NCBI GenBank assembly: GCA_902582315.1
Contig: CACHRP010000004.1
Span: forward strand, 1 to 64,000
Length of the DNA: 64,000 bases
Reading direction: 5' to 3'
From: an uncultured Pelagibacteraceae bacterium
Lineage (GTDB): Bacteria > Pseudomonadota > Alphaproteobacteria > Pelagibacterales > Pelagibacteraceae
Shown here: piece by piece, positions 1 through 64,000 of the stretch
Numbering within the stretch: position 1 is the stretch's first letter
Layout: each line of letters opens with the position of its first letter
Notes under the pieces: model-generated
Told to the model about the DNA's origin: nothing
Databases searched by the model: none
What the model saw: only the letters and a program-made list of their open reading frames with translations
Program-made: the position numbers and the translations under genes

Positions 1-137
1 GCTTAGATAAAATACCTGCTCCAACCTCGAAACAACTACCTTCTGCTACACTTGAGTCAATATGAAGTGAGTCTAATGATCCACATTCATCGTCATGAGC
101 ACATACATAAGCAGTTCCTAAATTACAGTTATCAGTT

Positions 138-597
138 TTATCGGGTTGATAAATTGGAAAATAAACTTTGATTTAAGAAAGGATCAAAAGATTTTATGAA
201 ACCTATTAACATTAATGGAAAAGTCAGTTCATTAGGAATTATAAAATGTTTTAAATCAATAAAGAAAATAATTACAAAAAAAACAGTCAAAATCAAAAGT
301 AAAAAGGTAGTAGTTGACAGACCATAAATAAAAAAAATCAAAGCAAAGATAGTTGCAGTAAATAACTCTACAATAAAATATTGTTGGCTTATTTTAAAAT
401 CGCAATTTCTACACTTAGCTTTTAGAAGAATAAATGAAAATAAAGGAATATTATCGTACCATTTTATAACTTTCTTACACCCTGGACAGCTTGAACGACC
501 TAGGACAATACCCTTATTTGCAGGAAGTCTATAGATACATACGTTTGAAAAACTACCAAAAAGACTGCCTAAAATAAAAAAAAAAAAGTAATATCAC
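138..597 (-). pseudogene. pilD: Prepilin peptidase (PilD/GspO, A24 family), 3'-truncated and frame-disrupted near the 5' end
   Basis: Minus-strand translation gives LGSLFGSFSNVCIYRLP, two CxxC pairs (SSCPGC, KCRNCD) and IDLKHFIIPNELTFP. No ATG/GTG/TTG start precedes the motif block in frame. A GTG at 595-597 joins only if the A12 run (576-587) loses one base. The ORF stops at 138 with no second catalytic GxGD motif. Confidence 0.8.
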
Positions 598-744
598 CAA
601 TTATATTTTAAATTTTGAAGCAATATTCAAAATCCCGTCTATACAGTACTGTATAATTACAACTGCGTCCTGGATGTGAAGATAGAAACCTGGTGAATTA
701 ATTATAATTTCCATGCTTGTTAAAAATATCAAAAAAGCATTAGA

Positions 745-2046
745 ATGCCAAATATAAAAATGTTTTTTAAATCAAAAAAAACTGAGATAAAAAAAGAAGA
801 CTCAACTTTAAATCAAGATTTAGCCATTATTACGCAGATGAACCAAGAGTTTGCTACCTCTCTTGACTTAAACGACACTTTACAAACAGCATTAGAAGTA
901 ATTATTAAGAGATTAAATGCACAAGCTGCAAATATTTTTTTAATTGAAGATAAAAAGCAAGTTTTTCAATGCATAGCATCTAAGTATCAATCCTATCTTG
1001 AAGAATATGAGATACCTTTAACACAAGGTGTCATGGGTAAAGCTGTATTGCAAAAAAAATGTATCAGAGTTGGAGATGTAAGGAAAGATGTGAGAGAAAT
1101 TGCAGAATTTTATTTTGATTTAGACAACAAAACAAATTTTACAACATATTCTGTTTTATGTTCACCACTTATAGCAGCCAATGAATGTATTGGAGTAATA
1201 CATTGTCTTAATAAAAAAACAAATAATAAACTTTTTGAAGAAGGAGATAGAAAATTATTAGAAACTTTATCTGCACCTGCTGCTCTTGCAATAAGAAACG
1301 CAAAGATGGCCAAAGAACTTATAGATAAAAATAGAATGCAAAAAGAAATAGAGATTGTTGGGGAAATCCAAAAAACTTTATTATCTAAAAACAAAGATGA
1401 AAAATTTCCTATTGCAGGAATAAATATACCTGCAAAAGTTGTTTCAGGCGATTTTTATAATTTTGCAGAACTTGAAAAGGGCAAATATGGTTTTGGTGTA
1501 GCAGATGTTTCAGGAAAAGGAATAAAGTCATCTTTATTAATGTCCAAGGCATCAAGTTTATATAGATGCTTGAGCAAAACTATGTTTTCTGCATCAGAAC
1601 TTTTAGAATTATTAAATAAAGAAATTTGTGAGACTGCTGCAAGAGGAATGTTCGTTACAATGCTAGTTGGAATTTATGACAGTGTTAAAAAAGAATTACA
1701 TTTGTCCAATGCAGGACATGAACCTCCATTGATTTATTCAAAGGATGGAAAATTTTCGAACTTCACTGAAGCAGGACCACCATTAGGCATTATGCCAAAA
1801 ATTAAATACAAAGAAACAATTTTAAAATTTTCAGAAAGCTCAATGTATATTTTTACAGATGGTATTACAGAAATTAAAGATCCAAATGGAGAAATGCTAG
1901 GAGCTGAAGGATTTCAAAATTATATTACAAAATATCAAGACAAACCTAGTAACCAAAGATTAAAAATTATAGTTGAAGACATAGTCAAATCTGGAAAAAT
2001 TCAGAAAGATGATTTAACTATTGTTGTGATAGACTCCTTAACATGA
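745..2046 (+). CDS. GAF domain + SpoIIE/PP2C-type serine phosphatase (RsbU-like)
   Basis: 433 aa ORF; N-terminal GAF-like region, C-terminal PP2C motifs (VSGDFYNF, GVADVSGKGIKSSL, NAGHEPPL, YIFTDGITE). Confidence 0.9.
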   Translation: MPNIKMFFKSKKTEIKKEDSTLNQDLAIITQMNQEFATSLDLNDTLQTALEVIIKRLNAQAANIFLIEDKKQVFQCIASKYQSYLEEYEIPLTQGVMGKAVLQKKCIRVGDVRKDVREIAEFYFDLDNKTNFTTYSVLCSPLIAANECIGVIHCLNKKTNNKLFEEGDRKLLETLSAPAALAIRNAKMAKELIDKNRMQKEIEIVGEIQKTLLSKNKDEKFPIAGINIPAKVVSGDFYNFAELEKGKYGFGVADVSGKGIKSSLLMSKASSLYRCLSKTMFSASELLELLNKEICETAARGMFVTMLVGIYDSVKKELHLSNAGHEPPLIYSKDGKFSNFTEAGPPLGIMPKIKYKETILKFSESSMYIFTDGITEIKDPNGEMLGAEGFQNYITKYQDKPSNQRLKIIVEDIVKSGKIQKDDLTIVVIDSLT

Positions 2047-2336
2047 AAAGTCTAATGGTATTAATAGCTATAATTGTTTCGACACTTTTAGTTTGGTCTA
2101 CTTCAAATGTTTGCAAATACAATTATGCAATTGAGAAAAAAACAAACATAATGAATATCATTACAGAAGAAATAGACCCATCAATACCAAAAGCAAAAGT
2201 GTATTACTATAAAGAACTAAATTGTACCGACGTGAAACTCGAATGGGATATAAATAGGGTCATTAAAAACCTCGAAACAATAAGTGTAATCATATATCAA
2301 GCTTTAACTACCGATATAAGAGGCAAACCACTCTAA
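2043..2336 (+). CDS. Small hypothetical protein with N-terminal signal/TM segment
   Basis: 97 aa ORF overlapping the upstream stop by 4 nt; hydrophobic N-terminus. Confidence 0.5.
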   Translation: MKSLMVLIAIIVSTLLVWSTSNVCKYNYAIEKKTNIMNIITEEIDPSIPKAKVYYYKELNCTDVKLEWDINRVIKNLETISVIIYQALTTDIRGKPL

Positions 2337-2341
2337 TTTAA

Positions 2342-2815
2342 TTGAATGCTCGCATTATAAGATATAAAATACCATTTATGAGCGAATTAAAAATATTAGA
2401 TAATAAATTAAATAAAGTGTTTTTAGATCCATCTATCATGGAAAATAGACAAATTAATTATATTTTTGTCTACCCAGGATTAAGATTTTTAAAATCTATA
2501 ATTTTAATGCACAAAAATAAAATCAAGACACTTAAAACCAATGGTAAAATTAAATATTTAATCCAAATAATTATTAATCAATTATTATTTATATTTAACC
2601 CAGGATACTCAATTTTAAAAAAATGTTTTGATCATGAAGTTATTAATCATGTATGTAATAAATTAAGCAGTATATTAAAAATATTTTTTAATTATTTAAT
2701 AAAAATTACATATTTCTTAGATAAAAACTTAAAAATAATTTTTGCAAACAAACCTATTAAAAAAAATAATTATTTAAATGAATATATTAAAAGAGGAATA
2801 AATAATAATGAGTAA
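2342..2815 (+). CDS. Hypothetical protein
   Basis: 157 aa ORF with short overlap to the next gene; no recognised motif. Confidence 0.4.
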   Translation: MNARIIRYKIPFMSELKILDNKLNKVFLDPSIMENRQINYIFVYPGLRFLKSIILMHKNKIKTLKTNGKIKYLIQIIINQLLFIFNPGYSILKKCFDHEVINHVCNKLSSILKIFFNYLIKITYFLDKNLKIIFANKPIKKNNYLNEYIKRGINNNE

Positions 2816-4037
2816 ATTATTATATGCAATGTACGATTTAGCAAATTCTGCATACACTATGGTAATAGTTACATTTGTAACTTCTGCATATTTTGCAAAT
2901 CAAATAGTTGGTGATGCTCAATTAGGTGCAGCTTATTGGCAGTGGACTGCTGGACTATGTGGAATCTTAATTGCATTAACTGGTCCTTTGCTAGGTTTAG
3001 TTGCTGATAAAAAACCTAAGGGAAGAATAATATATTTAGAAAGATTTACTTTATTTTGTATTTTGACAACATGTTTATTTTGGTTTTCAAAACCAAACTC
3101 TAATTTTATATTATTTACTTTGTTAATCTTTTTTGTTTCAAATTATTTTTATGAGATAGCAACTATATTTTATAATTCACTTCTAAAAAATTGTTCGAAT
3201 AAAAAAAATATTGGTAAAACATCTGGACTTGGTTTTGCTCTTGGTTATTTAGGAAGTGTTCCAATAATATTTATATGTTTATATTTATTTATATTACCAG
3301 AAAAAACTTTATTTAAATTAGATAAAAACAATTTTGAACATATTAGATTTATACCCTTTATTGTTGCACTTTGGTTTTTAATATTTTCATTTCCAATGAT
3401 TTATTATTTTAAAAATAAAATAAAGTATGCAACTAATTATAAAGAAAGATCATCATTAAAAAAAATATTTGAAATAGTTTGGAAAAATAAATTTACTTCA
3501 ACAGGAAAGTTTCTATTAGCAAGAATGATTTATTCTGATGCTTTGATTGTTTTAATTGCTGGAGGTGGTGTGTACGCATCAGGAGTTTTTGGGTTTAGTC
3601 CTTCTGAACTTTTAAAACTTGCAATCTATAGTAACGTAGTTGCATTCGTTGGTGTTTTGATAGGAGGATATTTAAATGATTTGTTTTCATCTAAGAATAT
3701 TATTTTAATTTGTATTTTATTTTTAATTGTAGCTGTAATCTATGGTTCTTTAATAGCACAAACAAAAAATCAATTTTTTTATAATGTAATGTTTATTTCT
3801 TTTTTTATTGGGTCTATACAAAGCGCAAGCAGAGTTCTTATGACGAAATTTTTAAATACAAATAATTTAGGAAAAGGTTTTGGTTTGTTTAGTTTTTCTG
3901 GAAGAGTAACCGCATTTGCTGGACCATTACTGGTTGGAACCGTAACTTACCTTTATTCTCAAAGGATTGGTTTATTTTCTGTATCTTTTTTATTTTTATT
4001 AGGATTTATTTTGATGATGAGTGTAAAAAATTTATAA
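2808..4037 (+). CDS. MFS transporter, UMF1/Atg22-like
   Basis: 409 aa, multiple TM segments; N-terminal YAMYDLANSAYTMVIVTFVTSAYF typical of this family. Confidence 0.8.
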   Translation: MSKLLYAMYDLANSAYTMVIVTFVTSAYFANQIVGDAQLGAAYWQWTAGLCGILIALTGPLLGLVADKKPKGRIIYLERFTLFCILTTCLFWFSKPNSNFILFTLLIFFVSNYFYEIATIFYNSLLKNCSNKKNIGKTSGLGFALGYLGSVPIIFICLYLFILPEKTLFKLDKNNFEHIRFIPFIVALWFLIFSFPMIYYFKNKIKYATNYKERSSLKKIFEIVWKNKFTSTGKFLLARMIYSDALIVLIAGGGVYASGVFGFSPSELLKLAIYSNVVAFVGVLIGGYLNDLFSSKNIILICILFLIVAVIYGSLIAQTKNQFFYNVMFISFFIGSIQSASRVLMTKFLNTNNLGKGFGLFSFSGRVTAFAGPLLVGTVTYLYSQRIGLFSVSFLFLLGFILMMSVKNL

Positions 4038-4189
4038 AGTGTTTAATTTTACAATTATTAATTGAAAAATTAATAAAAAGTTACAAAACTAGAAAAAAAT
4101 TCTATTTATTTTTAAAATTGAGGGTTGTATTGTTATAAATAATATTTGGCCACGGGTATATTTAATTTCAAAATCTTAAAAATTAATCT

Positions 4190-4500
4190 CTCTAACACAA
4201 AAAAAATTACTCTAACACAAATTTACAACTTTAAAAATAAAATTTAAAAAATGTTGATTTTATTGACTTTTCTAATTTTTAAAAAAAAATAATAACTCTA
4301 ACACAAAATTGATTCGTTGAATTGTGTTAGAGTATATTAAAATTAGTAAGATTTTTTTTTTTAGTAAAATTTTAGTATTTAAAAAAAACCATATTTTATG
4401 CGGTTTTTTTATGTTACAACCTATAATGGACACCATAATGATAAAATTGTGTTAGACTTTTTTTTAATTTGTGTTAGAGTTATTTCAAATTGTGTTAGAG
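4190..4500. repeat. Seven copies of an 11-bp motif (CTCTAACACAA / TTGTGTTAGAG), three forward then four reverse (one with a 1-nt change)
   Basis: Copies at 4190-4200, 4210-4220, 4296-4306 (CTCTAACACAA) and 4322-4332, 4447-4457 (ends GAC), 4469-4479, 4490-4500 (TTGTGTTAGAG). Confidence 0.95.
4382..4410. terminator. Terminator-like hairpin (AAAAAAACC ... GGTTTTTTT)
   Basis: 9-bp inverted repeat with 11-nt loop and T-rich 3' arm. Confidence 0.5.
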
Positions 4501-4521
4501 AAAAAAATTATTTTGTAAAAT

Positions 4522-6971
4522 ATGGATGACAAAGAAAAAGAAAAGTTCGGTGTCATAGTAGATAAGAACAAACAATCTGAAGGTGAAAAACCTAAAGATG
4601 ATGACATCAGTACTAAAAATGATGATGAACAACAAAAAGTTGTAATTAATGAGGATACTGCTCCTCAAGACCAACCTAAAGTTGATAATAATGTGCAAAA
4701 TGATCAGGACACAACCTCTAGTGACTTTACTTCAACTCCTTCGATTAGTCAGACGGTTGAAAAAATAGATGAAACTCAAACAGAGGCACAAAAAATGAAA
4801 ATATTGAGCAAAATCTTGATCAGGAAAAAAAAGAACATCAGGTTATACATAAAAAAGATGGAAGACTTCATATCTACGTAAGACAAGACAAATATAAAGG
4901 AGAATTAAAATCAAAAAATTGGGTTGGAAGATTATATATAGATGGAAAACAAAAAATTTCATCATCTGGTACTCCAAACTTAGAAGAGGCAATACCTATT
5001 CTTGAAAAATGGTTTGATGATGTGCACGCACAAAAAGAAAAAGAAAAACAAAACTTGCAACAACCAACTGCAACTGAGCAAGTAGAGAAAATTGAAACAC
5101 CTTCAGAAAATACAATTGCACCAACACAAGAACCGACAGTGCAAAAAACAGAGGAAGTTAAAACAACACCAGAAATTATTAAACCAGCAACTGAAACTAC
5201 TGCACCCATTTCTGAAAATGTGAATAGCGATGATACAGAAAATGCAAAACCTAAAAATATTTTTGAAAAACTAAAAAATATAAAAATAAAAACGCCATCA
5301 TTTGGAAAAAAAGATGGTGCAAAATTAAATTTCAAACCTGGAGCAGGCAAAGTAAAAGAAAAATTTAATAATTTTTTAAAATCAAAACTTGGAAAAAAAA
5401 CAGTTCAAGGAGAAGAAATTGTTGGCGTTGAACTTACCACAAAAGAAATAAGACTTTCGCAAATTTCATCCAACAAAGCTAATCAATGGGTTTTAGACAG
5501 ATTTTATGTTCATCCAATTGATTTACCTGATGATGCATCGATAATTGATAATGCAACAAAGATGAGTGAAGAATTAAATATTGCATTACAAAAATCAAAA
5601 ATCACAACTCCTAACGCTGCAATTGCAATACCGGTAACAAATGCAATTATAAGAGTAGTCACAGCACCATTGATGACAGATGAAGAATTAAAAAAAGCAA
5701 TAGATACAAGTTCTTTATGGGAAAATTTAGTTCAGCTTACAGATAATCTTGATGATTATTCCATATTTCATCAGGTAATTAATAGAAGTCCAAAAGACAA
5801 TACAATGGATATTTTATTTGTTGCATCAAAACTATCTGATATAAATAATTATACTTCTATAATTAAAAATAGTGGATTAAATCCAGTCATCATAGACGTA
5901 AAATGTTTTGCATTAAAGTCAGCAGTTGACCAAATAAATCAAATATCAAACAAAACAGAAGATGTAAATTTTACAGTATTATTAGAATTTGGTTTAGACG
6001 AAAATTATGTGATGATTTTATATAATAATAACCCAATAATTACAGACATTTTTTTACGAGGCCAAGATAGAAAAATTCTTAAAGAATCTAAAGATCAAGA
6101 AGAAAAAGATGCTCTAGTCAGAAGATTTATGACTCAAGTGAAACAAGCTGTACAAGATTTTGAAACAAAATATGAAAAGAGAGTTAGAAATATAAAAGTA
6201 GTCTCAAATCTAACAAATGTTGAGGATTACTTATCAAGTTTTAGAAAAAGTTTGGTTAACACAGGATTTAACTTATTTGACCCTTTCGATGGTTTAAAAA
6301 TTCCACAACAATTAAACGAAAAAATAAGTTTAGATAACAGATCATATTTTTCAACCGTTGTAGGACTTGCTTTTAGAAAATTAGATGTATTTGGTTATTA
6401 CAAATTCGTTACTGCAGTTAAAAATATAAATCTTCTCCCAAATAGAGAGGGAATGATTAAGCAAAAGAAAATGAAAGCATTTTCAAATTTTGCTTACAAA
6501 GGTGTTGTAGGCGCTGTTGCTGGTATATATCTAATTTTATTTGGTTTAGCATTCTTTAATATATTCAAATACAACAATGAACTTAAAGTATACGATGCAG
6601 TTATCAAGGAACATTCAGTAAAACAAAAACAATTACAAGCTTTACAAAAAGAACTTAAATTAATGACAACTACTTTAAAATTAAGTACTAGTCTAAAATC
6701 AAATAAAGAACTTAGTTATAGAGTCTTAGCTCAAATAGCTTCAAGTGTGCCTAATAGAGTTAAATTTAATTCAGTAGAATACGATGGCAAAACCAATGTT
6801 ACTTTAACTGGAGTTGCCGCAGGTGATAATGATATTCTTCAATTGATAAGAAATTTAGAAAATAAAAGATTAATAAATCAAGCTTCATTGTCCTCAATGA
6901 AATTACCTAAGTCAAGAGCAGGAGATCAGGCAATGAAAGGATTTAGAATATTTGTGAAAGTTAAAGGATAA
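4522..6971 (+). CDS. PilM-PilN fusion with acidic/low-complexity N-terminal extension; called as two ORFs (4522-4881, 5022-6971) because of a frame break near 4800
   Basis: ORF 5022-6971 has a PilM-like region (EIVGVELTTKEIRLSQIS) and a PilN-like region (NINLLPNREGMIKQKK + TM). The 4522 ORF joins it in frame if the A6 tract at about 4790-4795 gains one A, giving EAQKNENIEQNLDQEKKEHQVIHKKDGRLHIYVRQDKYKGELKSKNWVGRLYIDGKQK...DDVHAQKEKEK. Confidence 0.75.
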
Positions 6972-6973
6972 TT

Positions 6974-7663
6974 ATGGATTTGAATGATTTAAAAAACTTA
7001 AATATGGATGACATTAAAGCAAAAGTTTTAGCTTTTGCTGACAAAAAAACACTTATTAAGATAGGAATAAGTGTTGGATCAATTATCGTCTTCTTAATTA
7101 TTTATTACGCAATTTTAAATCCTATTGTTGAAGCTAAAAAGACGAAAATTGATAATATGAATGCCAAAAAAGCAGAAACAGCTAAATTTGAGCAAGATGC
7201 AATAAAAGCAAAAGCTAAAATAAAAAAAATAAAACCTAAATATGAAAATTATTCGACTTTATTTCACTCAAGATCTGAAGTTGAAGGGTTGTACCAGGCA
7301 TTAAGTGAATTTGCTACTGTGAATGGATTGGTTATATCGGTCATTGAAAAAGGAAAACCAGTAGTAATTTCTAAATCCCAAGTTCTAGATAAGAAGAAAA
7401 AGAAAAAGAAAAAGAAGAAGAAGAAGAAAAATCAATCTCAAGAGCAAATCAAAAAAAGCATCGCCTATTATAAAATACCTGTAAAATTTACCATTAAAGG
7501 CAATTTTTTAGGGTATATTAAGTTTAAGAGGGCTCTTTCATTATCTAATAAAATGTTGAATTTTGACAATGAATCAATAAAAGTGATAAAAGGTGATTCA
7601 ACCGGAGCGATAAATGCTACTGGAACGTTAACTATAGTGGGGCTACCAGATGAATTTTTTTAA
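6974..7663 (+). CDS. PilO-like inner-membrane pilus assembly protein
   Basis: 229 aa; single N-terminal TM, coiled coil, position in operon between PilN-like and PilP-like genes. Confidence 0.75.
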   Translation: MDLNDLKNLNMDDIKAKVLAFADKKTLIKIGISVGSIIVFLIIYYAILNPIVEAKKTKIDNMNAKKAETAKFEQDAIKAKAKIKKIKPKYENYSTLFHSRSEVEGLYQALSEFATVNGLVISVIEKGKPVVISKSQVLDKKKKKKKKKKKKKNQSQEQIKKSIAYYKIPVKFTIKGNFLGYIKFKRALSLSNKMLNFDNESIKVIKGDSTGAINATGTLTIVGLPDEFF

Positions 7664-8084
7664 AAAATTAGTTATAGCATCCCTAGCACTAATTACATTC
7701 TACACGAATGCTATTTCTGACAATCATGACATAGTTAAAAATAATACCAATGCAGAGGAACCACTGCCTTTAAATGATCCTTTTGTTGGAGACTCATCTA
7801 TTTCAGGCGGAGTAACAATAATAACAGATGATAATATTACCTCAGAAAGAAAAAAAATCGACTTATATAACTTTAAACTTGTTGGAATAATAAAGTCCCA
7901 AGGTGCAAGTTTTGTTTCTCTTATAAATCAAGATGGTGAAAATATTAACATTGAAATGTTTGAAGAACTAAATGATGGGGTCAAATTAGTAGACCTAACA
8001 ACAAAGGAAGCAGTTTTTCAAACTGAGGACACATACTTAATAATGAATTTTAAGAATGAGATAAAGGAGAAAAGTGAATACTAA
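7650..8084 (+). CDS. PilP-like periplasmic pilus assembly protein
   Basis: 144 aa, signal peptide, NDPFVGD...YNFKLVGIIKSQGASFVSLINQDG; position upstream of the secretin. Confidence 0.65.
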   Translation: MNFFKKLVIASLALITFYTNAISDNHDIVKNNTNAEEPLPLNDPFVGDSSISGGVTIITDDNITSERKKIDLYNFKLVGIIKSQGASFVSLINQDGENINIEMFEELNDGVKLVDLTTKEAVFQTEDTYLIMNFKNEIKEKSEY

Positions 8085-9624
8085 AAATTTACAAATATTT
8101 CTTGTAATAATTTTTTCCGTTATTTTTTTAAATGGTTGCGCTACTGGACCTATGTCAAAAGGAAAATCAAAAGGGTTTAAACATAATACACCCTTAATTA
8201 AAGAAGATGTAAAAAAAACTGGGAAGATTGAAGTTGAAAAAACTGTTGATATGGGACCACAACCGGTTATTGGCGATACTCAGCTTTTAGAGAAAAGAAA
8301 AAAAATATCTTCTCAGCAAAAAAGAAATTACCTTTTAATTCCTGATGAATTTGCCTCATTAAAACAAGATGTAACTTTTAAGTTTAAAAACTTAGATTAC
8401 AAAGAAGCAATGTTATTAATGGGTAAAGTCGGTGGAATAAATATCCTAGTTGGAGATGAAGTTGCAGGTTCAATCTCTGCTGAATTAAATCAAGTTCCTT
8501 GGGATAAAGCATTCAATGCATTATTGGATATGAAAAATTATGCGGCTGATATAGACGTTTCTAGTAATCTAATTAGAGTTCATACACCTTCTACATTAAC
8601 TGCACAAGAAAACTATAAATCCACAAGGGCTGCAGCGGTAAAGAAAAAAGTAGAACTAGAAGATTCAGTTGAACCAATAGTATCTGAAATATTTAGACTA
8701 TATTATATTTCTCCAGCTCAAGCAAAAACAACAATTAACGAATTATTTACATCAACGGGAGCTTCAGGTTTTAGCCCAATACAGATAACAGAAGAAGTTA
8801 CAACAAGATCAATTATTGTAAGAGGTAAAGACGAAGATTTAGATGTAGTAGATAAAATAATTAAAGAAATTGATGTAAGAACTAAACAGGTTTTAATAGA
8901 GGCATTTATTGTTGAAGCAGACTCTGATTTCGAAAGAGCTCTCGGTACAAGACTTGGAGGAGCATATCAAAGAGGTCAAGAGTCAGTTGGAGGAATAGCT
9001 GGTGGTACAACTGCTAACAGCGCAATAGGAACATCAAGTGCAGCATTAGGAGGAGCGTCTGACTCTTTAACAGATTTTACAGGCGTTGCAGCAGGTGCAA
9101 CAAGTGGAATTGGAATTTTAAAAAGAACAGGATCTGCAGTTTTAAAAGCTGAGATAACAGCTTTAGAAACACTTGGTTTAGGTAAAACAATATCAAATCC
9201 CAAAGTATTCACTTTAGATAATCAAACTGCAAATATTAAGCAGGGTGAGGAAATTCAATTCCAAGCAACAGGGTCAGAGGGTGCAAATACATCATTCAAA
9301 CCTGCAGTATTAGAGTTATCGGTAACTCCAAGCATTATTGGTGATGGAAACGTTTTAATGGATATAAGAGTTAGCAATGACTCTGTTAATAGAAAATTCA
9401 CAGGAGAACCAAGTATAGATAAAATGGAGATTACTACTAAGCTTCTTATTGCTGATGGAGATATCGTCGTTATCGGTGGAATTAAAAAAAATGAGGTCTT
9501 TGACACTAAAGATAGTGTTCCTGGACTCGGAAATGTGCCAGTTCTTGGAAATTTGTTTAAAGGACAAAAGAAAAGTGATAGCATGGATGAGCTATTAATT
9601 TTTATCGCACCAAGAGTTTTATAA
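8074..9624 (+). CDS. Secretin (PilQ/MshL/GspD family) with lipoprotein signal
   Basis: 516 aa; lipobox LNGC; STN-like region; C-terminal secretin core (VPGLGNVPVLGNLFKGQKKSDSMDELLIFIAPRVL). Confidence 0.9.
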   Translation: MNTKNLQIFLVIIFSVIFLNGCATGPMSKGKSKGFKHNTPLIKEDVKKTGKIEVEKTVDMGPQPVIGDTQLLEKRKKISSQQKRNYLLIPDEFASLKQDVTFKFKNLDYKEAMLLMGKVGGINILVGDEVAGSISAELNQVPWDKAFNALLDMKNYAADIDVSSNLIRVHTPSTLTAQENYKSTRAAAVKKKVELEDSVEPIVSEIFRLYYISPAQAKTTINELFTSTGASGFSPIQITEEVTTRSIIVRGKDEDLDVVDKIIKEIDVRTKQVLIEAFIVEADSDFERALGTRLGGAYQRGQESVGGIAGGTTANSAIGTSSAALGGASDSLTDFTGVAAGATSGIGILKRTGSAVLKAEITALETLGLGKTISNPKVFTLDNQTANIKQGEEIQFQATGSEGANTSFKPAVLELSVTPSIIGDGNVLMDIRVSNDSVNRKFTGEPSIDKMEITTKLLIADGDIVVIGGIKKNEVFDTKDSVPGLGNVPVLGNLFKGQKKSDSMDELLIFIAPRVL

Positions 9625-9625
9625 A

Positions 9626-11374
9626 ATGTTAAAAATAAGTAGAGAAAGTGAAATTAACCTTATCAACGTCTTAATTGATAATGATATTATTTCAGGTAAA
9701 GATCTCGTAAATATTAAAAAAGTAAGTACCGAGAAGAATAAATCACAAATAGATGCTGTTTTTGAATTAAAACTTTGTGATGAAAAAAAAATATTAGATG
9801 TTTTAGTAAAAGAACAAAGTTTAGAAACAGTAGATCTTTCTAAAGTTCAGATAACCGATGATATTAAATCTGTTCTGCCATCGAATTATATTAATATAAA
9901 TTTTGTTGCTCCATTTAAAATGGAGGGAAATAATCTGCATATAGCAATTTCAGATAGTTCTAAATTAGGGCTTATGAGGAATTTAAAAGCTATAACAAAA
10001 AAAAATATAGAGCTATACGCCGCAAAAGTATCTCAAATCTCAGAATTCATCCAAAAACTCCAAAGTGAGAGTGGAGATGTAACTACAGAAACTATTAGAA
10101 AAGAGAATAAAGAGAAGACAAAAACATTTGATTCTGATTTAGGAGAAGCAGGCGAGGTTCTTGATAAAAAACCTGAGGAAGATATTGAGGCAATAGAAAA
10201 TGAATCTGAGGTAATTAAATTTAGTACAGCAGTTGTAGCTGATGCAATTAAATTGGGAGTAAGTGATATACATATAGAGCCATACAGATTTTCATCTAGA
10301 GTGAGGTACAGATTAGATGGTATGTTACAAGAACAAGAAGAGTATAAACAATTTTTACATGATAACTACGGCGCAGTTGTAACTCGATTTAAAATAATGG
10401 GTAAATTGGATATTGCTGAAAGAAGATTACCACAAGATGGAGCAATAAACTTTAAGATCGACGGAAAAGTTGTTGATCTTCGTTTGTCTATACTTCCTAC
10501 AGCAAGTAATGAAAGAATTGTAATGCGTATTTTAAACAAAGACGCTGGAGACATAACTCTAGAGCAATTAAATTTTGAGGATGTTGATTTAAAAAATTTA
10601 AGAAAAGCAATTCACAGTACGCAAGGACTAATTTTAGTTACAGGGCCTACTGGATCTGGAAAATCAACAACGCTATACAGTATACTTAAAGAGGTAAGTA
10701 AACCGCATTTGAATATTTTAACGGCTGAAGATCCTGTTGAATATGAGTTGGATGGTGTTGGTCAAGTTCAAATTAAAGATGATATAGGCTTATCGTTTGC
10801 ATCTGCTTTAAGATCATTTTTGCGACAAGACCCCGAAATAATTTTAGTTGGAGAGATGAGAGATAAAGAAACTGTTGATATAGGATTAAAAGCTGCATTA
10901 ACAGGTCACTTAGTTTTTAGCACTCTACACACTAACGATGCTCCAAGTACGATCACTAGACTACAAAATATGGGTACACCTGATTATTTAATAAGTGCAG
11001 CAACACAGATGGTACTTGCTCAAAGGTTAGCAAGACGAAACTGTAAAGATTGTAGAGTTCCAGATGAAGATGTAACCCCCAAGGTATTAACTGATTTAGG
11101 CTTTTCACCTGAACAAGCATCAAGAGTAAAAGCTACAAAAGGAAAAGGTTGTGCTAAATGCAAAGATACTGGTTATAAAGGACGACAGGGAATTTATGAA
11201 ATTATGGTCGTATCTAAACCAATCAAAGAAGCAATATTAAGACAAGCTACTACTCCAGAACTTAGAGAGATTGCAATTAAGGAGGGCTTTCAAACCATGC
11301 AAGATATGGGCAGAAGGATGATCGCTAACGGTGATCTTAATTTTAGAGAATACGAAAGAGTATTAAGTAGTTAA
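9626..11374 (+). CDS. Type IV pilus/T2SS assembly ATPase (PilB/GspE/MshE family)
   Basis: 582 aa; Walker A GPTGSGKSTTLYS, RLPQDG, LRSFLRQDPEIILVGEMRD, LVFSTLHTNDAP, CxxC pair near C-terminus. Confidence 0.95.
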   Translation: MLKISRESEINLINVLIDNDIISGKDLVNIKKVSTEKNKSQIDAVFELKLCDEKKILDVLVKEQSLETVDLSKVQITDDIKSVLPSNYININFVAPFKMEGNNLHIAISDSSKLGLMRNLKAITKKNIELYAAKVSQISEFIQKLQSESGDVTTETIRKENKEKTKTFDSDLGEAGEVLDKKPEEDIEAIENESEVIKFSTAVVADAIKLGVSDIHIEPYRFSSRVRYRLDGMLQEQEEYKQFLHDNYGAVVTRFKIMGKLDIAERRLPQDGAINFKIDGKVVDLRLSILPTASNERIVMRILNKDAGDITLEQLNFEDVDLKNLRKAIHSTQGLILVTGPTGSGKSTTLYSILKEVSKPHLNILTAEDPVEYELDGVGQVQIKDDIGLSFASALRSFLRQDPEIILVGEMRDKETVDIGLKAALTGHLVFSTLHTNDAPSTITRLQNMGTPDYLISAATQMVLAQRLARRNCKDCRVPDEDVTPKVLTDLGFSPEQASRVKATKGKGCAKCKDTGYKGRQGIYEIMVVSKPIKEAILRQATTPELREIAIKEGFQTMQDMGRRMIANGDLNFREYERVLSS

Positions 11375-11376
11375 CA

Positions 11377-12615
11377 ATGGAAGCCTATACATATAAGGGT
11401 ATTTCACAAGGAAAGTATGTTGAAGGAGAAATTGAGGCTTTAAACCAAGATGAAGCTTCATTTAAGCTTAAAGAACAACAAATAATCATAACTAATCTAA
11501 TTAAATCTAAGAAGAAAAAAGGAGAAAAAAAAGAAAAATCAAAGAGTAAAGGATTTTCTTTATTCGGTAAAAAAAAGGTCAAAGTAGAAGAAATTTTAAT
11601 TTTCTCAAAACAATTTGCAACCATGGTAAAAGCTGGACTTCCAATTTTACAGGTTTTAGCAATGTTAAGAGATCAATTAGAAGGTCCAGCTATAAAGGAA
11701 GTTGTTGAGGATATTAGAAAAAGCTTAGAAGGAGGTATGACTCTTTCAAAATGTTTTGAAAAATATCCGCAATATTTTGACAACGTTTATACTAACTTAA
11801 TTAAAGCTGGAGAGGCTAGTGGTAAATTAGACGTTTTTTTAATGAAAATTGTTGATGACTTAGAAAAAAAAGAAAAAATTAAGAAAAAAATTAAAAGTGC
11901 ACTAATGTACCCAAGTATAATGTTTACGGTTGCAGTGACTGTTAGCGCTTTTATGTTAATTAAAGTAGTCCCAGTTTTTGCCGAAATGTATGATGGTATG
12001 GGTATAGCACTTCCAAAACCTACTGCAGTAATTATGAGCATGAGTAATTTTTTAAGAGGTACGGGAGGAATGCTTTTACTTTTTTCTGCAATTGGTGGAT
12101 TTGGTATATTTAAATATTTAACTACCAAAAACGATGCAATAAAATACAGATGGCACAAACAAGTTTTAAAATTACCTGTATTTGGTGATTTAATTCTTAA
12201 ATCTTTGTTAGCTCAAATATCATTAATTATGGGAAATCTCAGTGCAGCAGGAGTTAACTTATTAGAAAGTATTGAGATTGCAAAATCAGTAAGTAAAAAT
12301 GTTGTAGTAACAGAGGCTCTTGAAAATGTTAAAAAAGGAGTTTTCTCTGGAGATACACTAACAAAATTATTTTTAAAAGAACCACTATTTCCACCAACCT
12401 TCAGTCAATTAATTTCTGTTGGTGAGCAAACGGGTCAATTAGATGAAATGTTTAATTCAGTTGCAGTATATTATGAAGCTGAGTTTGATACAGCAGTTGA
12501 TAACATGTCTAGTTTAATTGAACCTATCATGATCGTTTTCATGGGTCTTATGATTGGTGGATTAATGATAGCAATGTACTCTCCAATATTTAATGTTGGT
12601 GCTTTAATTGGTTAA
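11377..12615 (+). CDS. Type IV pilus/T2SS inner-membrane platform protein (PilC/GspF family)
   Basis: 412 aa; two GspF repeats (FSKQFATMVKAGLPILQVL; FSQLISVGEQTGQLDEMF). Confidence 0.95.
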   Translation: MEAYTYKGISQGKYVEGEIEALNQDEASFKLKEQQIIITNLIKSKKKKGEKKEKSKSKGFSLFGKKKVKVEEILIFSKQFATMVKAGLPILQVLAMLRDQLEGPAIKEVVEDIRKSLEGGMTLSKCFEKYPQYFDNVYTNLIKAGEASGKLDVFLMKIVDDLEKKEKIKKKIKSALMYPSIMFTVAVTVSAFMLIKVVPVFAEMYDGMGIALPKPTAVIMSMSNFLRGTGGMLLLFSAIGGFGIFKYLTTKNDAIKYRWHKQVLKLPVFGDLILKSLLAQISLIMGNLSAAGVNLLESIEIAKSVSKNVVVTEALENVKKGVFSGDTLTKLFLKEPLFPPTFSQLISVGEQTGQLDEMFNSVAVYYEAEFDTAVDNMSSLIEPIMIVFMGLMIGGLMIAMYSPIFNVGALIG

Positions 12616-13025
12616 ATTTTTTTTGTAAGAACTAAGTGATTAACCCATTGCTGTTCATCTTTTTTAAAAACAGCATCATCCATAATTTGTTTTATAAAAT
12701 ATGTACCAAGACCACCTGGCTTAATATCGTCTAATTTTCTATGTTGAATATTTTCAGCAACTACTGGCTTACCTTTGTCAAAAAAACCAATCTCTAACTG
12801 ATTGTCGTTTAAAGATATTTTTATTTGCATATGATCTTTAGTATCTTCAACGCCTTTATATGCATGTTTGACAATATTTTGTGCAGCCTCAGCGATAGCC
12901 AAAACTAATTCATCTTTTAATTCATTATCGAGTTTTAATTTATCAAAAACTTCTCTAGAAAAAACTCTTACCTCTTTTAAACTTTTAGTGTGGACGATGA
13001 AATCTTTTGTTTCTGTTAGGTTCAT
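12612..13025 (-). CDS. RsbW/SpoIIAB-like serine kinase (HATPase, anti-sigma type)
   Basis: 137 aa; LVLAIAEAAQNIVKHAYKG N-box and KPGGLGTYFIKQIMD G-box. Confidence 0.9.
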   Translation of the reverse strand: MNLTETKDFIVHTKSLKEVRVFSREVFDKLKLDNELKDELVLAIAEAAQNIVKHAYKGVEDTKDHMQIKISLNDNQLEIGFFDKGKPVVAENIQHRKLDDIKPGGLGTYFIKQIMDDAVFKKDEQQWVNHLVLTKKI

Positions 13026-13324
13026 TACTCAAGGTTTAAAATTTGCTCCAACTTCGCCATCATTATTACTTTTAAAACAGATTTACTTACCTCTTTAACT
13101 ACTACTTTTGTATTTGACTCTAATGCCTTTTGATGACTTTCAATTAGTACTGAAATTCCTGAAGAGTCCATGTAAGAAACATCTTTTAAATTCAAATGAA
13201 CTTCTTTGCCCGCCTCAACCAACGGCAAAATAACTTCTTTTGCCTTTTCGGTTACATCCATATCAATTTCACCGTTTAGGAATACAGTTGATATATTTCC
13301 CTCTTCTGTAATTTTGTAACTCAT
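13025..13324 (-). CDS. STAS-domain anti-sigma factor antagonist
   Basis: 99 aa; NLKDVSYMDSSGISVLIESH with the conserved phosphoacceptor serine. Confidence 0.9.
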   Translation of the reverse strand: MSYKITEEGNISTVFLNGEIDMDVTEKAKEVILPLVEAGKEVHLNLKDVSYMDSSGISVLIESHQKALESNTKVVVKEVSKSVLKVIMMAKLEQILNLE

Positions 13325-13504
13325 AAAAAATGTACTGATAACACTAATAAAGAATTATTAAAATTGATAAATTACGTCAAAATGGCCATAAAAAACAGAA
13401 AATGTGTTATTTCCTAGGTTTTTCAACAAACTTCATTCTTTACATAATTATTATAATTAATAAAAATACGTAAATATTAAATTTTTGATCCTAAAGGGAG
13501 GGTT

Positions 13505-13963
13505 ATGAAAAAAAATAAAAACAATAAAGGTTTTACCTTAATCGAATTACTAGTTGTTGTTGCAATTATCGGTGCATTAGCAGCTGTAGGTGTTGTTGCT
13601 TATAATGGTTATACAGCAGCAGCTAAAAAGAATTCAACAAAATCAATTCACGCAAACGTTGTTAAATATGTTGCATCGGAACTTGCTAAATGTAATTTAG
13701 ATTCTGACTCAGAAGTTTTTGGTGGAGCAGACAGTGTAGATTGCGATAGTACTGCGGCACAAATTGTATCTATGCTTGCAGGTAGCAATTCACCACTACA
13801 GGATAAAGATCCTTACCAAGGTGATGCAGCAGTTGTTGACTCCGAACCAACTAAACCAGAAGGTAACGTTGTAATAGAAGCTGACGGTAGTGATATTAAC
13901 TTTACAACTTCACCAACTGACGATTCTGCTGATAACTTAACTGCAACTATAACGGTTGAGTAA
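13505..13963 (+). CDS. Type IV pilin-like protein
   Basis: 152 aa; KGFTLIELLVVVAIIGALAAVG prepilin class III signal; two Cys in the C-terminal half. Confidence 0.9.
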   Translation: MKKNKNNKGFTLIELLVVVAIIGALAAVGVVAYNGYTAAAKKNSTKSIHANVVKYVASELAKCNLDSDSEVFGGADSVDCDSTAAQIVSMLAGSNSPLQDKDPYQGDAAVVDSEPTKPEGNVVIEADGSDINFTTSPTDDSADNLTATITVE

Positions 13964-13985
13964 ATAGTAGATTAGTAAAAAGCTG

Positions 13986-14417
13986 TTGAAAAAAAAAAAA
14001 ATTTTTGGATTTAGCTTAATAGAGCTTCTTGTAGTCGTTGCAATTATAGGTGCCCTTGCAGCAATTGGAACCCTGTCTTACAGCGGCTACACATCATCAG
14101 CAAAAAAATCTGCAGCAACAAACACAATGCAAACTATTGGTTTAATGCAAGCTGAATATTATTCGTTAACAGGAAGCTATTATGGAGGTGAATGCCCGCC
14201 AACTGACGAAACGGTAGAAGGTATTTCGCAATCTTTATTTGACGCTGCAGAAGGTGAGGATGTAATTGACTCTGAAAATTATCTTTTTTGTGTAGTAACG
14301 GATGACTCAGAATCTTACATTGTAAAAGCTTGCGAAGGAGACAAAGATGGAACAGCTTGTAAGACAGGAGCTTCAATTTTGGAATTAAATGCTAAGGGAG
14401 CAAAAACTAATTGGTAA
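13986..14417 (+). CDS. Type IV pilin-like protein
   Basis: 143 aa; FGFSLIELLVVVAIIGALAAIG prepilin signal; TTG start followed by an A13 run. Confidence 0.9.
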   Translation: MKKKKIFGFSLIELLVVVAIIGALAAIGTLSYSGYTSSAKKSAATNTMQTIGLMQAEYYSLTGSYYGGECPPTDETVEGISQSLFDAAEGEDVIDSENYLFCVVTDDSESYIVKACEGDKDGTACKTGASILELNAKGAKTNW

Positions 14418-14435
14418 GTAATTTTTGTCTAAGAA

Positions 14436-14681
14436 ATGTCTATTTTAAATACAGGAGATTTTCTCAAAAAACTTTTCTCGGGTAATTCCTCTCTAAAAAC
14501 TAAGCTTTTCTCAACTTTAAGTATTATTTGGATGATTTTAATTGGTTATATTATTTGGTGGAATGGTGTACAAAGTCCAGGGATTGATAAAAGTTTTAAA
14601 TGGGACGAGTGGATATGGTTTGGATTTGTTCCAGCAATTGCTCCATTTATAATTTATATTATTTGGAAAAAAAATGAGTAA
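14436..14681 (+). CDS. Small two-TM membrane protein of unknown function
   Basis: 81 aa; two hydrophobic segments; overlaps the next start. Confidence 0.6.
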   Translation: MSILNTGDFLKKLFSGNSSLKTKLFSTLSIIWMILIGYIIWWNGVQSPGIDKSFKWDEWIWFGFVPAIAPFIIYIIWKKNE

Positions 14682-15984
14682 AGTAAAAATATTATTTAGA
14701 ATTTCAGCAATTTTGATTTGTGGGTCTTATTTTTTAATGCAGAGTGCATTTGCAACAGAAAAAAATATTACCTATATGCAAATTTTACAAAAACCAAATG
14801 ATTTAGAATTAAATATAAAGTATGCCCAACAACAAGGTAAGATGGGTAACTTTAAGCAAACCATTTCAACATTAGAAAGATTGAACATGGTTTATCCAGA
14901 TAATATAGAAATAAAAATGTATTTGCTTTCTGTTCTTGTTCAAGCAGACTCACCCGATAAAGCTTTAACTGTAATTGATGAAATTAAAAACAATGAAGAT
15001 GCAACCGAAGAAGATTTATTAACCGTTGCTGAAATTGAACAAGAATTAGAAGATAGAGCTAGACCTAAATTGTGGAATTTCGTTGCTGGAGTAAATTGGG
15101 GCCTTTCTCAAAGTAATAACGTTAACAGTGTGTCAAAAACTAGATTACAAATGAGTTCAGACGCTTTGGATGTATTTGCTTCACCAATGCATGACAGGAC
15201 TTACAGTGTAAGCAGTGATATTTCTGCAATAAGACAAATTGGAGACAGCTCATCATTTTTACTTAGCGCAAGTGTTTCAGATTCACGTCAAGTAGTAGAA
15301 ACTGGTGATGATGTTGAGGGTTATACTTTAACATCTGCTTATGACACTCAAATTGCAAATCAAGGTATATCTATATTTGGAATGCTAAGTAAATCAGATT
15401 ATATTGATGATGCTGATAGTTTTTCAACCATGGCTGGGTTATCTGGTTTTTTCCCAAGTGGCGATAGAAGTACTTATAGTTATTCATACACATTCTCAGA
15501 CTCTAAAGGAAACCACAATTCATCTGACACAACAGCAAACGAGTCAAATGCTATAGGACATAGTGTTACCATTGGACATGATTATTCACTAACAGAAATT
15601 ATTTCTACAAGTTTAGGTTCAGGATACAGTATTTCGGAAAATAAAGTTGGCGCAAATGATTATGAAACTTTTGATTTTAGTCTTCGAGTAAACTTTAACC
15701 TGCCTTATGCATACATTTCAGTTGGAGACGCCTTATCTTTCAATGAATATTTTGAATTTGACTCTAGTAATAATTCAGCTTTGATAAGATCTGACGTTGC
15801 AAATACTTTTGATATTATCGTTTTAAAGCCACTAGGAGATTTTTTTCCATTTTTAGATCCTAATAAGTTAATAAATTTGTCATTTTCATATGACAAAACA
15901 ATATCTGAAGCCAACATCATAAATTACGATTATGTAGCAGAATCCTTTGGTTTTGGAATTTCAAGATCTTTTAATTTAAGATAA
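14674..15984 (+). CDS. TPR-containing outer-membrane beta-barrel protein
   Basis: 436 aa; signal peptide, TPR-like N-terminal half, alternating-pattern C-terminal half ending FGFGISRSFNLR. Confidence 0.6.
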   Translation: MSKVKILFRISAILICGSYFLMQSAFATEKNITYMQILQKPNDLELNIKYAQQQGKMGNFKQTISTLERLNMVYPDNIEIKMYLLSVLVQADSPDKALTVIDEIKNNEDATEEDLLTVAEIEQELEDRARPKLWNFVAGVNWGLSQSNNVNSVSKTRLQMSSDALDVFASPMHDRTYSVSSDISAIRQIGDSSSFLLSASVSDSRQVVETGDDVEGYTLTSAYDTQIANQGISIFGMLSKSDYIDDADSFSTMAGLSGFFPSGDRSTYSYSYTFSDSKGNHNSSDTTANESNAIGHSVTIGHDYSLTEIISTSLGSGYSISENKVGANDYETFDFSLRVNFNLPYAYISVGDALSFNEYFEFDSSNNSALIRSDVANTFDIIVLKPLGDFFPFLDPNKLINLSFSYDKTISEANIINYDYVAESFGFGISRSFNLR

Positions 15985-16078
15985 GTTTTATTAAATATTA
16001 TAAAGAGGAATTATTTTTTTTTTAAATATTTTAGATTTTGACCATTTTATGGGGTTTTTTTACATATAATAGGAGTTG

Positions 16079-16114
16079 CAAAAAACCCAAACTGAGTAAA
16101 TTAAGGGTTTTTTG
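16079..16114. terminator. Inverted repeat CAAAAAACCC ... GGGTTTTTTG, terminator-like
   Basis: 10-bp perfect arms with 16-nt loop between two genes. Confidence 0.6.
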
Positions 16115-16137
16115 TAAACAAAAAATTGGTATAAAGT

Positions 16138-17526
16138 ATGCGTATGAAGAAAATATTGTCAGTTCTAGCCGGACTTATCTTGTTTGCAAATACAACATTT
16201 GCTGAAGAGTTAAGTATTGAAAAACAACTAGTTGGTATAGTTGGTGCTATTAATGGTACAGTTAAAACTGAAACTAGAACTCTTAAGGCAGGTGACAAGA
16301 TTTATCTGAACGAAACTATATACGCTTCCGAAAACTCAGGAACACAAATACTTCTTTTAGACCAATCAACATTTACAATCGGTTCAGAGTCAGAGGTCGT
16401 GATGGATACTTTTATATATGATCCAGAAACTAGTGATGGAAAGATTGTAGCAAGCGTTAAACAAGGTAGTTTAAAAGTAATATCAGGATTAATTAGCAAA
16501 AAAAATCCAGACAGTTTAACTGTTGAGGTTCCAGAGGGAACATTAGGATCTAGAGGTACAGAATTTCAAACAAATGTATCAAAAGGAAAAACTGATACTT
16601 TATTAATCGGACCAGGAAAAAATAATACTTTAGGTTTAAGACCTGGTGCAGTTTTAGTTGGAAATAATCTTGGCCAAACACTACTTGATAAACCTTTCAG
16701 TGTTGCAAGTATGGCAAAAGGTAAAGCCCCAAGTAAGGCAAGACAAATTACAAAATCACAATTAAAAAAATTCAATAAAAAAATGAAAGCTTTAAGAGTA
16801 GCAAAAGCTTCAGGCGCTACTAAAGAAGAAAAGAAAGCACTAAGAAAAAAAATTAGACAAGAATTAAAAGCACAAGGTTTTGAAAAAGAGGAAATAAGAA
16901 CTTTAATCAAAGAAAATTTAAGAAAAGATAATGAACAGAGACTTGTACTATTAGGTGAAAATGAACCACAATCAACAGAATTAGATGTAGATCAAAATAT
17001 AGCAGAGGAAGTTGAAGTAGAAGCACAAGAAATAGATGTTGCAGAGCCAGAAAAACCAAAAGCAACTGAAAAGACAAAAGATAAAAAGAAAGAGCAAAAA
17101 GCTAATAAGAAAAAAGGCAAAAAGAAAAAAGGAAAAGCTAAAAATAAAAAAGGTAAAAAGAAAAAAGAAAAAGCTAAAAAATCAAAAGGTAAAAAGAAAA
17201 AAGCAACTAAGAAAAAAGCAACTAAGAAAAAAGCTACAAAAAAAACAACTAAGAAAACAACTAAGAAAAAAGCTACAAAGAAAAAAGCAACTAAGAAAAA
17301 AGCACCTAAGAAAAAAGCAGCTAAGAAAAAAGCAGCTAAGAAAAAAGCACCTAAAAAGAAAAAAGCAGTTAAGAAAAAAGCACCTAAAAAGAAAAAAGTA
17401 GTTAAGAAAAAGGCTCCTAAAAAGAAAAAAGTAGTTAAGAGAAAAGTAGTTAAGAAGAAAAAGATAGTTAAAAAGAAAGTTGCTCAAAAGAAAAAGAAGA
17501 GAAAAAAGAAGAGAAAAAAGAAATAA
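16138..17526 (+). CDS. Exported FecR-domain protein with Lys-rich histone-H1-like C-terminal tail
   Basis: 462 aa; signal peptide MKKILSVLAGLILFANTTFAEE; FecR-like core (LLDQSTFTIGSESEVVMDTFIYDP, VEVPEGTLGSRGTEF); final ~150 aa of KKKAT/KKKAP/KKKAA repeats. Confidence 0.85.
   Translation: MRMKKILSVLAGLILFANTTFAEELSIEKQLVGIVGAINGTVKTETRTLKAGDKIYLNETIYASENSGTQILLLDQSTFTIGSESEVVMDTFIYDPETSDGKIVASVKQGSLKVISGLISKKNPDSLTVEVPEGTLGSRGTEFQTNVSKGKTDTLLIGPGKNNTLGLRPGAVLVGNNLGQTLLDKPFSVASMAKGKAPSKARQITKSQLKKFNKKMKALRVAKASGATKEEKKALRKKIRQELKAQGFEKEEIRTLIKENLRKDNEQRLVLLGENEPQSTELDVDQNIAEEVEVEAQEIDVAEPEKPKATEKTKDKKKEQKANKKKGKKKKGKAKNKKGKKKKEKAKKSKGKKKKATKKKATKKKATKKTTKKTTKKKATKKKATKKKAPKKKAAKKKAAKKKAPKKKKAVKKKAPKKKKVVKKKAPKKKKVVKRKVVKKKKIVKKKVAQKKKKRKKKRKKK
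17060..17525 (+). repeat. Degenerate (AAGAAAAAAGCANCT)n coding repeat
   Basis: Direct reading of the tandem AAGAAAAAAGCAACTAAGAAAAAAGCA... units. Confidence 0.9.
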
Positions 17527-17584
17527 TCTCTAAATCCCTCCTAAGTTTTATTTACTTTAATGATAATAAATATACATTCTAAGA

Positions 17585-19678
17585 GTGAAGCTATTATTGT
17601 CAAAATATAAAAACTATTTAACTTTTTTTCTATTACTAATTCTTTTAATTTCAATAAAAATTGCAAACCCAAGTTTTGTAAAATCAATTTCTTTTATAAG
17701 TTTTGATCTATATCAAAAAATTTTTCCATTAATTAAAAATGAAACCGAGGTTGTTATAATTGACATCGATGAGAAAAGCTTGGGTAAGTTTGGACAATTT
17801 CCTTGGAGTAGGTCAGTTTTTGCAAAAATTTTAGAAAATGTAAATGCAACGAACCCGAAAGCAATAGGTTTTGACGTTTTTTTTACTGAAAAAGATAAAC
17901 AATCTCCCGATGAATTTTTAAAAGCTTATAATTTAATACCAACTGACGTAACTGAAATTCAAAATTTAAAAGGACATGATGAGTTATTTAGAGAAGAATT
18001 AGAAAAATCAAAATCGGTAACAGCAGTATTGGGTAGTAATGTTCCTTCCCACAGCAATTATGATAGAAAATCTAAAGCAAGATTTTTATCCAAAGGGGGA
18101 GATCCTAAGAATTTTACTTATTCTTATCCATACTCGATCGGTTCTCTTGAAAAATTAGAAAAAAGTGTAAAGGGTCTGGGTTCAATATCTTTTTTAGATC
18201 AAACAGATGGAATTATAAGATCCTTACCATTAATAGTTCAGTTTGAAAAAAAAATGTACCCTACTATGGGTCTTGAAATGGTTAGGATTGGAGGAAATCA
18301 GAAAAATTTATATGTTGAGATGAATGAAGTTGGTATTACTAGGGTTAGTTCGAGGCCTTATAAAATACTTTCTGATCCTAATGGAATAATTTGGATTAAG
18401 TATAAAAAATCCCTCAAGAGCCAATATATTTCTGCAAGCTCTGTATACGAAGGTAAATTTGATGAAGAAAGATTTAAAGATAAATATGTTTTAATTGGAG
18501 CCTCCGCGCAAGGGTTATTTGATTTAGTAAAAACTCCTTTAGGAAAAACTATTCCAGGTGTTGAAGTTCATGCCAATGTTATTGAAAATATATTAGATAA
18601 TTCTTATTTAATTAGAAATCCAAATACATATGTTTTTGAGTTATTTTTTTCTATATTAGTTGGCTTTATAACTTTCCTTCTCTCCCAAAGAATTAAACCA
18701 AAATATAGTTTATCAGTATTCTTTGGTAGCTTGATAATAACTATAGCTATTGGATTTAGTTATTTTTTATTTAAATCTGAGCTTGTCGATATTAGTTATC
18801 CAATTTTTATATTAACAATTACCTTTTTAACGGGTTTATATTTTAGATTTTTAGAAGAAAATAGGATTGCCTTAGCAAATTTGCAAAAGGAGGCAAAGCT
18901 ACTTAAAGAAAGAGAGCTAGCGGGCGGAGTACAAAAAAGTCTTTTTCCAAATATAGAAAGATTTGAGAATTTCATTTATGCAAAAAATGTTCCAGCAAGA
19001 GACGTTTCAGGAGATTATTATGATGTTGTAAAAGTAGGTTCAAACGAATATTTTTTTACACTTGCTGATGTATCAGGAAAAGGTATTAAAGCTGGTATGT
19101 ATATGGCAAAAGCATCATCAATATTCAGAACTTTATCTAATTTATCCTATCCATTAGAAAAAGTAGTATTTGGTGTAAATAACGAATTAGTGGAAGCTAA
19201 ATTTAAAGGGATGTTTGTAACAGCGGTATTTGGAAAATTTAATATAGAAACAGGAGAAGTAAACTTCGTAAATGCAGGACACGAAAGTATTATGGTTTTT
19301 GATCGTGACAAAAACTTTGAATTTATAAAATCAGAAATGCCACCAATCGGGATTATAAAATATTTTACTGAATCAATGGTTAAATCTAAAACAATTAATC
19401 TAAAGGATAAAACATTTGTGGTTTATACAGATGGTGTAACAGAGGGATATTTAAAAAATGGCCAGGAACTTGGTGCAGATGGGGTTCAAAAAATCGTAAC
19501 AGATCTAAACGATGTTTCACCTAAAATTATTGTTGATAGCATTGCTGCACAATTAAATTGGGGGGCAGAAAAATTAAGAGATGATATAACATGTTTAGCC
19601 TTAGACTTAAAAAATACTGAATTAATAAAGCCAGCAAAGAAAAAAAAGCTAGAAACTACTGAAGAAAATAAAAATTAA
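17585..19678 (+). CDS. CHASE2 sensor + SpoIIE/PP2C phosphatase
   Basis: 697 aa, GTG start; CHASE2 motifs (VVIIDIDEKSLGKFGQFPWSRSVFA; GFDVFFTEKD), three TM segments, PP2C motifs (VSGDYYDV, ADVSGKGIKAGMYMAKASSIF). Confidence 0.9.
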   Translation: MKLLLSKYKNYLTFFLLLILLISIKIANPSFVKSISFISFDLYQKIFPLIKNETEVVIIDIDEKSLGKFGQFPWSRSVFAKILENVNATNPKAIGFDVFFTEKDKQSPDEFLKAYNLIPTDVTEIQNLKGHDELFREELEKSKSVTAVLGSNVPSHSNYDRKSKARFLSKGGDPKNFTYSYPYSIGSLEKLEKSVKGLGSISFLDQTDGIIRSLPLIVQFEKKMYPTMGLEMVRIGGNQKNLYVEMNEVGITRVSSRPYKILSDPNGIIWIKYKKSLKSQYISASSVYEGKFDEERFKDKYVLIGASAQGLFDLVKTPLGKTIPGVEVHANVIENILDNSYLIRNPNTYVFELFFSILVGFITFLLSQRIKPKYSLSVFFGSLIITIAIGFSYFLFKSELVDISYPIFILTITFLTGLYFRFLEENRIALANLQKEAKLLKERELAGGVQKSLFPNIERFENFIYAKNVPARDVSGDYYDVVKVGSNEYFFTLADVSGKGIKAGMYMAKASSIFRTLSNLSYPLEKVVFGVNNELVEAKFKGMFVTAVFGKFNIETGEVNFVNAGHESIMVFDRDKNFEFIKSEMPPIGIIKYFTESMVKSKTINLKDKTFVVYTDGVTEGYLKNGQELGADGVQKIVTDLNDVSPKIIVDSIAAQLNWGAEKLRDDITCLALDLKNTELIKPAKKKKLETTEENKN

Positions 19679-19752
19679 TTAAACTCAAATTGGTTTATAA
19701 AGATTTCTCTTTTATTTATTTTAACGTATAATAATAATTAATTTAGGGAAAC

Positions 19753-20067
19753 GTGAAAAAAATATTTTTGTTATTATCAGTTATACTTTTTTTGAACGGT
19801 TGTGTACAAACAACCTCAATGATGGGACCAACTTATACGTTGGTAAAAACTGGTAGCGTTGTTCAAGCAGGATCATCTATTGCAACATCGTATGGTATTA
19901 AAAGTACACTGGGTCAATCACCATCAGAAATTATTTTTTCTTTTGCAAAAAAAGAAAATAGTACAAGAGAGTGCGAAACTTTTCATTCTTCTGACTTAAA
20001 TGCGATATTTTTTGATACTTTAGATGAGATTGATTGTTTAAGAAATCCTTTTAGTATTCTTAAGTAA
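19753..20067 (+). CDS. Small putative lipoprotein
   Basis: 104 aa, N-terminal lipobox LNGC. Confidence 0.6.
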   Translation: MKKIFLLLSVILFLNGCVQTTSMMGPTYTLVKTGSVVQAGSSIATSYGIKSTLGQSPSEIIFSFAKKENSTRECETFHSSDLNAIFFDTLDEIDCLRNPFSILK

Positions 20068-20068
20068 T

Positions 20069-20326
20069 TTAATTACCTAAAATATTTTTTAACTCACCAT
20101 TCTTTTCCAAAGCTCTTAGTTCTTCGTATCCACCAATATGTTTATCCTCTATAAATATTTGTGGAACAGTTCTTCGTCCATTGCTTCTTTTAATCATTTC
20201 TTCTCGAATTTCTAAATTATTTCCTATATCGATTTCTTTAAAGGTTGCATTATTTCTTTTAAAAAGTCTTTTCGCTGCATCACAAAATGCACACATAGGA
20301 CCTGTGTACATGATTATATTTTTCAT
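20069..20326 (-). CDS. grxC: Glutaredoxin (GrxC-type)
   Basis: 85 aa; MCAFC active-site-like CxxC, RRTVPQIFIEDKHIGGYEEL. Confidence 0.9.
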   Translation of the reverse strand: MKNIIMYTGPMCAFCDAAKRLFKRNNATFKEIDIGNNLEIREEMIKRSNGRRTVPQIFIEDKHIGGYEELRALEKNGELKNILGN

Positions 20327-20357
20327 AATTTACATATAACAATTTTTAATTTTATTA

Positions 20358-20654
20358 CTAGGTTTGAAAATCATTTTTATTTATTTTAATTCTGATGCTT
20401 TTTCTATTGGCTTCAAATTTTTTTCTGTGTTTGATACTTTTTGAATGTACTCGCTTTCTCCAAAGTCTGAATGATGATGGTTTAAGAGATTTTCGCATAA
20501 TTTTAATTACCTCATTTTCTGATTTTCCAGTTTTGCTCTCAATCTCCTCAAAGGTGATTCTATCTGCCCAAGCTGCCCATATAACCCAATCTGGACTCTC
20601 TATTTTTGGCTCAGGATTTTTAACTCTTGTTTGTGGTCTGTGACTTTTTTTCAT
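20358..20654 (-). CDS. Conserved hypothetical protein, DUF2805/TIGR03643-like
   Basis: 98 aa; WAAWADRITFEEIESKTGKSENEVIKIMR...SSFRLWRKRV. Confidence 0.65.
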   Translation of the reverse strand: MKKSHRPQTRVKNPEPKIESPDWVIWAAWADRITFEEIESKTGKSENEVIKIMRKSLKPSSFRLWRKRVHSKSIKHRKKFEANRKSIRIKINKNDFQT

Positions 20655-20719
20655 AATTTTTTAAACAAATCTTATTAAATCATTAATGAAATTTTTATAC
20701 CATGTGTTATACTGATCTC

Positions 20720-20778
20720 AGATAGTCCTATCTAGCCATCTTTAGCTCCCGGTTTTATAGGACTATCCACATTTTTTC
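20720..20778 (+). ncRNA. Candidate ~60-nt small RNA (hairpin + U tract downstream of an extended -10)
   Basis: TGTTATACT extended -10 at 20705-20713; perfect 11-bp inverted repeat GATAGTCCTAT (20721-20731)/ATAGGACTATC (20757-20767); T6 at 20772-20777. Confidence 0.45.
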
Positions 20779-20846
20779 TTAACTCTACTTCCCATTTTTT
20801 TACTAAATAGAAATTTTTGGTGTAATAATGATGTTATCAATTTTTT

Positions 20847-21617
20847 ATGAAACTAGGATTTATAGGTACAGGAAATATTTCATCAGATGTCATTACTGGC
20901 ATTTGTAGATCTAATTTAAAATTTAAACAAATAATAATCTCCCCTAGAAATAAAAAAAAAGCAAAAAAATTAGAAAAAGAATTTAAAAAAGTAAAAATAG
21001 CAAAAAACAATCAAGAAGTTGTAAATAAATCTGATTGGATATTTATTGGAGTTCTACCTAAGGTTGCTAATCAAATATTACCTAATTTAATTTTTAAACA
21101 AAATCAAACAATTATAAGTTTTGTTGCAACTTTAAATCTCTCGAAACTTAAAAAAAAAATTAAAACTAAAGTAAATTTAGTAAGAGCAATACCTATGCCA
21201 CCAATATCTCTAGGACTAGGTCCAATTGTAATGTGTCCACCAAACACAAAAGTTAAGAACTTTTTTAATAAAATTGGAACTAGTATTGAAATTAAAAATG
21301 AAAAATTATCTAATAATTTTTGGGCAATTTCAGGAACAATGGCAGCATTTTATGAAACTTTAAAAAATTTGTCAGACTGGTTAGTGAAAAAGAAAACTAA
21401 CAGAAGAAAAGCACAAGAATATGTTACTTCACTTTATTTTGCTTTAGCTGGACTAGCATTAGAAAACTCTGATAAAAATATGAAAAAATTTGTTTCCGAT
21501 TCACAAACTCCTGGAGGATTAAATTGGCAAGGTGTAAATCAATTAAGAAAAGCTGGCTATTATAAATTGTTACAGAGTTCCTTAAATAATTTGTTAAAAA
21601 GATTAAATAAATCTTAA
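20847..21617 (+). CDS. Pyrroline-5-carboxylate reductase family protein
   Basis: 256 aa; MKLGFIGTGNISSDVITG, RAIPMPPISLGLG, SDSQTPGGLNWQGV. Confidence 0.75.
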   Translation: MKLGFIGTGNISSDVITGICRSNLKFKQIIISPRNKKKAKKLEKEFKKVKIAKNNQEVVNKSDWIFIGVLPKVANQILPNLIFKQNQTIISFVATLNLSKLKKKIKTKVNLVRAIPMPPISLGLGPIVMCPPNTKVKNFFNKIGTSIEIKNEKLSNNFWAISGTMAAFYETLKNLSDWLVKKKTNRRKAQEYVTSLYFALAGLALENSDKNMKKFVSDSQTPGGLNWQGVNQLRKAGYYKLLQSSLNNLLKRLNKS

Positions 21618-21620
21618 TTT

Positions 21621-22397
21621 ATGCAGCAAAACACAAACATTTTGCAAGTTAACGGACTTTCAAAATATTTTGGAGGTTTAGCTGCAGTATCAAATTGCAC
21701 ACTTAGTATTAAAAAAGGTTCTATCACAGGAATAATTGGACCTAATGGTTCAGGAAAGACAACATTATTCAATTTAATTGCAGGTAATTTAAAACCAAAT
21801 CAAGGTAAGGTTTTATTCAATAATAATGATATTACTGGAGTTCCTGCTTACGAGCTTTTTTCAAAAGGTATATTAAGAACATTTCAAATAGCTCATGAAT
21901 TTACAAATCTTACTGTTTTAGAAAATTTGATGATGGTACCTGGAAATCAAACAGGGGAAAAATTAACGAAAGTTTTAATGAGTTCTAAAATTATTAAATC
22001 AGAAGAAGAAGAAATCAAAAATAAAGCTTTAGAAGTTGCTGAATTTTTGAACTTGAAGCATTTATCAAATGAGTTAGCAGGCAACTTATCTGGAGGTCAA
22101 AAAAAACTTTTAGAACTTGGAAGAACTATGATGGTGGATGCTAATCTAGTTTTATTAGATGAGGTTGGTGCAGGAGTAAATAGAACACTACTAAAAGATT
22201 TAGGAACCGCAATACTCAGACTAAATAAAGAAAGAGGGTATACTTTTTGTATGATTGAACATGATATGGATTTCATAAGCCGAATGTGTGATCCTGTTAT
22301 CGTGATGTCTGAAGGCGCTGTTTTATTTGAAGGCACATCTGATGAAGTTAAAAAAAATGAGAAAGTAATTGATAGTTATTTAGGAAGAAGAAAATAA
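21621..22397 (+). CDS. livG: Branched-chain amino acid-type ABC transporter ATPase LivG
   Basis: 258 aa; GPNGSGKTTLFNLIAG, LSGGQKKLLELGR; followed by LivF/H/M. Confidence 0.9.
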   Translation: MQQNTNILQVNGLSKYFGGLAAVSNCTLSIKKGSITGIIGPNGSGKTTLFNLIAGNLKPNQGKVLFNNNDITGVPAYELFSKGILRTFQIAHEFTNLTVLENLMMVPGNQTGEKLTKVLMSSKIIKSEEEEIKNKALEVAEFLNLKHLSNELAGNLSGGQKKLLELGRTMMVDANLVLLDEVGAGVNRTLLKDLGTAILRLNKERGYTFCMIEHDMDFISRMCDPVIVMSEGAVLFEGTSDEVKKNEKVIDSYLGRRK

Positions 22398-23105
22398 ATG
22401 GCATTTTTTGAGGGAAGTAAAATGACAGCAGGATATGGAGATGGTCCAGATATTATTAGCTCTTGTACAATAAATGTTGATAAGGGAGAGATTGTTGCAA
22501 TCCTAGGTCCCAATGGTGCAGGCAAATCAACAGCGATGAAAACTATGCTTGGATTACTTAATCTAAAATCTGGCAGTGTTTTGATTAATGGTGAGGACAT
22601 AACAAATTTGTCACCACAAGACAGAGTCAAAAAAGGAATATCTTTTGTTCCTCAAAGTAAAAATGTATTTGCTGAGTTGACCGTAAAGGAAAATTTAGAA
22701 GTGGGTGCTTTTTTAAGAACGGATAAATTGGATAAAATCCTAAATGATATTTATGACTTATTTCCTATTTTAAAGGAGAAACAATCACAAATAGTTGGAG
22801 AGCTATCAGGTGGTCAAAGACAACAGGTTGCACTTGGACGTGCACTGATGATTAAACCTTCAGTATTAATGTTAGACGAACCTACAGCTGGTGTATCTCC
22901 AATTGTGATGGACGAGTTATTTGAACATATCATTAAAGTAAAAAAAACTAATGTTGCAATAATAATGGTAGAACAAAATGCTAAACAGGCTCTAAGTATT
23001 TCTGATAGAGGTTATGTTTTAGTAACAGGTCAAAACAAGTTTGAGGGATCAGGCAACGAACTGTTAAATGATCCAGAAGTTAGAAGATCTTTTTTAGGAG
23101 CTTAA
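22398..23105 (+). CDS. livF: Branched-chain amino acid-type ABC transporter ATPase LivF
   Basis: 235 aa; GPNGAGKSTAMKTM, LSGGQRQQVALGRALM. Confidence 0.9.
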   Translation: MAFFEGSKMTAGYGDGPDIISSCTINVDKGEIVAILGPNGAGKSTAMKTMLGLLNLKSGSVLINGEDITNLSPQDRVKKGISFVPQSKNVFAELTVKENLEVGAFLRTDKLDKILNDIYDLFPILKEKQSQIVGELSGGQRQQVALGRALMIKPSVLMLDEPTAGVSPIVMDELFEHIIKVKKTNVAIIMVEQNAKQALSISDRGYVLVTGQNKFEGSGNELLNDPEVRRSFLGA

Positions 23106-24116
23106 ATGGATTTTATAAATGCAATTGTATTACTTTTAAATTACACAGTAATTCCAGCGCTTACATATGGATCCCAGCTAGCATTAGGTGCGATATTTGT
23201 AACGTTAGTCTACGGTATTTTGAGGTTTGCTAATTTTGCAACTGGGGACATGATGTCATTTGGAACAATGGTTGCTGTACTTATAACATTTTATTTTCAA
23301 TCTTTAGGAATTAGTTTTGGTTTTTTGCCTACTGCCTTACTAACAATACCACCCGCGATTTTAGCGATGATTTTTTACATGTTATTTATTGATAAGTTTG
23401 TATTCAGTTATTATCGAGTTAAAAAAAGCCCACCTGTTCAATTAGCGATGGTAAGCGTTGGTGTAATGTTCGTTACACAAGCAATAATAAGGATAATTAT
23501 AGGACCATTTGATAGAAGATTTTTTGATGGGGAAAAATTCATTTTAAAAGCTAATGAATTTAGGGAAATGACTGGGTTAAATGAAGGTTTAACAATTAAA
23601 TCTACCCAAGCAATAACAATTTTTGTTACGGTACTTGTAGTTTCAATAATGTTTTGGTTTTTGAATAGAACTAAAACTGGAACAAGCATGAGGGCTTACT
23701 CTGACAATGAAGACTTAGCTTTACTTTCTGGGATAGATCCAAAAAAGGTTGTTCTAATCACTTGGATTATTGCAGGTATCCTAGCAACTATTGGTGGAGT
23801 ACTTTATGGTTTAGATAAGAGTTACAGACCTTTTGTTTATTTTAATAATATGTTGCCAATTTTTGCAGCAGCCATTGTTGGTGGAATTGGGAATCCATTT
23901 GGAGCTTTTCTTGGAGGCTATGTAATTGCATTTGCAGAAATTTTAGTTACTTATGCTTATAAAAAATTTTTTGCATATTTATTGCCAGAATTCATGGAAC
24001 CAGATTCCCTTATGCAATTATTATCAACCGACTATAAATTTGCAGTATCATTTTCCATTTTGGTTATTGTGCTACTTTTTAGACCATCAGGAATATTCAA
24101 GGGCAAAACTCTATGA
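23106..24116 (+). CDS. livH: Branched-chain amino acid-type ABC permease LivH
   Basis: 336 aa; multi-TM, FANFATGDMMSFG, AAAIVGGIGNPFGAFLGG. Confidence 0.9.
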   Translation: MDFINAIVLLLNYTVIPALTYGSQLALGAIFVTLVYGILRFANFATGDMMSFGTMVAVLITFYFQSLGISFGFLPTALLTIPPAILAMIFYMLFIDKFVFSYYRVKKSPPVQLAMVSVGVMFVTQAIIRIIIGPFDRRFFDGEKFILKANEFREMTGLNEGLTIKSTQAITIFVTVLVVSIMFWFLNRTKTGTSMRAYSDNEDLALLSGIDPKKVVLITWIIAGILATIGGVLYGLDKSYRPFVYFNNMLPIFAAAIVGGIGNPFGAFLGGYVIAFAEILVTYAYKKFFAYLLPEFMEPDSLMQLLSTDYKFAVSFSILVIVLLFRPSGIFKGKTL

Positions 24117-25483
24117 TGCAACACAAAAATATAATTGCTGCCTACTCAATAATGATATTATTGATTATTGCTGTTGGAGTACTACAGTCTTGGACTATAG
24201 CTCTAACAATTTTAAACTATTGTTTAATCTCTGCTGTAATGACAATAGGGGCAAATATTCAATGGGGTTATGCTGGTCTAATTAATTTTGGAATTATGGG
24301 TTACACCGCTCTAGGAGGATTGGCGGCAGTTTTAGTAAATGTACCACCTGTTAAAGAAGCTTGGAAAGCCGGGGGATCGGGTATGGTTGTTTCTTTAATT
24401 CTTATAATATCTGGTGTTTATATAATCCGTACGGTTCTAAGAAAATTTGAAAATTCAAAAAAAAGAAATTATATAGTTGCTGCAATTATTATTATAGGTT
24501 TTGTAACCATAAGATATATTTCTGGTCCAGCAATTGAAAATATAGAGGCTGTTGACCCAGCCAAAACAGGGTTTCTTGGTGGATTAGGTTTGCCAATAAT
24601 TTTCTCATGGATAGTTGGTGGTCTGTTTGCTGCAGGTATAGCTTTCATAGTCGGTAAAATTGCACTTGGACTAAGAGCAGACTATTTAGCGATAGCAACT
24701 TTACTTATAGCTGAAATTATAGTTTCAATAATTAAACATGAAGATTGGCTAGCAAGAGGCGTAAAAAATGTTATTGGTTTAAAAAGACCGGTTCCTTACG
24801 AAGTCGATTTACAAGGTTCAACGTGGTTTATAGATTTAGTAGAAAAATTTCATTCAAAAAAATTAGATCTAATTACCTCTTTGTCTGAAAGACAAGATGT
24901 TTTAAATCAATTAGTGATTGATGCATCTTCAGTTTATGTAAAATTGTGTCTTGCAGGTCTATTTTTGACTGTTGTAATAATTTTATTAATTCTTACTCAA
25001 AAAGCATTGTATTCTCCTTGGGGAAGAAAGATGAGAGCCATAAGAGATAACGAAGTGGCTGCAAATGCAATGGGAAAAAATGTTGTTAAAGAACATTTAT
25101 TAATATTTATTTTGGGTTCCGCAATAGTGGGAATAGCTGGTGCCATGATGGTTACAAATGATGGCCTATTTACACCAGGCAGTTATAGACCAATGAGATA
25201 CACATTTGTAATATGGGTAATGGTCATTGTTGGAGGAACTGGGAATAATTTTGGTGCAATTCTTGGAGGTTTTGTTGTTTGGTTTTTATGGGTAGAGGCT
25301 GCACCAATTGCTTTATTTTTTATAAATTTTTTTACTGCACACTTGGATGAAACTAATGCAGTTAAACAACATTTAATTCAAAGTGCTGCATATTTTAGAT
25401 TTTTACTAGTTGGAATTGGACTTTTGATTATAATGAGATACCGTCCTAAAGGATTAATACCTGAAAAAATAAATATTAAATAA
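24113..25483 (+). CDS. livM: Branched-chain amino acid-type ABC permease LivM
   Basis: 456 aa; GLRADYLAIATLLIAEI, RAIRDNEVAANAMGKNV, GGTGNNFGAILGG. Confidence 0.9.
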   Translation: MMQHKNIIAAYSIMILLIIAVGVLQSWTIALTILNYCLISAVMTIGANIQWGYAGLINFGIMGYTALGGLAAVLVNVPPVKEAWKAGGSGMVVSLILIISGVYIIRTVLRKFENSKKRNYIVAAIIIIGFVTIRYISGPAIENIEAVDPAKTGFLGGLGLPIIFSWIVGGLFAAGIAFIVGKIALGLRADYLAIATLLIAEIIVSIIKHEDWLARGVKNVIGLKRPVPYEVDLQGSTWFIDLVEKFHSKKLDLITSLSERQDVLNQLVIDASSVYVKLCLAGLFLTVVIILLILTQKALYSPWGRKMRAIRDNEVAANAMGKNVVKEHLLIFILGSAIVGIAGAMMVTNDGLFTPGSYRPMRYTFVIWVMVIVGGTGNNFGAILGGFVVWFLWVEAAPIALFFINFFTAHLDETNAVKQHLIQSAAYFRFLLVGIGLLIIMRYRPKGLIPEKINIK

Positions 25484-25486
25484 ATT

Positions 25487-25558
25487 ATGTTTTTTTACAT
25501 TCTAACAGGCATTGTAATAGGAATTATTATTTATTTAGGAGATAAATACATATTTTAA
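25487..25558 (+). CDS. 23-aa single-TM microprotein
   Basis: MFFYILTGIVIGIIIYLGDKYIF; stop TAA shares its last A with the ATG of the downstream MFS gene. Confidence 0.5.
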   Translation: MFFYILTGIVIGIIIYLGDKYIF

Positions 25559-26742
25559 TGAATAAAAATCTTATTTTATTAACTTTAAGTCAGATTTTTA
25601 GTTTTACTGCAGCTCCAGTTACTGTTTTTTTAAGTGGAATTATAGGATCTCAAATAAGCCCTATGAAATCATTATCGACTTTACCCATGTCAATCTCTGT
25701 TGTTGGAATAGCTATTGGCGCAATTGTGGCTACAAAAATAATGAGTTTAGTCGGAAGAAAACTTGGTTTTATTTATGCATCAATTGGTAATGCATTATTT
25801 TCAATTTTGGCAGCTTATTCAATATTTAATCAGAATTTTTATATTTTTTGTTTTGCTAACTTTTTTATAGGTATTGGAATGGCCTTTACTCATCAATATC
25901 GTTTTGCTGCTGCAGAAAGTGTTGAAAAAAATATGGCTCCAAAAGCGGTTTCGATATTATTGTTTGGAGGTATCATCTCAGCTTTTTTAGGACCAAGTTT
26001 GGCCAATTATTCAAAAGATTTAGTTAGCGAGAATTTGTATGTAGGATCATATTTATCTTTAGCGGTTTTAACATTTATACCCACAATTCTTTTTTTGTTT
26101 TATGAAAGTAAAACAATTAATAAAGAAAATATTAATTATACTGGAAGAAGTTATTTAGAATTAATTTCTCAACCAAGATTTATTCAAGCGCTAGCAGCAT
26201 CAGCATTTGGATATGCAATAATGACTTTTTTAATGACAGCAACACCTATAAGTATGCATGTTATGGAAAAAATGAGTTTAAGTAAAACAGGTATTGTAAT
26301 TCAGTTTCATGTAGCCTCAATGTTTTTGCCATCACTTGTAACAGGATATCTAATTAAAAAAATAGGCCATAGTAATGTAATCTATATTGGTATATTTTTT
26401 TACAGTATTACTTCGTTTATAAGTATTTTTGATCAAACTTTTTTTAATTATTTGTTTGCTCTTATTTTTTTAGGTATAGGTTGGAATTTTTTATTTATAT
26501 CAGGGACAAGTTTACTTGTGCTTACATACGAGGAAAAAGAAAAATATAAAGCACAGGGCTTAAATGATTTTATAGTTTACTCAGTTCATGCATTAGGCAG
26601 TTTATCAGCAGGAGTGTTTATTACTCTAACAAGTTGGAAGATAATGAACTTAATTTGTATTCCTTTTATGATATTAATTATTTTAGCGAGTATAAGAGCT
26701 GATATATCAAATAAACAAAACCCTAGCGTAATAAAACGCTAG
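25558..26742 (+). CDS. MFS transporter
   Basis: 394 aa, ~12 hydrophobic segments. Confidence 0.8.
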   Translation: MNKNLILLTLSQIFSFTAAPVTVFLSGIIGSQISPMKSLSTLPMSISVVGIAIGAIVATKIMSLVGRKLGFIYASIGNALFSILAAYSIFNQNFYIFCFANFFIGIGMAFTHQYRFAAAESVEKNMAPKAVSILLFGGIISAFLGPSLANYSKDLVSENLYVGSYLSLAVLTFIPTILFLFYESKTINKENINYTGRSYLELISQPRFIQALAASAFGYAIMTFLMTATPISMHVMEKMSLSKTGIVIQFHVASMFLPSLVTGYLIKKIGHSNVIYIGIFFYSITSFISIFDQTFFNYLFALIFLGIGWNFLFISGTSLLVLTYEEKEKYKAQGLNDFIVYSVHALGSLSAGVFITLTSWKIMNLICIPFMILIILASIRADISNKQNPSVIKR

Positions 26743-26748
26743 GGTTTT
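26717..26748. terminator. Bidirectional terminator hairpin AAAACCCTAGCG ... CGCTAGGGTTTT
   Basis: 12-bp perfect arms, 8-nt loop, between convergent genes. Confidence 0.9.
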
Positions 26749-26759
26749 TAAAATAAAAA

Positions 26760-27950
26760 TTATCTTTGTTTTTTAGTTTTAAACTTGCCGCCTTTAATTT
26801 CTTTCTCCAAGAAAGAACCAAAAGCTTCACCAACATCAGTAAATTCTACTCCTGTTGCACCTTCATAATTTACAGCTTTTCCTTTAGCTAGTAAATCAAG
26901 AGCTTTTTTAAGTTGGCCTGGATAGATTTTTGTTCCGGGTGCATTTGCAACAGACATTACATTTTTTTGAATAGTATTTCTGTCTGCTTTACCACCAGCT
27001 TGCATTGCAAGTGTAATTAATGCAGCTGCATCATAAGATTCACCTGTGTATGGTCCTGATGAGTCAATGCCAGCAGACTTAGCTACTTTTGCAAATACTC
27101 CAGCACCTTTTCCAGTTGATCCCGGTATAGATCCAAATGATTTATTTAAAGCTTTACCAAAAGAATCCGTAAGCGAGTCTCCAATCATACCATCAGATAA
27201 AATAAATTTATCAAACGCGCCGGAATCTAAAGATCCTTGAATAATACCTTTTCCACCTTGATCAAGATATCCAATAACTGCAACAGCGTCTCCACCTGCA
27301 GAAGCTAATGTTGCTACTTCAGATGAATAATCTGCTTTACCATCTTCGTGAGCTGCAACTGTTGTTACTTTAATACCATGGGCTTTAACTGCAGCTGAAT
27401 ATACATCCGCAAGTCCTTTCCCATAGTCGTTATTTGTATAAGTTATTGCAACGCTTTTAACTCCTCTATCTTTAGTTATATCTGCAAGAATTTGTCCCCC
27501 TCTTGCATCTGATGGCGCAGTTCTAAAAAAATAACCCCTATCATTAATATCTGTTAGTCCTGGAGATGTAGCTGATGGTGAAATCATAACAACTCCATTC
27601 GGTACAGCAACTTTTTCTGCAATTGCTCCAGTGACTCCTGAACAATCTGCTCCCATAATTGCAACAGCTCCACCAGAAACTAATCCTTCAGCGGCTGTAA
27701 CAGCTGCAGCAGAGTCCACACAAGTCGAGTCTGCTCTTGTTACTGATATTTTTTTACCGCCAAGTAATGAGCCTGAGTCCGAAGCTTCTTTGAAAGCAAG
27801 TTCTGCAGACGCTGCCATTGCGGGTGTAAGTGATTCAATTGGACCAGTGAAACCTAAAATAATACCCATTTTAATTCCGTGTCCATCTGCATTAGAATTT
27901 GTGACCATAGAAGATACAAATAAAAATACAGCAATTATTAATTTTCTCAT
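26760..27950 (-). CDS. Branched-chain amino acid-type ABC substrate-binding protein (LivK/J-like)
   Basis: 396 aa; signal peptide; KMGIILGFTGPIESL, IMGADCSGVTGAIAEKVAVPNGVVMISPSATSPGL. Confidence 0.85.
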   Translation of the reverse strand: MRKLIIAVFLFVSSMVTNSNADGHGIKMGIILGFTGPIESLTPAMAASAELAFKEASDSGSLLGGKKISVTRADSTCVDSAAAVTAAEGLVSGGAVAIMGADCSGVTGAIAEKVAVPNGVVMISPSATSPGLTDINDRGYFFRTAPSDARGGQILADITKDRGVKSVAITYTNNDYGKGLADVYSAAVKAHGIKVTTVAAHEDGKADYSSEVATLASAGGDAVAVIGYLDQGGKGIIQGSLDSGAFDKFILSDGMIGDSLTDSFGKALNKSFGSIPGSTGKGAGVFAKVAKSAGIDSSGPYTGESYDAAALITLAMQAGGKADRNTIQKNVMSVANAPGTKIYPGQLKKALDLLAKGKAVNYEGATGVEFTDVGEAFGSFLEKEIKGGKFKTKKQR

Positions 27951-28080
27951 TTTTCCTCTAATTTGTTAGTATTTATAAAAAATCAATTTAAGGACGATTA
28001 AATTTAATTTTCAACATTAAAATTATTATATATTTTGATGGGAAAATGCTGGTATTTTATCCAAAAAAGAAACTTTAAAC

Positions 28081-30042
28081 ATGAAAAAATTGTGGCGAGC
28101 ATCAAAAAATCAAATTTTGAATTCAAATTTGATGCAGTATGAAAAATTCATAAAAGATAAATATCATCTTAATTTCAAAAGTAATTACGATAAAATATTT
28201 AATTGGAGTATAAAATATAAAGGAAATTTTTGGGATAGTATTTGGGATTTCTGTAAAGTTAAGGGACTCAAAGGAAAAAATAAAATTAAAAATTCAAAAA
28301 TTTTTTATAAAAATTTATTTTTAACTGACTACAAATTAAACTTCGCTGAAAACATCTTAGTCAAAAGTGACAATTCAAAAGCTATTACATTTATAAGTGA
28401 AAATGGGTTTAGAGAAGAAAGATCATGGTTTCAGTTAAATCAAAATGTTAGCAAGATAATTTCATATTTTAATAAAATAGGTATTAAAAAAGGTGATAGA
28501 GTATCTGCATACTTACCAAATATAATTCAAACTGTTGAAAGCTTTATTGCTACTTCTGCAATTGGAGCAATATGGTCATCTTGTTCTCCAGATTTTGGTG
28601 TAAATGGTCTTATTGAAAGGTTTGCTCAAATAAAGCCAAAAATTTTAATTATTGGTGATAGATATTATTATAACGGAAAAGAAATCAATGTTATTGAAAG
28701 ACTTCCAGATATATTAAAAAGAATTAAATCAATTAAACATGTTTTAGTAATTAATTACCCTGGAAAAAAGTATCTAAATTTTAAGAAATCTAAAGGTATA
28801 AAATTTAAATTTTGGAAAGAAATTGAAAGATATTCCTCATCATCAATTAATTTTAAAAAATTTAATTTTAATACTGAAATTGCTATCCTTTACTCAAGTG
28901 GAACGACTGGTAAACCTAAATGCATATGCCATAGATCAGGCGGGATACTGTTACAACATTTAAAAGAGCATCAGCTTCATTCAAATATAAAAGAAAATGA
29001 TAATATTTTTTATTTTACAACATGTGGATGGATGATGTGGAATTGGTTAGTAACCTGTCTAGGTTCTAAGGCGTCTATCGTTTTATTCGATGGATTTCCA
29101 ATGTTTAAACAAAAAGATTTACTATTAAAAATTGTTAGTAAAGAAAAAATCACACTTTTTGGTGTAAGTGCAAAATATATAGATGCTTTAAAGAAAAGTA
29201 ATATTTTAAATACTTTTGATTTAAAAAAACTAAATACAATATGTTCAACTGGATCTCCCTTATCAAAAGAAGGATTTGAATATGTATATAAAAAAATTAA
29301 AAAAAATGTTCATCTTGCATCAATTTCTGGTGGCACAGATTTAGTTTCATGTTTCGTTCTTGGAAATATTTATAAATCTGTAATTTCAGGAGAAATACAA
29401 TCAAAAGGCTTAGGAATGGATGTGGATATTTTTAATGAAAGCGGTAAATCAGTAAAAAATATAAAGGGAGAGTTGGTTTGTAAAACTCCATTTCCTTCAA
29501 TGCCAACAAAGTTTTGGAATGATAAAAATAATAAAAAATTTCAAAATGCTTACTTTAACAGATATAAAAATATTTGGCATCATGGAGACTATGGAGAGAT
29601 AAAAAATTCAGGTGGGTTTTTAATTTATGGTAGATCAGATGCCACTTTAAATCCTGGCGGTGTAAGACTGGGCACAGCAGAAATATATTCCGAAGTAGAA
29701 AAATTTAAAGAAATAAAAGAGTCGATTGTTGTGGGTCAATCTTGGGATAATGATATCAGAATAATTTTATTTGTTATCCTTAATAACGGGGTGATACTAA
29801 ATGATGAATTAATAAAAAAAATTAAAAAACAGATTAGAATAAATGCTTCACCAAGACATGTTCCAAATAAAATATTTAAAGTAAACGACATTCCTAGAAC
29901 CAAAAATGGAAAAATTGTCGAATTAGCGGTGAAAAATATAATAGAAGGTAACACAATTAAAAATAAAGAAGCGCTGGCAAATCCTGAAGTTTTAGAGGAA
30001 TATACACAGATAAAAGAATTATATGAATTTAAAAAAGATTGA
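28081..30042 (+). CDS. Acetoacetyl-CoA synthetase-like acyl-CoA ligase
   Basis: 653 aa; AMP-binding YSSGTTGKPKCICH, LKEHQLHSNI, GRSDATLNPGGVRLGTAEIY. Confidence 0.9.
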   Translation: MKKLWRASKNQILNSNLMQYEKFIKDKYHLNFKSNYDKIFNWSIKYKGNFWDSIWDFCKVKGLKGKNKIKNSKIFYKNLFLTDYKLNFAENILVKSDNSKAITFISENGFREERSWFQLNQNVSKIISYFNKIGIKKGDRVSAYLPNIIQTVESFIATSAIGAIWSSCSPDFGVNGLIERFAQIKPKILIIGDRYYYNGKEINVIERLPDILKRIKSIKHVLVINYPGKKYLNFKKSKGIKFKFWKEIERYSSSSINFKKFNFNTEIAILYSSGTTGKPKCICHRSGGILLQHLKEHQLHSNIKENDNIFYFTTCGWMMWNWLVTCLGSKASIVLFDGFPMFKQKDLLLKIVSKEKITLFGVSAKYIDALKKSNILNTFDLKKLNTICSTGSPLSKEGFEYVYKKIKKNVHLASISGGTDLVSCFVLGNIYKSVISGEIQSKGLGMDVDIFNESGKSVKNIKGELVCKTPFPSMPTKFWNDKNNKKFQNAYFNRYKNIWHHGDYGEIKNSGGFLIYGRSDATLNPGGVRLGTAEIYSEVEKFKEIKESIVVGQSWDNDIRIILFVILNNGVILNDELIKKIKKQIRINASPRHVPNKIFKVNDIPRTKNGKIVELAVKNIIEGNTIKNKEALANPEVLEEYTQIKELYEFKKD

Positions 30043-30769
30043 TCCGAAATTTTCAAAAAAAACAAACCCTAGGATTGGTTTGATTGCTTTAGCCTCAGAT
30101 TTTATAATTGAAAAAGATTTTGCAGATGTCATCAAAGATAAAGATATAGATTTTTTTGTTAATCGTATAAAGACATATGACCCTTTAACTAAAGAAAATT
30201 TAATTAAAATGTCAGAAGATCTTACAAATGTCACGAATGATATTTTGCCAAATGAGAAAATCGATTGTGTTGTTTATGGTTGTACATCTGGAACAATTGC
30301 AAGCGGTTATGAAATTATTGAAAAAAAGATAAAAAATGCAAAACCTTCATCAAAAGTTACAACTCCAAGCACTGCAGCTATAGCTGCATTAAAAAAATTG
30401 AATATTAAAAAAATTTCTATTTTTACTCCTTATCCCCAAAAATTGAATAATCAGGTTGTCTCTTTTTTCAAGGATGAGAAATTTCAAGTAACATCAAATT
30501 CATATTTAGATATTGATTCCGATAGTGATATTTGGAAAGTAGATCCAGATTTTTTGTATGAAGTTTTAACGAATATGGACCATGGGGATGCTGATGCAGT
30601 ATTTATTTCGTGTACGGCTCTCCCAGTTCTTCAAATTATTCAAAAACTCGAAAAAAACCTAAATAAATTTGTTCTTTCTAGCAATCAAGTTTTAATTTGG
30701 GATACGTTAGAAAAGATTGGACAAAATAATTCTATATCTGGTTTTGGAAAGTTATTTAATTCAAATTAA
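30023..30769 (+). CDS. Asp/Glu racemase superfamily, EutA/maleate isomerase-like
   Basis: 248 aa; VVYGCTSGTIASG, DADAVFISCTALPVL. Confidence 0.8.
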   Translation: MNLKKIDPKFSKKTNPRIGLIALASDFIIEKDFADVIKDKDIDFFVNRIKTYDPLTKENLIKMSEDLTNVTNDILPNEKIDCVVYGCTSGTIASGYEIIEKKIKNAKPSSKVTTPSTAAIAALKKLNIKKISIFTPYPQKLNNQVVSFFKDEKFQVTSNSYLDIDSDSDIWKVDPDFLYEVLTNMDHGDADAVFISCTALPVLQIIQKLEKNLNKFVLSSNQVLIWDTLEKIGQNNSISGFGKLFNSN

Positions 30770-30771
30770 TC

Positions 30772-31938
30772 ATGTCCTTTACAAAAAATGAATATAAAGA
30801 AAGATTAAAAAAAACAAAACAATCTATGCAACAAAAAGGCATAGAACTACTAATATCCCAAGATACCAATAATATGAATTATCTTACTGGATATGATGCA
30901 TGGTCTTTTTATTATTCTCAATGTGTACTTGTCCATGTTGATCTAGAAGAGCCGATTTGTTTTGTTAGGGCCCAAGATGCTGGAGGCGCTTATATTAAGA
31001 CATATTTAAAAAAGGAAAATATTATAGTTTATAAAGAAAAGTATATTCATACATGGCCAACACACCCATACGATGCATTAATCGATTTTATTAAAGAGAG
31101 AAAATGGGAAAAATCAAATATTGGTGTCGAAATGGATAGTCATTACTTTACTGCATTTTGTTACGAAAAGTTAAAACAAGGATTACCAAATGCAAACATT
31201 AAAGACTCTAAAAGACTAGTTAATTGGGTAAGATTAATAAAGTCAGATGCAGAAATAAATCTAATGAAAGGAGCTGCAAAGATTTCTGAAAATGCAATGA
31301 AAGTTGCAATGAATAGTATAAATCCTGGAGTAAGACAGTGTGATGCAGTAGCAGAAATTCAAAGAGCTTTATTTAGAGGAACTCCAGAAATTGGTGGAGA
31401 ATATGCAAGTATTGCTGTTTTATTACCCACAGGCAAAGGCACATCCGCATCACATTTAACGGCTACAGATGAGAAATTTGTAAAAGGAGAGGCGACTGTT
31501 GTTGAATTATCTGGAGTAACCAAAAGGTATCATTGTCCAATGGCAAGAACAGTCCATCTTGGAAAACCAGAGCAAAAAAAAATAGATGCAATGAAAGCCA
31601 CAAACGAAGCCTTGAATGAAGGGATATCTGCAGCAAAACCTGGAAACACAGCAGATGATGTGGCTCAAAAATTTTGGGGGGTTCTTGATAAATATAATAT
31701 TAAAAAAGAGTCTAGAACAGGATATTCAATTGGAATTGGATATCCCCCAGATTGGGGTGAACATACTTTAAATATTTATAAAGGTGATAAAACTATTCTA
31801 AAACCAAATGTTTGTTTTCATATGATTGCTGTAATGCAATTTGGGGATTGGGGTGTTGAAGCATCTGAGTCTGTAAGAATTACAGACAAAGGAAGTGAGT
31901 TATTTTGTAATTTCCCCAAAGACTTGCATATAAAATAA
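30772..31938 (+). CDS. M24 family enzyme, ectoine hydrolase (DoeA/EutD)-like
   Basis: 388 aa; NMNYLTGYDAWSFYYSQCVLV and M24 fold; adjacent EutA-like gene. Confidence 0.7.
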   Translation: MSFTKNEYKERLKKTKQSMQQKGIELLISQDTNNMNYLTGYDAWSFYYSQCVLVHVDLEEPICFVRAQDAGGAYIKTYLKKENIIVYKEKYIHTWPTHPYDALIDFIKERKWEKSNIGVEMDSHYFTAFCYEKLKQGLPNANIKDSKRLVNWVRLIKSDAEINLMKGAAKISENAMKVAMNSINPGVRQCDAVAEIQRALFRGTPEIGGEYASIAVLLPTGKGTSASHLTATDEKFVKGEATVVELSGVTKRYHCPMARTVHLGKPEQKKIDAMKATNEALNEGISAAKPGNTADDVAQKFWGVLDKYNIKKESRTGYSIGIGYPPDWGEHTLNIYKGDKTILKPNVCFHMIAVMQFGDWGVEASESVRITDKGSELFCNFPKDLHIK

Positions 31939-31976
31939 CTTGAAAAAACATCACACAAATGTTTTAAAACACGCAT

Positions 31977-33062
31977 ATGTCTAAGAATTCAGAATTCGTC
32001 AAATTTGATAAAGTTGATAAAAGTTATGATGGCAAAGTTTTAGTTGTTAAAGATCTTAACTTAGATATTTCAGAAGGTGAATTTATAACAATGCTTGGAC
32101 CATCTGGCTCTGGAAAGACAACTTGTCTAATGATGTTAGCTGGTTTTGAAACTCCAACAAATGGTGAAATTTACTTAGACTCAAATCCAATTTCAAATAT
32201 TCCTCCACATAAAAGAGGAATTGGAATGGTATTTCAAAATTATGCACTATTTCCACACATGACTGTTTATGAAAATTTAGCTTTCCCTTTAAAAGTAAGA
32301 AAAGTTTCAAAAGACGAGATAGATAAAAAAGTTGATAAAGCACTGTCTATGGTTTCTCTAACTGGTTTTGAAAACAGAATGCCAGGGCAATTATCAGGTG
32401 GACAACAACAAAGGGTTGCTGTAGCTCGTGCATTAGTTTTTGATCCGGCTGTTGTTTTAATGGATGAGCCATTAGGCGCTCTAGATAAAAATTTGAGAGA
32501 AAGCATGCAGTATGAGATTAAACATATTCATGAAAGTATTGGAGTTACTGTAGTTTATGTTACCCACGATCAGGGTGAAGCATTAACTATGTCAAACAGA
32601 ATCGCTGTTTTTAATGATGGTAAAGTTCAACAACTTTCATCACCTGACAAATTATATGAAGAACCAGTGAATTCTTTTGTAGCAGAATTTATTGGGGAAA
32701 ATAATACTTTCCAGGGTGAAGTATCGGATATTTCTAATGGAAAATGCAAAGTTAAATTAAAAGAAGGTGAAATAGTAGCTAATCCAATAAATGTTAAATC
32801 AAAAGGTGATAAAACTACTGTTTCTATAAGACCTGAAAGAGCTCTTATTAACCCATCTCAAAAAATGGATAATAATTATAAGGGAAAAATTGAGGAAGTG
32901 ATTTATCATGGTGATCATACCCGTGTAAGACTTAACGTTCTTGGAAATTCCGATTTTATTTTAAAAGTTCCAAATAGTTCACAAAATATAGATATCAAAC
33001 TCGGGAATACAATTAATATTAGTTGGAACTCAACCGATGCAAGAGCTTTAGACCCAAAATAA
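31977..33062 (+). CDS. potA: Spermidine/putrescine-type ABC transporter ATPase (PotA-like)
   Basis: 361 aa; GPSGSGKTTCLMMLAGFE, QLSGGQQQRVAVARALVF, TOBE-like C-terminus. Confidence 0.85.
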   Translation: MSKNSEFVKFDKVDKSYDGKVLVVKDLNLDISEGEFITMLGPSGSGKTTCLMMLAGFETPTNGEIYLDSNPISNIPPHKRGIGMVFQNYALFPHMTVYENLAFPLKVRKVSKDEIDKKVDKALSMVSLTGFENRMPGQLSGGQQQRVAVARALVFDPAVVLMDEPLGALDKNLRESMQYEIKHIHESIGVTVVYVTHDQGEALTMSNRIAVFNDGKVQQLSSPDKLYEEPVNSFVAEFIGENNTFQGEVSDISNGKCKVKLKEGEIVANPINVKSKGDKTTVSIRPERALINPSQKMDNNYKGKIEEVIYHGDHTRVRLNVLGNSDFILKVPNSSQNIDIKLGNTINISWNSTDARALDPK

Positions 33063-33130
33063 ACCAATTTAGAATTATTCTCACTATAATCAGCCCTAAT
33101 CCACTTAATTTTTAGTAAATACTTGGTTGA

Positions 33131-33186
33131 CTCCGTTTTTTTTACTTGTTGTAATTATGTTTTTAAAAAAAACGTTTAAACGGAGG
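33131..33186 (+). promoter_or_regulatory. Candidate SD-sequestering 5'UTR structure upstream of potD-like gene
   Basis: CGTTTTTTTT (33134-33143)/AAAAAAAACG (33165-33174) versus CTCCGTTT (33131-33138)/AAACGGAG (33178-33185); the latter covers the GGAGG SD of the gene at 33191. Confidence 0.4.
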
Positions 33187-33190
33187 ATAA

Positions 33191-34306
33191 ATGAAAAAAT
33201 TAAGTAAATTATTACTTACCCTTTCTTTTGCTCTTTCAATAACTTCATCAGCATTTGCAGTTACAGTTGCATCTTGGGGTGGAGCATACACTGAAAGTCA
33301 AAAATTAGGATATGGTGATCCTACTGCTAAGAAACTTGGTGTACCTATTAACTGGGTGGATTATTCTGGTGGATTATCAGAAATTAAAGCACAAAAAGAA
33401 GCTGGTGCGATTACATGGGATATAATCGATGTATTTGCAATGGATACTATTACTGGATGCGACGAAGGTTTATTTGTTGAATTTGATTTTGATAAAGACT
33501 TTCCTGCTGCGCCAGACGGAACTCCAGCGAGTAAAGATTTCTTTGCTCCAATGCCAAGTAAGTGTGCTGTAGGAAATATTTTATATTCTTGGACTTACGC
33601 TTATAATACTGAAAATGTAAAAGGTACTCCAAAAACTATAAAAGATTTCTTTAACACAAAAAAATTTCCTGGAAAAAGAGCTATATACAAAAGTGCTTTA
33701 ACAAATTTAGAAATTGCTTTAGCAGCTGATGGTATTAAACCAGGAAAAGGTGGAGCAAAAATCTATGAAGCTTTAGAAACAGAAAAAGGTGTTGATAGAG
33801 CAATGAATAAGATCAAAAAACTTTGCACAGACCCTCAAGGTGGATGTGTATTTTGGTCTGCAGGTGCTCAACCACCAGAACTTTTAATGAGTGGTGAAGT
33901 AGTAATGGCAACAGGTTGGAATGGTAGATTCTTTAACGCAATCGTTGGAGAAGGTGCACCATTAAAACAAGTTTGGGATGGTCAAGGTCTTGACTATGAA
34001 TATTTTGTTTTAGTCAAAGGTGGACCAAACGAAGCTGATGCTAAAAAAGCATTAGCTGAGATGACAAGTACAGAAGGTTTAGCAGGAAGTGCTAAATATA
34101 TAGCATACGCACCTTGGAGAAAATCATCTTTAAAAATTATGGAAGCAGGTGAGCCGTGGTACAAAGACGGTAAAACAAACATGGTTCCAGAAATGCCAAC
34201 TGCACCAGGAAACACAAAAAATTACTTCCTAGTTGATCCAATTTACTGGGCCGATAATGGCACAGAGCTTGGAGAAAAATGGGAAGCAATGAAAGCTGGA
34301 CTATAA
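33191..34306 (+). CDS. potD: Polyamine-type ABC substrate-binding protein (PotD-like)
   Basis: 371 aa; signal peptide, VASWGGAYTESQKLGYGDPTAKKLGV; between PotA-like and PotB/C-like genes. Confidence 0.85.
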   Translation: MKKLSKLLLTLSFALSITSSAFAVTVASWGGAYTESQKLGYGDPTAKKLGVPINWVDYSGGLSEIKAQKEAGAITWDIIDVFAMDTITGCDEGLFVEFDFDKDFPAAPDGTPASKDFFAPMPSKCAVGNILYSWTYAYNTENVKGTPKTIKDFFNTKKFPGKRAIYKSALTNLEIALAADGIKPGKGGAKIYEALETEKGVDRAMNKIKKLCTDPQGGCVFWSAGAQPPELLMSGEVVMATGWNGRFFNAIVGEGAPLKQVWDGQGLDYEYFVLVKGGPNEADAKKALAEMTSTEGLAGSAKYIAYAPWRKSSLKIMEAGEPWYKDGKTNMVPEMPTAPGNTKNYFLVDPIYWADNGTELGEKWEAMKAGL

Positions 34307-34342
34307 TTTAAGTTTTAAAGACTAAAATTATATAATATATTT

Positions 34343-34369
34343 AGGGCGGTTTTAATAACCGCCCTTTTT
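34343..34369 (+). terminator. Hairpin AGGGCGGTT...AACCGCCCT + T tract between potD and potB
   Basis: 9-bp arms, short loop, T5. Confidence 0.85.
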
Positions 34370-34374
34370 ATTTT

Positions 34375-35628
34375 ATGAGCAGTGAAACTAAACAAATATT
34401 AACTACTGACGGAATTCCTTTAGAAGTAAGCTTAAAAAAAGCAGAAAAAAAAAATAAAATAAAAGCTTTTCTTTTAGTAGCTCCATTGTTACTTTTTTTA
34501 ATAATTACTTACATTTTTCCAATAGGTGAAATGCTTTTTAGAAGCGTAGACGATCGAATGGTCACAAATATGCTTCCAAAAACATTTAAAGCAATGGAAA
34601 AATGGGATGGTAAAGAACTACCCCCAGAGGAAGTTTTCGAGGCATTTTATTTGGATTATAAATTTCTTGTTGAGAAAAAAACATTTGGAAAATTAGCCAC
34701 TCAATTAAATTACGAAAAAAATGGTTTTAAAAGTATTCTAAAAAAACTTCAACGTAAAATGAAAAAATTTGAACAAGGTAATTATAAAGAGCAAATCATG
34801 AATGTGCATAAACGTTGGGCAAATGTTGAATATTGGAGAGCTATAAAGAGAAGAGCCCCAGATATTACTTATTCAAAATATCTCAAAGCAATGGATATGT
34901 ATGAAAATGAAGATGGAAAAATATCACAAGTTTCAGAGGATAGAAGAGTTCACAGAATATTATGGCTCAGAACTTTGGAGATTGCTTTTTTTGTAACTAT
35001 ATTATGTTTTTTAATGGCGTATCCGATAGCACATTTACTAGCAACCTTACCAATGAAATATAGTAATCTATTAATGATTTGTGTTCTATTACCTTTCTGG
35101 ACTTCTTTATTAGTAAGAACCGCAAGTTGGATGATACTTTTACAACAACAAGGAATTGTAAATGATTTTTTTGTATGGATTGGCCTTGTTGGCGAGGAAA
35201 ACAGACCAGAAATGATGTATAACAAAACTGGCACTTATGTTGCGATGACCCAAATTCTATTACCTTTTATGGTGTTACCGCTTTATAGTGTTATGAAGAC
35301 AATTTCCCCAAGTTTAATGAGGGCAGGAAAATCACTTGGAGGAACTCCTTTTGTAGCTTTTTGGAAAGTTTATTTTCCTTTAACAATTCCTGGAATTGGG
35401 GCTGGCTGTTTATTGGTTTTTATACTTGCAATTGGATACTATATTACACCAGCACTTGTTGGAGGTGCCTCGGGCACTTTAATAAGCAATCAAATAGCCT
35501 TTCATATGAAAAGTACTTTAGATTGGAGTTTTGCATCTGCAATGGGTCTAATGCTTCTAACTGGAGTTCTTGTAATTTATTGGATTTATAACAAACTTGT
35601 AGGAGTAGATAATATAAAACTAGGATAA
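34375..35628 (+). CDS. potB: Polyamine-type ABC permease (PotB-like) with long periplasmic insertion
   Basis: 417 aa; permease motif SLMRAGKSLGGTPFVAFWKVYFPLTIPG; ~120 residues between TM1 and TM2. Confidence 0.85.
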   Translation: MSSETKQILTTDGIPLEVSLKKAEKKNKIKAFLLVAPLLLFLIITYIFPIGEMLFRSVDDRMVTNMLPKTFKAMEKWDGKELPPEEVFEAFYLDYKFLVEKKTFGKLATQLNYEKNGFKSILKKLQRKMKKFEQGNYKEQIMNVHKRWANVEYWRAIKRRAPDITYSKYLKAMDMYENEDGKISQVSEDRRVHRILWLRTLEIAFFVTILCFLMAYPIAHLLATLPMKYSNLLMICVLLPFWTSLLVRTASWMILLQQQGIVNDFFVWIGLVGEENRPEMMYNKTGTYVAMTQILLPFMVLPLYSVMKTISPSLMRAGKSLGGTPFVAFWKVYFPLTIPGIGAGCLLVFILAIGYYITPALVGGASGTLISNQIAFHMKSTLDWSFASAMGLMLLTGVLVIYWIYNKLVGVDNIKLG

Positions 35629-35630
35629 TT

Positions 35631-36485
35631 ATGGCATTACCAAAATATACAGAGACAAGATATAGAATTTGGCACTATTTTTATCTTTTTATTTGTACCT
35701 GTGTTTTTTTCTTTTTGATTGCACCTTTGTTTGTAATTTTTCCATTATCATTTAATGCAGAAGAGTTTTTAGTTTTTTCAGATGGAATGAAAAGATTAGA
35801 TCCAGATGCATTCTCACTAAGATGGTATAAGGATATGATATATGGAACTAAAAATCCTTGGGGTCTTGCAACAAAAAATAGTTTTATAATTGCAACCTTT
35901 GCCACAATAGGCTCAGTGATACTTGGAACAGTTGCAGCATTAGGGTTAAGTAGCAGACACATGCCTTATAAAGGAATAATAATGGCTACATTAATATCTC
36001 CGATGATCGTACCTTTGATTATTTCTGGTGTTGCAATATTTTTCTTTATGGCAAAAGCAGGTTTGGCTGCAACACATACAGGAATAATTTTGGCACACAT
36101 TGTTTTAGGAACTCCATTTGTAGTAATTACAGTGACTGCTACACTATCTGGTTTTGATCATAGTGTAACTAGAGCAGCATCAAGTTTGGGAAGTGATCCT
36201 GTTAATACATTTATGAAAATTACATTACCTTTGATTTTACCAGGAGTAATTTCAGGTGGTTTATTTGCCTTTGTAACTTCTTTTGATGAAGTAGTAGTTG
36301 TTTTATTCTTAGCTGGATTAGATAATACAACTATTCCAATTCAAATGTGGACAGGTCTAAGAGAACAATTAAGTCCAACTATTTTAGCGGTTGCAACATG
36401 TTTAATTGTTTTATCAACTCTGATTTTAGTAACAGCTGAACTTTTAAGAAGAAGATCAGAAAGAATTAGAGGAATAAGTAGATAA
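35631..36485 (+). CDS. potC: Polyamine-type ABC permease (PotC-like)
   Basis: 284 aa; RAASSLGSDPVNTFMKITLPLILPG. Confidence 0.85.
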   Translation: MALPKYTETRYRIWHYFYLFICTCVFFFLIAPLFVIFPLSFNAEEFLVFSDGMKRLDPDAFSLRWYKDMIYGTKNPWGLATKNSFIIATFATIGSVILGTVAALGLSSRHMPYKGIIMATLISPMIVPLIISGVAIFFFMAKAGLAATHTGIILAHIVLGTPFVVITVTATLSGFDHSVTRAASSLGSDPVNTFMKITLPLILPGVISGGLFAFVTSFDEVVVVLFLAGLDNTTIPIQMWTGLREQLSPTILAVATCLIVLSTLILVTAELLRRRSERIRGISR

Positions 36486-37610
36486 TTAATCTACCGACTC
36501 AATTACAGTAGCAATCCCCATGCCAAGACCAATACATTGAGTTGAAAGTGCATACTTTTTATTTTCTCTTCTTAGAAGATCAGCAGCTTTTCCGGTAATC
36601 CTAGCTCCTGTAGCTCCAAGTGGATGTCCTAAGGCTAATGCACCTCCATCAATGTTAACTTTCTTTTGGTCAATACCTAAATCTTTTATACAAGCTAAAG
36701 ATTGCGATGCAAAAGCCTCGTTAAGTTCAAAGATATCAATTTTATCAATTGATAAATCTGCACGCATAAGTGCTTTTTTTGATGCACCTATTGGACCAAG
36801 TCCCATGTAATCTGGATCACAACCTTCAACAGCTGTAGAAATTATTCTGCCCAATATATTAAGATTATTTTCTTTTGCGTAATTTTCTTCACAGATTATT
36901 GTTGCCGCTGCCCCATCAGTTAATGGTGAAGATGTTGCTGCGGTGACTGTTCCTTTTGTATCAAAAGCAAGTTTTAATTGATCTAATTTTTCTTGAGTAC
37001 TATTGGGTCTAATATTTCCGTCTTCTTTACATTCACCTATTGGAATTATTTCTTCAGATAACTTTCCATTTTTTTGAGCTTCATGTGCTTTATTATGACT
37101 TGATATTGCAAATTCTTGTTGCTCTTCTCTTAAAATATTAAACTTTTTAGCTACGTTTTCAGCTGTAGTACCCATTGAAAAATATACATGTGGGTTTTCT
37201 TTTTCAGTATAAGGATAAGGGACTGGGTCAAATCCAGTATTTACTCTAGACATACTTTCTACTCCACCACAAATAAAAACTTTGCCTGACCCCATTGCAA
37301 TTTTACCTGATGCTATATGGATAGCCTCCATTGAGGATCCACACCACCTGTCAACGGTCATACCTGACGTTTTAACATTCATATCCGCTAAAAAAGTAAC
37401 TAATTTTCCAATGTTGAAACATTGTTCACCAACTTGAAAAGCACAACCAACCACAATATCTTCAATATCTTCCCTATTAATTTTGCTTTTAGAAACTAAA
37501 TTTTTTACAACTTCGGACAATAAATTTACTGGCTTAACATCAATAAGTGCACCCTTCCTTGCCATAGTGAAGGGCGAACGAGCATATCCAACAATAACAG
37601 GTTTAAACAT
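36486..37610 (-). CDS. Acetyl-CoA acetyltransferase (thiolase)
   Basis: 374 aa; DRWCGSSMEAIH, NIDGGALALGHPLGATGAR, QCIGLGMGIA. Confidence 0.9.
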   Translation of the reverse strand: MFKPVIVGYARSPFTMARKGALIDVKPVNLLSEVVKNLVSKSKINREDIEDIVVGCAFQVGEQCFNIGKLVTFLADMNVKTSGMTVDRWCGSSMEAIHIASGKIAMGSGKVFICGGVESMSRVNTGFDPVPYPYTEKENPHVYFSMGTTAENVAKKFNILREEQQEFAISSHNKAHEAQKNGKLSEEIIPIGECKEDGNIRPNSTQEKLDQLKLAFDTKGTVTAATSSPLTDGAAATIICEENYAKENNLNILGRIISTAVEGCDPDYMGLGPIGASKKALMRADLSIDKIDIFELNEAFASQSLACIKDLGIDQKKVNIDGGALALGHPLGATGARITGKAADLLRRENKKYALSTQCIGLGMGIATVIESVD

Positions 37611-37628
37611 ATTTATATGTATATATAT

Positions 37629-38825
37629 TTATTTAGGAAATGGCAAAGAGGTAATAGTACCTTTTACTAATTTGCCGTCTAAGGTTTCTACTAAAACTTT
37701 TTGATTTTCTTTCCAATAATCTTTTGAAATCATTGAAAGACCTATATTTTTTTTTATTCTTGGTGAAAAAATTCCAGATGTAATTCTTCCAATAATTTTT
37801 TTATTTAGTGAAAGAACTGGTAAAAGCTTACCATTAGGTTTATAGGGTTTTCCACCAAACATGACCCCTCGCATTTTTTGCTTTAATCCACTTTTTTTAA
37901 TTTTTTCAAGAGCTTTTTTTCCAATAAAATCATGATCATCAAATTTACAATATTTTTCTAAATTACATTCGTAAGGATTGTTTTCTTTAGTAAAATCGTT
38001 TCCATATGACATTAACCCGCCTTCTATTCTATCTATAAGATTGGGACATCCTGGTGAAATATTAAATTTTTTTCCAACTTTCCAAATTGTATCCCAAAGA
38101 TTTTCTCCCAAGTCTTTACTATCAAAATATTTTTCGAAACCTTTAAAGTAAATTTCAAAACCATCTTGTTTACTATAGCCTGACCTTGCTATTATTTGTT
38201 TCGTTCCCATAAAGTCAAATATTCTAAAATTGAAAAATTTTATTTTTCTGATTTCTTCTCCAAAAATGGATACAAGTAAATCTTCAGATTTTGGTCCTTG
38301 TACTGCTAATGGATAAACATCTGGTTCTTTTATTTTAACATCTAAACCTAGTCCAATTGCAATACCATTGGCCCAGAGCAATATATCAGAGTCAGCAATA
38401 GATATCCAAAACATGTCATCATCTAATTTAAGAAGAACAGGATCATTAATCATACCTCCTTTTTCATTTAAGATTGGAATATAAAAACATTTTCCAGTTT
38501 GCATTTTTTTTAATGGCCTTGGTGTCAACTTTTGAATAAGTTTAAATGCATCTTTGCCAGATATTTGAACCTGCCTTTGACAAGAAACATCCCATAGCTG
38601 AACATGTTTGCTTAAATGCCAATAATCTTGCTCGACGGTTTTTCTAAAACCCTTTGGTAAGAGCATATGATTGACAACTGTAAAATCTGATACACCTAAC
38701 TTCTCAACTTTATCGGTAAAAGGTGTACGTCTTATACGTCTTGACATATTTAATTTGATATTTTTTGATTGATGAACAGACGTTTTTTTCATTAATTTAT
38801 TTTGACCACCAAACAGAATACCCAT
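37629..38825 (-). CDS. GcvT-family protein resembling DMSP demethylase DmdA
   Basis: 398 aa; SRRIRRTPFTDKVEKLGVSDFTVVNHMLLP...DYWHLSKHVQLWDVSCQRQVQISGKDA, recalled as DmdA-like; YGNDFTKENNPYE. True start may be the internal Met before KKTSVHQ. Confidence 0.7.
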   Translation of the reverse strand: MGILFGGQNKLMKKTSVHQSKNIKLNMSRRIRRTPFTDKVEKLGVSDFTVVNHMLLPKGFRKTVEQDYWHLSKHVQLWDVSCQRQVQISGKDAFKLIQKLTPRPLKKMQTGKCFYIPILNEKGGMINDPVLLKLDDDMFWISIADSDILLWANGIAIGLGLDVKIKEPDVYPLAVQGPKSEDLLVSIFGEEIRKIKFFNFRIFDFMGTKQIIARSGYSKQDGFEIYFKGFEKYFDSKDLGENLWDTIWKVGKKFNISPGCPNLIDRIEGGLMSYGNDFTKENNPYECNLEKYCKFDDHDFIGKKALEKIKKSGLKQKMRGVMFGGKPYKPNGKLLPVLSLNKKIIGRITSGIFSPRIKKNIGLSMISKDYWKENQKVLVETLDGKLVKGTITSLPFPK

Positions 38826-39132
38826 TTGGAGCGATTATAACAGGTATATGATATTTTTTCTTAGGATTTTTCATATGAAACTTGATTACGATTTCTGTAA
38901 CATTAGTTTTTTTTTTATAATAATTTTGTAGATTAAAAATAATTTCATATTTTAATGAAGAGTCTTTTTTTGTTATAGAAAATTGTTTAAAAATTCTGCC
39001 ATTTTTATCTGTCTTAGATTGAAAAATTTTTCTTCTTGATCCATTTTTTTTTATTTGATTTAAAATTACTTTTACGCCTGATGCATGTGAGCCATCTGTT
39101 GAACTTAATAAGTGTGATGAAACTATTGCCAT
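38797..39132 (-). CDS. Transthyretin-like/5-hydroxyisourate hydrolase-family protein
   Basis: 111 aa; SSHLLSSTDGSHASGVKVIL N-terminus, YHIPVIIAPNGYS C-terminus. Confidence 0.75.
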   Translation of the reverse strand: MAIVSSHLLSSTDGSHASGVKVILNQIKKNGSRRKIFQSKTDKNGRIFKQFSITKKDSSLKYEIIFNLQNYYKKKTNVTEIVIKFHMKNPKKKYHIPVIIAPNGYSVWWSK

Positions 39133-39135
39133 TGA

Positions 39136-40878
39136 TTATTCAATTGATGCTTTATCTCTTTTATTACTTACTGCAGCCACAATCGGGCTGATAACCCCTT
39201 TAGCTTTAACGTTTACACATGCAGTTTTTCCACTTTCCAAAGCTCTTTTAAGTGCTGGTGCAAGCTCTTCTCTTTTAAGGACAAGCTCACCATGACCTCC
39301 AAATCCTTCGAATATTTTATGAAAAGGAATATCTCTAAAATCAGTTGCAAAATGTTTTCCACTTTCAAACAGTCTTTCTTGTTGTTGAGAAATACAATCT
39401 AATCCTCCATTATTATCTATTACAACAACTATCGGCTTATTTTCTTGAAAAGCTGCTTCAATAGATAAGCCTCCAGATAAAAAAGCCCCATCGCCACTTA
39501 TCAATACTACATTTGATTTTGGATTTAGATTTTTTGCAGAAAGTGCAAACGGAACCCCGACACCGAGCATACTAAAAGTTCCGGGATGTAAAATACCACC
39601 AAGTTTTTTTCCTTTATGACCAGCAATATTAATTGCTATCTCAGACCAAAAATGAGTATTTCCACCATCTATCACCAACCAATCATTATCCTTCATTGCA
39701 TCTTGTACATCTAAAGCTAATTGGAGAGGATGAATTTTACCACCGTTTTTTTTTGCTTCTATTGTTTCTTTTTCAAGATCTTTTAAAGATTTATCAATCC
39801 ATTTCTTTTTTTCTGATATGTTTTGCTCAATCCATTTATTGTCTAAATTCCATTTATTATTTACTTTTAATTTACTTAAAGTATCCAAAAATACCCCTGG
39901 ATCACACAGCATATTAATATCTGCAGCTCTATTTAATTCGATTTCTTCATGAGATCCATTTATACAAATAATTTTTGTAGATTTAGGAAATAGTGGGGGA
40001 TTCCCAAAATTCATCTGATTGTCAAGTCTTGTTCCAACCATTATAATTAAGTCTGATTCATCAAACGCAAATTTTGAAGGGGGATATTGGTGTATATCTG
40101 CCAATCCCATGTAAGATTTAGCTTCCTCCCCTAAAAGTTTTTGATGGTATGGAACATTAAAAATTGGAATATTTAAATTTTGACCTGCAGCTTCTAATTT
40201 CTTCTCAGAACCTGACCACCAGACACCATGGCCACCAATAAGCATTGGTTTTTTAGAATTCGAAGCTAATTTTAAAACTTCACTCATTTGATTGGGATCT
40301 GGCCAAGCAATATTTTTTATTTTTTTTGATTGAGAAAAAGGTCTTTCCTCTAATCCTGCGTTTTCAGGAAAAGATGAAAACATGATATCCACTGGGACAC
40401 TTAAGTGAACTGCTCCTGGGTAACCGTTTGTTGCTATTAAATAAGCTTTATCTACAAATTCACGAATTCTATTTCCATCAGTAATACTTGCGCTATATTT
40501 TGTTAATGGTTCAGCAATTTTTACATCATCAATTTCTTTAAATCCTCCCGCTCCTTGTCTTCTTAAACTACTTGATCCAGTGATAAAAATCACTGGAGAT
40601 CTTTCTCCCCACGCTTCCATCATAGATGGCACAGCATTTGCAAATCCCTCTGGCCCGACTAAACATACAGTAGGTTTTCTTGTAATTCTTGTGTGTCCAT
40701 CAGCAAGGTGTCCTGCAATCTGTTCATGTGGACAATTTATTACATCTATCTGACATTCCATTAATCCTTCTAAAGCAGGATTACAGAAACCACCTGATAA
40801 AGTGAAAACATTTTCTATGCCTTTGTCCCTTAAAGCTCTTGCAATTAGAGACCCACCTCTTATTTTTTTTTCTGACAT
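39136..40878 (-). CDS. ThDP-dependent enzyme, acetolactate synthase/decarboxylase-like
   Basis: 580 aa; FTLSGGFCNPALEG, NCPHEQIAGHLADGH, ThDP motif GDGAFLSGGLSIEAAFQENKPIVVVIDNN. Confidence 0.85.
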   Translation of the reverse strand: MSEKKIRGGSLIARALRDKGIENVFTLSGGFCNPALEGLMECQIDVINCPHEQIAGHLADGHTRITRKPTVCLVGPEGFANAVPSMMEAWGERSPVIFITGSSSLRRQGAGGFKEIDDVKIAEPLTKYSASITDGNRIREFVDKAYLIATNGYPGAVHLSVPVDIMFSSFPENAGLEERPFSQSKKIKNIAWPDPNQMSEVLKLASNSKKPMLIGGHGVWWSGSEKKLEAAGQNLNIPIFNVPYHQKLLGEEAKSYMGLADIHQYPPSKFAFDESDLIIMVGTRLDNQMNFGNPPLFPKSTKIICINGSHEEIELNRAADINMLCDPGVFLDTLSKLKVNNKWNLDNKWIEQNISEKKKWIDKSLKDLEKETIEAKKNGGKIHPLQLALDVQDAMKDNDWLVIDGGNTHFWSEIAINIAGHKGKKLGGILHPGTFSMLGVGVPFALSAKNLNPKSNVVLISGDGAFLSGGLSIEAAFQENKPIVVVIDNNGGLDCISQQQERLFESGKHFATDFRDIPFHKIFEGFGGHGELVLKREELAPALKRALESGKTACVNVKAKGVISPIVAAVSNKRDKASIE

Positions 40879-40879
40879 T

Positions 40880-42037
40880 TTAATATTTAAATTCTCTTAT
40901 AAATCTCTCAGCTATAATATCCGAAGATATATCTTTTATATCATTTAAACCTACTAATCCCAAGGCCGTACTAACTTCCTCTTTAATTATATCGACTATT
41001 CTTTTCAATCCTTTAGCCCCGTCAGCTCCAATACCATACATCAAAGGTCTACCAACCATTGTGAAATCGGCTCCAAGAGCTAAAGCTCTTACAATATCAC
41101 TACCGCCTCTAATACCACTATCAAATATGATTGGAAAATCTTTTCCTAAAGAATTTCTTATCAAAGGAAGTACTTCAATTGATGCTGTTGCACTATCTAA
41201 TTGTCTTCCACCATGATTTGAAACTTGTATAGCATCAGCTCCTTCTTCTTTAATTTTAACAGCATCCTCAGGAGACATTACGCCTTTTATAATTAGTTTT
41301 CCTTTCCATTTTTCTCTCACTCTTTTTAATGTATTCCAATCAGTAGATCCTCTACTTTCACTTCTATTAAATTTGTTCCCACGCTTCGATGTTTCATAAT
41401 TCATTGGCTTAGGAATTCCATATAGAAGTGTGCTTATTGACCAAAGTGGATGTGTAGCAAAATCAAAAAATTGTTTTGGGCCTAAATTAAACGGTACAGT
41501 AAAACCATTCTTATTATCTTTAGCTCTTCTAAATTGTATAGGTACATCAACAGTAAGAATTGCTATTTTATAACCTTTTTGATGGGCTCTATCTAAAAGC
41601 TCCATTAGAAATTCTTCATCTTGAAAGTTATATAATTGCAACCAACAATTTCCTTTAGAAAGATCAAACATTTTTTCTAATGATGTTGATGACGCCATCG
41701 ATACACATATTGGCACATTGTTGTTAACGCTCTCTTGCGCTAACATTACATCTGCACCAGGCCAAGTTAAATTACACATTCCCATTGGTGCAAAACCAAA
41801 TGGTTGATCGTATTCAGAGCCTAAAAAACTTTTATTAATTTTTCTTTTTTCCACATTTCTGAGAACACGAGGTTGAAGTCTAATCTGATCTAGCGCTTTA
41901 CTATTGTTTTCGCATAATTTTTCGTCTCCAGAAGCTCCATCCACAAAATCAAACATCATTCTTGGCATTCTTTTTCTTGCTAAATTACGAGCATCTTCAA
42001 CACTATGAATTCTTTTGCTTGGAAAAATATTACTCAT
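40880..42037 (-). CDS. FMN-dependent alpha-hydroxy acid dehydrogenase (LldD-like)
   Basis: 385 aa; IQVSNHGGRQLD, PIIFDSGIRGGSDIVRALALGADF. Confidence 0.9.
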   Translation of the reverse strand: MSNIFPSKRIHSVEDARNLARKRMPRMMFDFVDGASGDEKLCENNSKALDQIRLQPRVLRNVEKRKINKSFLGSEYDQPFGFAPMGMCNLTWPGADVMLAQESVNNNVPICVSMASSTSLEKMFDLSKGNCWLQLYNFQDEEFLMELLDRAHQKGYKIAILTVDVPIQFRRAKDNKNGFTVPFNLGPKQFFDFATHPLWSISTLLYGIPKPMNYETSKRGNKFNRSESRGSTDWNTLKRVREKWKGKLIIKGVMSPEDAVKIKEEGADAIQVSNHGGRQLDSATASIEVLPLIRNSLGKDFPIIFDSGIRGGSDIVRALALGADFTMVGRPLMYGIGADGAKGLKRIVDIIKEEVSTALGLVGLNDIKDISSDIIAERFIREFKY

Positions 42038-42728
42038 TCGTTTTTTTTATATGATCATTTAATACAATTCTATTATTATTATCATCAATAAAATATGCAT
42101 TTCTATTTTTGTTTGAAGAACAAACAGAAGTTGGTTTACCGTTTATGAATAGAACAGCAACACCATCATCAATAGCTATACCAGAAGGTATTTTTTTATT
42201 CTTAATACTTAATTCAAATTCATAAATTCTATTTTTTTCAGCCGCATGAGGCGTACAACTTCCTGATATAAAATTCATTCCTCTAAGGGGTTTATATCCA
42301 TCTCCTAGAGAATCTGTAAATATCCATTCAAACCAACAAACAGCACCAGCGCTAACACCTGATAAAATAATTCCTGAGTTATAAGCTTTTTCAAAATATT
42401 TATACAATTTATTTGCCTGCCATAAATCTAGCATGAAGTTGGTATTTCCTCCTCCAACATAAATTATATCTTGATCCATTATCCAATTTGAGAAACCTTT
42501 TACTTTTGAACAAAGTTCAAAATGAGATAGTTCAAGATTATATTTTTTTAATTCTTCATAATATAAATTAATTTTATTTAAATTATCTTTGCTTGCTGTA
42601 GGTAAAAATCCAAATTTAATTTTTCTATCGATTATTTGATTAATTATAAATTCATCTAAAAATTTGTCTGTTTGGTGTGTGAACCCGCCACCGCCGATAG
42701 ATATAATTTTTTTATCAACAATATCCAT
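42030..42728 (-). CDS. Peptidase S51/peptidase E-like
   Basis: 232 aa; YVGGGNTNFMLDLW, ILSGVSAGAVCWFEW. Confidence 0.8.
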   Translation of the reverse strand: MDIVDKKIISIGGGGFTHQTDKFLDEFIINQIIDRKIKFGFLPTASKDNLNKINLYYEELKKYNLELSHFELCSKVKGFSNWIMDQDIIYVGGGNTNFMLDLWQANKLYKYFEKAYNSGIILSGVSAGAVCWFEWIFTDSLGDGYKPLRGMNFISGSCTPHAAEKNRIYEFELSIKNKKIPSGIAIDDGVAVLFINGKPTSVCSSNKNRNAYFIDDNNNRIVLNDHIKKTNE

Positions 42729-42737
42729 TTAGAGAAA

Positions 42738-43964
42738 CTATTTTGTTTGAATTCCTGGCCAAGGTTCTGGCTTAGTTGGTATATTTTCTATTAGGCCCCG
42801 AACTATCTCATTTTTTTTATCGTACATTGGTAAACTGCAAATTTCACCTTTATAGATTTTTCCATCTGAACACTTTACATCTATTACTGAGCTAGGTCCA
42901 AATTGATCATTATTTAAATGTATAATTGCAACTCCACAAACTTGAAATGGTGACCATGTGCTTGATGTAACTCTTCCAATTACTTTGTTATTAGAAAAAA
43001 TATTTTCACCTTTTAGAGCTACATTTTCTTTAACTCTAAGGCCCCATGTTCTACATTTTTTTTCAACATTCGATAAAGCTTTTTTTCCAATAAAATCTTT
43101 TTTATCTAAATCAACAAATTTACCAAGTCCAACAGAAAAAGGATTTGTATTCTTGTCAAAGTCTTGTCCTGCTGAAAGAAGACCTGCCTCTATTCTTCTT
43201 CCTCTAAAAGATGGTGTAGCTGTTAAAATCATGCCCATCTTTTTTCCTTCAGATAGAATTAAATCACCAATTTTCTCAGCATTATTTTCAGGTCTAAAGT
43301 AAATCTCCCATCCAAGTTCGTTTGTAAATCCAGTCCTGCTTATTATAATCTTTTCACTTAATATTGTTACTTCTTTGCAATCAAAATAGTTCCATTTTTC
43401 TGCAATGTCTTCTTTTATTAATTTTGATAACAACTCCATTGATTTGGGACCTTGTATTTGACTTATCCAAACATTTGGATCAGATATTTTTACATTGTAA
43501 CCTTCGGCATTCGCTTTGTACCATGAAAAAAGATCTCCATCAGCTTGAGCAAACCAAAACTTATTTTCTTCTAATCTTAATAATATTCCATCAGTTATCA
43601 TTCCACCATCATGGTAACAAGCAAACTGATAAGAACATCTACCAACTTTTATTTTTGAAATATTTCTAGGGAAAATTTTTTCTAAAAATTTCAAAGAGTC
43701 TGGACCTGATATTTCATAAGGATATTCTCCCGTATGCCTTAAAATTATTTCTTTTCTTGTTTTCCAATACATTTGATCAGGAGTTGCATTTGATAATTTT
43801 TCTGTAGTAAGTCGCCCAGCATAATGTGAATACTCAGGGTCGTAAGGCAGTTCTTGATAGGTAAGAGGATGAATAGGGAGAGTTCTAGCTAACTCTACTT
43901 TATTTTCACCATTCAGTTTAGTTGGCTTTATTGAAAACCTTACGTTTTTTAGGATATCGTGCAT
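42738..43964 (-). CDS. GcvT-family aminomethyltransferase-like protein
   Basis: 408 aa; EISGPDSLKFLEKIFPRN, QIQGPKSMELL, ISRTGFTNELGWEIYF. Confidence 0.8.
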   Translation of the reverse strand: MHDILKNVRFSIKPTKLNGENKVELARTLPIHPLTYQELPYDPEYSHYAGRLTTEKLSNATPDQMYWKTRKEIILRHTGEYPYEISGPDSLKFLEKIFPRNISKIKVGRCSYQFACYHDGGMITDGILLRLEENKFWFAQADGDLFSWYKANAEGYNVKISDPNVWISQIQGPKSMELLSKLIKEDIAEKWNYFDCKEVTILSEKIIISRTGFTNELGWEIYFRPENNAEKIGDLILSEGKKMGMILTATPSFRGRRIEAGLLSAGQDFDKNTNPFSVGLGKFVDLDKKDFIGKKALSNVEKKCRTWGLRVKENVALKGENIFSNNKVIGRVTSSTWSPFQVCGVAIIHLNNDQFGPSSVIDVKCSDGKIYKGEICSLPMYDKKNEIVRGLIENIPTKPEPWPGIQTK

Positions 43965-44080
43965 ACAATTTAATAACGATGATTATTAAACAACAAATGC
44001 CAATAAAACAATAAAGTTTTCTTTATTGATATCAAACAAATGAATTGTTAACTTTATGCTTTAAAAAGAGGGGCAATTTT

Positions 44081-45571
44081 ATGAAACAAATATATAAAGT
44101 GATATCATTTTCATTGATATCTTTAATGTTGTCTTTTTCATTAGCGAATGCATCAAGCGGTGTCTTTAAATTATCGCATGATCTTGGTTTTGGAAAAGAT
44201 ACAAACCTTGATGCAATTACTAAAGGGCGTTTATTTCAAGTAGTTATAATGACTCAAAACCGTTTAGTAAGAAAAAATTTAAAAGGCAAAGTCACAGCAT
44301 CATTAGCAACAAAATGGTCAGCAAATTCAGAAGCGAACGAGTGGACTTTTAATCTCCGTAAGGGAATAAAATTTCATGATGGTTCAGACTTTGATGCCGA
44401 AGATGTTAAATATTCATTAATGCGTGTTAAAGATCCTGATATTGGATCACCTGCGAAAAAAAGTATGAGCTCTGTTACGGATATTGAAGTAATAGATTCA
44501 CATACCGTAAAAATGAAATTAAATACTTCATTTGCAGATTTTCCATTATTATTAACTGATTATAGATTAAGAATGATACCTTCAGGTTCTGGAGATACTA
44601 TTGGTCAAACTGGTATTGGAACTGGACCCTTTAAGGTAGCAACATTTGATCCAGAGGGAACGACTGTGCTTAAAGCAAACCCAGATTATTGGGAAGGTGC
44701 GCCAGGAGTTGCGGAAGTACATGTTATCGCAATACCTGATGGTGAAGCGAGAGTACAAGCTTTATTAACTGGTCAAATTGATATGAACAGATATGTACCA
44801 TTTAGCCAAAAGAAAATTTTTGATGGTAATAAAAAGTTTAATGTTTCAGTAGTACCAACAGGAAATTGGAGAGGTATGGTAATGAGAACAGATACTGCAC
44901 CTTTTGATGATCCAAAAGTTAGAAAAGCTGTTAGACTTGCAGTCGATAGACAAGAGCTTGTTGATTTAGTAATGGGTGGAGCAGCCACAGTATCTTGCGA
45001 TACACCAGTTGCACCATCAGATCAATATCGTTTAAAAATGAAGTGTCCTCAAGATATTAAGAAAGCGAAAAAACTTCTTAATGAAGCAGGATACCCAGAC
45101 GGGTTTGATATGGTAATTCACGTTTCTACCAAAGAACCTACTTGGCCAACGATTGGTGAAGTATTACAACAACAATTAGCTAAAGCTGGTATTAAAGCTG
45201 AAGTTAAAATGACACCTTCAAAAAGTTATTGGAAAGAAACTTGGATGAAAAAGCCAGTTGCAATGACTCGTTGGAATGAAAGACCTGCAGATAGTATTCT
45301 GCATGAAGCGTATCATAGTGGTGCAAAATGGAATGAATCATTCTTTAAAAATGCAGCATTTGATAAAAATCTTTCTGATGCACGAGGTGAACTTAACTTT
45401 AGCAAACGAAAAAAAGCTTATCAAAATGCACAAAAAACTTTATGGGAAGAGTCTGGTACGATGATTCCATATCACGTATCAAAACTAGTCATTACTTCAT
45501 CAAGAGTTAAAAATTTAGATGATGTAGAGGTTTTTTCTGTACGTTGGCATAAGCTTAAAGTAACAGATTAA
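44081..45571 (+). CDS. Peptide/opine-type ABC substrate-binding protein (SBP_bac_5)
   Basis: ORF called from 44045, but the SD-like GAGGGG and signal peptide favour ATG 44081; EWTFNLRKGIKFHDGSDFDAEDVKYSLMRV. Confidence 0.9.
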   Translation: MKQIYKVISFSLISLMLSFSLANASSGVFKLSHDLGFGKDTNLDAITKGRLFQVVIMTQNRLVRKNLKGKVTASLATKWSANSEANEWTFNLRKGIKFHDGSDFDAEDVKYSLMRVKDPDIGSPAKKSMSSVTDIEVIDSHTVKMKLNTSFADFPLLLTDYRLRMIPSGSGDTIGQTGIGTGPFKVATFDPEGTTVLKANPDYWEGAPGVAEVHVIAIPDGEARVQALLTGQIDMNRYVPFSQKKIFDGNKKFNVSVVPTGNWRGMVMRTDTAPFDDPKVRKAVRLAVDRQELVDLVMGGAATVSCDTPVAPSDQYRLKMKCPQDIKKAKKLLNEAGYPDGFDMVIHVSTKEPTWPTIGEVLQQQLAKAGIKAEVKMTPSKSYWKETWMKKPVAMTRWNERPADSILHEAYHSGAKWNESFFKNAAFDKNLSDARGELNFSKRKKAYQNAQKTLWEESGTMIPYHVSKLVITSSRVKNLDDVEVFSVRWHKLKVTD

Positions 45572-45584
45572 TACAAAAATCTTT

Positions 45585-45614
45585 TTTTACAGGCCTTTAA
45601 TTAGGCCTGTAAAA
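45585..45614. terminator. Hairpin TTTTACAGGCCT...AGGCCTGTAAAA
   Basis: 12-bp perfect arms, 6-nt loop; no strong U tract after the stem on either strand. Confidence 0.6.
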
Positions 45615-45665
45615 TCCTTTTCATTTAATATAAATATTGTTTAACAGAAGCTTTACAATTTTATT

Positions 45666-46622
45666 ATGTTAATTTTAGTTCTAAAAAGAATTCTTCTTGG
45701 GTTAATTACCCTATTTATTGTATCTTTGATCACTTTCGTTGGAGTTGAAGTTTTACCGGGTGATGCCTGCACAACTTATCTAGAGCGGGAGGCTTATGGT
45801 GCTGCACTTGAAGCATGCTACAAAAGGCTGGGGTTAGATATACCTGCATATGAGAGATATGTTAGTTGGGCTATAGGAGTAATACAAGGTGACTTTGGTT
45901 ATTCATTAAGTGGTGAAATGAAAATCAATGATGTCCTTGGTCCGAGAGTAAAAAATTCTTTAGTACTTGCTTCTGCATCTATTTTGATTGGAATTCCAAT
46001 TGCCTTACTATTAGGAATAATTACTGCATTATGGAGAGATAAAATGCCAGATATTATAATTTCAACATTTACTATTTTTTCTATGACGATTCCAGAATTC
46101 ATCAGTGCTACTTTATTAATATTAATTGTTGCAATTTGGCTGGAGTGGCTTCCAGGAATAGTAATTGTTCCAACAGGAGTGTCTGTATCTGAGCTTTTAC
46201 CAAACATAATTCTGCCTGTTATTGCAATATCAATGATTATGACCGCCCACATGGCAAGAATGGTCAGATCAAGTGTTATTCAAGTTATGGCATCGGACTA
46301 TGTTCAAATGGCAATTCTAAAGGGTGTTCCTTACTGGAAAATGGTGTTTAAACATGTTTTACCAAACGCTTTATTGCCAGCAATAAATGTAGTTGCGCTT
46401 ACCATTGCGTGGTTATTAGGTGGAGTAGTTGTTACAGAAGTAGTATTTAATTACCCCGGATTAGGTAGATTGGTAATTGAGTCTATTTCAAATAGAGATT
46501 TGCCTGTTGTTCAGGCTTTAGCAATTATTTTAGCTTCAATTTATGTAATAATAAATCTCATCGCAGATTTATTGACTTTAATGTTAAATCCAAGATTAAA
46601 ATCCTTACAAATTAAAAAATGA
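45666..46622 (+). CDS. Peptide-type ABC permease (DppB-like)
   Basis: 318 aa; RMVRSSVIQVMASDYVQMAILKGVPYWKMVFKHVLPNALLP. Confidence 0.9.
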   Translation: MLILVLKRILLGLITLFIVSLITFVGVEVLPGDACTTYLEREAYGAALEACYKRLGLDIPAYERYVSWAIGVIQGDFGYSLSGEMKINDVLGPRVKNSLVLASASILIGIPIALLLGIITALWRDKMPDIIISTFTIFSMTIPEFISATLLILIVAIWLEWLPGIVIVPTGVSVSELLPNIILPVIAISMIMTAHMARMVRSSVIQVMASDYVQMAILKGVPYWKMVFKHVLPNALLPAINVVALTIAWLLGGVVVTEVVFNYPGLGRLVIESISNRDLPVVQALAIILASIYVIINLIADLLTLMLNPRLKSLQIKK

Positions 46623-47509
46623 CTTTAGTTATTAAACAAGAAAAACCTAAAAGCACATTTTCTAAAATAGTGGAAATTATTTCAACTATGGCCTCAAGGC
46701 CTTCTGGATTAATTGGTTTAATAATTCTAGTTTTTCATGTCACACTAGCCATCACAAGTCCTCTATATGTACCCCATGATTACAAGGCTATTGATCCATC
46801 TTTAATGTTACAAGCACCTTCTTCCGAGTATTGGTTTGGTACAGATAGTCTTGGAAGAGATGTTTTTACAAGAACTATACTTGGAGGCAGAACTGCACTA
46901 ACGGTAACTTTTTTTGGATCTTTAATTGCTTTGCTATGGGGAGGTGCGCTAGGAATTTTTTGTGGATTGGTTGGTGGAAAGATAGATGACGTAGTGATGA
47001 GAATAATTGACGCTTTTCTCTCTATTCCCTGGATACTTGCGATGCTTTTAATAGTTTCACTTTTAGGTACATCAACAATTGTTTTGATACCAGCTTTAGG
47101 CTTTTTTTATGGAAAAGGAATTGTAAGAGTAGCAAGAGCAGCAACACATGATGTAATAGCAAAAGACTTTATTGTTTCAGCAAGAGCTAGAGGTCATGGT
47201 AATTTTTCAATTATTTGGAATGAAATATTACCCAATGTAAGAGATGCAATTATGGTTGAGGGTGCAATGAGATGGTCATGGATGCTACTTGGTTTTAGTT
47301 CATTATCCTTCCTAGGTTTTGGTGTGAGCCCTCCAACGCCAGATTGGGGATTGATGATATCTAATGCAAGGGGCTTGATGTCTTTTGCGTATTGGGCAGT
47401 ACTTGCACCAATATTTGGATTAAGTTCACTTATAATAGGTATAAATCTAACAGCAGATGCTTTTGCAAAAGCATTAGGTATTGATAGGTCTACAAAAGCA
47501 CCAGTTTAA
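46619..47509 (+). CDS. Peptide-type ABC permease (DppC-like)
   Basis: 296 aa; FGTDSLGRDVFTRTILGGRTAL, ARARGHGNFSIIWNEILPN. Confidence 0.9.
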   Translation: MTLVIKQEKPKSTFSKIVEIISTMASRPSGLIGLIILVFHVTLAITSPLYVPHDYKAIDPSLMLQAPSSEYWFGTDSLGRDVFTRTILGGRTALTVTFFGSLIALLWGGALGIFCGLVGGKIDDVVMRIIDAFLSIPWILAMLLIVSLLGTSTIVLIPALGFFYGKGIVRVARAATHDVIAKDFIVSARARGHGNFSIIWNEILPNVRDAIMVEGAMRWSWMLLGFSSLSFLGFGVSPPTPDWGLMISNARGLMSFAYWAVLAPIFGLSSLIIGINLTADAFAKALGIDRSTKAPV

Positions 47510-47510
47510 T

Positions 47511-49544
47511 ATGCAACAAGTTGTACAAGAAATAAAAAATTTATCTATTGGTTTTACCAGTAAAAAAGGGGAACAAATTTCAATTTTAAAAAATATTAGT
47601 ACCACAATTAATAAAGGTGAAACAGTTGGTATAGTAGGAGAGTCTGGTTCAGGAAAAAGTACTCTCGCATTAGCAATGATGGGATATGTTAAGCATGGTT
47701 TATTTACAATCTCTGGAGAATGTATTTATCAGTCTAATGATATTTTAAAAATGAAAAACAGAGAATTAGAAAATATTCGAGGAAGGAAAATAGCAATGAT
47801 ACCTCAGAATGCTGGGCAGTCTTTAACACCAAATTTAAAAATTGGTTATCAAATTGACGAAGCATTAAGACTACATACAAATTTTCAAAAGGAAGATAGA
47901 GATGTAAAAATTTCGGAATTATTAAATAAAGTTAGGTTACCTTCTCCAGAGACAATTGCAAAAAGATATCCCCATGAACTTTCTGGAGGTCAACAACAAA
48001 GAGTTGCAGTTGCAATGGCTTTAGCTGGGAGCCCGGATCTTTTATTATTGGATGAGCCAACTACTGGGTTGGATGTTACAACTCAGGCTCACGTTTTAGA
48101 GCTATTAAACTTTATCGCAAAGGATACAGGTACATCAATGGTTTATGTAAGTCATGATTTAGGAGCGATAGCGCAGGTAAGCGATAGAGTAATAGTAATG
48201 TATTCTGGTGAAATTGTTCTTGATGGACCGGTAAGGACTATATTAAAAAATCCAATTCATCCTTATACTTATGGATTATTAAAATCTATACCAAAATTAA
48301 CTTTATCTGGACTTCCCAATTCAATGTCAGGTAGCCAGCCACAACCTGGAACAATAAAAGAAGGATGTAGTTTTTACGATAGATGTGAGTTTGCTGAAGA
48401 TAAATGTAAAATAAACTCGCCCGAGTTAGAATTTGTTAGTGACTTAAATACAAGTGTTAGATGTTTTAACCACAAAAAACTTCATAAAAAAAAGGACGAG
48501 GATACAAAATCTTCAAAAAAAGTATTACGAAAATTAACCAAAAATGAAATTTTAGATATATCTTCTGTTTCAATTAGTTATGCGAAACAAAAATTCATAG
48601 AGCAATTGCTAAATAAAATTGATGACACAAATCCAACTGTTAAAGACATAAATATAAAAATTGATAAAGGTGAAACCTTGGCACTTGTCGGAGAGTCCGG
48701 GAGTGGAAAGTCAACTATTCTTAAATCTATCGCAGGGCTTATCAAAGCAAAAGACGGGATAATTAAATTTGATAAAAATAAAATTTTATCAAATGATTTA
48801 AAAAAAAGAGATGCAAATTACCTAAGAGCAATACAATTGATTTTTCAAAATCCTGATGAGTCATTAAATCCTAATCACACAGTTGAAGAAATTGTATCAC
48901 AACCGCTTAAACTATATTTCGGTCTTAGTGGAAATGAGCTTAAACAAAAAATTATAGAAGTTTTAAAAAAAGTAAGATTAGGTGAGTTTTATCTTACAAG
49001 GTATCCACGACAATTGTCAGGAGGTGAAAAGCAAAGAGTAGCTGTAGCAAGAGCTTTTGCCGCAAAACCAGATATAATTCTATGTGATGAGGTAACCTCA
49101 GCGCTTGATGTTTCCGTTCAAGCAGCAGTCTTGAATTTACTTCAGGAATTGAAAGTGGATTTTGGCACTACATATATTTTTGTCTCACATGATCTTGCAG
49201 TTGTAAAAGCAATAAGTGACCGGGTTGCAGTTTTGTATCAGGGAAGATTATGTGAAATTGGTCCATCTGAAAGCGTATATAAATTTCCGTCGCATCCTTA
49301 TACCGAGGTCCTTCTAGGAGCAGTGTTAGAACCAGACCCAGATATTAAACCGAAATTAGTTGCAGAAGATATTGTAGAGGAAAAACCACCCGAAAAAGGA
49401 TGCTCATTCCAAGGAAGATGTCCTAGATTATTAGGTCAAATTTGTAAAACAGATGTTCCACCATGGCAAATAGATGAAAATGGAAATGCAATCCGGTGCC
49501 ATATAAAAATTAATGATTTAAAAAATCAGCAAATTTCAAATTGA
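47511..49544 (+). CDS. Fused peptide ABC ATPase (DppD-DppF-like, two NBDs)
   Basis: Two Walker A (GESGSGKSTLALAM; GESGSGKSTILKSI), two LSGG signatures, two Cys-rich oligopeptide-C motifs; ATG 47511 preferred over the called 47481. Confidence 0.9.
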   Translation: MQQVVQEIKNLSIGFTSKKGEQISILKNISTTINKGETVGIVGESGSGKSTLALAMMGYVKHGLFTISGECIYQSNDILKMKNRELENIRGRKIAMIPQNAGQSLTPNLKIGYQIDEALRLHTNFQKEDRDVKISELLNKVRLPSPETIAKRYPHELSGGQQQRVAVAMALAGSPDLLLLDEPTTGLDVTTQAHVLELLNFIAKDTGTSMVYVSHDLGAIAQVSDRVIVMYSGEIVLDGPVRTILKNPIHPYTYGLLKSIPKLTLSGLPNSMSGSQPQPGTIKEGCSFYDRCEFAEDKCKINSPELEFVSDLNTSVRCFNHKKLHKKKDEDTKSSKKVLRKLTKNEILDISSVSISYAKQKFIEQLLNKIDDTNPTVKDINIKIDKGETLALVGESGSGKSTILKSIAGLIKAKDGIIKFDKNKILSNDLKKRDANYLRAIQLIFQNPDESLNPNHTVEEIVSQPLKLYFGLSGNELKQKIIEVLKKVRLGEFYLTRYPRQLSGGEKQRVAVARAFAAKPDIILCDEVTSALDVSVQAAVLNLLQELKVDFGTTYIFVSHDLAVVKAISDRVAVLYQGRLCEIGPSESVYKFPSHPYTEVLLGAVLEPDPDIKPKLVAEDIVEEKPPEKGCSFQGRCPRLLGQICKTDVPPWQIDENGNAIRCHIKINDLKNQQISN

Positions 49545-49594
49545 TACAATTTTTTTATTTCATGAAACAATTAAATTTAATATAAAATTGACAC

Positions 49595-51817
49595 ATGAAA
49601 ATAAATAAAGTTGTTGTTATTGGCTCTGGAACAATGGGAAGTGGTATAGCTGCACATCTTTGTAATGCCAATGTTCCTGTTACCTTATTAGATCTGACAA
49701 CAGAAATCAGTCAAAAAGCAAAAGAAAGAATTCAAAAATCAAGACCACCCTTGCTAATTGATAAATCAAAAATTGATGGAATCAATGTTGGAAATATTAA
49801 TGATGATTTTAAAGAAGTAGCCGACGCAGACTGGATTGTCGAGGCTGTTGTAGAAAGAATTGATATTAAACACAATATTTATAAAAAAATATTTGATACA
49901 AGAAAAAAAAACACCATTGTATCTTCAAATACTTCCTCTATACCTATTAGCGTTTTATCTGAAAAGTTATCTGAAGAAGACAAAAAAGACTTCTGTATTA
50001 CTCATTTTTTTAATCCTGTGAGATACATGGGCCTCTTAGAGATTGTTAAAAGTAAAAGTTCAGATTTAGATAAAATAAATTATCTTAAAAAATTTTGCGA
50101 ACATGAGCTTGGTAAAGGGGCTATAATTTGTAACGATACACCTGGATTTTTAGGAAATAGAATTGGTGTATTTGCTATGCAAGTAGCAATGACAGAAGCA
50201 TTTAAAATGAATTTGTCTATTGAGGAAGCAGATGCAATTTTTGGTAGACCAATGGGAATTCCGAAAACAGGTGTATTTGGATTATATGATTTAATTGGTA
50301 TTGATTTAATGTCGGATGTTTTAAAAAGTTTTATAAAAGAATTGCCTGAAACTGATCCATTTCAGAGAGTTGCAAAAGAAATTCCATTAATCATTAAACT
50401 AATTAAAGATGGATACACTGGTAGAAAAGGTAAAGGCGGTTTCTATCGAATGAACAAACAAGAAAATAAAAAAATATTAGAAGCGATAAATTTACAAACA
50501 GGGGAATATTCAACCTCCAAAAAAATTGAATTAGGTATAGAAAAAGTAGATTTAAATTTGTTAATAAACAGGAAAGATAAATTTGGTGAATATGCTTGGT
50601 CAGTAATTTCACAAATCATAAAATACTCGTCTTCTTTAGTTCCTGGTATTACAGACAAATTTAATGATATCGATGAAGCTATGAGACTTGGTTTTAACTG
50701 GTCGATGGGCCCCTTTGAAATGTTAAAATCGATTGGGGTTAAAAACTTTTTTGATAGAGTAGGAGACATTAAAGGAAATTCTTTCTTAGAAAATTTATCA
50801 AAAACAAAAGATGAAAATTTTTATGGTCAAAGACAGCTTTATACAGATATTGAAACACTCGGCAAAATTAAACCAAAAGCAATTAAAATCGATAAAAATA
50901 AATCGGCTGATATATTTAGATTTAAGGATTTTAATATTGTTGAATTTACCACTAAAGCTTGTGCTTTAGATTATGACTCAATGGATGCATTAAAAAAAGC
51001 TACCGATAAACCTTTAATTATAATTAATGAGAGCATGCAATTTTCAGCAGGAGTAAATTTAAAATACACAATGGAATTTGTGGAAAAAGGAGAATTTAAA
51101 TCCATAGAAAAATTTATTAAATACTTTCAGCAAACTTGTAAGCATTTAAAGTATTCTAAATATCCAGTGATATCCGCCCCATCTGGTCTAGTTTTAGGTG
51201 GAGGCGAGGAAGTAGCAATTCAATCTAATTTTGTAGTCTCACATACAAACATTGTAATGGGATTGGTTGAAACTGGTGTTGGAGTAGTTCCGGCAGGAGG
51301 GGGATGTAAAGAAGTTTTATGGAGATGGTCGCAAACCGATGAGGCAAAAAAAGATCCTGATTATGCTCCACTTCAAGTTTTTAATATTATTGGTTATGCT
51401 AAAACAGCAACTTCAACTGTAGAGGCTTTGCCTTTAAAATTTTTAAGACCTGAAGACAAAAAAGTTATGAATAGAAATAGTCTTTTTGAAGAAGCAAAAA
51501 AATTATTAGATGAGAATAAAAATTTCCAACCCCCAAAAGAATGTACGTTTAAGCTTTCAGGTAAACCCTTAAAAGATAAAATGATAAAATCGTTAGAGAA
51601 GCTTTATAATGACAAAATTATTTTGGATCACGGATTTAAAGTTGGAGAAGAATTGGCAAATGTTTTAAGCGGTGGAGATACAACAATAGACAAGCAACTA
51701 AGTGAAGATGATCTATATAATTTAGAACTTGAAGCTTTTATGAGGCTTATTCAAACTGAAAAAACACAACAAAGAATTAAACACACACTCGCAACTGGAA
51801 AACCATTAATCAATTAA
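49595..51817 (+). CDS. 3-hydroxyacyl-CoA dehydrogenase/enoyl-CoA hydratase fusion
   Basis: 740 aa; VVVIGSGTMGSGIAAHLCNANV, THFFNPVRYMGLLEIV; crotonase-like C-terminal part. Confidence 0.9.
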   Translation: MKINKVVVIGSGTMGSGIAAHLCNANVPVTLLDLTTEISQKAKERIQKSRPPLLIDKSKIDGINVGNINDDFKEVADADWIVEAVVERIDIKHNIYKKIFDTRKKNTIVSSNTSSIPISVLSEKLSEEDKKDFCITHFFNPVRYMGLLEIVKSKSSDLDKINYLKKFCEHELGKGAIICNDTPGFLGNRIGVFAMQVAMTEAFKMNLSIEEADAIFGRPMGIPKTGVFGLYDLIGIDLMSDVLKSFIKELPETDPFQRVAKEIPLIIKLIKDGYTGRKGKGGFYRMNKQENKKILEAINLQTGEYSTSKKIELGIEKVDLNLLINRKDKFGEYAWSVISQIIKYSSSLVPGITDKFNDIDEAMRLGFNWSMGPFEMLKSIGVKNFFDRVGDIKGNSFLENLSKTKDENFYGQRQLYTDIETLGKIKPKAIKIDKNKSADIFRFKDFNIVEFTTKACALDYDSMDALKKATDKPLIIINESMQFSAGVNLKYTMEFVEKGEFKSIEKFIKYFQQTCKHLKYSKYPVISAPSGLVLGGGEEVAIQSNFVVSHTNIVMGLVETGVGVVPAGGGCKEVLWRWSQTDEAKKDPDYAPLQVFNIIGYAKTATSTVEALPLKFLRPEDKKVMNRNSLFEEAKKLLDENKNFQPPKECTFKLSGKPLKDKMIKSLEKLYNDKIILDHGFKVGEELANVLSGGDTTIDKQLSEDDLYNLELEAFMRLIQTEKTQQRIKHTLATGKPLIN

Positions 51818-52450
51818 TTTTAAAGATTTAATGTAATCAGGTCTTAAAACATAGTTTGATTTGTTACCTTTTTTTATTTTTTTAAGAGCATCTAAGCCAA
51901 GAATTACTTTACCTATTGGAGTATATTCGCCATTATAAATTGGTATATCTTTTAAAATAATAAAAAATTCACTGTCCTCGGTATTAAAATCATCACCTCG
52001 AGCCATAGCAACAGAGCCTGCAGTAAATTTAAAATCTTCGTTTATTTCAGATTTTAAATTTCCTAAGCCTGATTTTCCACTACCAACCTTTACATAATCT
52101 ATATTTTCAATATTTCCGTATTCAATATCTCCTGCTTGAATTAATGTATTTTCTATAACTTTGTAAAAAGCTGAATTATTATATAAACCCTTTTCAGTTA
52201 ATAATTTAAATCTTTTTACTGAATTTGGTGAACTTTCAGGAATTAATCTAATAACGACCAAACCACATTCTACCTCCATCAAAATAATATTTTCTTTATC
52301 AATAAAATTTTGGTTTTCTAAATTTACATCATCAACAAATAGACATTTATTTTTTATACTATAAAAAAAACCAAAAGAAAAAATACCTAGTAAAATTAAA
52401 AATAATAATAATATTTTTTCTGATCTAGATGCTTTTATTTTTTTAATCAT
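51806..52450 (-). CDS. Cyclophilin-type peptidyl-prolyl isomerase, membrane-anchored
   Basis: 214 aa; N-terminal TM, SVAMARGDDFNTEDSEFFIILKDIP, YTPIGKVILGLDALKKI. Confidence 0.85.
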   Translation of the reverse strand: MIKKIKASRSEKILLLFLILLGIFSFGFFYSIKNKCLFVDDVNLENQNFIDKENIILMEVECGLVVIRLIPESSPNSVKRFKLLTEKGLYNNSAFYKVIENTLIQAGDIEYGNIENIDYVKVGSGKSGLGNLKSEINEDFKFTAGSVAMARGDDFNTEDSEFFIILKDIPIYNGEYTPIGKVILGLDALKKIKKGNKSNYVLRPDYIKSLKLID

Positions 52451-53182
52451 TTAAAATATTTGACTATCTATTTTATTTATAGAATTTTTAATAAAATTTA
52501 TTTTTTTTTTTAGTTTTTCATCCTTTTCAGAAAGCTTTGTTAGAATATTTTCCTTTTTGATAATAAAACTATATATTTCAGCCATATCTTCAGAGGGAAT
52601 TGTTTTTGAATATTCAGTAATAAAACCATCAGTTTCCTTATATTCGTCTAAACCAATACTATCAGAACATATAGAACATCCTGCGTACTGAAACGACTTA
52701 TCATTAAACTTTTTCCATAAATTATCATCAAATAAAATAGGATGGCTATCATATATCATATGAAAAACTTCGTGGTGTATAACTCTTTCAAAATATTTTG
52801 GATTAAAGTTTATATTTAGTATTAAAGTTCTTTTTTGTATATCAGGGATACCTGCTGTACCAATACCCGATATAGATAAATTTTCACACAATACAACAAA
52901 TCGGATATTATTTTTTTTTAAAAATTGATAATTATAAATATCCAAGTTTTTTTTAATTATTTCATATTTTTTTTTGAGATTGTTTTCATTTGCTTTATTA
53001 CAAGTAATATTTTTAGTTGTTCCGATTGTAAAACTTTTTTTTAAACTTAAATATTTGATTTTATTTTCGCTATCTAGATTAAAAACTTCTAAATTTGGAA
53101 TTTTAATAAGATTAAATATTTCATTTGCATTAAGTGAGGAATAATAGGAAAAAAATATAAAAATAATTATAAGAATTCTCAT
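52451..53182 (-). CDS. Exported putative zinc metallopeptidase (HExxH)
   Basis: 243 aa; signal peptide; VIHHEVFHMIYDSHP and downstream SEDMAEIYSF. Confidence 0.6.
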   Translation of the reverse strand: MRILIIIFIFFSYYSSLNANEIFNLIKIPNLEVFNLDSENKIKYLSLKKSFTIGTTKNITCNKANENNLKKKYEIIKKNLDIYNYQFLKKNNIRFVVLCENLSISGIGTAGIPDIQKRTLILNINFNPKYFERVIHHEVFHMIYDSHPILFDDNLWKKFNDKSFQYAGCSICSDSIGLDEYKETDGFITEYSKTIPSEDMAEIYSFIIKKENILTKLSEKDEKLKKKINFIKNSINKIDSQIF

Positions 53183-53247
53183 TTTGAAAACATAAATGAT
53201 ATTCCATTTAATTTAGTTGTGGTACATTTAATTTATAAATAAAATTA

Positions 53248-54207
53248 ATGACAAAAAAAAAAGAACCAGTACAACCGATTAGCGGAACAAAAGTTCCTCG
53301 ATTTGCAGGCCCAAGTACTTTTGCAAGATTACCAGAATTAAGGGATGTAGGAAGTTGCGATGTTGCAATAGTCGGTATTCCTTTTGATGCTGGAACTAGC
53401 TACAGACCTGGTGCAAGATTTGGTCCACAAAGTATACGACAGGCATCAAGACATTTGAGAACAAATTATCATCCAAATTATGATGTCGAACCATTTAAAG
53501 TTCAACAAGTTGCGGATGCAGGAGATATCACTTGCAATCCCTTTAATATTGATGAAGCTATAAAACAAATTGAAGCTGGGGCTTTAGATTTATTAAAAAA
53601 AACCAAAGGTATAATAAGTTTGGGTGGAGATCATACAATTGCATTTCCTTTATTAAGAGCAATGAATAAATTTAACAAAGGACCTGTTGCTCTAGTGCAT
53701 TTTGATGCACATTTAGATACTTGGGATACATATTTTGGTGCTCCTTATACACACGGAACACCTTTTAGAAGAGCAAGAGAGGAAAATTTATTTTTAGATG
53801 ATTCATCAATGCATGTTGGTATTCGGGGACCGCTTTATAGCAGGGAGGATTTGAAAAATGATGAAAGCTTTGGTTTTAAAATAATTCATTGTGATGAATT
53901 TCAGTCACAAGGTGTTGATAAAATTGTCGAAAGAATCAAAAATAGAGTTGGCAATAATCCTTTATACTTATCAATTGATATTGATGTTTTGGACCCGGCT
54001 CATGCACCTGGAACAGGTACCCCAGAAATTGCAGGAATGACTTCTAGAGAAATGGTTAATGTTATTAGAGGATTATCTGGTATGAAAATTATATCGGCAG
54101 ACGTAGTAGAAGTTGCACCGGCGTATGATCATGCAGAAGTTACATCATTAGCTGCAGCAACGATTGTATATGAACTTACAAACTTGTTTGCAAAAGCAAA
54201 AAGATAG
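53248..54207 (+). CDS. Ureohydrolase, agmatinase/guanidinobutyrase-like
   Basis: 319 aa; SLGGDHTIAFP, VHFDAHLDTWD, SIDIDVLDPAHAPGTGTPEIAG. Confidence 0.9.
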   Translation: MTKKKEPVQPISGTKVPRFAGPSTFARLPELRDVGSCDVAIVGIPFDAGTSYRPGARFGPQSIRQASRHLRTNYHPNYDVEPFKVQQVADAGDITCNPFNIDEAIKQIEAGALDLLKKTKGIISLGGDHTIAFPLLRAMNKFNKGPVALVHFDAHLDTWDTYFGAPYTHGTPFRRAREENLFLDDSSMHVGIRGPLYSREDLKNDESFGFKIIHCDEFQSQGVDKIVERIKNRVGNNPLYLSIDIDVLDPAHAPGTGTPEIAGMTSREMVNVIRGLSGMKIISADVVEVAPAYDHAEVTSLAAATIVYELTNLFAKAKR

Positions 54208-54221
54208 GTTAATTTTTAAGG

Positions 54222-55655
54222 ATGCTAAATAAGAAAAAATTCTATATTAATGGAAAGTGGACCGATCCTATAAAAGAAAAAGATTGTTACGTTATTGATC
54301 CATCAACAGAAGAAAATTGTGCTGTTATATCCATAGGCAGTAAAGCAGATATTGATGCAGCAGTTCAAGCAGCAAAAAATGCTTTTGAAAGCTGGGCATT
54401 TACATCAAAAGAAGAAAGATTAAAACTTCTAGAAACACTTTACGCTAATTATAAAAAAAGATGGGCAGATTTTGCAAACGCTATAACTGTTGAAATGGGT
54501 GCTCCAAAAGATTTTGCAACCAAACTTCAAGCCGGTACTGGAGCAAGTCATATGAAATCTTTTATAAGATATTTAAAAGAATTTGAATTTGAAAAACCAT
54601 TGGGTGATCATGCGCCTAATCAAAGATTAATTTATGAACCAAAAGGAGTTTGTGCATTAATAACTCCATGGAATTGGCCTATGAACCAAGTTTGCTTAAA
54701 GGTTATGCCAGCATTAGCTACTGGATGTACAATGATTTTAAAGCCATCAGAATTAGCTCCTTTATCGTCAATGATACTCGCAGAAATAATTGATGAAACT
54801 AAATTTCCAGCAGGTGTATTTAATTTGGTTAATGGCGATGGTGAAACAACTGGAAATGCATTAACTAGTCATCCAGACGTTAACATGGTTTCTTTTACCG
54901 GATCAACTAGAGCAGGTGCTTTAATATCTAAAAATGCAGCAAATGATTTTAAAAGAGTTAGCCTAGAATTGGGTGGTAAGGGTGCAAATATTGTTTTCAA
55001 AGATGCGGATCCTGAAGCTGTAGAAAGAGGAGCCACAAGATGTTTTAGAAATTCTGGTCAATCATGTAATGCTCCAACCAGAATGTTAGTCGAAAAATCA
55101 ATCTATAAAGAAACAGTAGATAGACTAATTAAATTTGCAAATGATTTCAAAGTGGATAACCCTAATAAAGAAGGAGACCATATTGGTCCTGTAATATCTG
55201 AAACCCAATATAACAAGATACAAGGATTGATTAAGAAAGGTATAGATGAAGGAGCAAAATTAGTTGCGGGAGGACTTGGTAAACCTGATGGTTTAACAAA
55301 AGGCTATTATGTAAAGCCAACAGTTTTTGCGGACGTGAATAATCAAATGGAAATAGCACAAACAGAAATTTTTGGACCTGTTTTATCTGTTATTCCTTTT
55401 GAGAGTGAAGAGGAGGCAATTAAGATTGCAAATGATACGACATACGGATTAACAAACTACATCCAAACTCAAGATCAAAATAAAGTACATAGGGTAGCAA
55501 GAAAACTTAGATCAGGAATGGTTGATGTAAACGGCGCAGGTATTGCGGTTGATGCACCATTTGGTGGATTTAAACATTCAGGTATTGGAAGAGAAGCTGG
55601 AAAAGATGGTCTACTAGAATTCTTGGAAGTAAAATCTATTGGTGGGTGGAGTTAA
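54222..55655 (+). CDS. Aldehyde dehydrogenase
   Basis: 477 aa; TPWNWPMNQVCLKV, LELGGKGANIVF, NSGQSCNAPTRM. Confidence 0.9.
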   Translation: MLNKKKFYINGKWTDPIKEKDCYVIDPSTEENCAVISIGSKADIDAAVQAAKNAFESWAFTSKEERLKLLETLYANYKKRWADFANAITVEMGAPKDFATKLQAGTGASHMKSFIRYLKEFEFEKPLGDHAPNQRLIYEPKGVCALITPWNWPMNQVCLKVMPALATGCTMILKPSELAPLSSMILAEIIDETKFPAGVFNLVNGDGETTGNALTSHPDVNMVSFTGSTRAGALISKNAANDFKRVSLELGGKGANIVFKDADPEAVERGATRCFRNSGQSCNAPTRMLVEKSIYKETVDRLIKFANDFKVDNPNKEGDHIGPVISETQYNKIQGLIKKGIDEGAKLVAGGLGKPDGLTKGYYVKPTVFADVNNQMEIAQTEIFGPVLSVIPFESEEEAIKIANDTTYGLTNYIQTQDQNKVHRVARKLRSGMVDVNGAGIAVDAPFGGFKHSGIGREAGKDGLLEFLEVKSIGGWS

Positions 55656-56830
55656 TTAATCACCGATTTTTCTTTTACACCTTCTAAAAAAGCCAAGCAT
55701 TTTTTAATTTCACTTAGTTCAATAAATTCGTCAATTTTATGAGCTTGTTCTATCGATCCAGGTCCACAAACTACAGTGCTTATTCCAATTTCTTGAAATA
55801 ATCCTGCCTCTGTTCCAAAAGATACTACTTCTCTAGAATTATCTCCTGTAATACTAGATACAAATTCGCAAGCTTTGGAGTCATTTACTCTTTGAAATCC
55901 AATTATTTCTCCAATTATTTTTTTTTTAATAGATGCATTTGGATATTTTTTTTTCATTTCTAATAAAAGACCATCCGCATATTTATCGATTTCACTATTT
56001 AGAAATATACCATCCTCTTTATTAACAGGTCTGGTTTCCCAATTGACATGACATTTGTCAGCTATAACATTGTGAGCAATTCCTCCAAATATTCCACCAA
56101 TCGATAAAGTTGAATAGCCAGGAGTAAATATGGAGTTTTTTGGTTTCCTATTTATCAAATCATTTCTTAATGACATTAATTTATTAACATATTTTGATGC
56201 ATATTCAGCTGCATTCACCCCTTCATCTGGTTTGGAACTATGACCAGCTAAACCCTCAAAAAAAGTTGTGTACTCATAACATGCTTTGTGAGAGTCTATA
56301 ATTTTCATTTCTGTTGGTTCGCCTACGATACAAATTCCATTTGTTATTTTTCTTTTTTTTAGTTCTTTAATCAATAAGGGAGCTCCAATACATGCAGTTT
56401 CCTCATCAAACGTTAGAGAAAAGTGTATATCTCTTGAAAGATTTGATTTTGAAAATATTTCTGCAAAAGCCAACGAACAAGCTAAAAATCCCTTCATGTC
56501 GCAAGAACCTCTACCATATAATTTTTCATCTTTTATCTCTGCAATAAAAGGGTCTGTGGACCAACCTTTAGATACTGGTACTACATCTGTGTGACCTGAA
56601 AGAATTATAGGCTCTTTTCCATTTGGTTTTTTTGCTTTTAATGTAGCAAAAAGATTTACCCTTTTTTTTTCATCATCAAAAACCTTAAAAGATGAAGCAC
56701 CACATTTTGTAAGTATATCTTCACAATAATTAATTAAAGAAGAATTATTTTCACCTGAAATTGTTTTAAAAGATATTAAATCTTTAAGAATCTTTATTGA
56801 TTTTTCAAATAATATGTTATCTATTTTCAT
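55652..56830 (-). CDS. argE: Acetylornithine deacetylase-like M20 peptidase
   Basis: 392 aa; LSGHTDVVPV, GRGSCDMKGFLA, FDEETACIGAP. Confidence 0.85.
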   Translation of the reverse strand: MKIDNILFEKSIKILKDLISFKTISGENNSSLINYCEDILTKCGASSFKVFDDEKKRVNLFATLKAKKPNGKEPIILSGHTDVVPVSKGWSTDPFIAEIKDEKLYGRGSCDMKGFLACSLAFAEIFSKSNLSRDIHFSLTFDEETACIGAPLLIKELKKRKITNGICIVGEPTEMKIIDSHKACYEYTTFFEGLAGHSSKPDEGVNAAEYASKYVNKLMSLRNDLINRKPKNSIFTPGYSTLSIGGIFGGIAHNVIADKCHVNWETRPVNKEDGIFLNSEIDKYADGLLLEMKKKYPNASIKKKIIGEIIGFQRVNDSKACEFVSSITGDNSREVVSFGTEAGLFQEIGISTVVCGPGSIEQAHKIDEFIELSEIKKCLAFLEGVKEKSVIN

Positions 56831-56854
56831 TACAACTAATTATATATTATTATT

Positions 56855-57196
56855 ATGAAAGAACAAATAACCTATGATGATTTTCAAAAGATAGACATTC
56901 GTTTAGGGACAGTAATATCAGTTGAAAAAAATGAAAAAGCAAGAAAACCTTCATTAGTTCTAAAAGTTGATTTTGGAAGTGAGATTGGAATTAAACAGTC
57001 TTCAGCACAAATAACACATTTTTATAACAAAGATAATCTAATTGGAAAACAGGTAATAGGAGTATGTAATTTTCCAGAAAAAAATATTGCAGGAGTAATT
57101 TCACAAGTATTAATTTTGGGATCTATTGATAAAGAGGGAAAAGTAACATTAGTTCACCCATCTCAAAAAGCTGAAAACGGACTGCCGATAGCATAA
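56855..57196 (+). CDS. csaA: tRNA-binding domain protein (CsaA-like)
   Basis: 113 aa; DIRLGTVISVEKNEKARKPSLVLKVDFG...SSAQIT. Confidence 0.85.
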   Translation: MKEQITYDDFQKIDIRLGTVISVEKNEKARKPSLVLKVDFGSEIGIKQSSAQITHFYNKDNLIGKQVIGVCNFPEKNIAGVISQVLILGSIDKEGKVTLVHPSQKAENGLPIA

Positions 57197-57199
57197 AAT

Positions 57200-57790
57200 A
57201 TGCACCCTGAATTACTGTCATTGTCATTATTTATGCTTGGTACTAGTTGTTCACCAGGACCGAATAATATAGTTGCGTCATATTCAGGTTTTAATTTTGG
57301 AGTAGTTAAAACTTTTCCACACATGCTTGGTGTGATTTTTGGTTTTACTACAATGGTGTGTGTACTTAATTTTGGTTTAATAAATGTATTCAAAATCTAC
57401 CCCTTATTACAAGAAATACTTAAAGTCTCCGGATCACTCTTCCTTGTTTATTTAGCTTACAAAATAGCGTTTTCAAAAAATCAAACAGAAAATAAAAAAG
57501 AGAATCCTGTAAAGTTTTTTGACACATTTTTTTTTCAGTTTTTGAACCCTAAGGGAGTAATTGTAGGAATTATAATAGTATCTACATATGTCGAGAGTGG
57601 AAATAATTTTATTAATTATTCATTTTGGGTCATCCTCGTATCATTTACGTGTGCACTAATCAGTATTACTTTTTGGACATTTGTAGGCAAATTTTTCAGA
57701 AGATTTGCGACAAATGAGAAATTTATTAAAATCTTTAACTATGCTATGGCTTCTCTTTTATTGGCTTGTATTGGAACATTTTATCTATAA
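57200..57790 (+). CDS. LysE-family amino acid exporter
   Basis: 196 aa; SPGPNNIVASYSGFNFG, LNPKGVIVG. Confidence 0.85.
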   Translation: MHPELLSLSLFMLGTSCSPGPNNIVASYSGFNFGVVKTFPHMLGVIFGFTTMVCVLNFGLINVFKIYPLLQEILKVSGSLFLVYLAYKIAFSKNQTENKKENPVKFFDTFFFQFLNPKGVIVGIIIVSTYVESGNNFINYSFWVILVSFTCALISITFWTFVGKFFRRFATNEKFIKIFNYAMASLLLACIGTFYL

Positions 57791-57833
57791 TTTAATACAT
57801 AATTAGGACTTAATAATCTATAAGATATAAATT

Positions 57834-60503
57834 ATGAAACCAGGTAATAAAAATTCTTATAAATCTTTAAATACAATAAATATTAATTCTAAAGATTATA
57901 AGTATTATTCACTTGCTGAGGTTGAAAAAAATGGATTATCAGGTATATCCAGACTTCCGAAGTCATTAAAGGTACTTCTAGAAAATTTATTAAGGTACGA
58001 GGATGATTTAACAGTAACTCGAAAACAAATTGACTCAGTTAAAAATTGGCTTAAAGAAAAAAAATCTAGTACAGAAATAGCATATAGACCTGCAAGAGTT
58101 CTACTGCAAGATTATACAGGTATACCTGCAGTTGCAGATTTAGCCGCAATGAGAGAGGCTGTTAAAGAAAAAAATAAAGATCCTAAAAAAATAAATCCAC
58201 TATCCTCAGTCGATTTAGTTATAGACCATTCAGTTCAAGTAGATCAATCGGCTAAATCAGATTCTTTTGAAAAAAATGTAGATATTGAATTTGAAAGAAA
58301 TGGTGAAAGATATTCTTTTTTAAAATGGGGACAGCAAGCATTCAATAATTTTAGAATTGTTCCTCCCGGAACAGGCATTTGCCATCAAGTAAATTTAGAA
58401 TATCTATCAAAAGTTGTTTGGAAAGAATCTTACAAAAATGATGAATACTTATTTCCAGATACTCTAGTTGGAACAGATAGTCATACAACAATGGTTAATG
58501 GTTTATCAGTTCTTGGATGGGGTGTTGGAGGTATTGAAGCAGAAGCTGGAATGCTTGGTCAACCAATCTCAATGTTAATACCTGAAGTGATTGGGTTTGA
58601 GGTAAAAAATAAATTACCAGAGGGAACCACAGCAACAGACCTAGTTTTGACAGTTGTTAAGATGTTAAGAGATAAAGGAGTAGTTGGAAAATTTGTTGAG
58701 TTTTTTGGTGATGGATTAAAAAATTTATCACTCGCAGATCGAGCAACTATAGCTAACATGGCCCCAGAATACGGAGCAACTTGCGGATTTTTTCCGGTAG
58801 ATAATGAAACTTTGAAATATTTAAAATTTTCAGGAAGGGATAAAAATGAGGTAAAAATAGTTGAAGAATACGCAAAAGCACAAGGTCTATGGGCAAGCGA
58901 AGATATAGTATTCACTGACACAATATCACTTGATATGTCAAAAGTAGTTCCAACTATTTCTGGTCCAAAAAGACCTCAAGATAAAGTTTTATTAAATGAA
59001 GCCTCAGAAAGTTTTAAAAAAGTTTTTAAAGATGTAACTGGTCGAAATAAAAAAAGTAATTCAAAAGTCGAGAATACAGATTTTGAAATTGAAGATGGAT
59101 CAATATTAATTGCTGCAATTACGTCATGCACCAACACCTCTAATCCAAATGTTTTAATTGGTGCAGGACTACTTGCAAAAAAAGCAGTTGAGCTTGGACT
59201 CAAAACTAAGCCATGGGTGAAAACATCATTAGCTCCTGGTTCGCAAGTTGTAACAGACTATTTAGAAAAGGCAGGGTTAAATAAATATTTGGATGCTCTT
59301 GGATTTAACCTAGTTGGATATGGTTGTACTACATGCATTGGAAACTCAGGTCCATTAAATGATAATATTATAAAGGCCATAGAAAGTAAAAATTTATATG
59401 GTGTTTCTGTTTTGTCGGGTAATAGAAATTTTGAGGGAAGAATATCACCACATATTAAAGCAAATTATTTAGCATCACCGCCTTTAGTTGTTGCTTACGC
59501 ATTGGCAGGTCATATGGAAGTTGATTTATACAAAGAGTCTTTAGGTAAAAACAAAGATGGTAAAGATATTTTTTTGAAAGATATCTGGCCAACAAATAAA
59601 GAAATAGAGGATACACTCAATAAATCTTTAAATCCTGAAATGTTTATTAAAAGATATTCAAATGTATCTTTGGGCCCAACACAATGGCAGAAAATTAAAA
59701 CAGATAAAACAAGCATTTATAATTGGGACGAAAGTTCTACATATGTTAAAAGACCACCTTTCTTCGACTCCCTTTCAGATACACCAGAGGGATTTAAAGA
59801 AATTAAAGATGCAAGACCATTATTGATTTTGGGTGACATGGTTACAACTGACCATATTTCCCCAGCTGGGTCTATTCAAAAAGATAGCCCAACAGGTGAA
59901 TATTTCATGAAACACCAAGTTTTACCAAAAGACTACAACTCGTATGGCTCAAGAAGAGGAAATCACGAAGTAATGATGAGAGGAACTTTTGCTAACATTA
60001 GGATAAGGAATGAGATGGCTCCAGGCACTGAAGGTGGTTTTACAAAACTATATCCTGACGATAAAGTTATGCCCATATATGATGCAGTAGTCGAGTATAA
60101 AAAAAGAGGAACAGATTTAATAGTAATTGGTGGTAAAGAATATGGCACTGGCTCCTCGAGAGACTGGGCAGCAAAAGGAACAAAACTTTTAGGTATTAAG
60201 GCTGTGATTGCCGAAAGTTTTGAGAGAATACACAGATCAAATCTAATAGGCATGGGCATACTTCCTTTACAATTTATGGACGGTGTTGATAGAAAAAAAC
60301 TTAACTTAATTGGTTCAGAGCTAATTTCTATTCTTAAAATTGAAAATGGAATAAATCCATCAGACAAAATTGAAATAGAAATAAAATATCAATCAGGTGA
60401 TATAAAAAAAATCAAAACATTATGTAGAATAGATACTAAAAATGAACTTGAATATTATAAAAATGGAGGAATCCTACAGTTTGTTTTGAGGAACATGATG
60501 TAA
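57834..60503 (+). CDS. acnA: Aconitate hydratase A
   Basis: 889 aa; VGTDSHTTMVNGLSVLGWGVGGIEAEA, ITSCTNTSNPNVLIGAGLLAKKAVE, YGTGSSRDWAAKGT. Confidence 0.95.
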   Translation: MKPGNKNSYKSLNTININSKDYKYYSLAEVEKNGLSGISRLPKSLKVLLENLLRYEDDLTVTRKQIDSVKNWLKEKKSSTEIAYRPARVLLQDYTGIPAVADLAAMREAVKEKNKDPKKINPLSSVDLVIDHSVQVDQSAKSDSFEKNVDIEFERNGERYSFLKWGQQAFNNFRIVPPGTGICHQVNLEYLSKVVWKESYKNDEYLFPDTLVGTDSHTTMVNGLSVLGWGVGGIEAEAGMLGQPISMLIPEVIGFEVKNKLPEGTTATDLVLTVVKMLRDKGVVGKFVEFFGDGLKNLSLADRATIANMAPEYGATCGFFPVDNETLKYLKFSGRDKNEVKIVEEYAKAQGLWASEDIVFTDTISLDMSKVVPTISGPKRPQDKVLLNEASESFKKVFKDVTGRNKKSNSKVENTDFEIEDGSILIAAITSCTNTSNPNVLIGAGLLAKKAVELGLKTKPWVKTSLAPGSQVVTDYLEKAGLNKYLDALGFNLVGYGCTTCIGNSGPLNDNIIKAIESKNLYGVSVLSGNRNFEGRISPHIKANYLASPPLVVAYALAGHMEVDLYKESLGKNKDGKDIFLKDIWPTNKEIEDTLNKSLNPEMFIKRYSNVSLGPTQWQKIKTDKTSIYNWDESSTYVKRPPFFDSLSDTPEGFKEIKDARPLLILGDMVTTDHISPAGSIQKDSPTGEYFMKHQVLPKDYNSYGSRRGNHEVMMRGTFANIRIRNEMAPGTEGGFTKLYPDDKVMPIYDAVVEYKKRGTDLIVIGGKEYGTGSSRDWAAKGTKLLGIKAVIAESFERIHRSNLIGMGILPLQFMDGVDRKKLNLIGSELISILKIENGINPSDKIEIEIKYQSGDIKKIKTLCRIDTKNELEYYKNGGILQFVLRNMM

Positions 60504-60506
60504 ACT

Positions 60507-61154
60507 ATGGAAGAGGAAATCCAAATTATCAACGAAAACGCAAAAAAAGAAAAAATCAAAAATTTTTTTGTTAAAAATAGTAAATATTTAATTTTTTCAA
60601 TATCAGCAATAATAATTTTGATATTGGCTTATTTTGTTTATTTAGAAATAAATTCAAGAAACCAGAGTAAACTTGCTGAAGAATATAATTATATTGTAAA
60701 TAATTTTAATAATCTACAAAACTCAGAACAATCAACCGAGAGACTGATCAGAATTGTTGAGAAAAAAAATTCAACATATTCACCTTTATCTCTATATTTT
60801 ATTTTAGATAACGAGCTGGTAACTGAAAAAAATGAAATAAACAAATATTTTGACATGGTTATTAATATTGGTTCTTTAGAAAAAGAGATTAAAAATTTAA
60901 ATATTTATAAAAAGGCAATTTATAATTCGAATTTTGTAGATGAGGCAGAACTAGTTGAAATTTTGAGACCAATAACAAACTCTGATAGCATTTGGAAGTC
61001 GCATTCACTATTTTTACTTGCAGAATTTTTCTATTATAAAGAAAATAAAGCAGAGTCAAAAAAACTTCTTAATGAGATTATTAATTATGAAAATAGCAAT
61101 TCAGAAATAAAATTAGAAGCACAAAAAAAACTTGTCAGAGATTTTAGTGAATAA
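60507..61154 (+). CDS. YfgM/TPR-like membrane-anchored protein
   Basis: 215 aa; single N-terminal TM; immediately upstream of a BamB-like gene. Confidence 0.6.
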   Translation: MEEEIQIINENAKKEKIKNFFVKNSKYLIFSISAIIILILAYFVYLEINSRNQSKLAEEYNYIVNNFNNLQNSEQSTERLIRIVEKKNSTYSPLSLYFILDNELVTEKNEINKYFDMVINIGSLEKEIKNLNIYKKAIYNSNFVDEAELVEILRPITNSDSIWKSHSLFLLAEFFYYKENKAESKKLLNEIINYENSNSEIKLEAQKKLVRDFSE

Positions 61155-62451
61155 AATATTTAATTATATAATATCATTTTTTTTTCTTGCTTCATGTTCA
61201 CTTAATTCAGACTCTTCTTTTTGGTCAAAGAGAAATATTAACGAAGATCAAAAAATATTGACTATTAAACAAATTATAAAAAAGGATGAAGTTTTATTAA
61301 AAGAAATTAATAAAAACTTGGAAATTAATTTATCTAATTTTAAAATGGAAAATTATCCTTTAAGCTACCTCCATAATAATAATGGCAGAACAGCTTATAA
61401 TGGAAATTTAAAAAGTATATCTAGATATAAATTTTCCAAAATTGAAAAATTCGATGAATACGAACCAGAAATAATCATAAACCAAAGTGATATTGTTTTT
61501 TTTGATAATAAAGGAACTATTCTTAAATTTGATGAAAGTTCAAAACTTATTTGGAAAAAAAATTATTACACTAAAGCTGAAAAAAAATTAAAGCCTGTTT
61601 TATTTTTATCAGCAAACAAGGATACACTGATTGTAGTTGATACAATTGCTAAATATTTTGCTATTAATCTAAAAACTGGAGATTTGTTATGGACTAAGTA
61701 CAACGACTCACCATATAACTCACAAATTAAAATTTTTAAAAATAAATTTTATGTTGTAGATGCAAATAATGTTTTACATTGTTACTCTCTGAATAGTGGT
61801 GAAGAAATTTGGAATTTTAAAACTGATAAACCATTAATCAAATCACAAAAAAAAAATTCATTAATTGTAAAAAAAAATAAAATTATCTTTAATAATAGCA
61901 TGGGAGATATTACAGCAGTAAATTTAGATACAGGAGAGTTAGTTTGGCAAGCTCCAACACAATCAAAAAAAATATATGACGAATCTATGTTTTTCAAAAA
62001 TTCTGATCTGATATCTGCGAAAAACTCTATATTATTTTCAAATAATAATAATGGTTTTTTTTCTTTAGATGCTGATAGTGGCCTTGTAAACTGGAAACAA
62101 AAAATTAACTCAAATATTAAACCAGTTTTTTTTAATGACTTTATTTTCACAGTAACTAATGAAGGTTATTTAGTAGTAATAAATAATGAAAGTGGAAATA
62201 TAGTAAGAAGTAACTATTTATTCAGCAATTTCAAAGAGAAAAAAAGAGAAAAAATTAAACCTATAGGGTTTATTGCAGGGCAAAATAATATTTATTTAAC
62301 CTTAAATAATGGAAGACTTCTCGTTGTTGATATTAAAACTGGATCTGTAAATTCAGTATTGAAGATTGATAACGAGAAAATCTCCCCACCAATTGTCCAA
62401 GGACAAAATTTATATGTCACAAAAAATAATTCTATTATAAAATTAGACTAA
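61147..62451 (+). CDS. bamB: PQQ/WD-like beta-propeller lipoprotein, BamB-like
   Basis: About 434 aa; LASCS lipobox, repeats such as LNSGEEIWNFKTDKPL and LDTGELVWQAPT; GTG 61147 preferred to the called 61132. Confidence 0.7.
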   Translation: MNKIFNYIISFFFLASCSLNSDSSFWSKRNINEDQKILTIKQIIKKDEVLLKEINKNLEINLSNFKMENYPLSYLHNNNGRTAYNGNLKSISRYKFSKIEKFDEYEPEIIINQSDIVFFDNKGTILKFDESSKLIWKKNYYTKAEKKLKPVLFLSANKDTLIVVDTIAKYFAINLKTGDLLWTKYNDSPYNSQIKIFKNKFYVVDANNVLHCYSLNSGEEIWNFKTDKPLIKSQKKNSLIVKKNKIIFNNSMGDITAVNLDTGELVWQAPTQSKKIYDESMFFKNSDLISAKNSILFSNNNNGFFSLDADSGLVNWKQKINSNIKPVFFNDFIFTVTNEGYLVVINNESGNIVRSNYLFSNFKEKKREKIKPIGFIAGQNNIYLTLNNGRLLVVDIKTGSVNSVLKIDNEKISPPIVQGQNLYVTKNNSIIKLD

Positions 62452-62880
62452 ATGTTTTTAAAATTACTTGAAAAACTGGGCAGAAAAAAAGTTGTTTTAG
62501 ATAGGGGCCCATCCCATCCAAAGTATAATGAAGCTAAACCATGGATGAATAGATATTATTTACTATTTAGAAATCGACCAAAATGGTTTCCATTCAATAT
62601 TTTAATTCATGAAATGCTAGATAATGATCATGGTGATGGCGTTCATAATCATTTATTCCCATATATAACAATTATTTTAAGAGATGGGTATTATGAAACT
62701 TTAAAAACAGGAAAATTTTGGAGGCCACCTGGCTACATTGGTTTCAGATCCGCTAATAATTATCATAGGGTTGATTTAAAACCTGGTACAAAACCAATGA
62801 CAATTTTTATCTCTGGACCATTTGGTTTAAGAAAAGGACCAAGATCAGAATACGGGATTGATTTCAAAAAGAACAAATGA
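62452..62880 (+). CDS. Cupin-like conserved hypothetical protein
   Basis: 142 aa; HGDGVHNHLFPYITIILRDGYYE and HRVDLKPGTKPMTIFISGP. Confidence 0.5.
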   Translation: MFLKLLEKLGRKKVVLDRGPSHPKYNEAKPWMNRYYLLFRNRPKWFPFNILIHEMLDNDHGDGVHNHLFPYITIILRDGYYETLKTGKFWRPPGYIGFRSANNYHRVDLKPGTKPMTIFISGPFGLRKGPRSEYGIDFKKNK

Positions 62881-63296
62881 TCCAAAAGTTTTTCAATTTG
62901 GAAATTTCTACGAACGGACAAAAACTTTACAATTTTACAGAAAAAACTAATGATTGGATCAAAGATAACGGATTTAAAAATGGGATTTTAAATATAAGCA
63001 TTCAACATACCAGCGCATCTCTAATTGTTCAAGAAAATGCAGACCCAGATGTACAAACCGACTTAATTAATTATTTTGATAAATTAGTTCCAATGAATAA
63101 TAAGTTATACGTACATACCGTTGAAGGAAAAGATGACATGCCAGCTCACATCAAATCAGCTTTAACAAATAATCAAATATCTTTAAGTGTTAAAAGTGGA
63201 AATTTATTATTAGGAACTTGGCAAGGGATATATCTTTTTGAACACAGATTAGAACCACATAAAAGAAAACTTATACATCATTTTATTGGAGATTAA
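62877..63296 (+). CDS. YjbQ-family (UPF0047) protein
   Basis: 139 aa; NISIQHTSASLIVQENADPDV, GTWQGIYLFEHR. Confidence 0.9.
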   Translation: MIQKFFNLEISTNGQKLYNFTEKTNDWIKDNGFKNGILNISIQHTSASLIVQENADPDVQTDLINYFDKLVPMNNKLYVHTVEGKDDMPAHIKSALTNNQISLSVKSGNLLLGTWQGIYLFEHRLEPHKRKLIHHFIGD

Positions 63297-64000
63297 TTTT
63301 TTTTAAGACTTTGAAATGCGTTTAAAGCTTCCTGTCTAGCAACTTCATGTTTTACCAAGGGAGCAGGGTAGTCTTTACCTATTATGGTTTTAATTGCTTC
63401 TTGATATTTTTTCTCCATTTCCCATGGTTTATGAATAAATTTTTTTGGAACTTTTGTTAATTCAGGCACCCACTTCTTAACATAGTCACCGTCTTTATCA
63501 AACTTTTCACCCTGAAGAATGGGATTAAAAATTCTAAAATATGGCGCTGCATCTGCTCCGCATCCAGCAACCCACTGCCATTGTGCTACATTGTTTGCAG
63601 CATTAAAATCTAATAAGCAATTTCTAAAATGTTTCTCTCCCTCTTGCCAGTTAATTCTTAAATGTTTTACTAAAAAAGATCCAACAACCATTCTAATTCT
63701 GTTGTGCATCCATCCAGTTTCATATAGTTCTCTCATTCCAGCATCAACTATTGGGTATCCAGTCATCCCTTTTTTCCATGCTTTTAAAAAATTATTATTT
63801 TTAACCCATGGAAATCGATCAAATTCTTTTCTAAGATTACCACTTAACATTTGTGGAAAATTATTAATTAGGCTATGAGAAAATTCTCTCCATCCAATTT
63901 CGTTTATATATTTTTTTATACTAATATTTTTTTGTTTAATTTTTGAACATTTTTCAAATATATTTTGTACACTAATTTGACCATTACGTATAAATGGTGA
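63293..64000 (-). CDS. phrB: Deoxyribodipyrimidine photolyase (partial; N-terminal part beyond window edge)
   Basis: Frame stays open from 63850 to 64000; INEIGWREFSHSL, FPWVKNNNFLKAWKKGMTGYPIVDAGMREL, DFNAANNVAQWQWVAGCGADAAPYFRIFNP. Confidence 0.95.
   Translation of the reverse strand, partial: SPFIRNGQISVQNIFEKCSKIKQKNISIKKYINEIGWREFSHSLINNFPQMLSGNLRKEFDRFPWVKNNNFLKAWKKGMTGYPIVDAGMRELYETGWMHNRIRMVVGSFLVKHLRINWQEGEKHFRNCLLDFNAANNVAQWQWVAGCGADAAPYFRIFNPILQGEKFDKDGDYVKKWVPELTKVPKKFIHKPWEMEKKYQEAIKTIIGKDYPAPLVKHEVARQEALNAFQSLKKN

Follow-up and report, generated by a model that had tools for sequence, protein, structure and literature searches.

A phased array of 11-bp sites ahead of a SAR11 pilus operon and its conserved pairing with an extra N-terminal domain of PilM

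What binds the repeated 11-bp sites that lie directly ahead of a pilus operon in SAR11 (Pelagibacteraceae), and to what effect? The sites belong to a stretch of 64,000 nucleotides (hereafter the window), in which positions 4190-4500 hold seven copies of the 11-mer TTGTGTTAGAG, six of them exact (Table 1). We could confirm the initial annotation in its description of this array: sites 1-3 read CTCTAACACAA on the forward strand and sites 4-7 lie on the plus strand, start-to-start spacings within sub-clusters are 20, 26, 22 and 21 bp, and the central pair forms a 12-bp inverted repeat (ACTCTAACACAA / TTGTGTTAGAGT). The last copy ends at 4500 and the pilus ORF starts at 4522, with 21 bases between them. 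In the whole assembly (1,181,295 bp in 23 contigs), all six exact 11-mers fall inside the array, which is therefore far beyond chance, and 11-mers with one mismatch occur elsewhere as scattered singles. The motif is thus not common throughout the genome, as the initial annotation had considered it might be. Likewise, the array is the sole cluster of sites on a 966-kb contig of the relative AG-426-E17. An Rfam scan gave no match at the array, a tRNA scan and a PADLOC scan found none, and the top-ranked results of a literature search held no account of the motif in SAR11.

Table 1 Positions in the window of the array sites, elements near them, pilM and other genes in or beside the pilus cluster
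Feature	Position	Strand	Sequence or remark
Array site 1	4190..4200	-	TTGTGTTAGAG, exact
Array site 2	4210..4220	-	TTGTGTTAGAG, exact
Conserved bend-like element	4252..4269	+	TGTTGATTTTATTGACTT; lies within the left spacer (~75 bp), which separates site 2 from site 3
Array site 3, left arm of central inverted repeat	4296..4306	-	exact
Array site 4, right arm of central inverted repeat	4322..4332	+	exact
Promoter-like block	4419..4433	+	ACCTATAATGGACAC; just before the right-hand sites
Array site 5	4447..4457	+	TTGTGTTAGAC, last base C; C likewise in 79% of relatives' first right-hand sites
Array site 6	4469..4479	+	exact
Array site 7	4490..4500	+	exact
pilM start and acidic, disordered-looking leader	4522..4881	+	starts MDDKEKEKFGVIV...
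N-terminal beta4-alpha domain of PilM	4833..5048	+	candidate array-binding domain
PilM-PilN fusion body	5022..6971	+	PF11104, PF05137
RsbU-like GAF-SpoIIE phosphatase	745-2046		in or beside the pilus cluster
RsbW-like HATPase and STAS protein	12612-13025, 13025-13324	-	in or beside the pilus cluster

We searched 61 genomes of the same genus and called an array where two or more exact copies fell in one cluster. The array was present in 16 of the 61, and exactly the same 16 genomes encode a domain of about 65 residues fused to the N-terminus of PilM-PilN; array and domain each occur in a single copy per genome, and the gene with the domain begins 20-50 bp past the array. Ten other genomes encode a close PilM (64-72% identity) without the domain and have no array. 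Their pilM products start with MKNPF, MKNFF or similar, and a divergent pilT lies about 120 bp away. Since most of the genomes are incomplete single-cell assemblies, absence in any single genome means little; the ten without the domain do carry information, since both pilM and the sequence upstream of it exist in these assemblies and were read. Eighty further named loci were retrieved via the domain. The array lies 30-370 bp upstream of the pilM start codon in 74 of them, and the exceptions comprise five loci that begin at a contig end and one on a chimeric contig, which is to say that it takes this position in all loci with enough intact upstream sequence. We rejected L145 as a domain gene lacking the array, as the DNA upstream of it stems from the phosphatase gene in inverted orientation and the contig is chimeric. 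These counts over genomes and loci remove the concern that the array might be absent or unconserved in all relatives: it is conserved in those with this pilus operon, and it is absent where PilM is without the extra domain. Outside the genus, the domain was not found in 390-odd other alphaproteobacterial genomes, and viral, phage and plasmid collections held no relatives of either domain or array; two or three spaced copies did appear in each of six viral contigs, but these are unrelated repeats.

On the PilM tree, the presence of the domain requires one or two changes. This suggests that domain and array were probably gained together once, so that their pairing does not amount to 16 independent events; it is strong as a conserved linkage, and the 16/16 match counts for little more than a single evolutionary event. 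A single gain event would also suit a separate, unlinked regulator that binds the array, with the domain match as hitch-hiking, and the RsbU-like phosphatase, anti-sigma-like kinase and STAS protein of the cluster could feed such a regulator. We consider this quite unlikely: across the clade, conservation of the domain far exceeds that of the protein that carries it, the domain occurs nowhere else, and the sites are confined to one locus, so that an unlinked regulator would serve a single target.

In the window, the pilM reading frame breaks close to an A-run at ~4790, so that the gene reads in two frames. Relatives have one intact ORF of ~800 aa, and in L094, the PilM body of which is identical to that of the window, the ORF is intact; the split probably reflects an error of assembly or sequencing, or else a mutation that arose recently. 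The domain (HKKDGRLHIYVRQDKYKGELKSKNWVGRLYIDGKQKISSSGTPNLEEAIPILEKWFDDV) has a mean identity of 92% and stands within an otherwise variable acidic leader and linker. Identity to the window is 93% for the domain compared to 77% for the PilM body, with similar synonymous divergence (same-codon fractions of 0.62 and 0.60, respectively), which indicates that selection holds the protein sequence. The domain is basic, with many invariant Lys and Arg, and an AlphaFold model predicts four strands and a long helix (beta4-alpha, pLDDT 87). It had no match in Pfam at E up to 10 and no significant match to PDB sequences or fold libraries, and trials of the AP2 family and of phrog_17986 gave no useful relatives. 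Profile comparison with 30 integrase arm-type domains (PF13356) produced a full-length alignment with the pattern W-x(2)-R-x-Y-x(2)-GK-x-K...G; its score of 19.0 was equalled in 1 of 500 column shuffles and the hhalign probability was only 11%. The domain falls below the curated Pfam cut-off for PF13356, and we regard the fold link to integrase arm-type domains as a weak lead rather than as membership. No account of a DNA-binding PilM appeared among the top-ranked results of a literature search.

A typical array across the relatives has 6-8 sites, mostly 7 or 8, in the order of two or more reverse sites, a central divergent pair, two or three forward sites and then pilM. Ten of the 11 positions of the site are practically invariant, at near 2 bits each, and the last G is found in 86%, although these figures are somewhat inflated, since only sites that differed from the 11-mer at one position at most were collected. 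In most arrays C is the final base of the first right-hand site, as it is in the window, and the intergenic sequence between sites is poorly conserved. From start to start, most sites are 21-22, 85-87, 126-129 or 150-153 bp apart, and the centre gaps are 25/26 or 35/36 bp, spacer changes among relatives being whole helical turns. The phasing corresponds to 10.7 bp per turn with a vector strength of 0.84, a value that was not reached in any of 2000 randomisations, even where whole gap classes were moved together. Variation of the spacers by whole helical turns points to duplex DNA as the target, with the sites presumably read from one face of the helix. The initial annotation had proposed cooperative binding by an oligomeric regulator or else a structural DNA or RNA element. 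Cooperative binding by an oligomeric DNA-binding protein is well supported by the invariant sites, their arrangement on both strands and a phasing kept through whole-turn changes, and an RNA element is disfavoured by the same phasing and two-strand arrangement as well as by the poor conservation between sites.

The left spacer holds a conserved bend-like element, the reverse complement of which, AATCAACATTTT, is IHF-like and matches 8 of 9 specified consensus bases; the resemblance to an IHF site lies in the WATCAR half. Its TTGA core is invariant in an alignment of 16 rows, and the IHF-like WATCARNNNNTT occurs in 26 of 52 distinct left spacers compared to a shuffle mean of 3.3. For the IHF consensus WATCARNNNNTTR, the lax form is enriched 5- to 8-fold and the strict form is not enriched. 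The element is often repeated, in either orientation, in the right spacer of relatives, and less clearly so in the window. Genes like those of IHF-alpha and IHF-beta are present in their usual contexts (merR, rpsA), and IHF is possibly the protein that would act at this element. The promoter-like block has the genus consensus ACC[CT]AAAATGRNCA, taken from column conservation in about 50 distinct upstream regions. Genomes that lack the array have a comparable ACCCAA block ahead of pilM, so the block probably belongs to the promoter region of this gene, which would place sites 5-7 over or just after the transcription start point. Simple promoter scanning of the window gave matches at chance level only. 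The genomes L177-L186, which have no array, share a different conserved block (TTCTAGTAAAAGTTGAGTATAAAGTT-like) in the interval from pilT to pilM, and this may represent an ancestral promoter or operator of pilM.

The array has two arms of short, phased, non-palindromic sites and a bend-protein-like element in the spacer, and in this it is reminiscent of a lambda-type attP; the small, basic candidate domain of beta-sheet and helix in PilM is reminiscent of the integrase arm-binding domain (PF13356-like). One could thus suppose that the array served a phage or integrative element for attachment, or is what remains of one, with arm-type and IHF sites. However, the array differs from such an attP in having no recombinase, no core or crossover sites and no sign of mobility, and the homology of the domain is weak. 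We looked for an integrase among the ORFs of the window at 1-16000 and around the array in two relatives (L055 and L056) and found none, so that the ORFs beside the array offer no recombinase; together with the lack of viral or plasmid relatives and the stable position before pilM across the clade, this makes the reading very improbable. We give even less credit to a replication origin, whether one with DnaA-like boxes or the iteron type found on a mobile element, which repeated boxes with CACA cores, AT-rich DNA and one site per chromosome might recall. None of the marks of an oriC that we looked for, namely genus-wide presence, a DnaA-box cluster and closeness to the skew minimum, was found at the array: it is missing from most members of the genus, it holds no DnaA-box cluster, and it lies 86 kb from the cumulative skew minimum (on the 966-kb contig). 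In addition, there is no rep gene, and parAB/parS are about 270-295 kb away. The array was also rejected as parS itself, since a parS-like site was found beside parAB at 384.9 kb and the array at 680.6 kb of the same contig.

The main alternative to autoregulation is a tether, in which PilM built into the machine at the inner membrane would hold the locus at the base of the pilus in a centromere-like manner, with regulation secondary; pilus assembly, pil transcription and perhaps the placement of the chromosome in very small cells would then be mechanically coupled. PilM is a member of the actin-like FtsA/ParM fold group, and the array resembles ParMRC in that 11-bp sites form two clusters around a promoter region, as in parC, with an actin-like partner. 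There is one array per chromosome, and its half upstream of the presumed promoter faces no divergent gene to control. On the other hand, the candidate DNA-binding domain is fused to the actin-like protein rather than separate, and its predicted fold is beta4-alpha and not the ribbon-helix-helix of the separate ParR that accompanies ParM. Unlike ParMRC, the array is chromosomal and ParABS is present elsewhere, as a canonical rsmG(gidB)-parA-parB set with parS about 295 kb away, and the position right at the start of the operon is what autoregulation predicts. We regard tethering, and the mechanical coupling with it, as unlikely, and note that tether and autoregulation could coexist.

It had also been stated that no regulator is evident nearby. 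This proved wrong, as the first gene of the operon encodes a putative DNA-binding domain, and as an RsbU/RsbW/RsbV-type set is found in the cluster. The RsbU-like and RsbW-like proteins and the STAS protein likely form a partner-switching module, which may control the expression or activity of the pilus. The proteins in the PilO and PilP positions (6974-7663 and 7650-8084) have no Pfam match, and the former contains a long poly-lysine stretch. In AG-920-L03 (L055), a second pilus cluster at 7782-18220 is located immediately upstream of both the phosphatase gene and the array, which places the array within a larger pilus island; by reading of the sequences, we named in it a pilT-like ATPase, pseudopilin-like proteins, a PilY1-like protein of 1620 aa and a prepilin-peptidase-like protein. 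The window further contains a match to the rhtB sRNA (RF01814) at 20703-20785 with 76 bits.

The array, then, is unique in its genome, conserved, helically phased, constant in position and matched one to one by the PilM domain. As judged from the sequence, the N-terminal domain of PilM is the likeliest binder, as it adjoins the sites, is paired with them one to one and has the same extreme conservation, and we consider it probable that it does bind them. With somewhat less assurance, we favor a multi-site operator bound by the first product of its own operon, with autoregulation of either sign as the core of the function. Since sites 5-7 stand between the promoter-like block and the start codon, negative feedback is the most likely main effect, although we hold it less firmly than binding by the domain. 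The leader and linker around the extra beta4-alpha domain of PilM are acidic and would be flexible. A number of PilM copies, gathered on the oligomeric pilus platform or by contact with one another, would bind the phased 11-bp sites cooperatively along one face of the DNA, and a bend at the TGTTGATTTTA element, possibly by IHF, would fold the left and right arms together. Free, unassembled PilM would in this way shut its own operon, pilMN-O-P-Q-B-C, and uptake of PilM into pilus machines would release it, by which regulation would be coupled to pilus assembly.

PutA, BirA and NadR are known as proteins of the "trigger enzyme" kind, which act on autoregulated operators through a fused DNA-binding domain. 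PilM would be alike in that a protein with another job has its own candidate DNA-binding domain and presumed sites at its own promoter. It would differ in that its host protein, PilM-PilN, serves as a structural component of the type IV pilus platform and in that the operator is made up of 7-8 sites that form two arms; no such pilus case appeared among the top-ranked results of our literature search. SAR11 bacteria, which rank among the ocean's most abundant cells, keep few regulators and have a pilus system. The elements of the present system are short: a domain of ~65 residues and a site of 11 bp, for which many array variants occur naturally. If the proposed reading is true, the assembly of a surface organelle would feed back directly on the expression of its genes, and no dedicated regulator would be involved.
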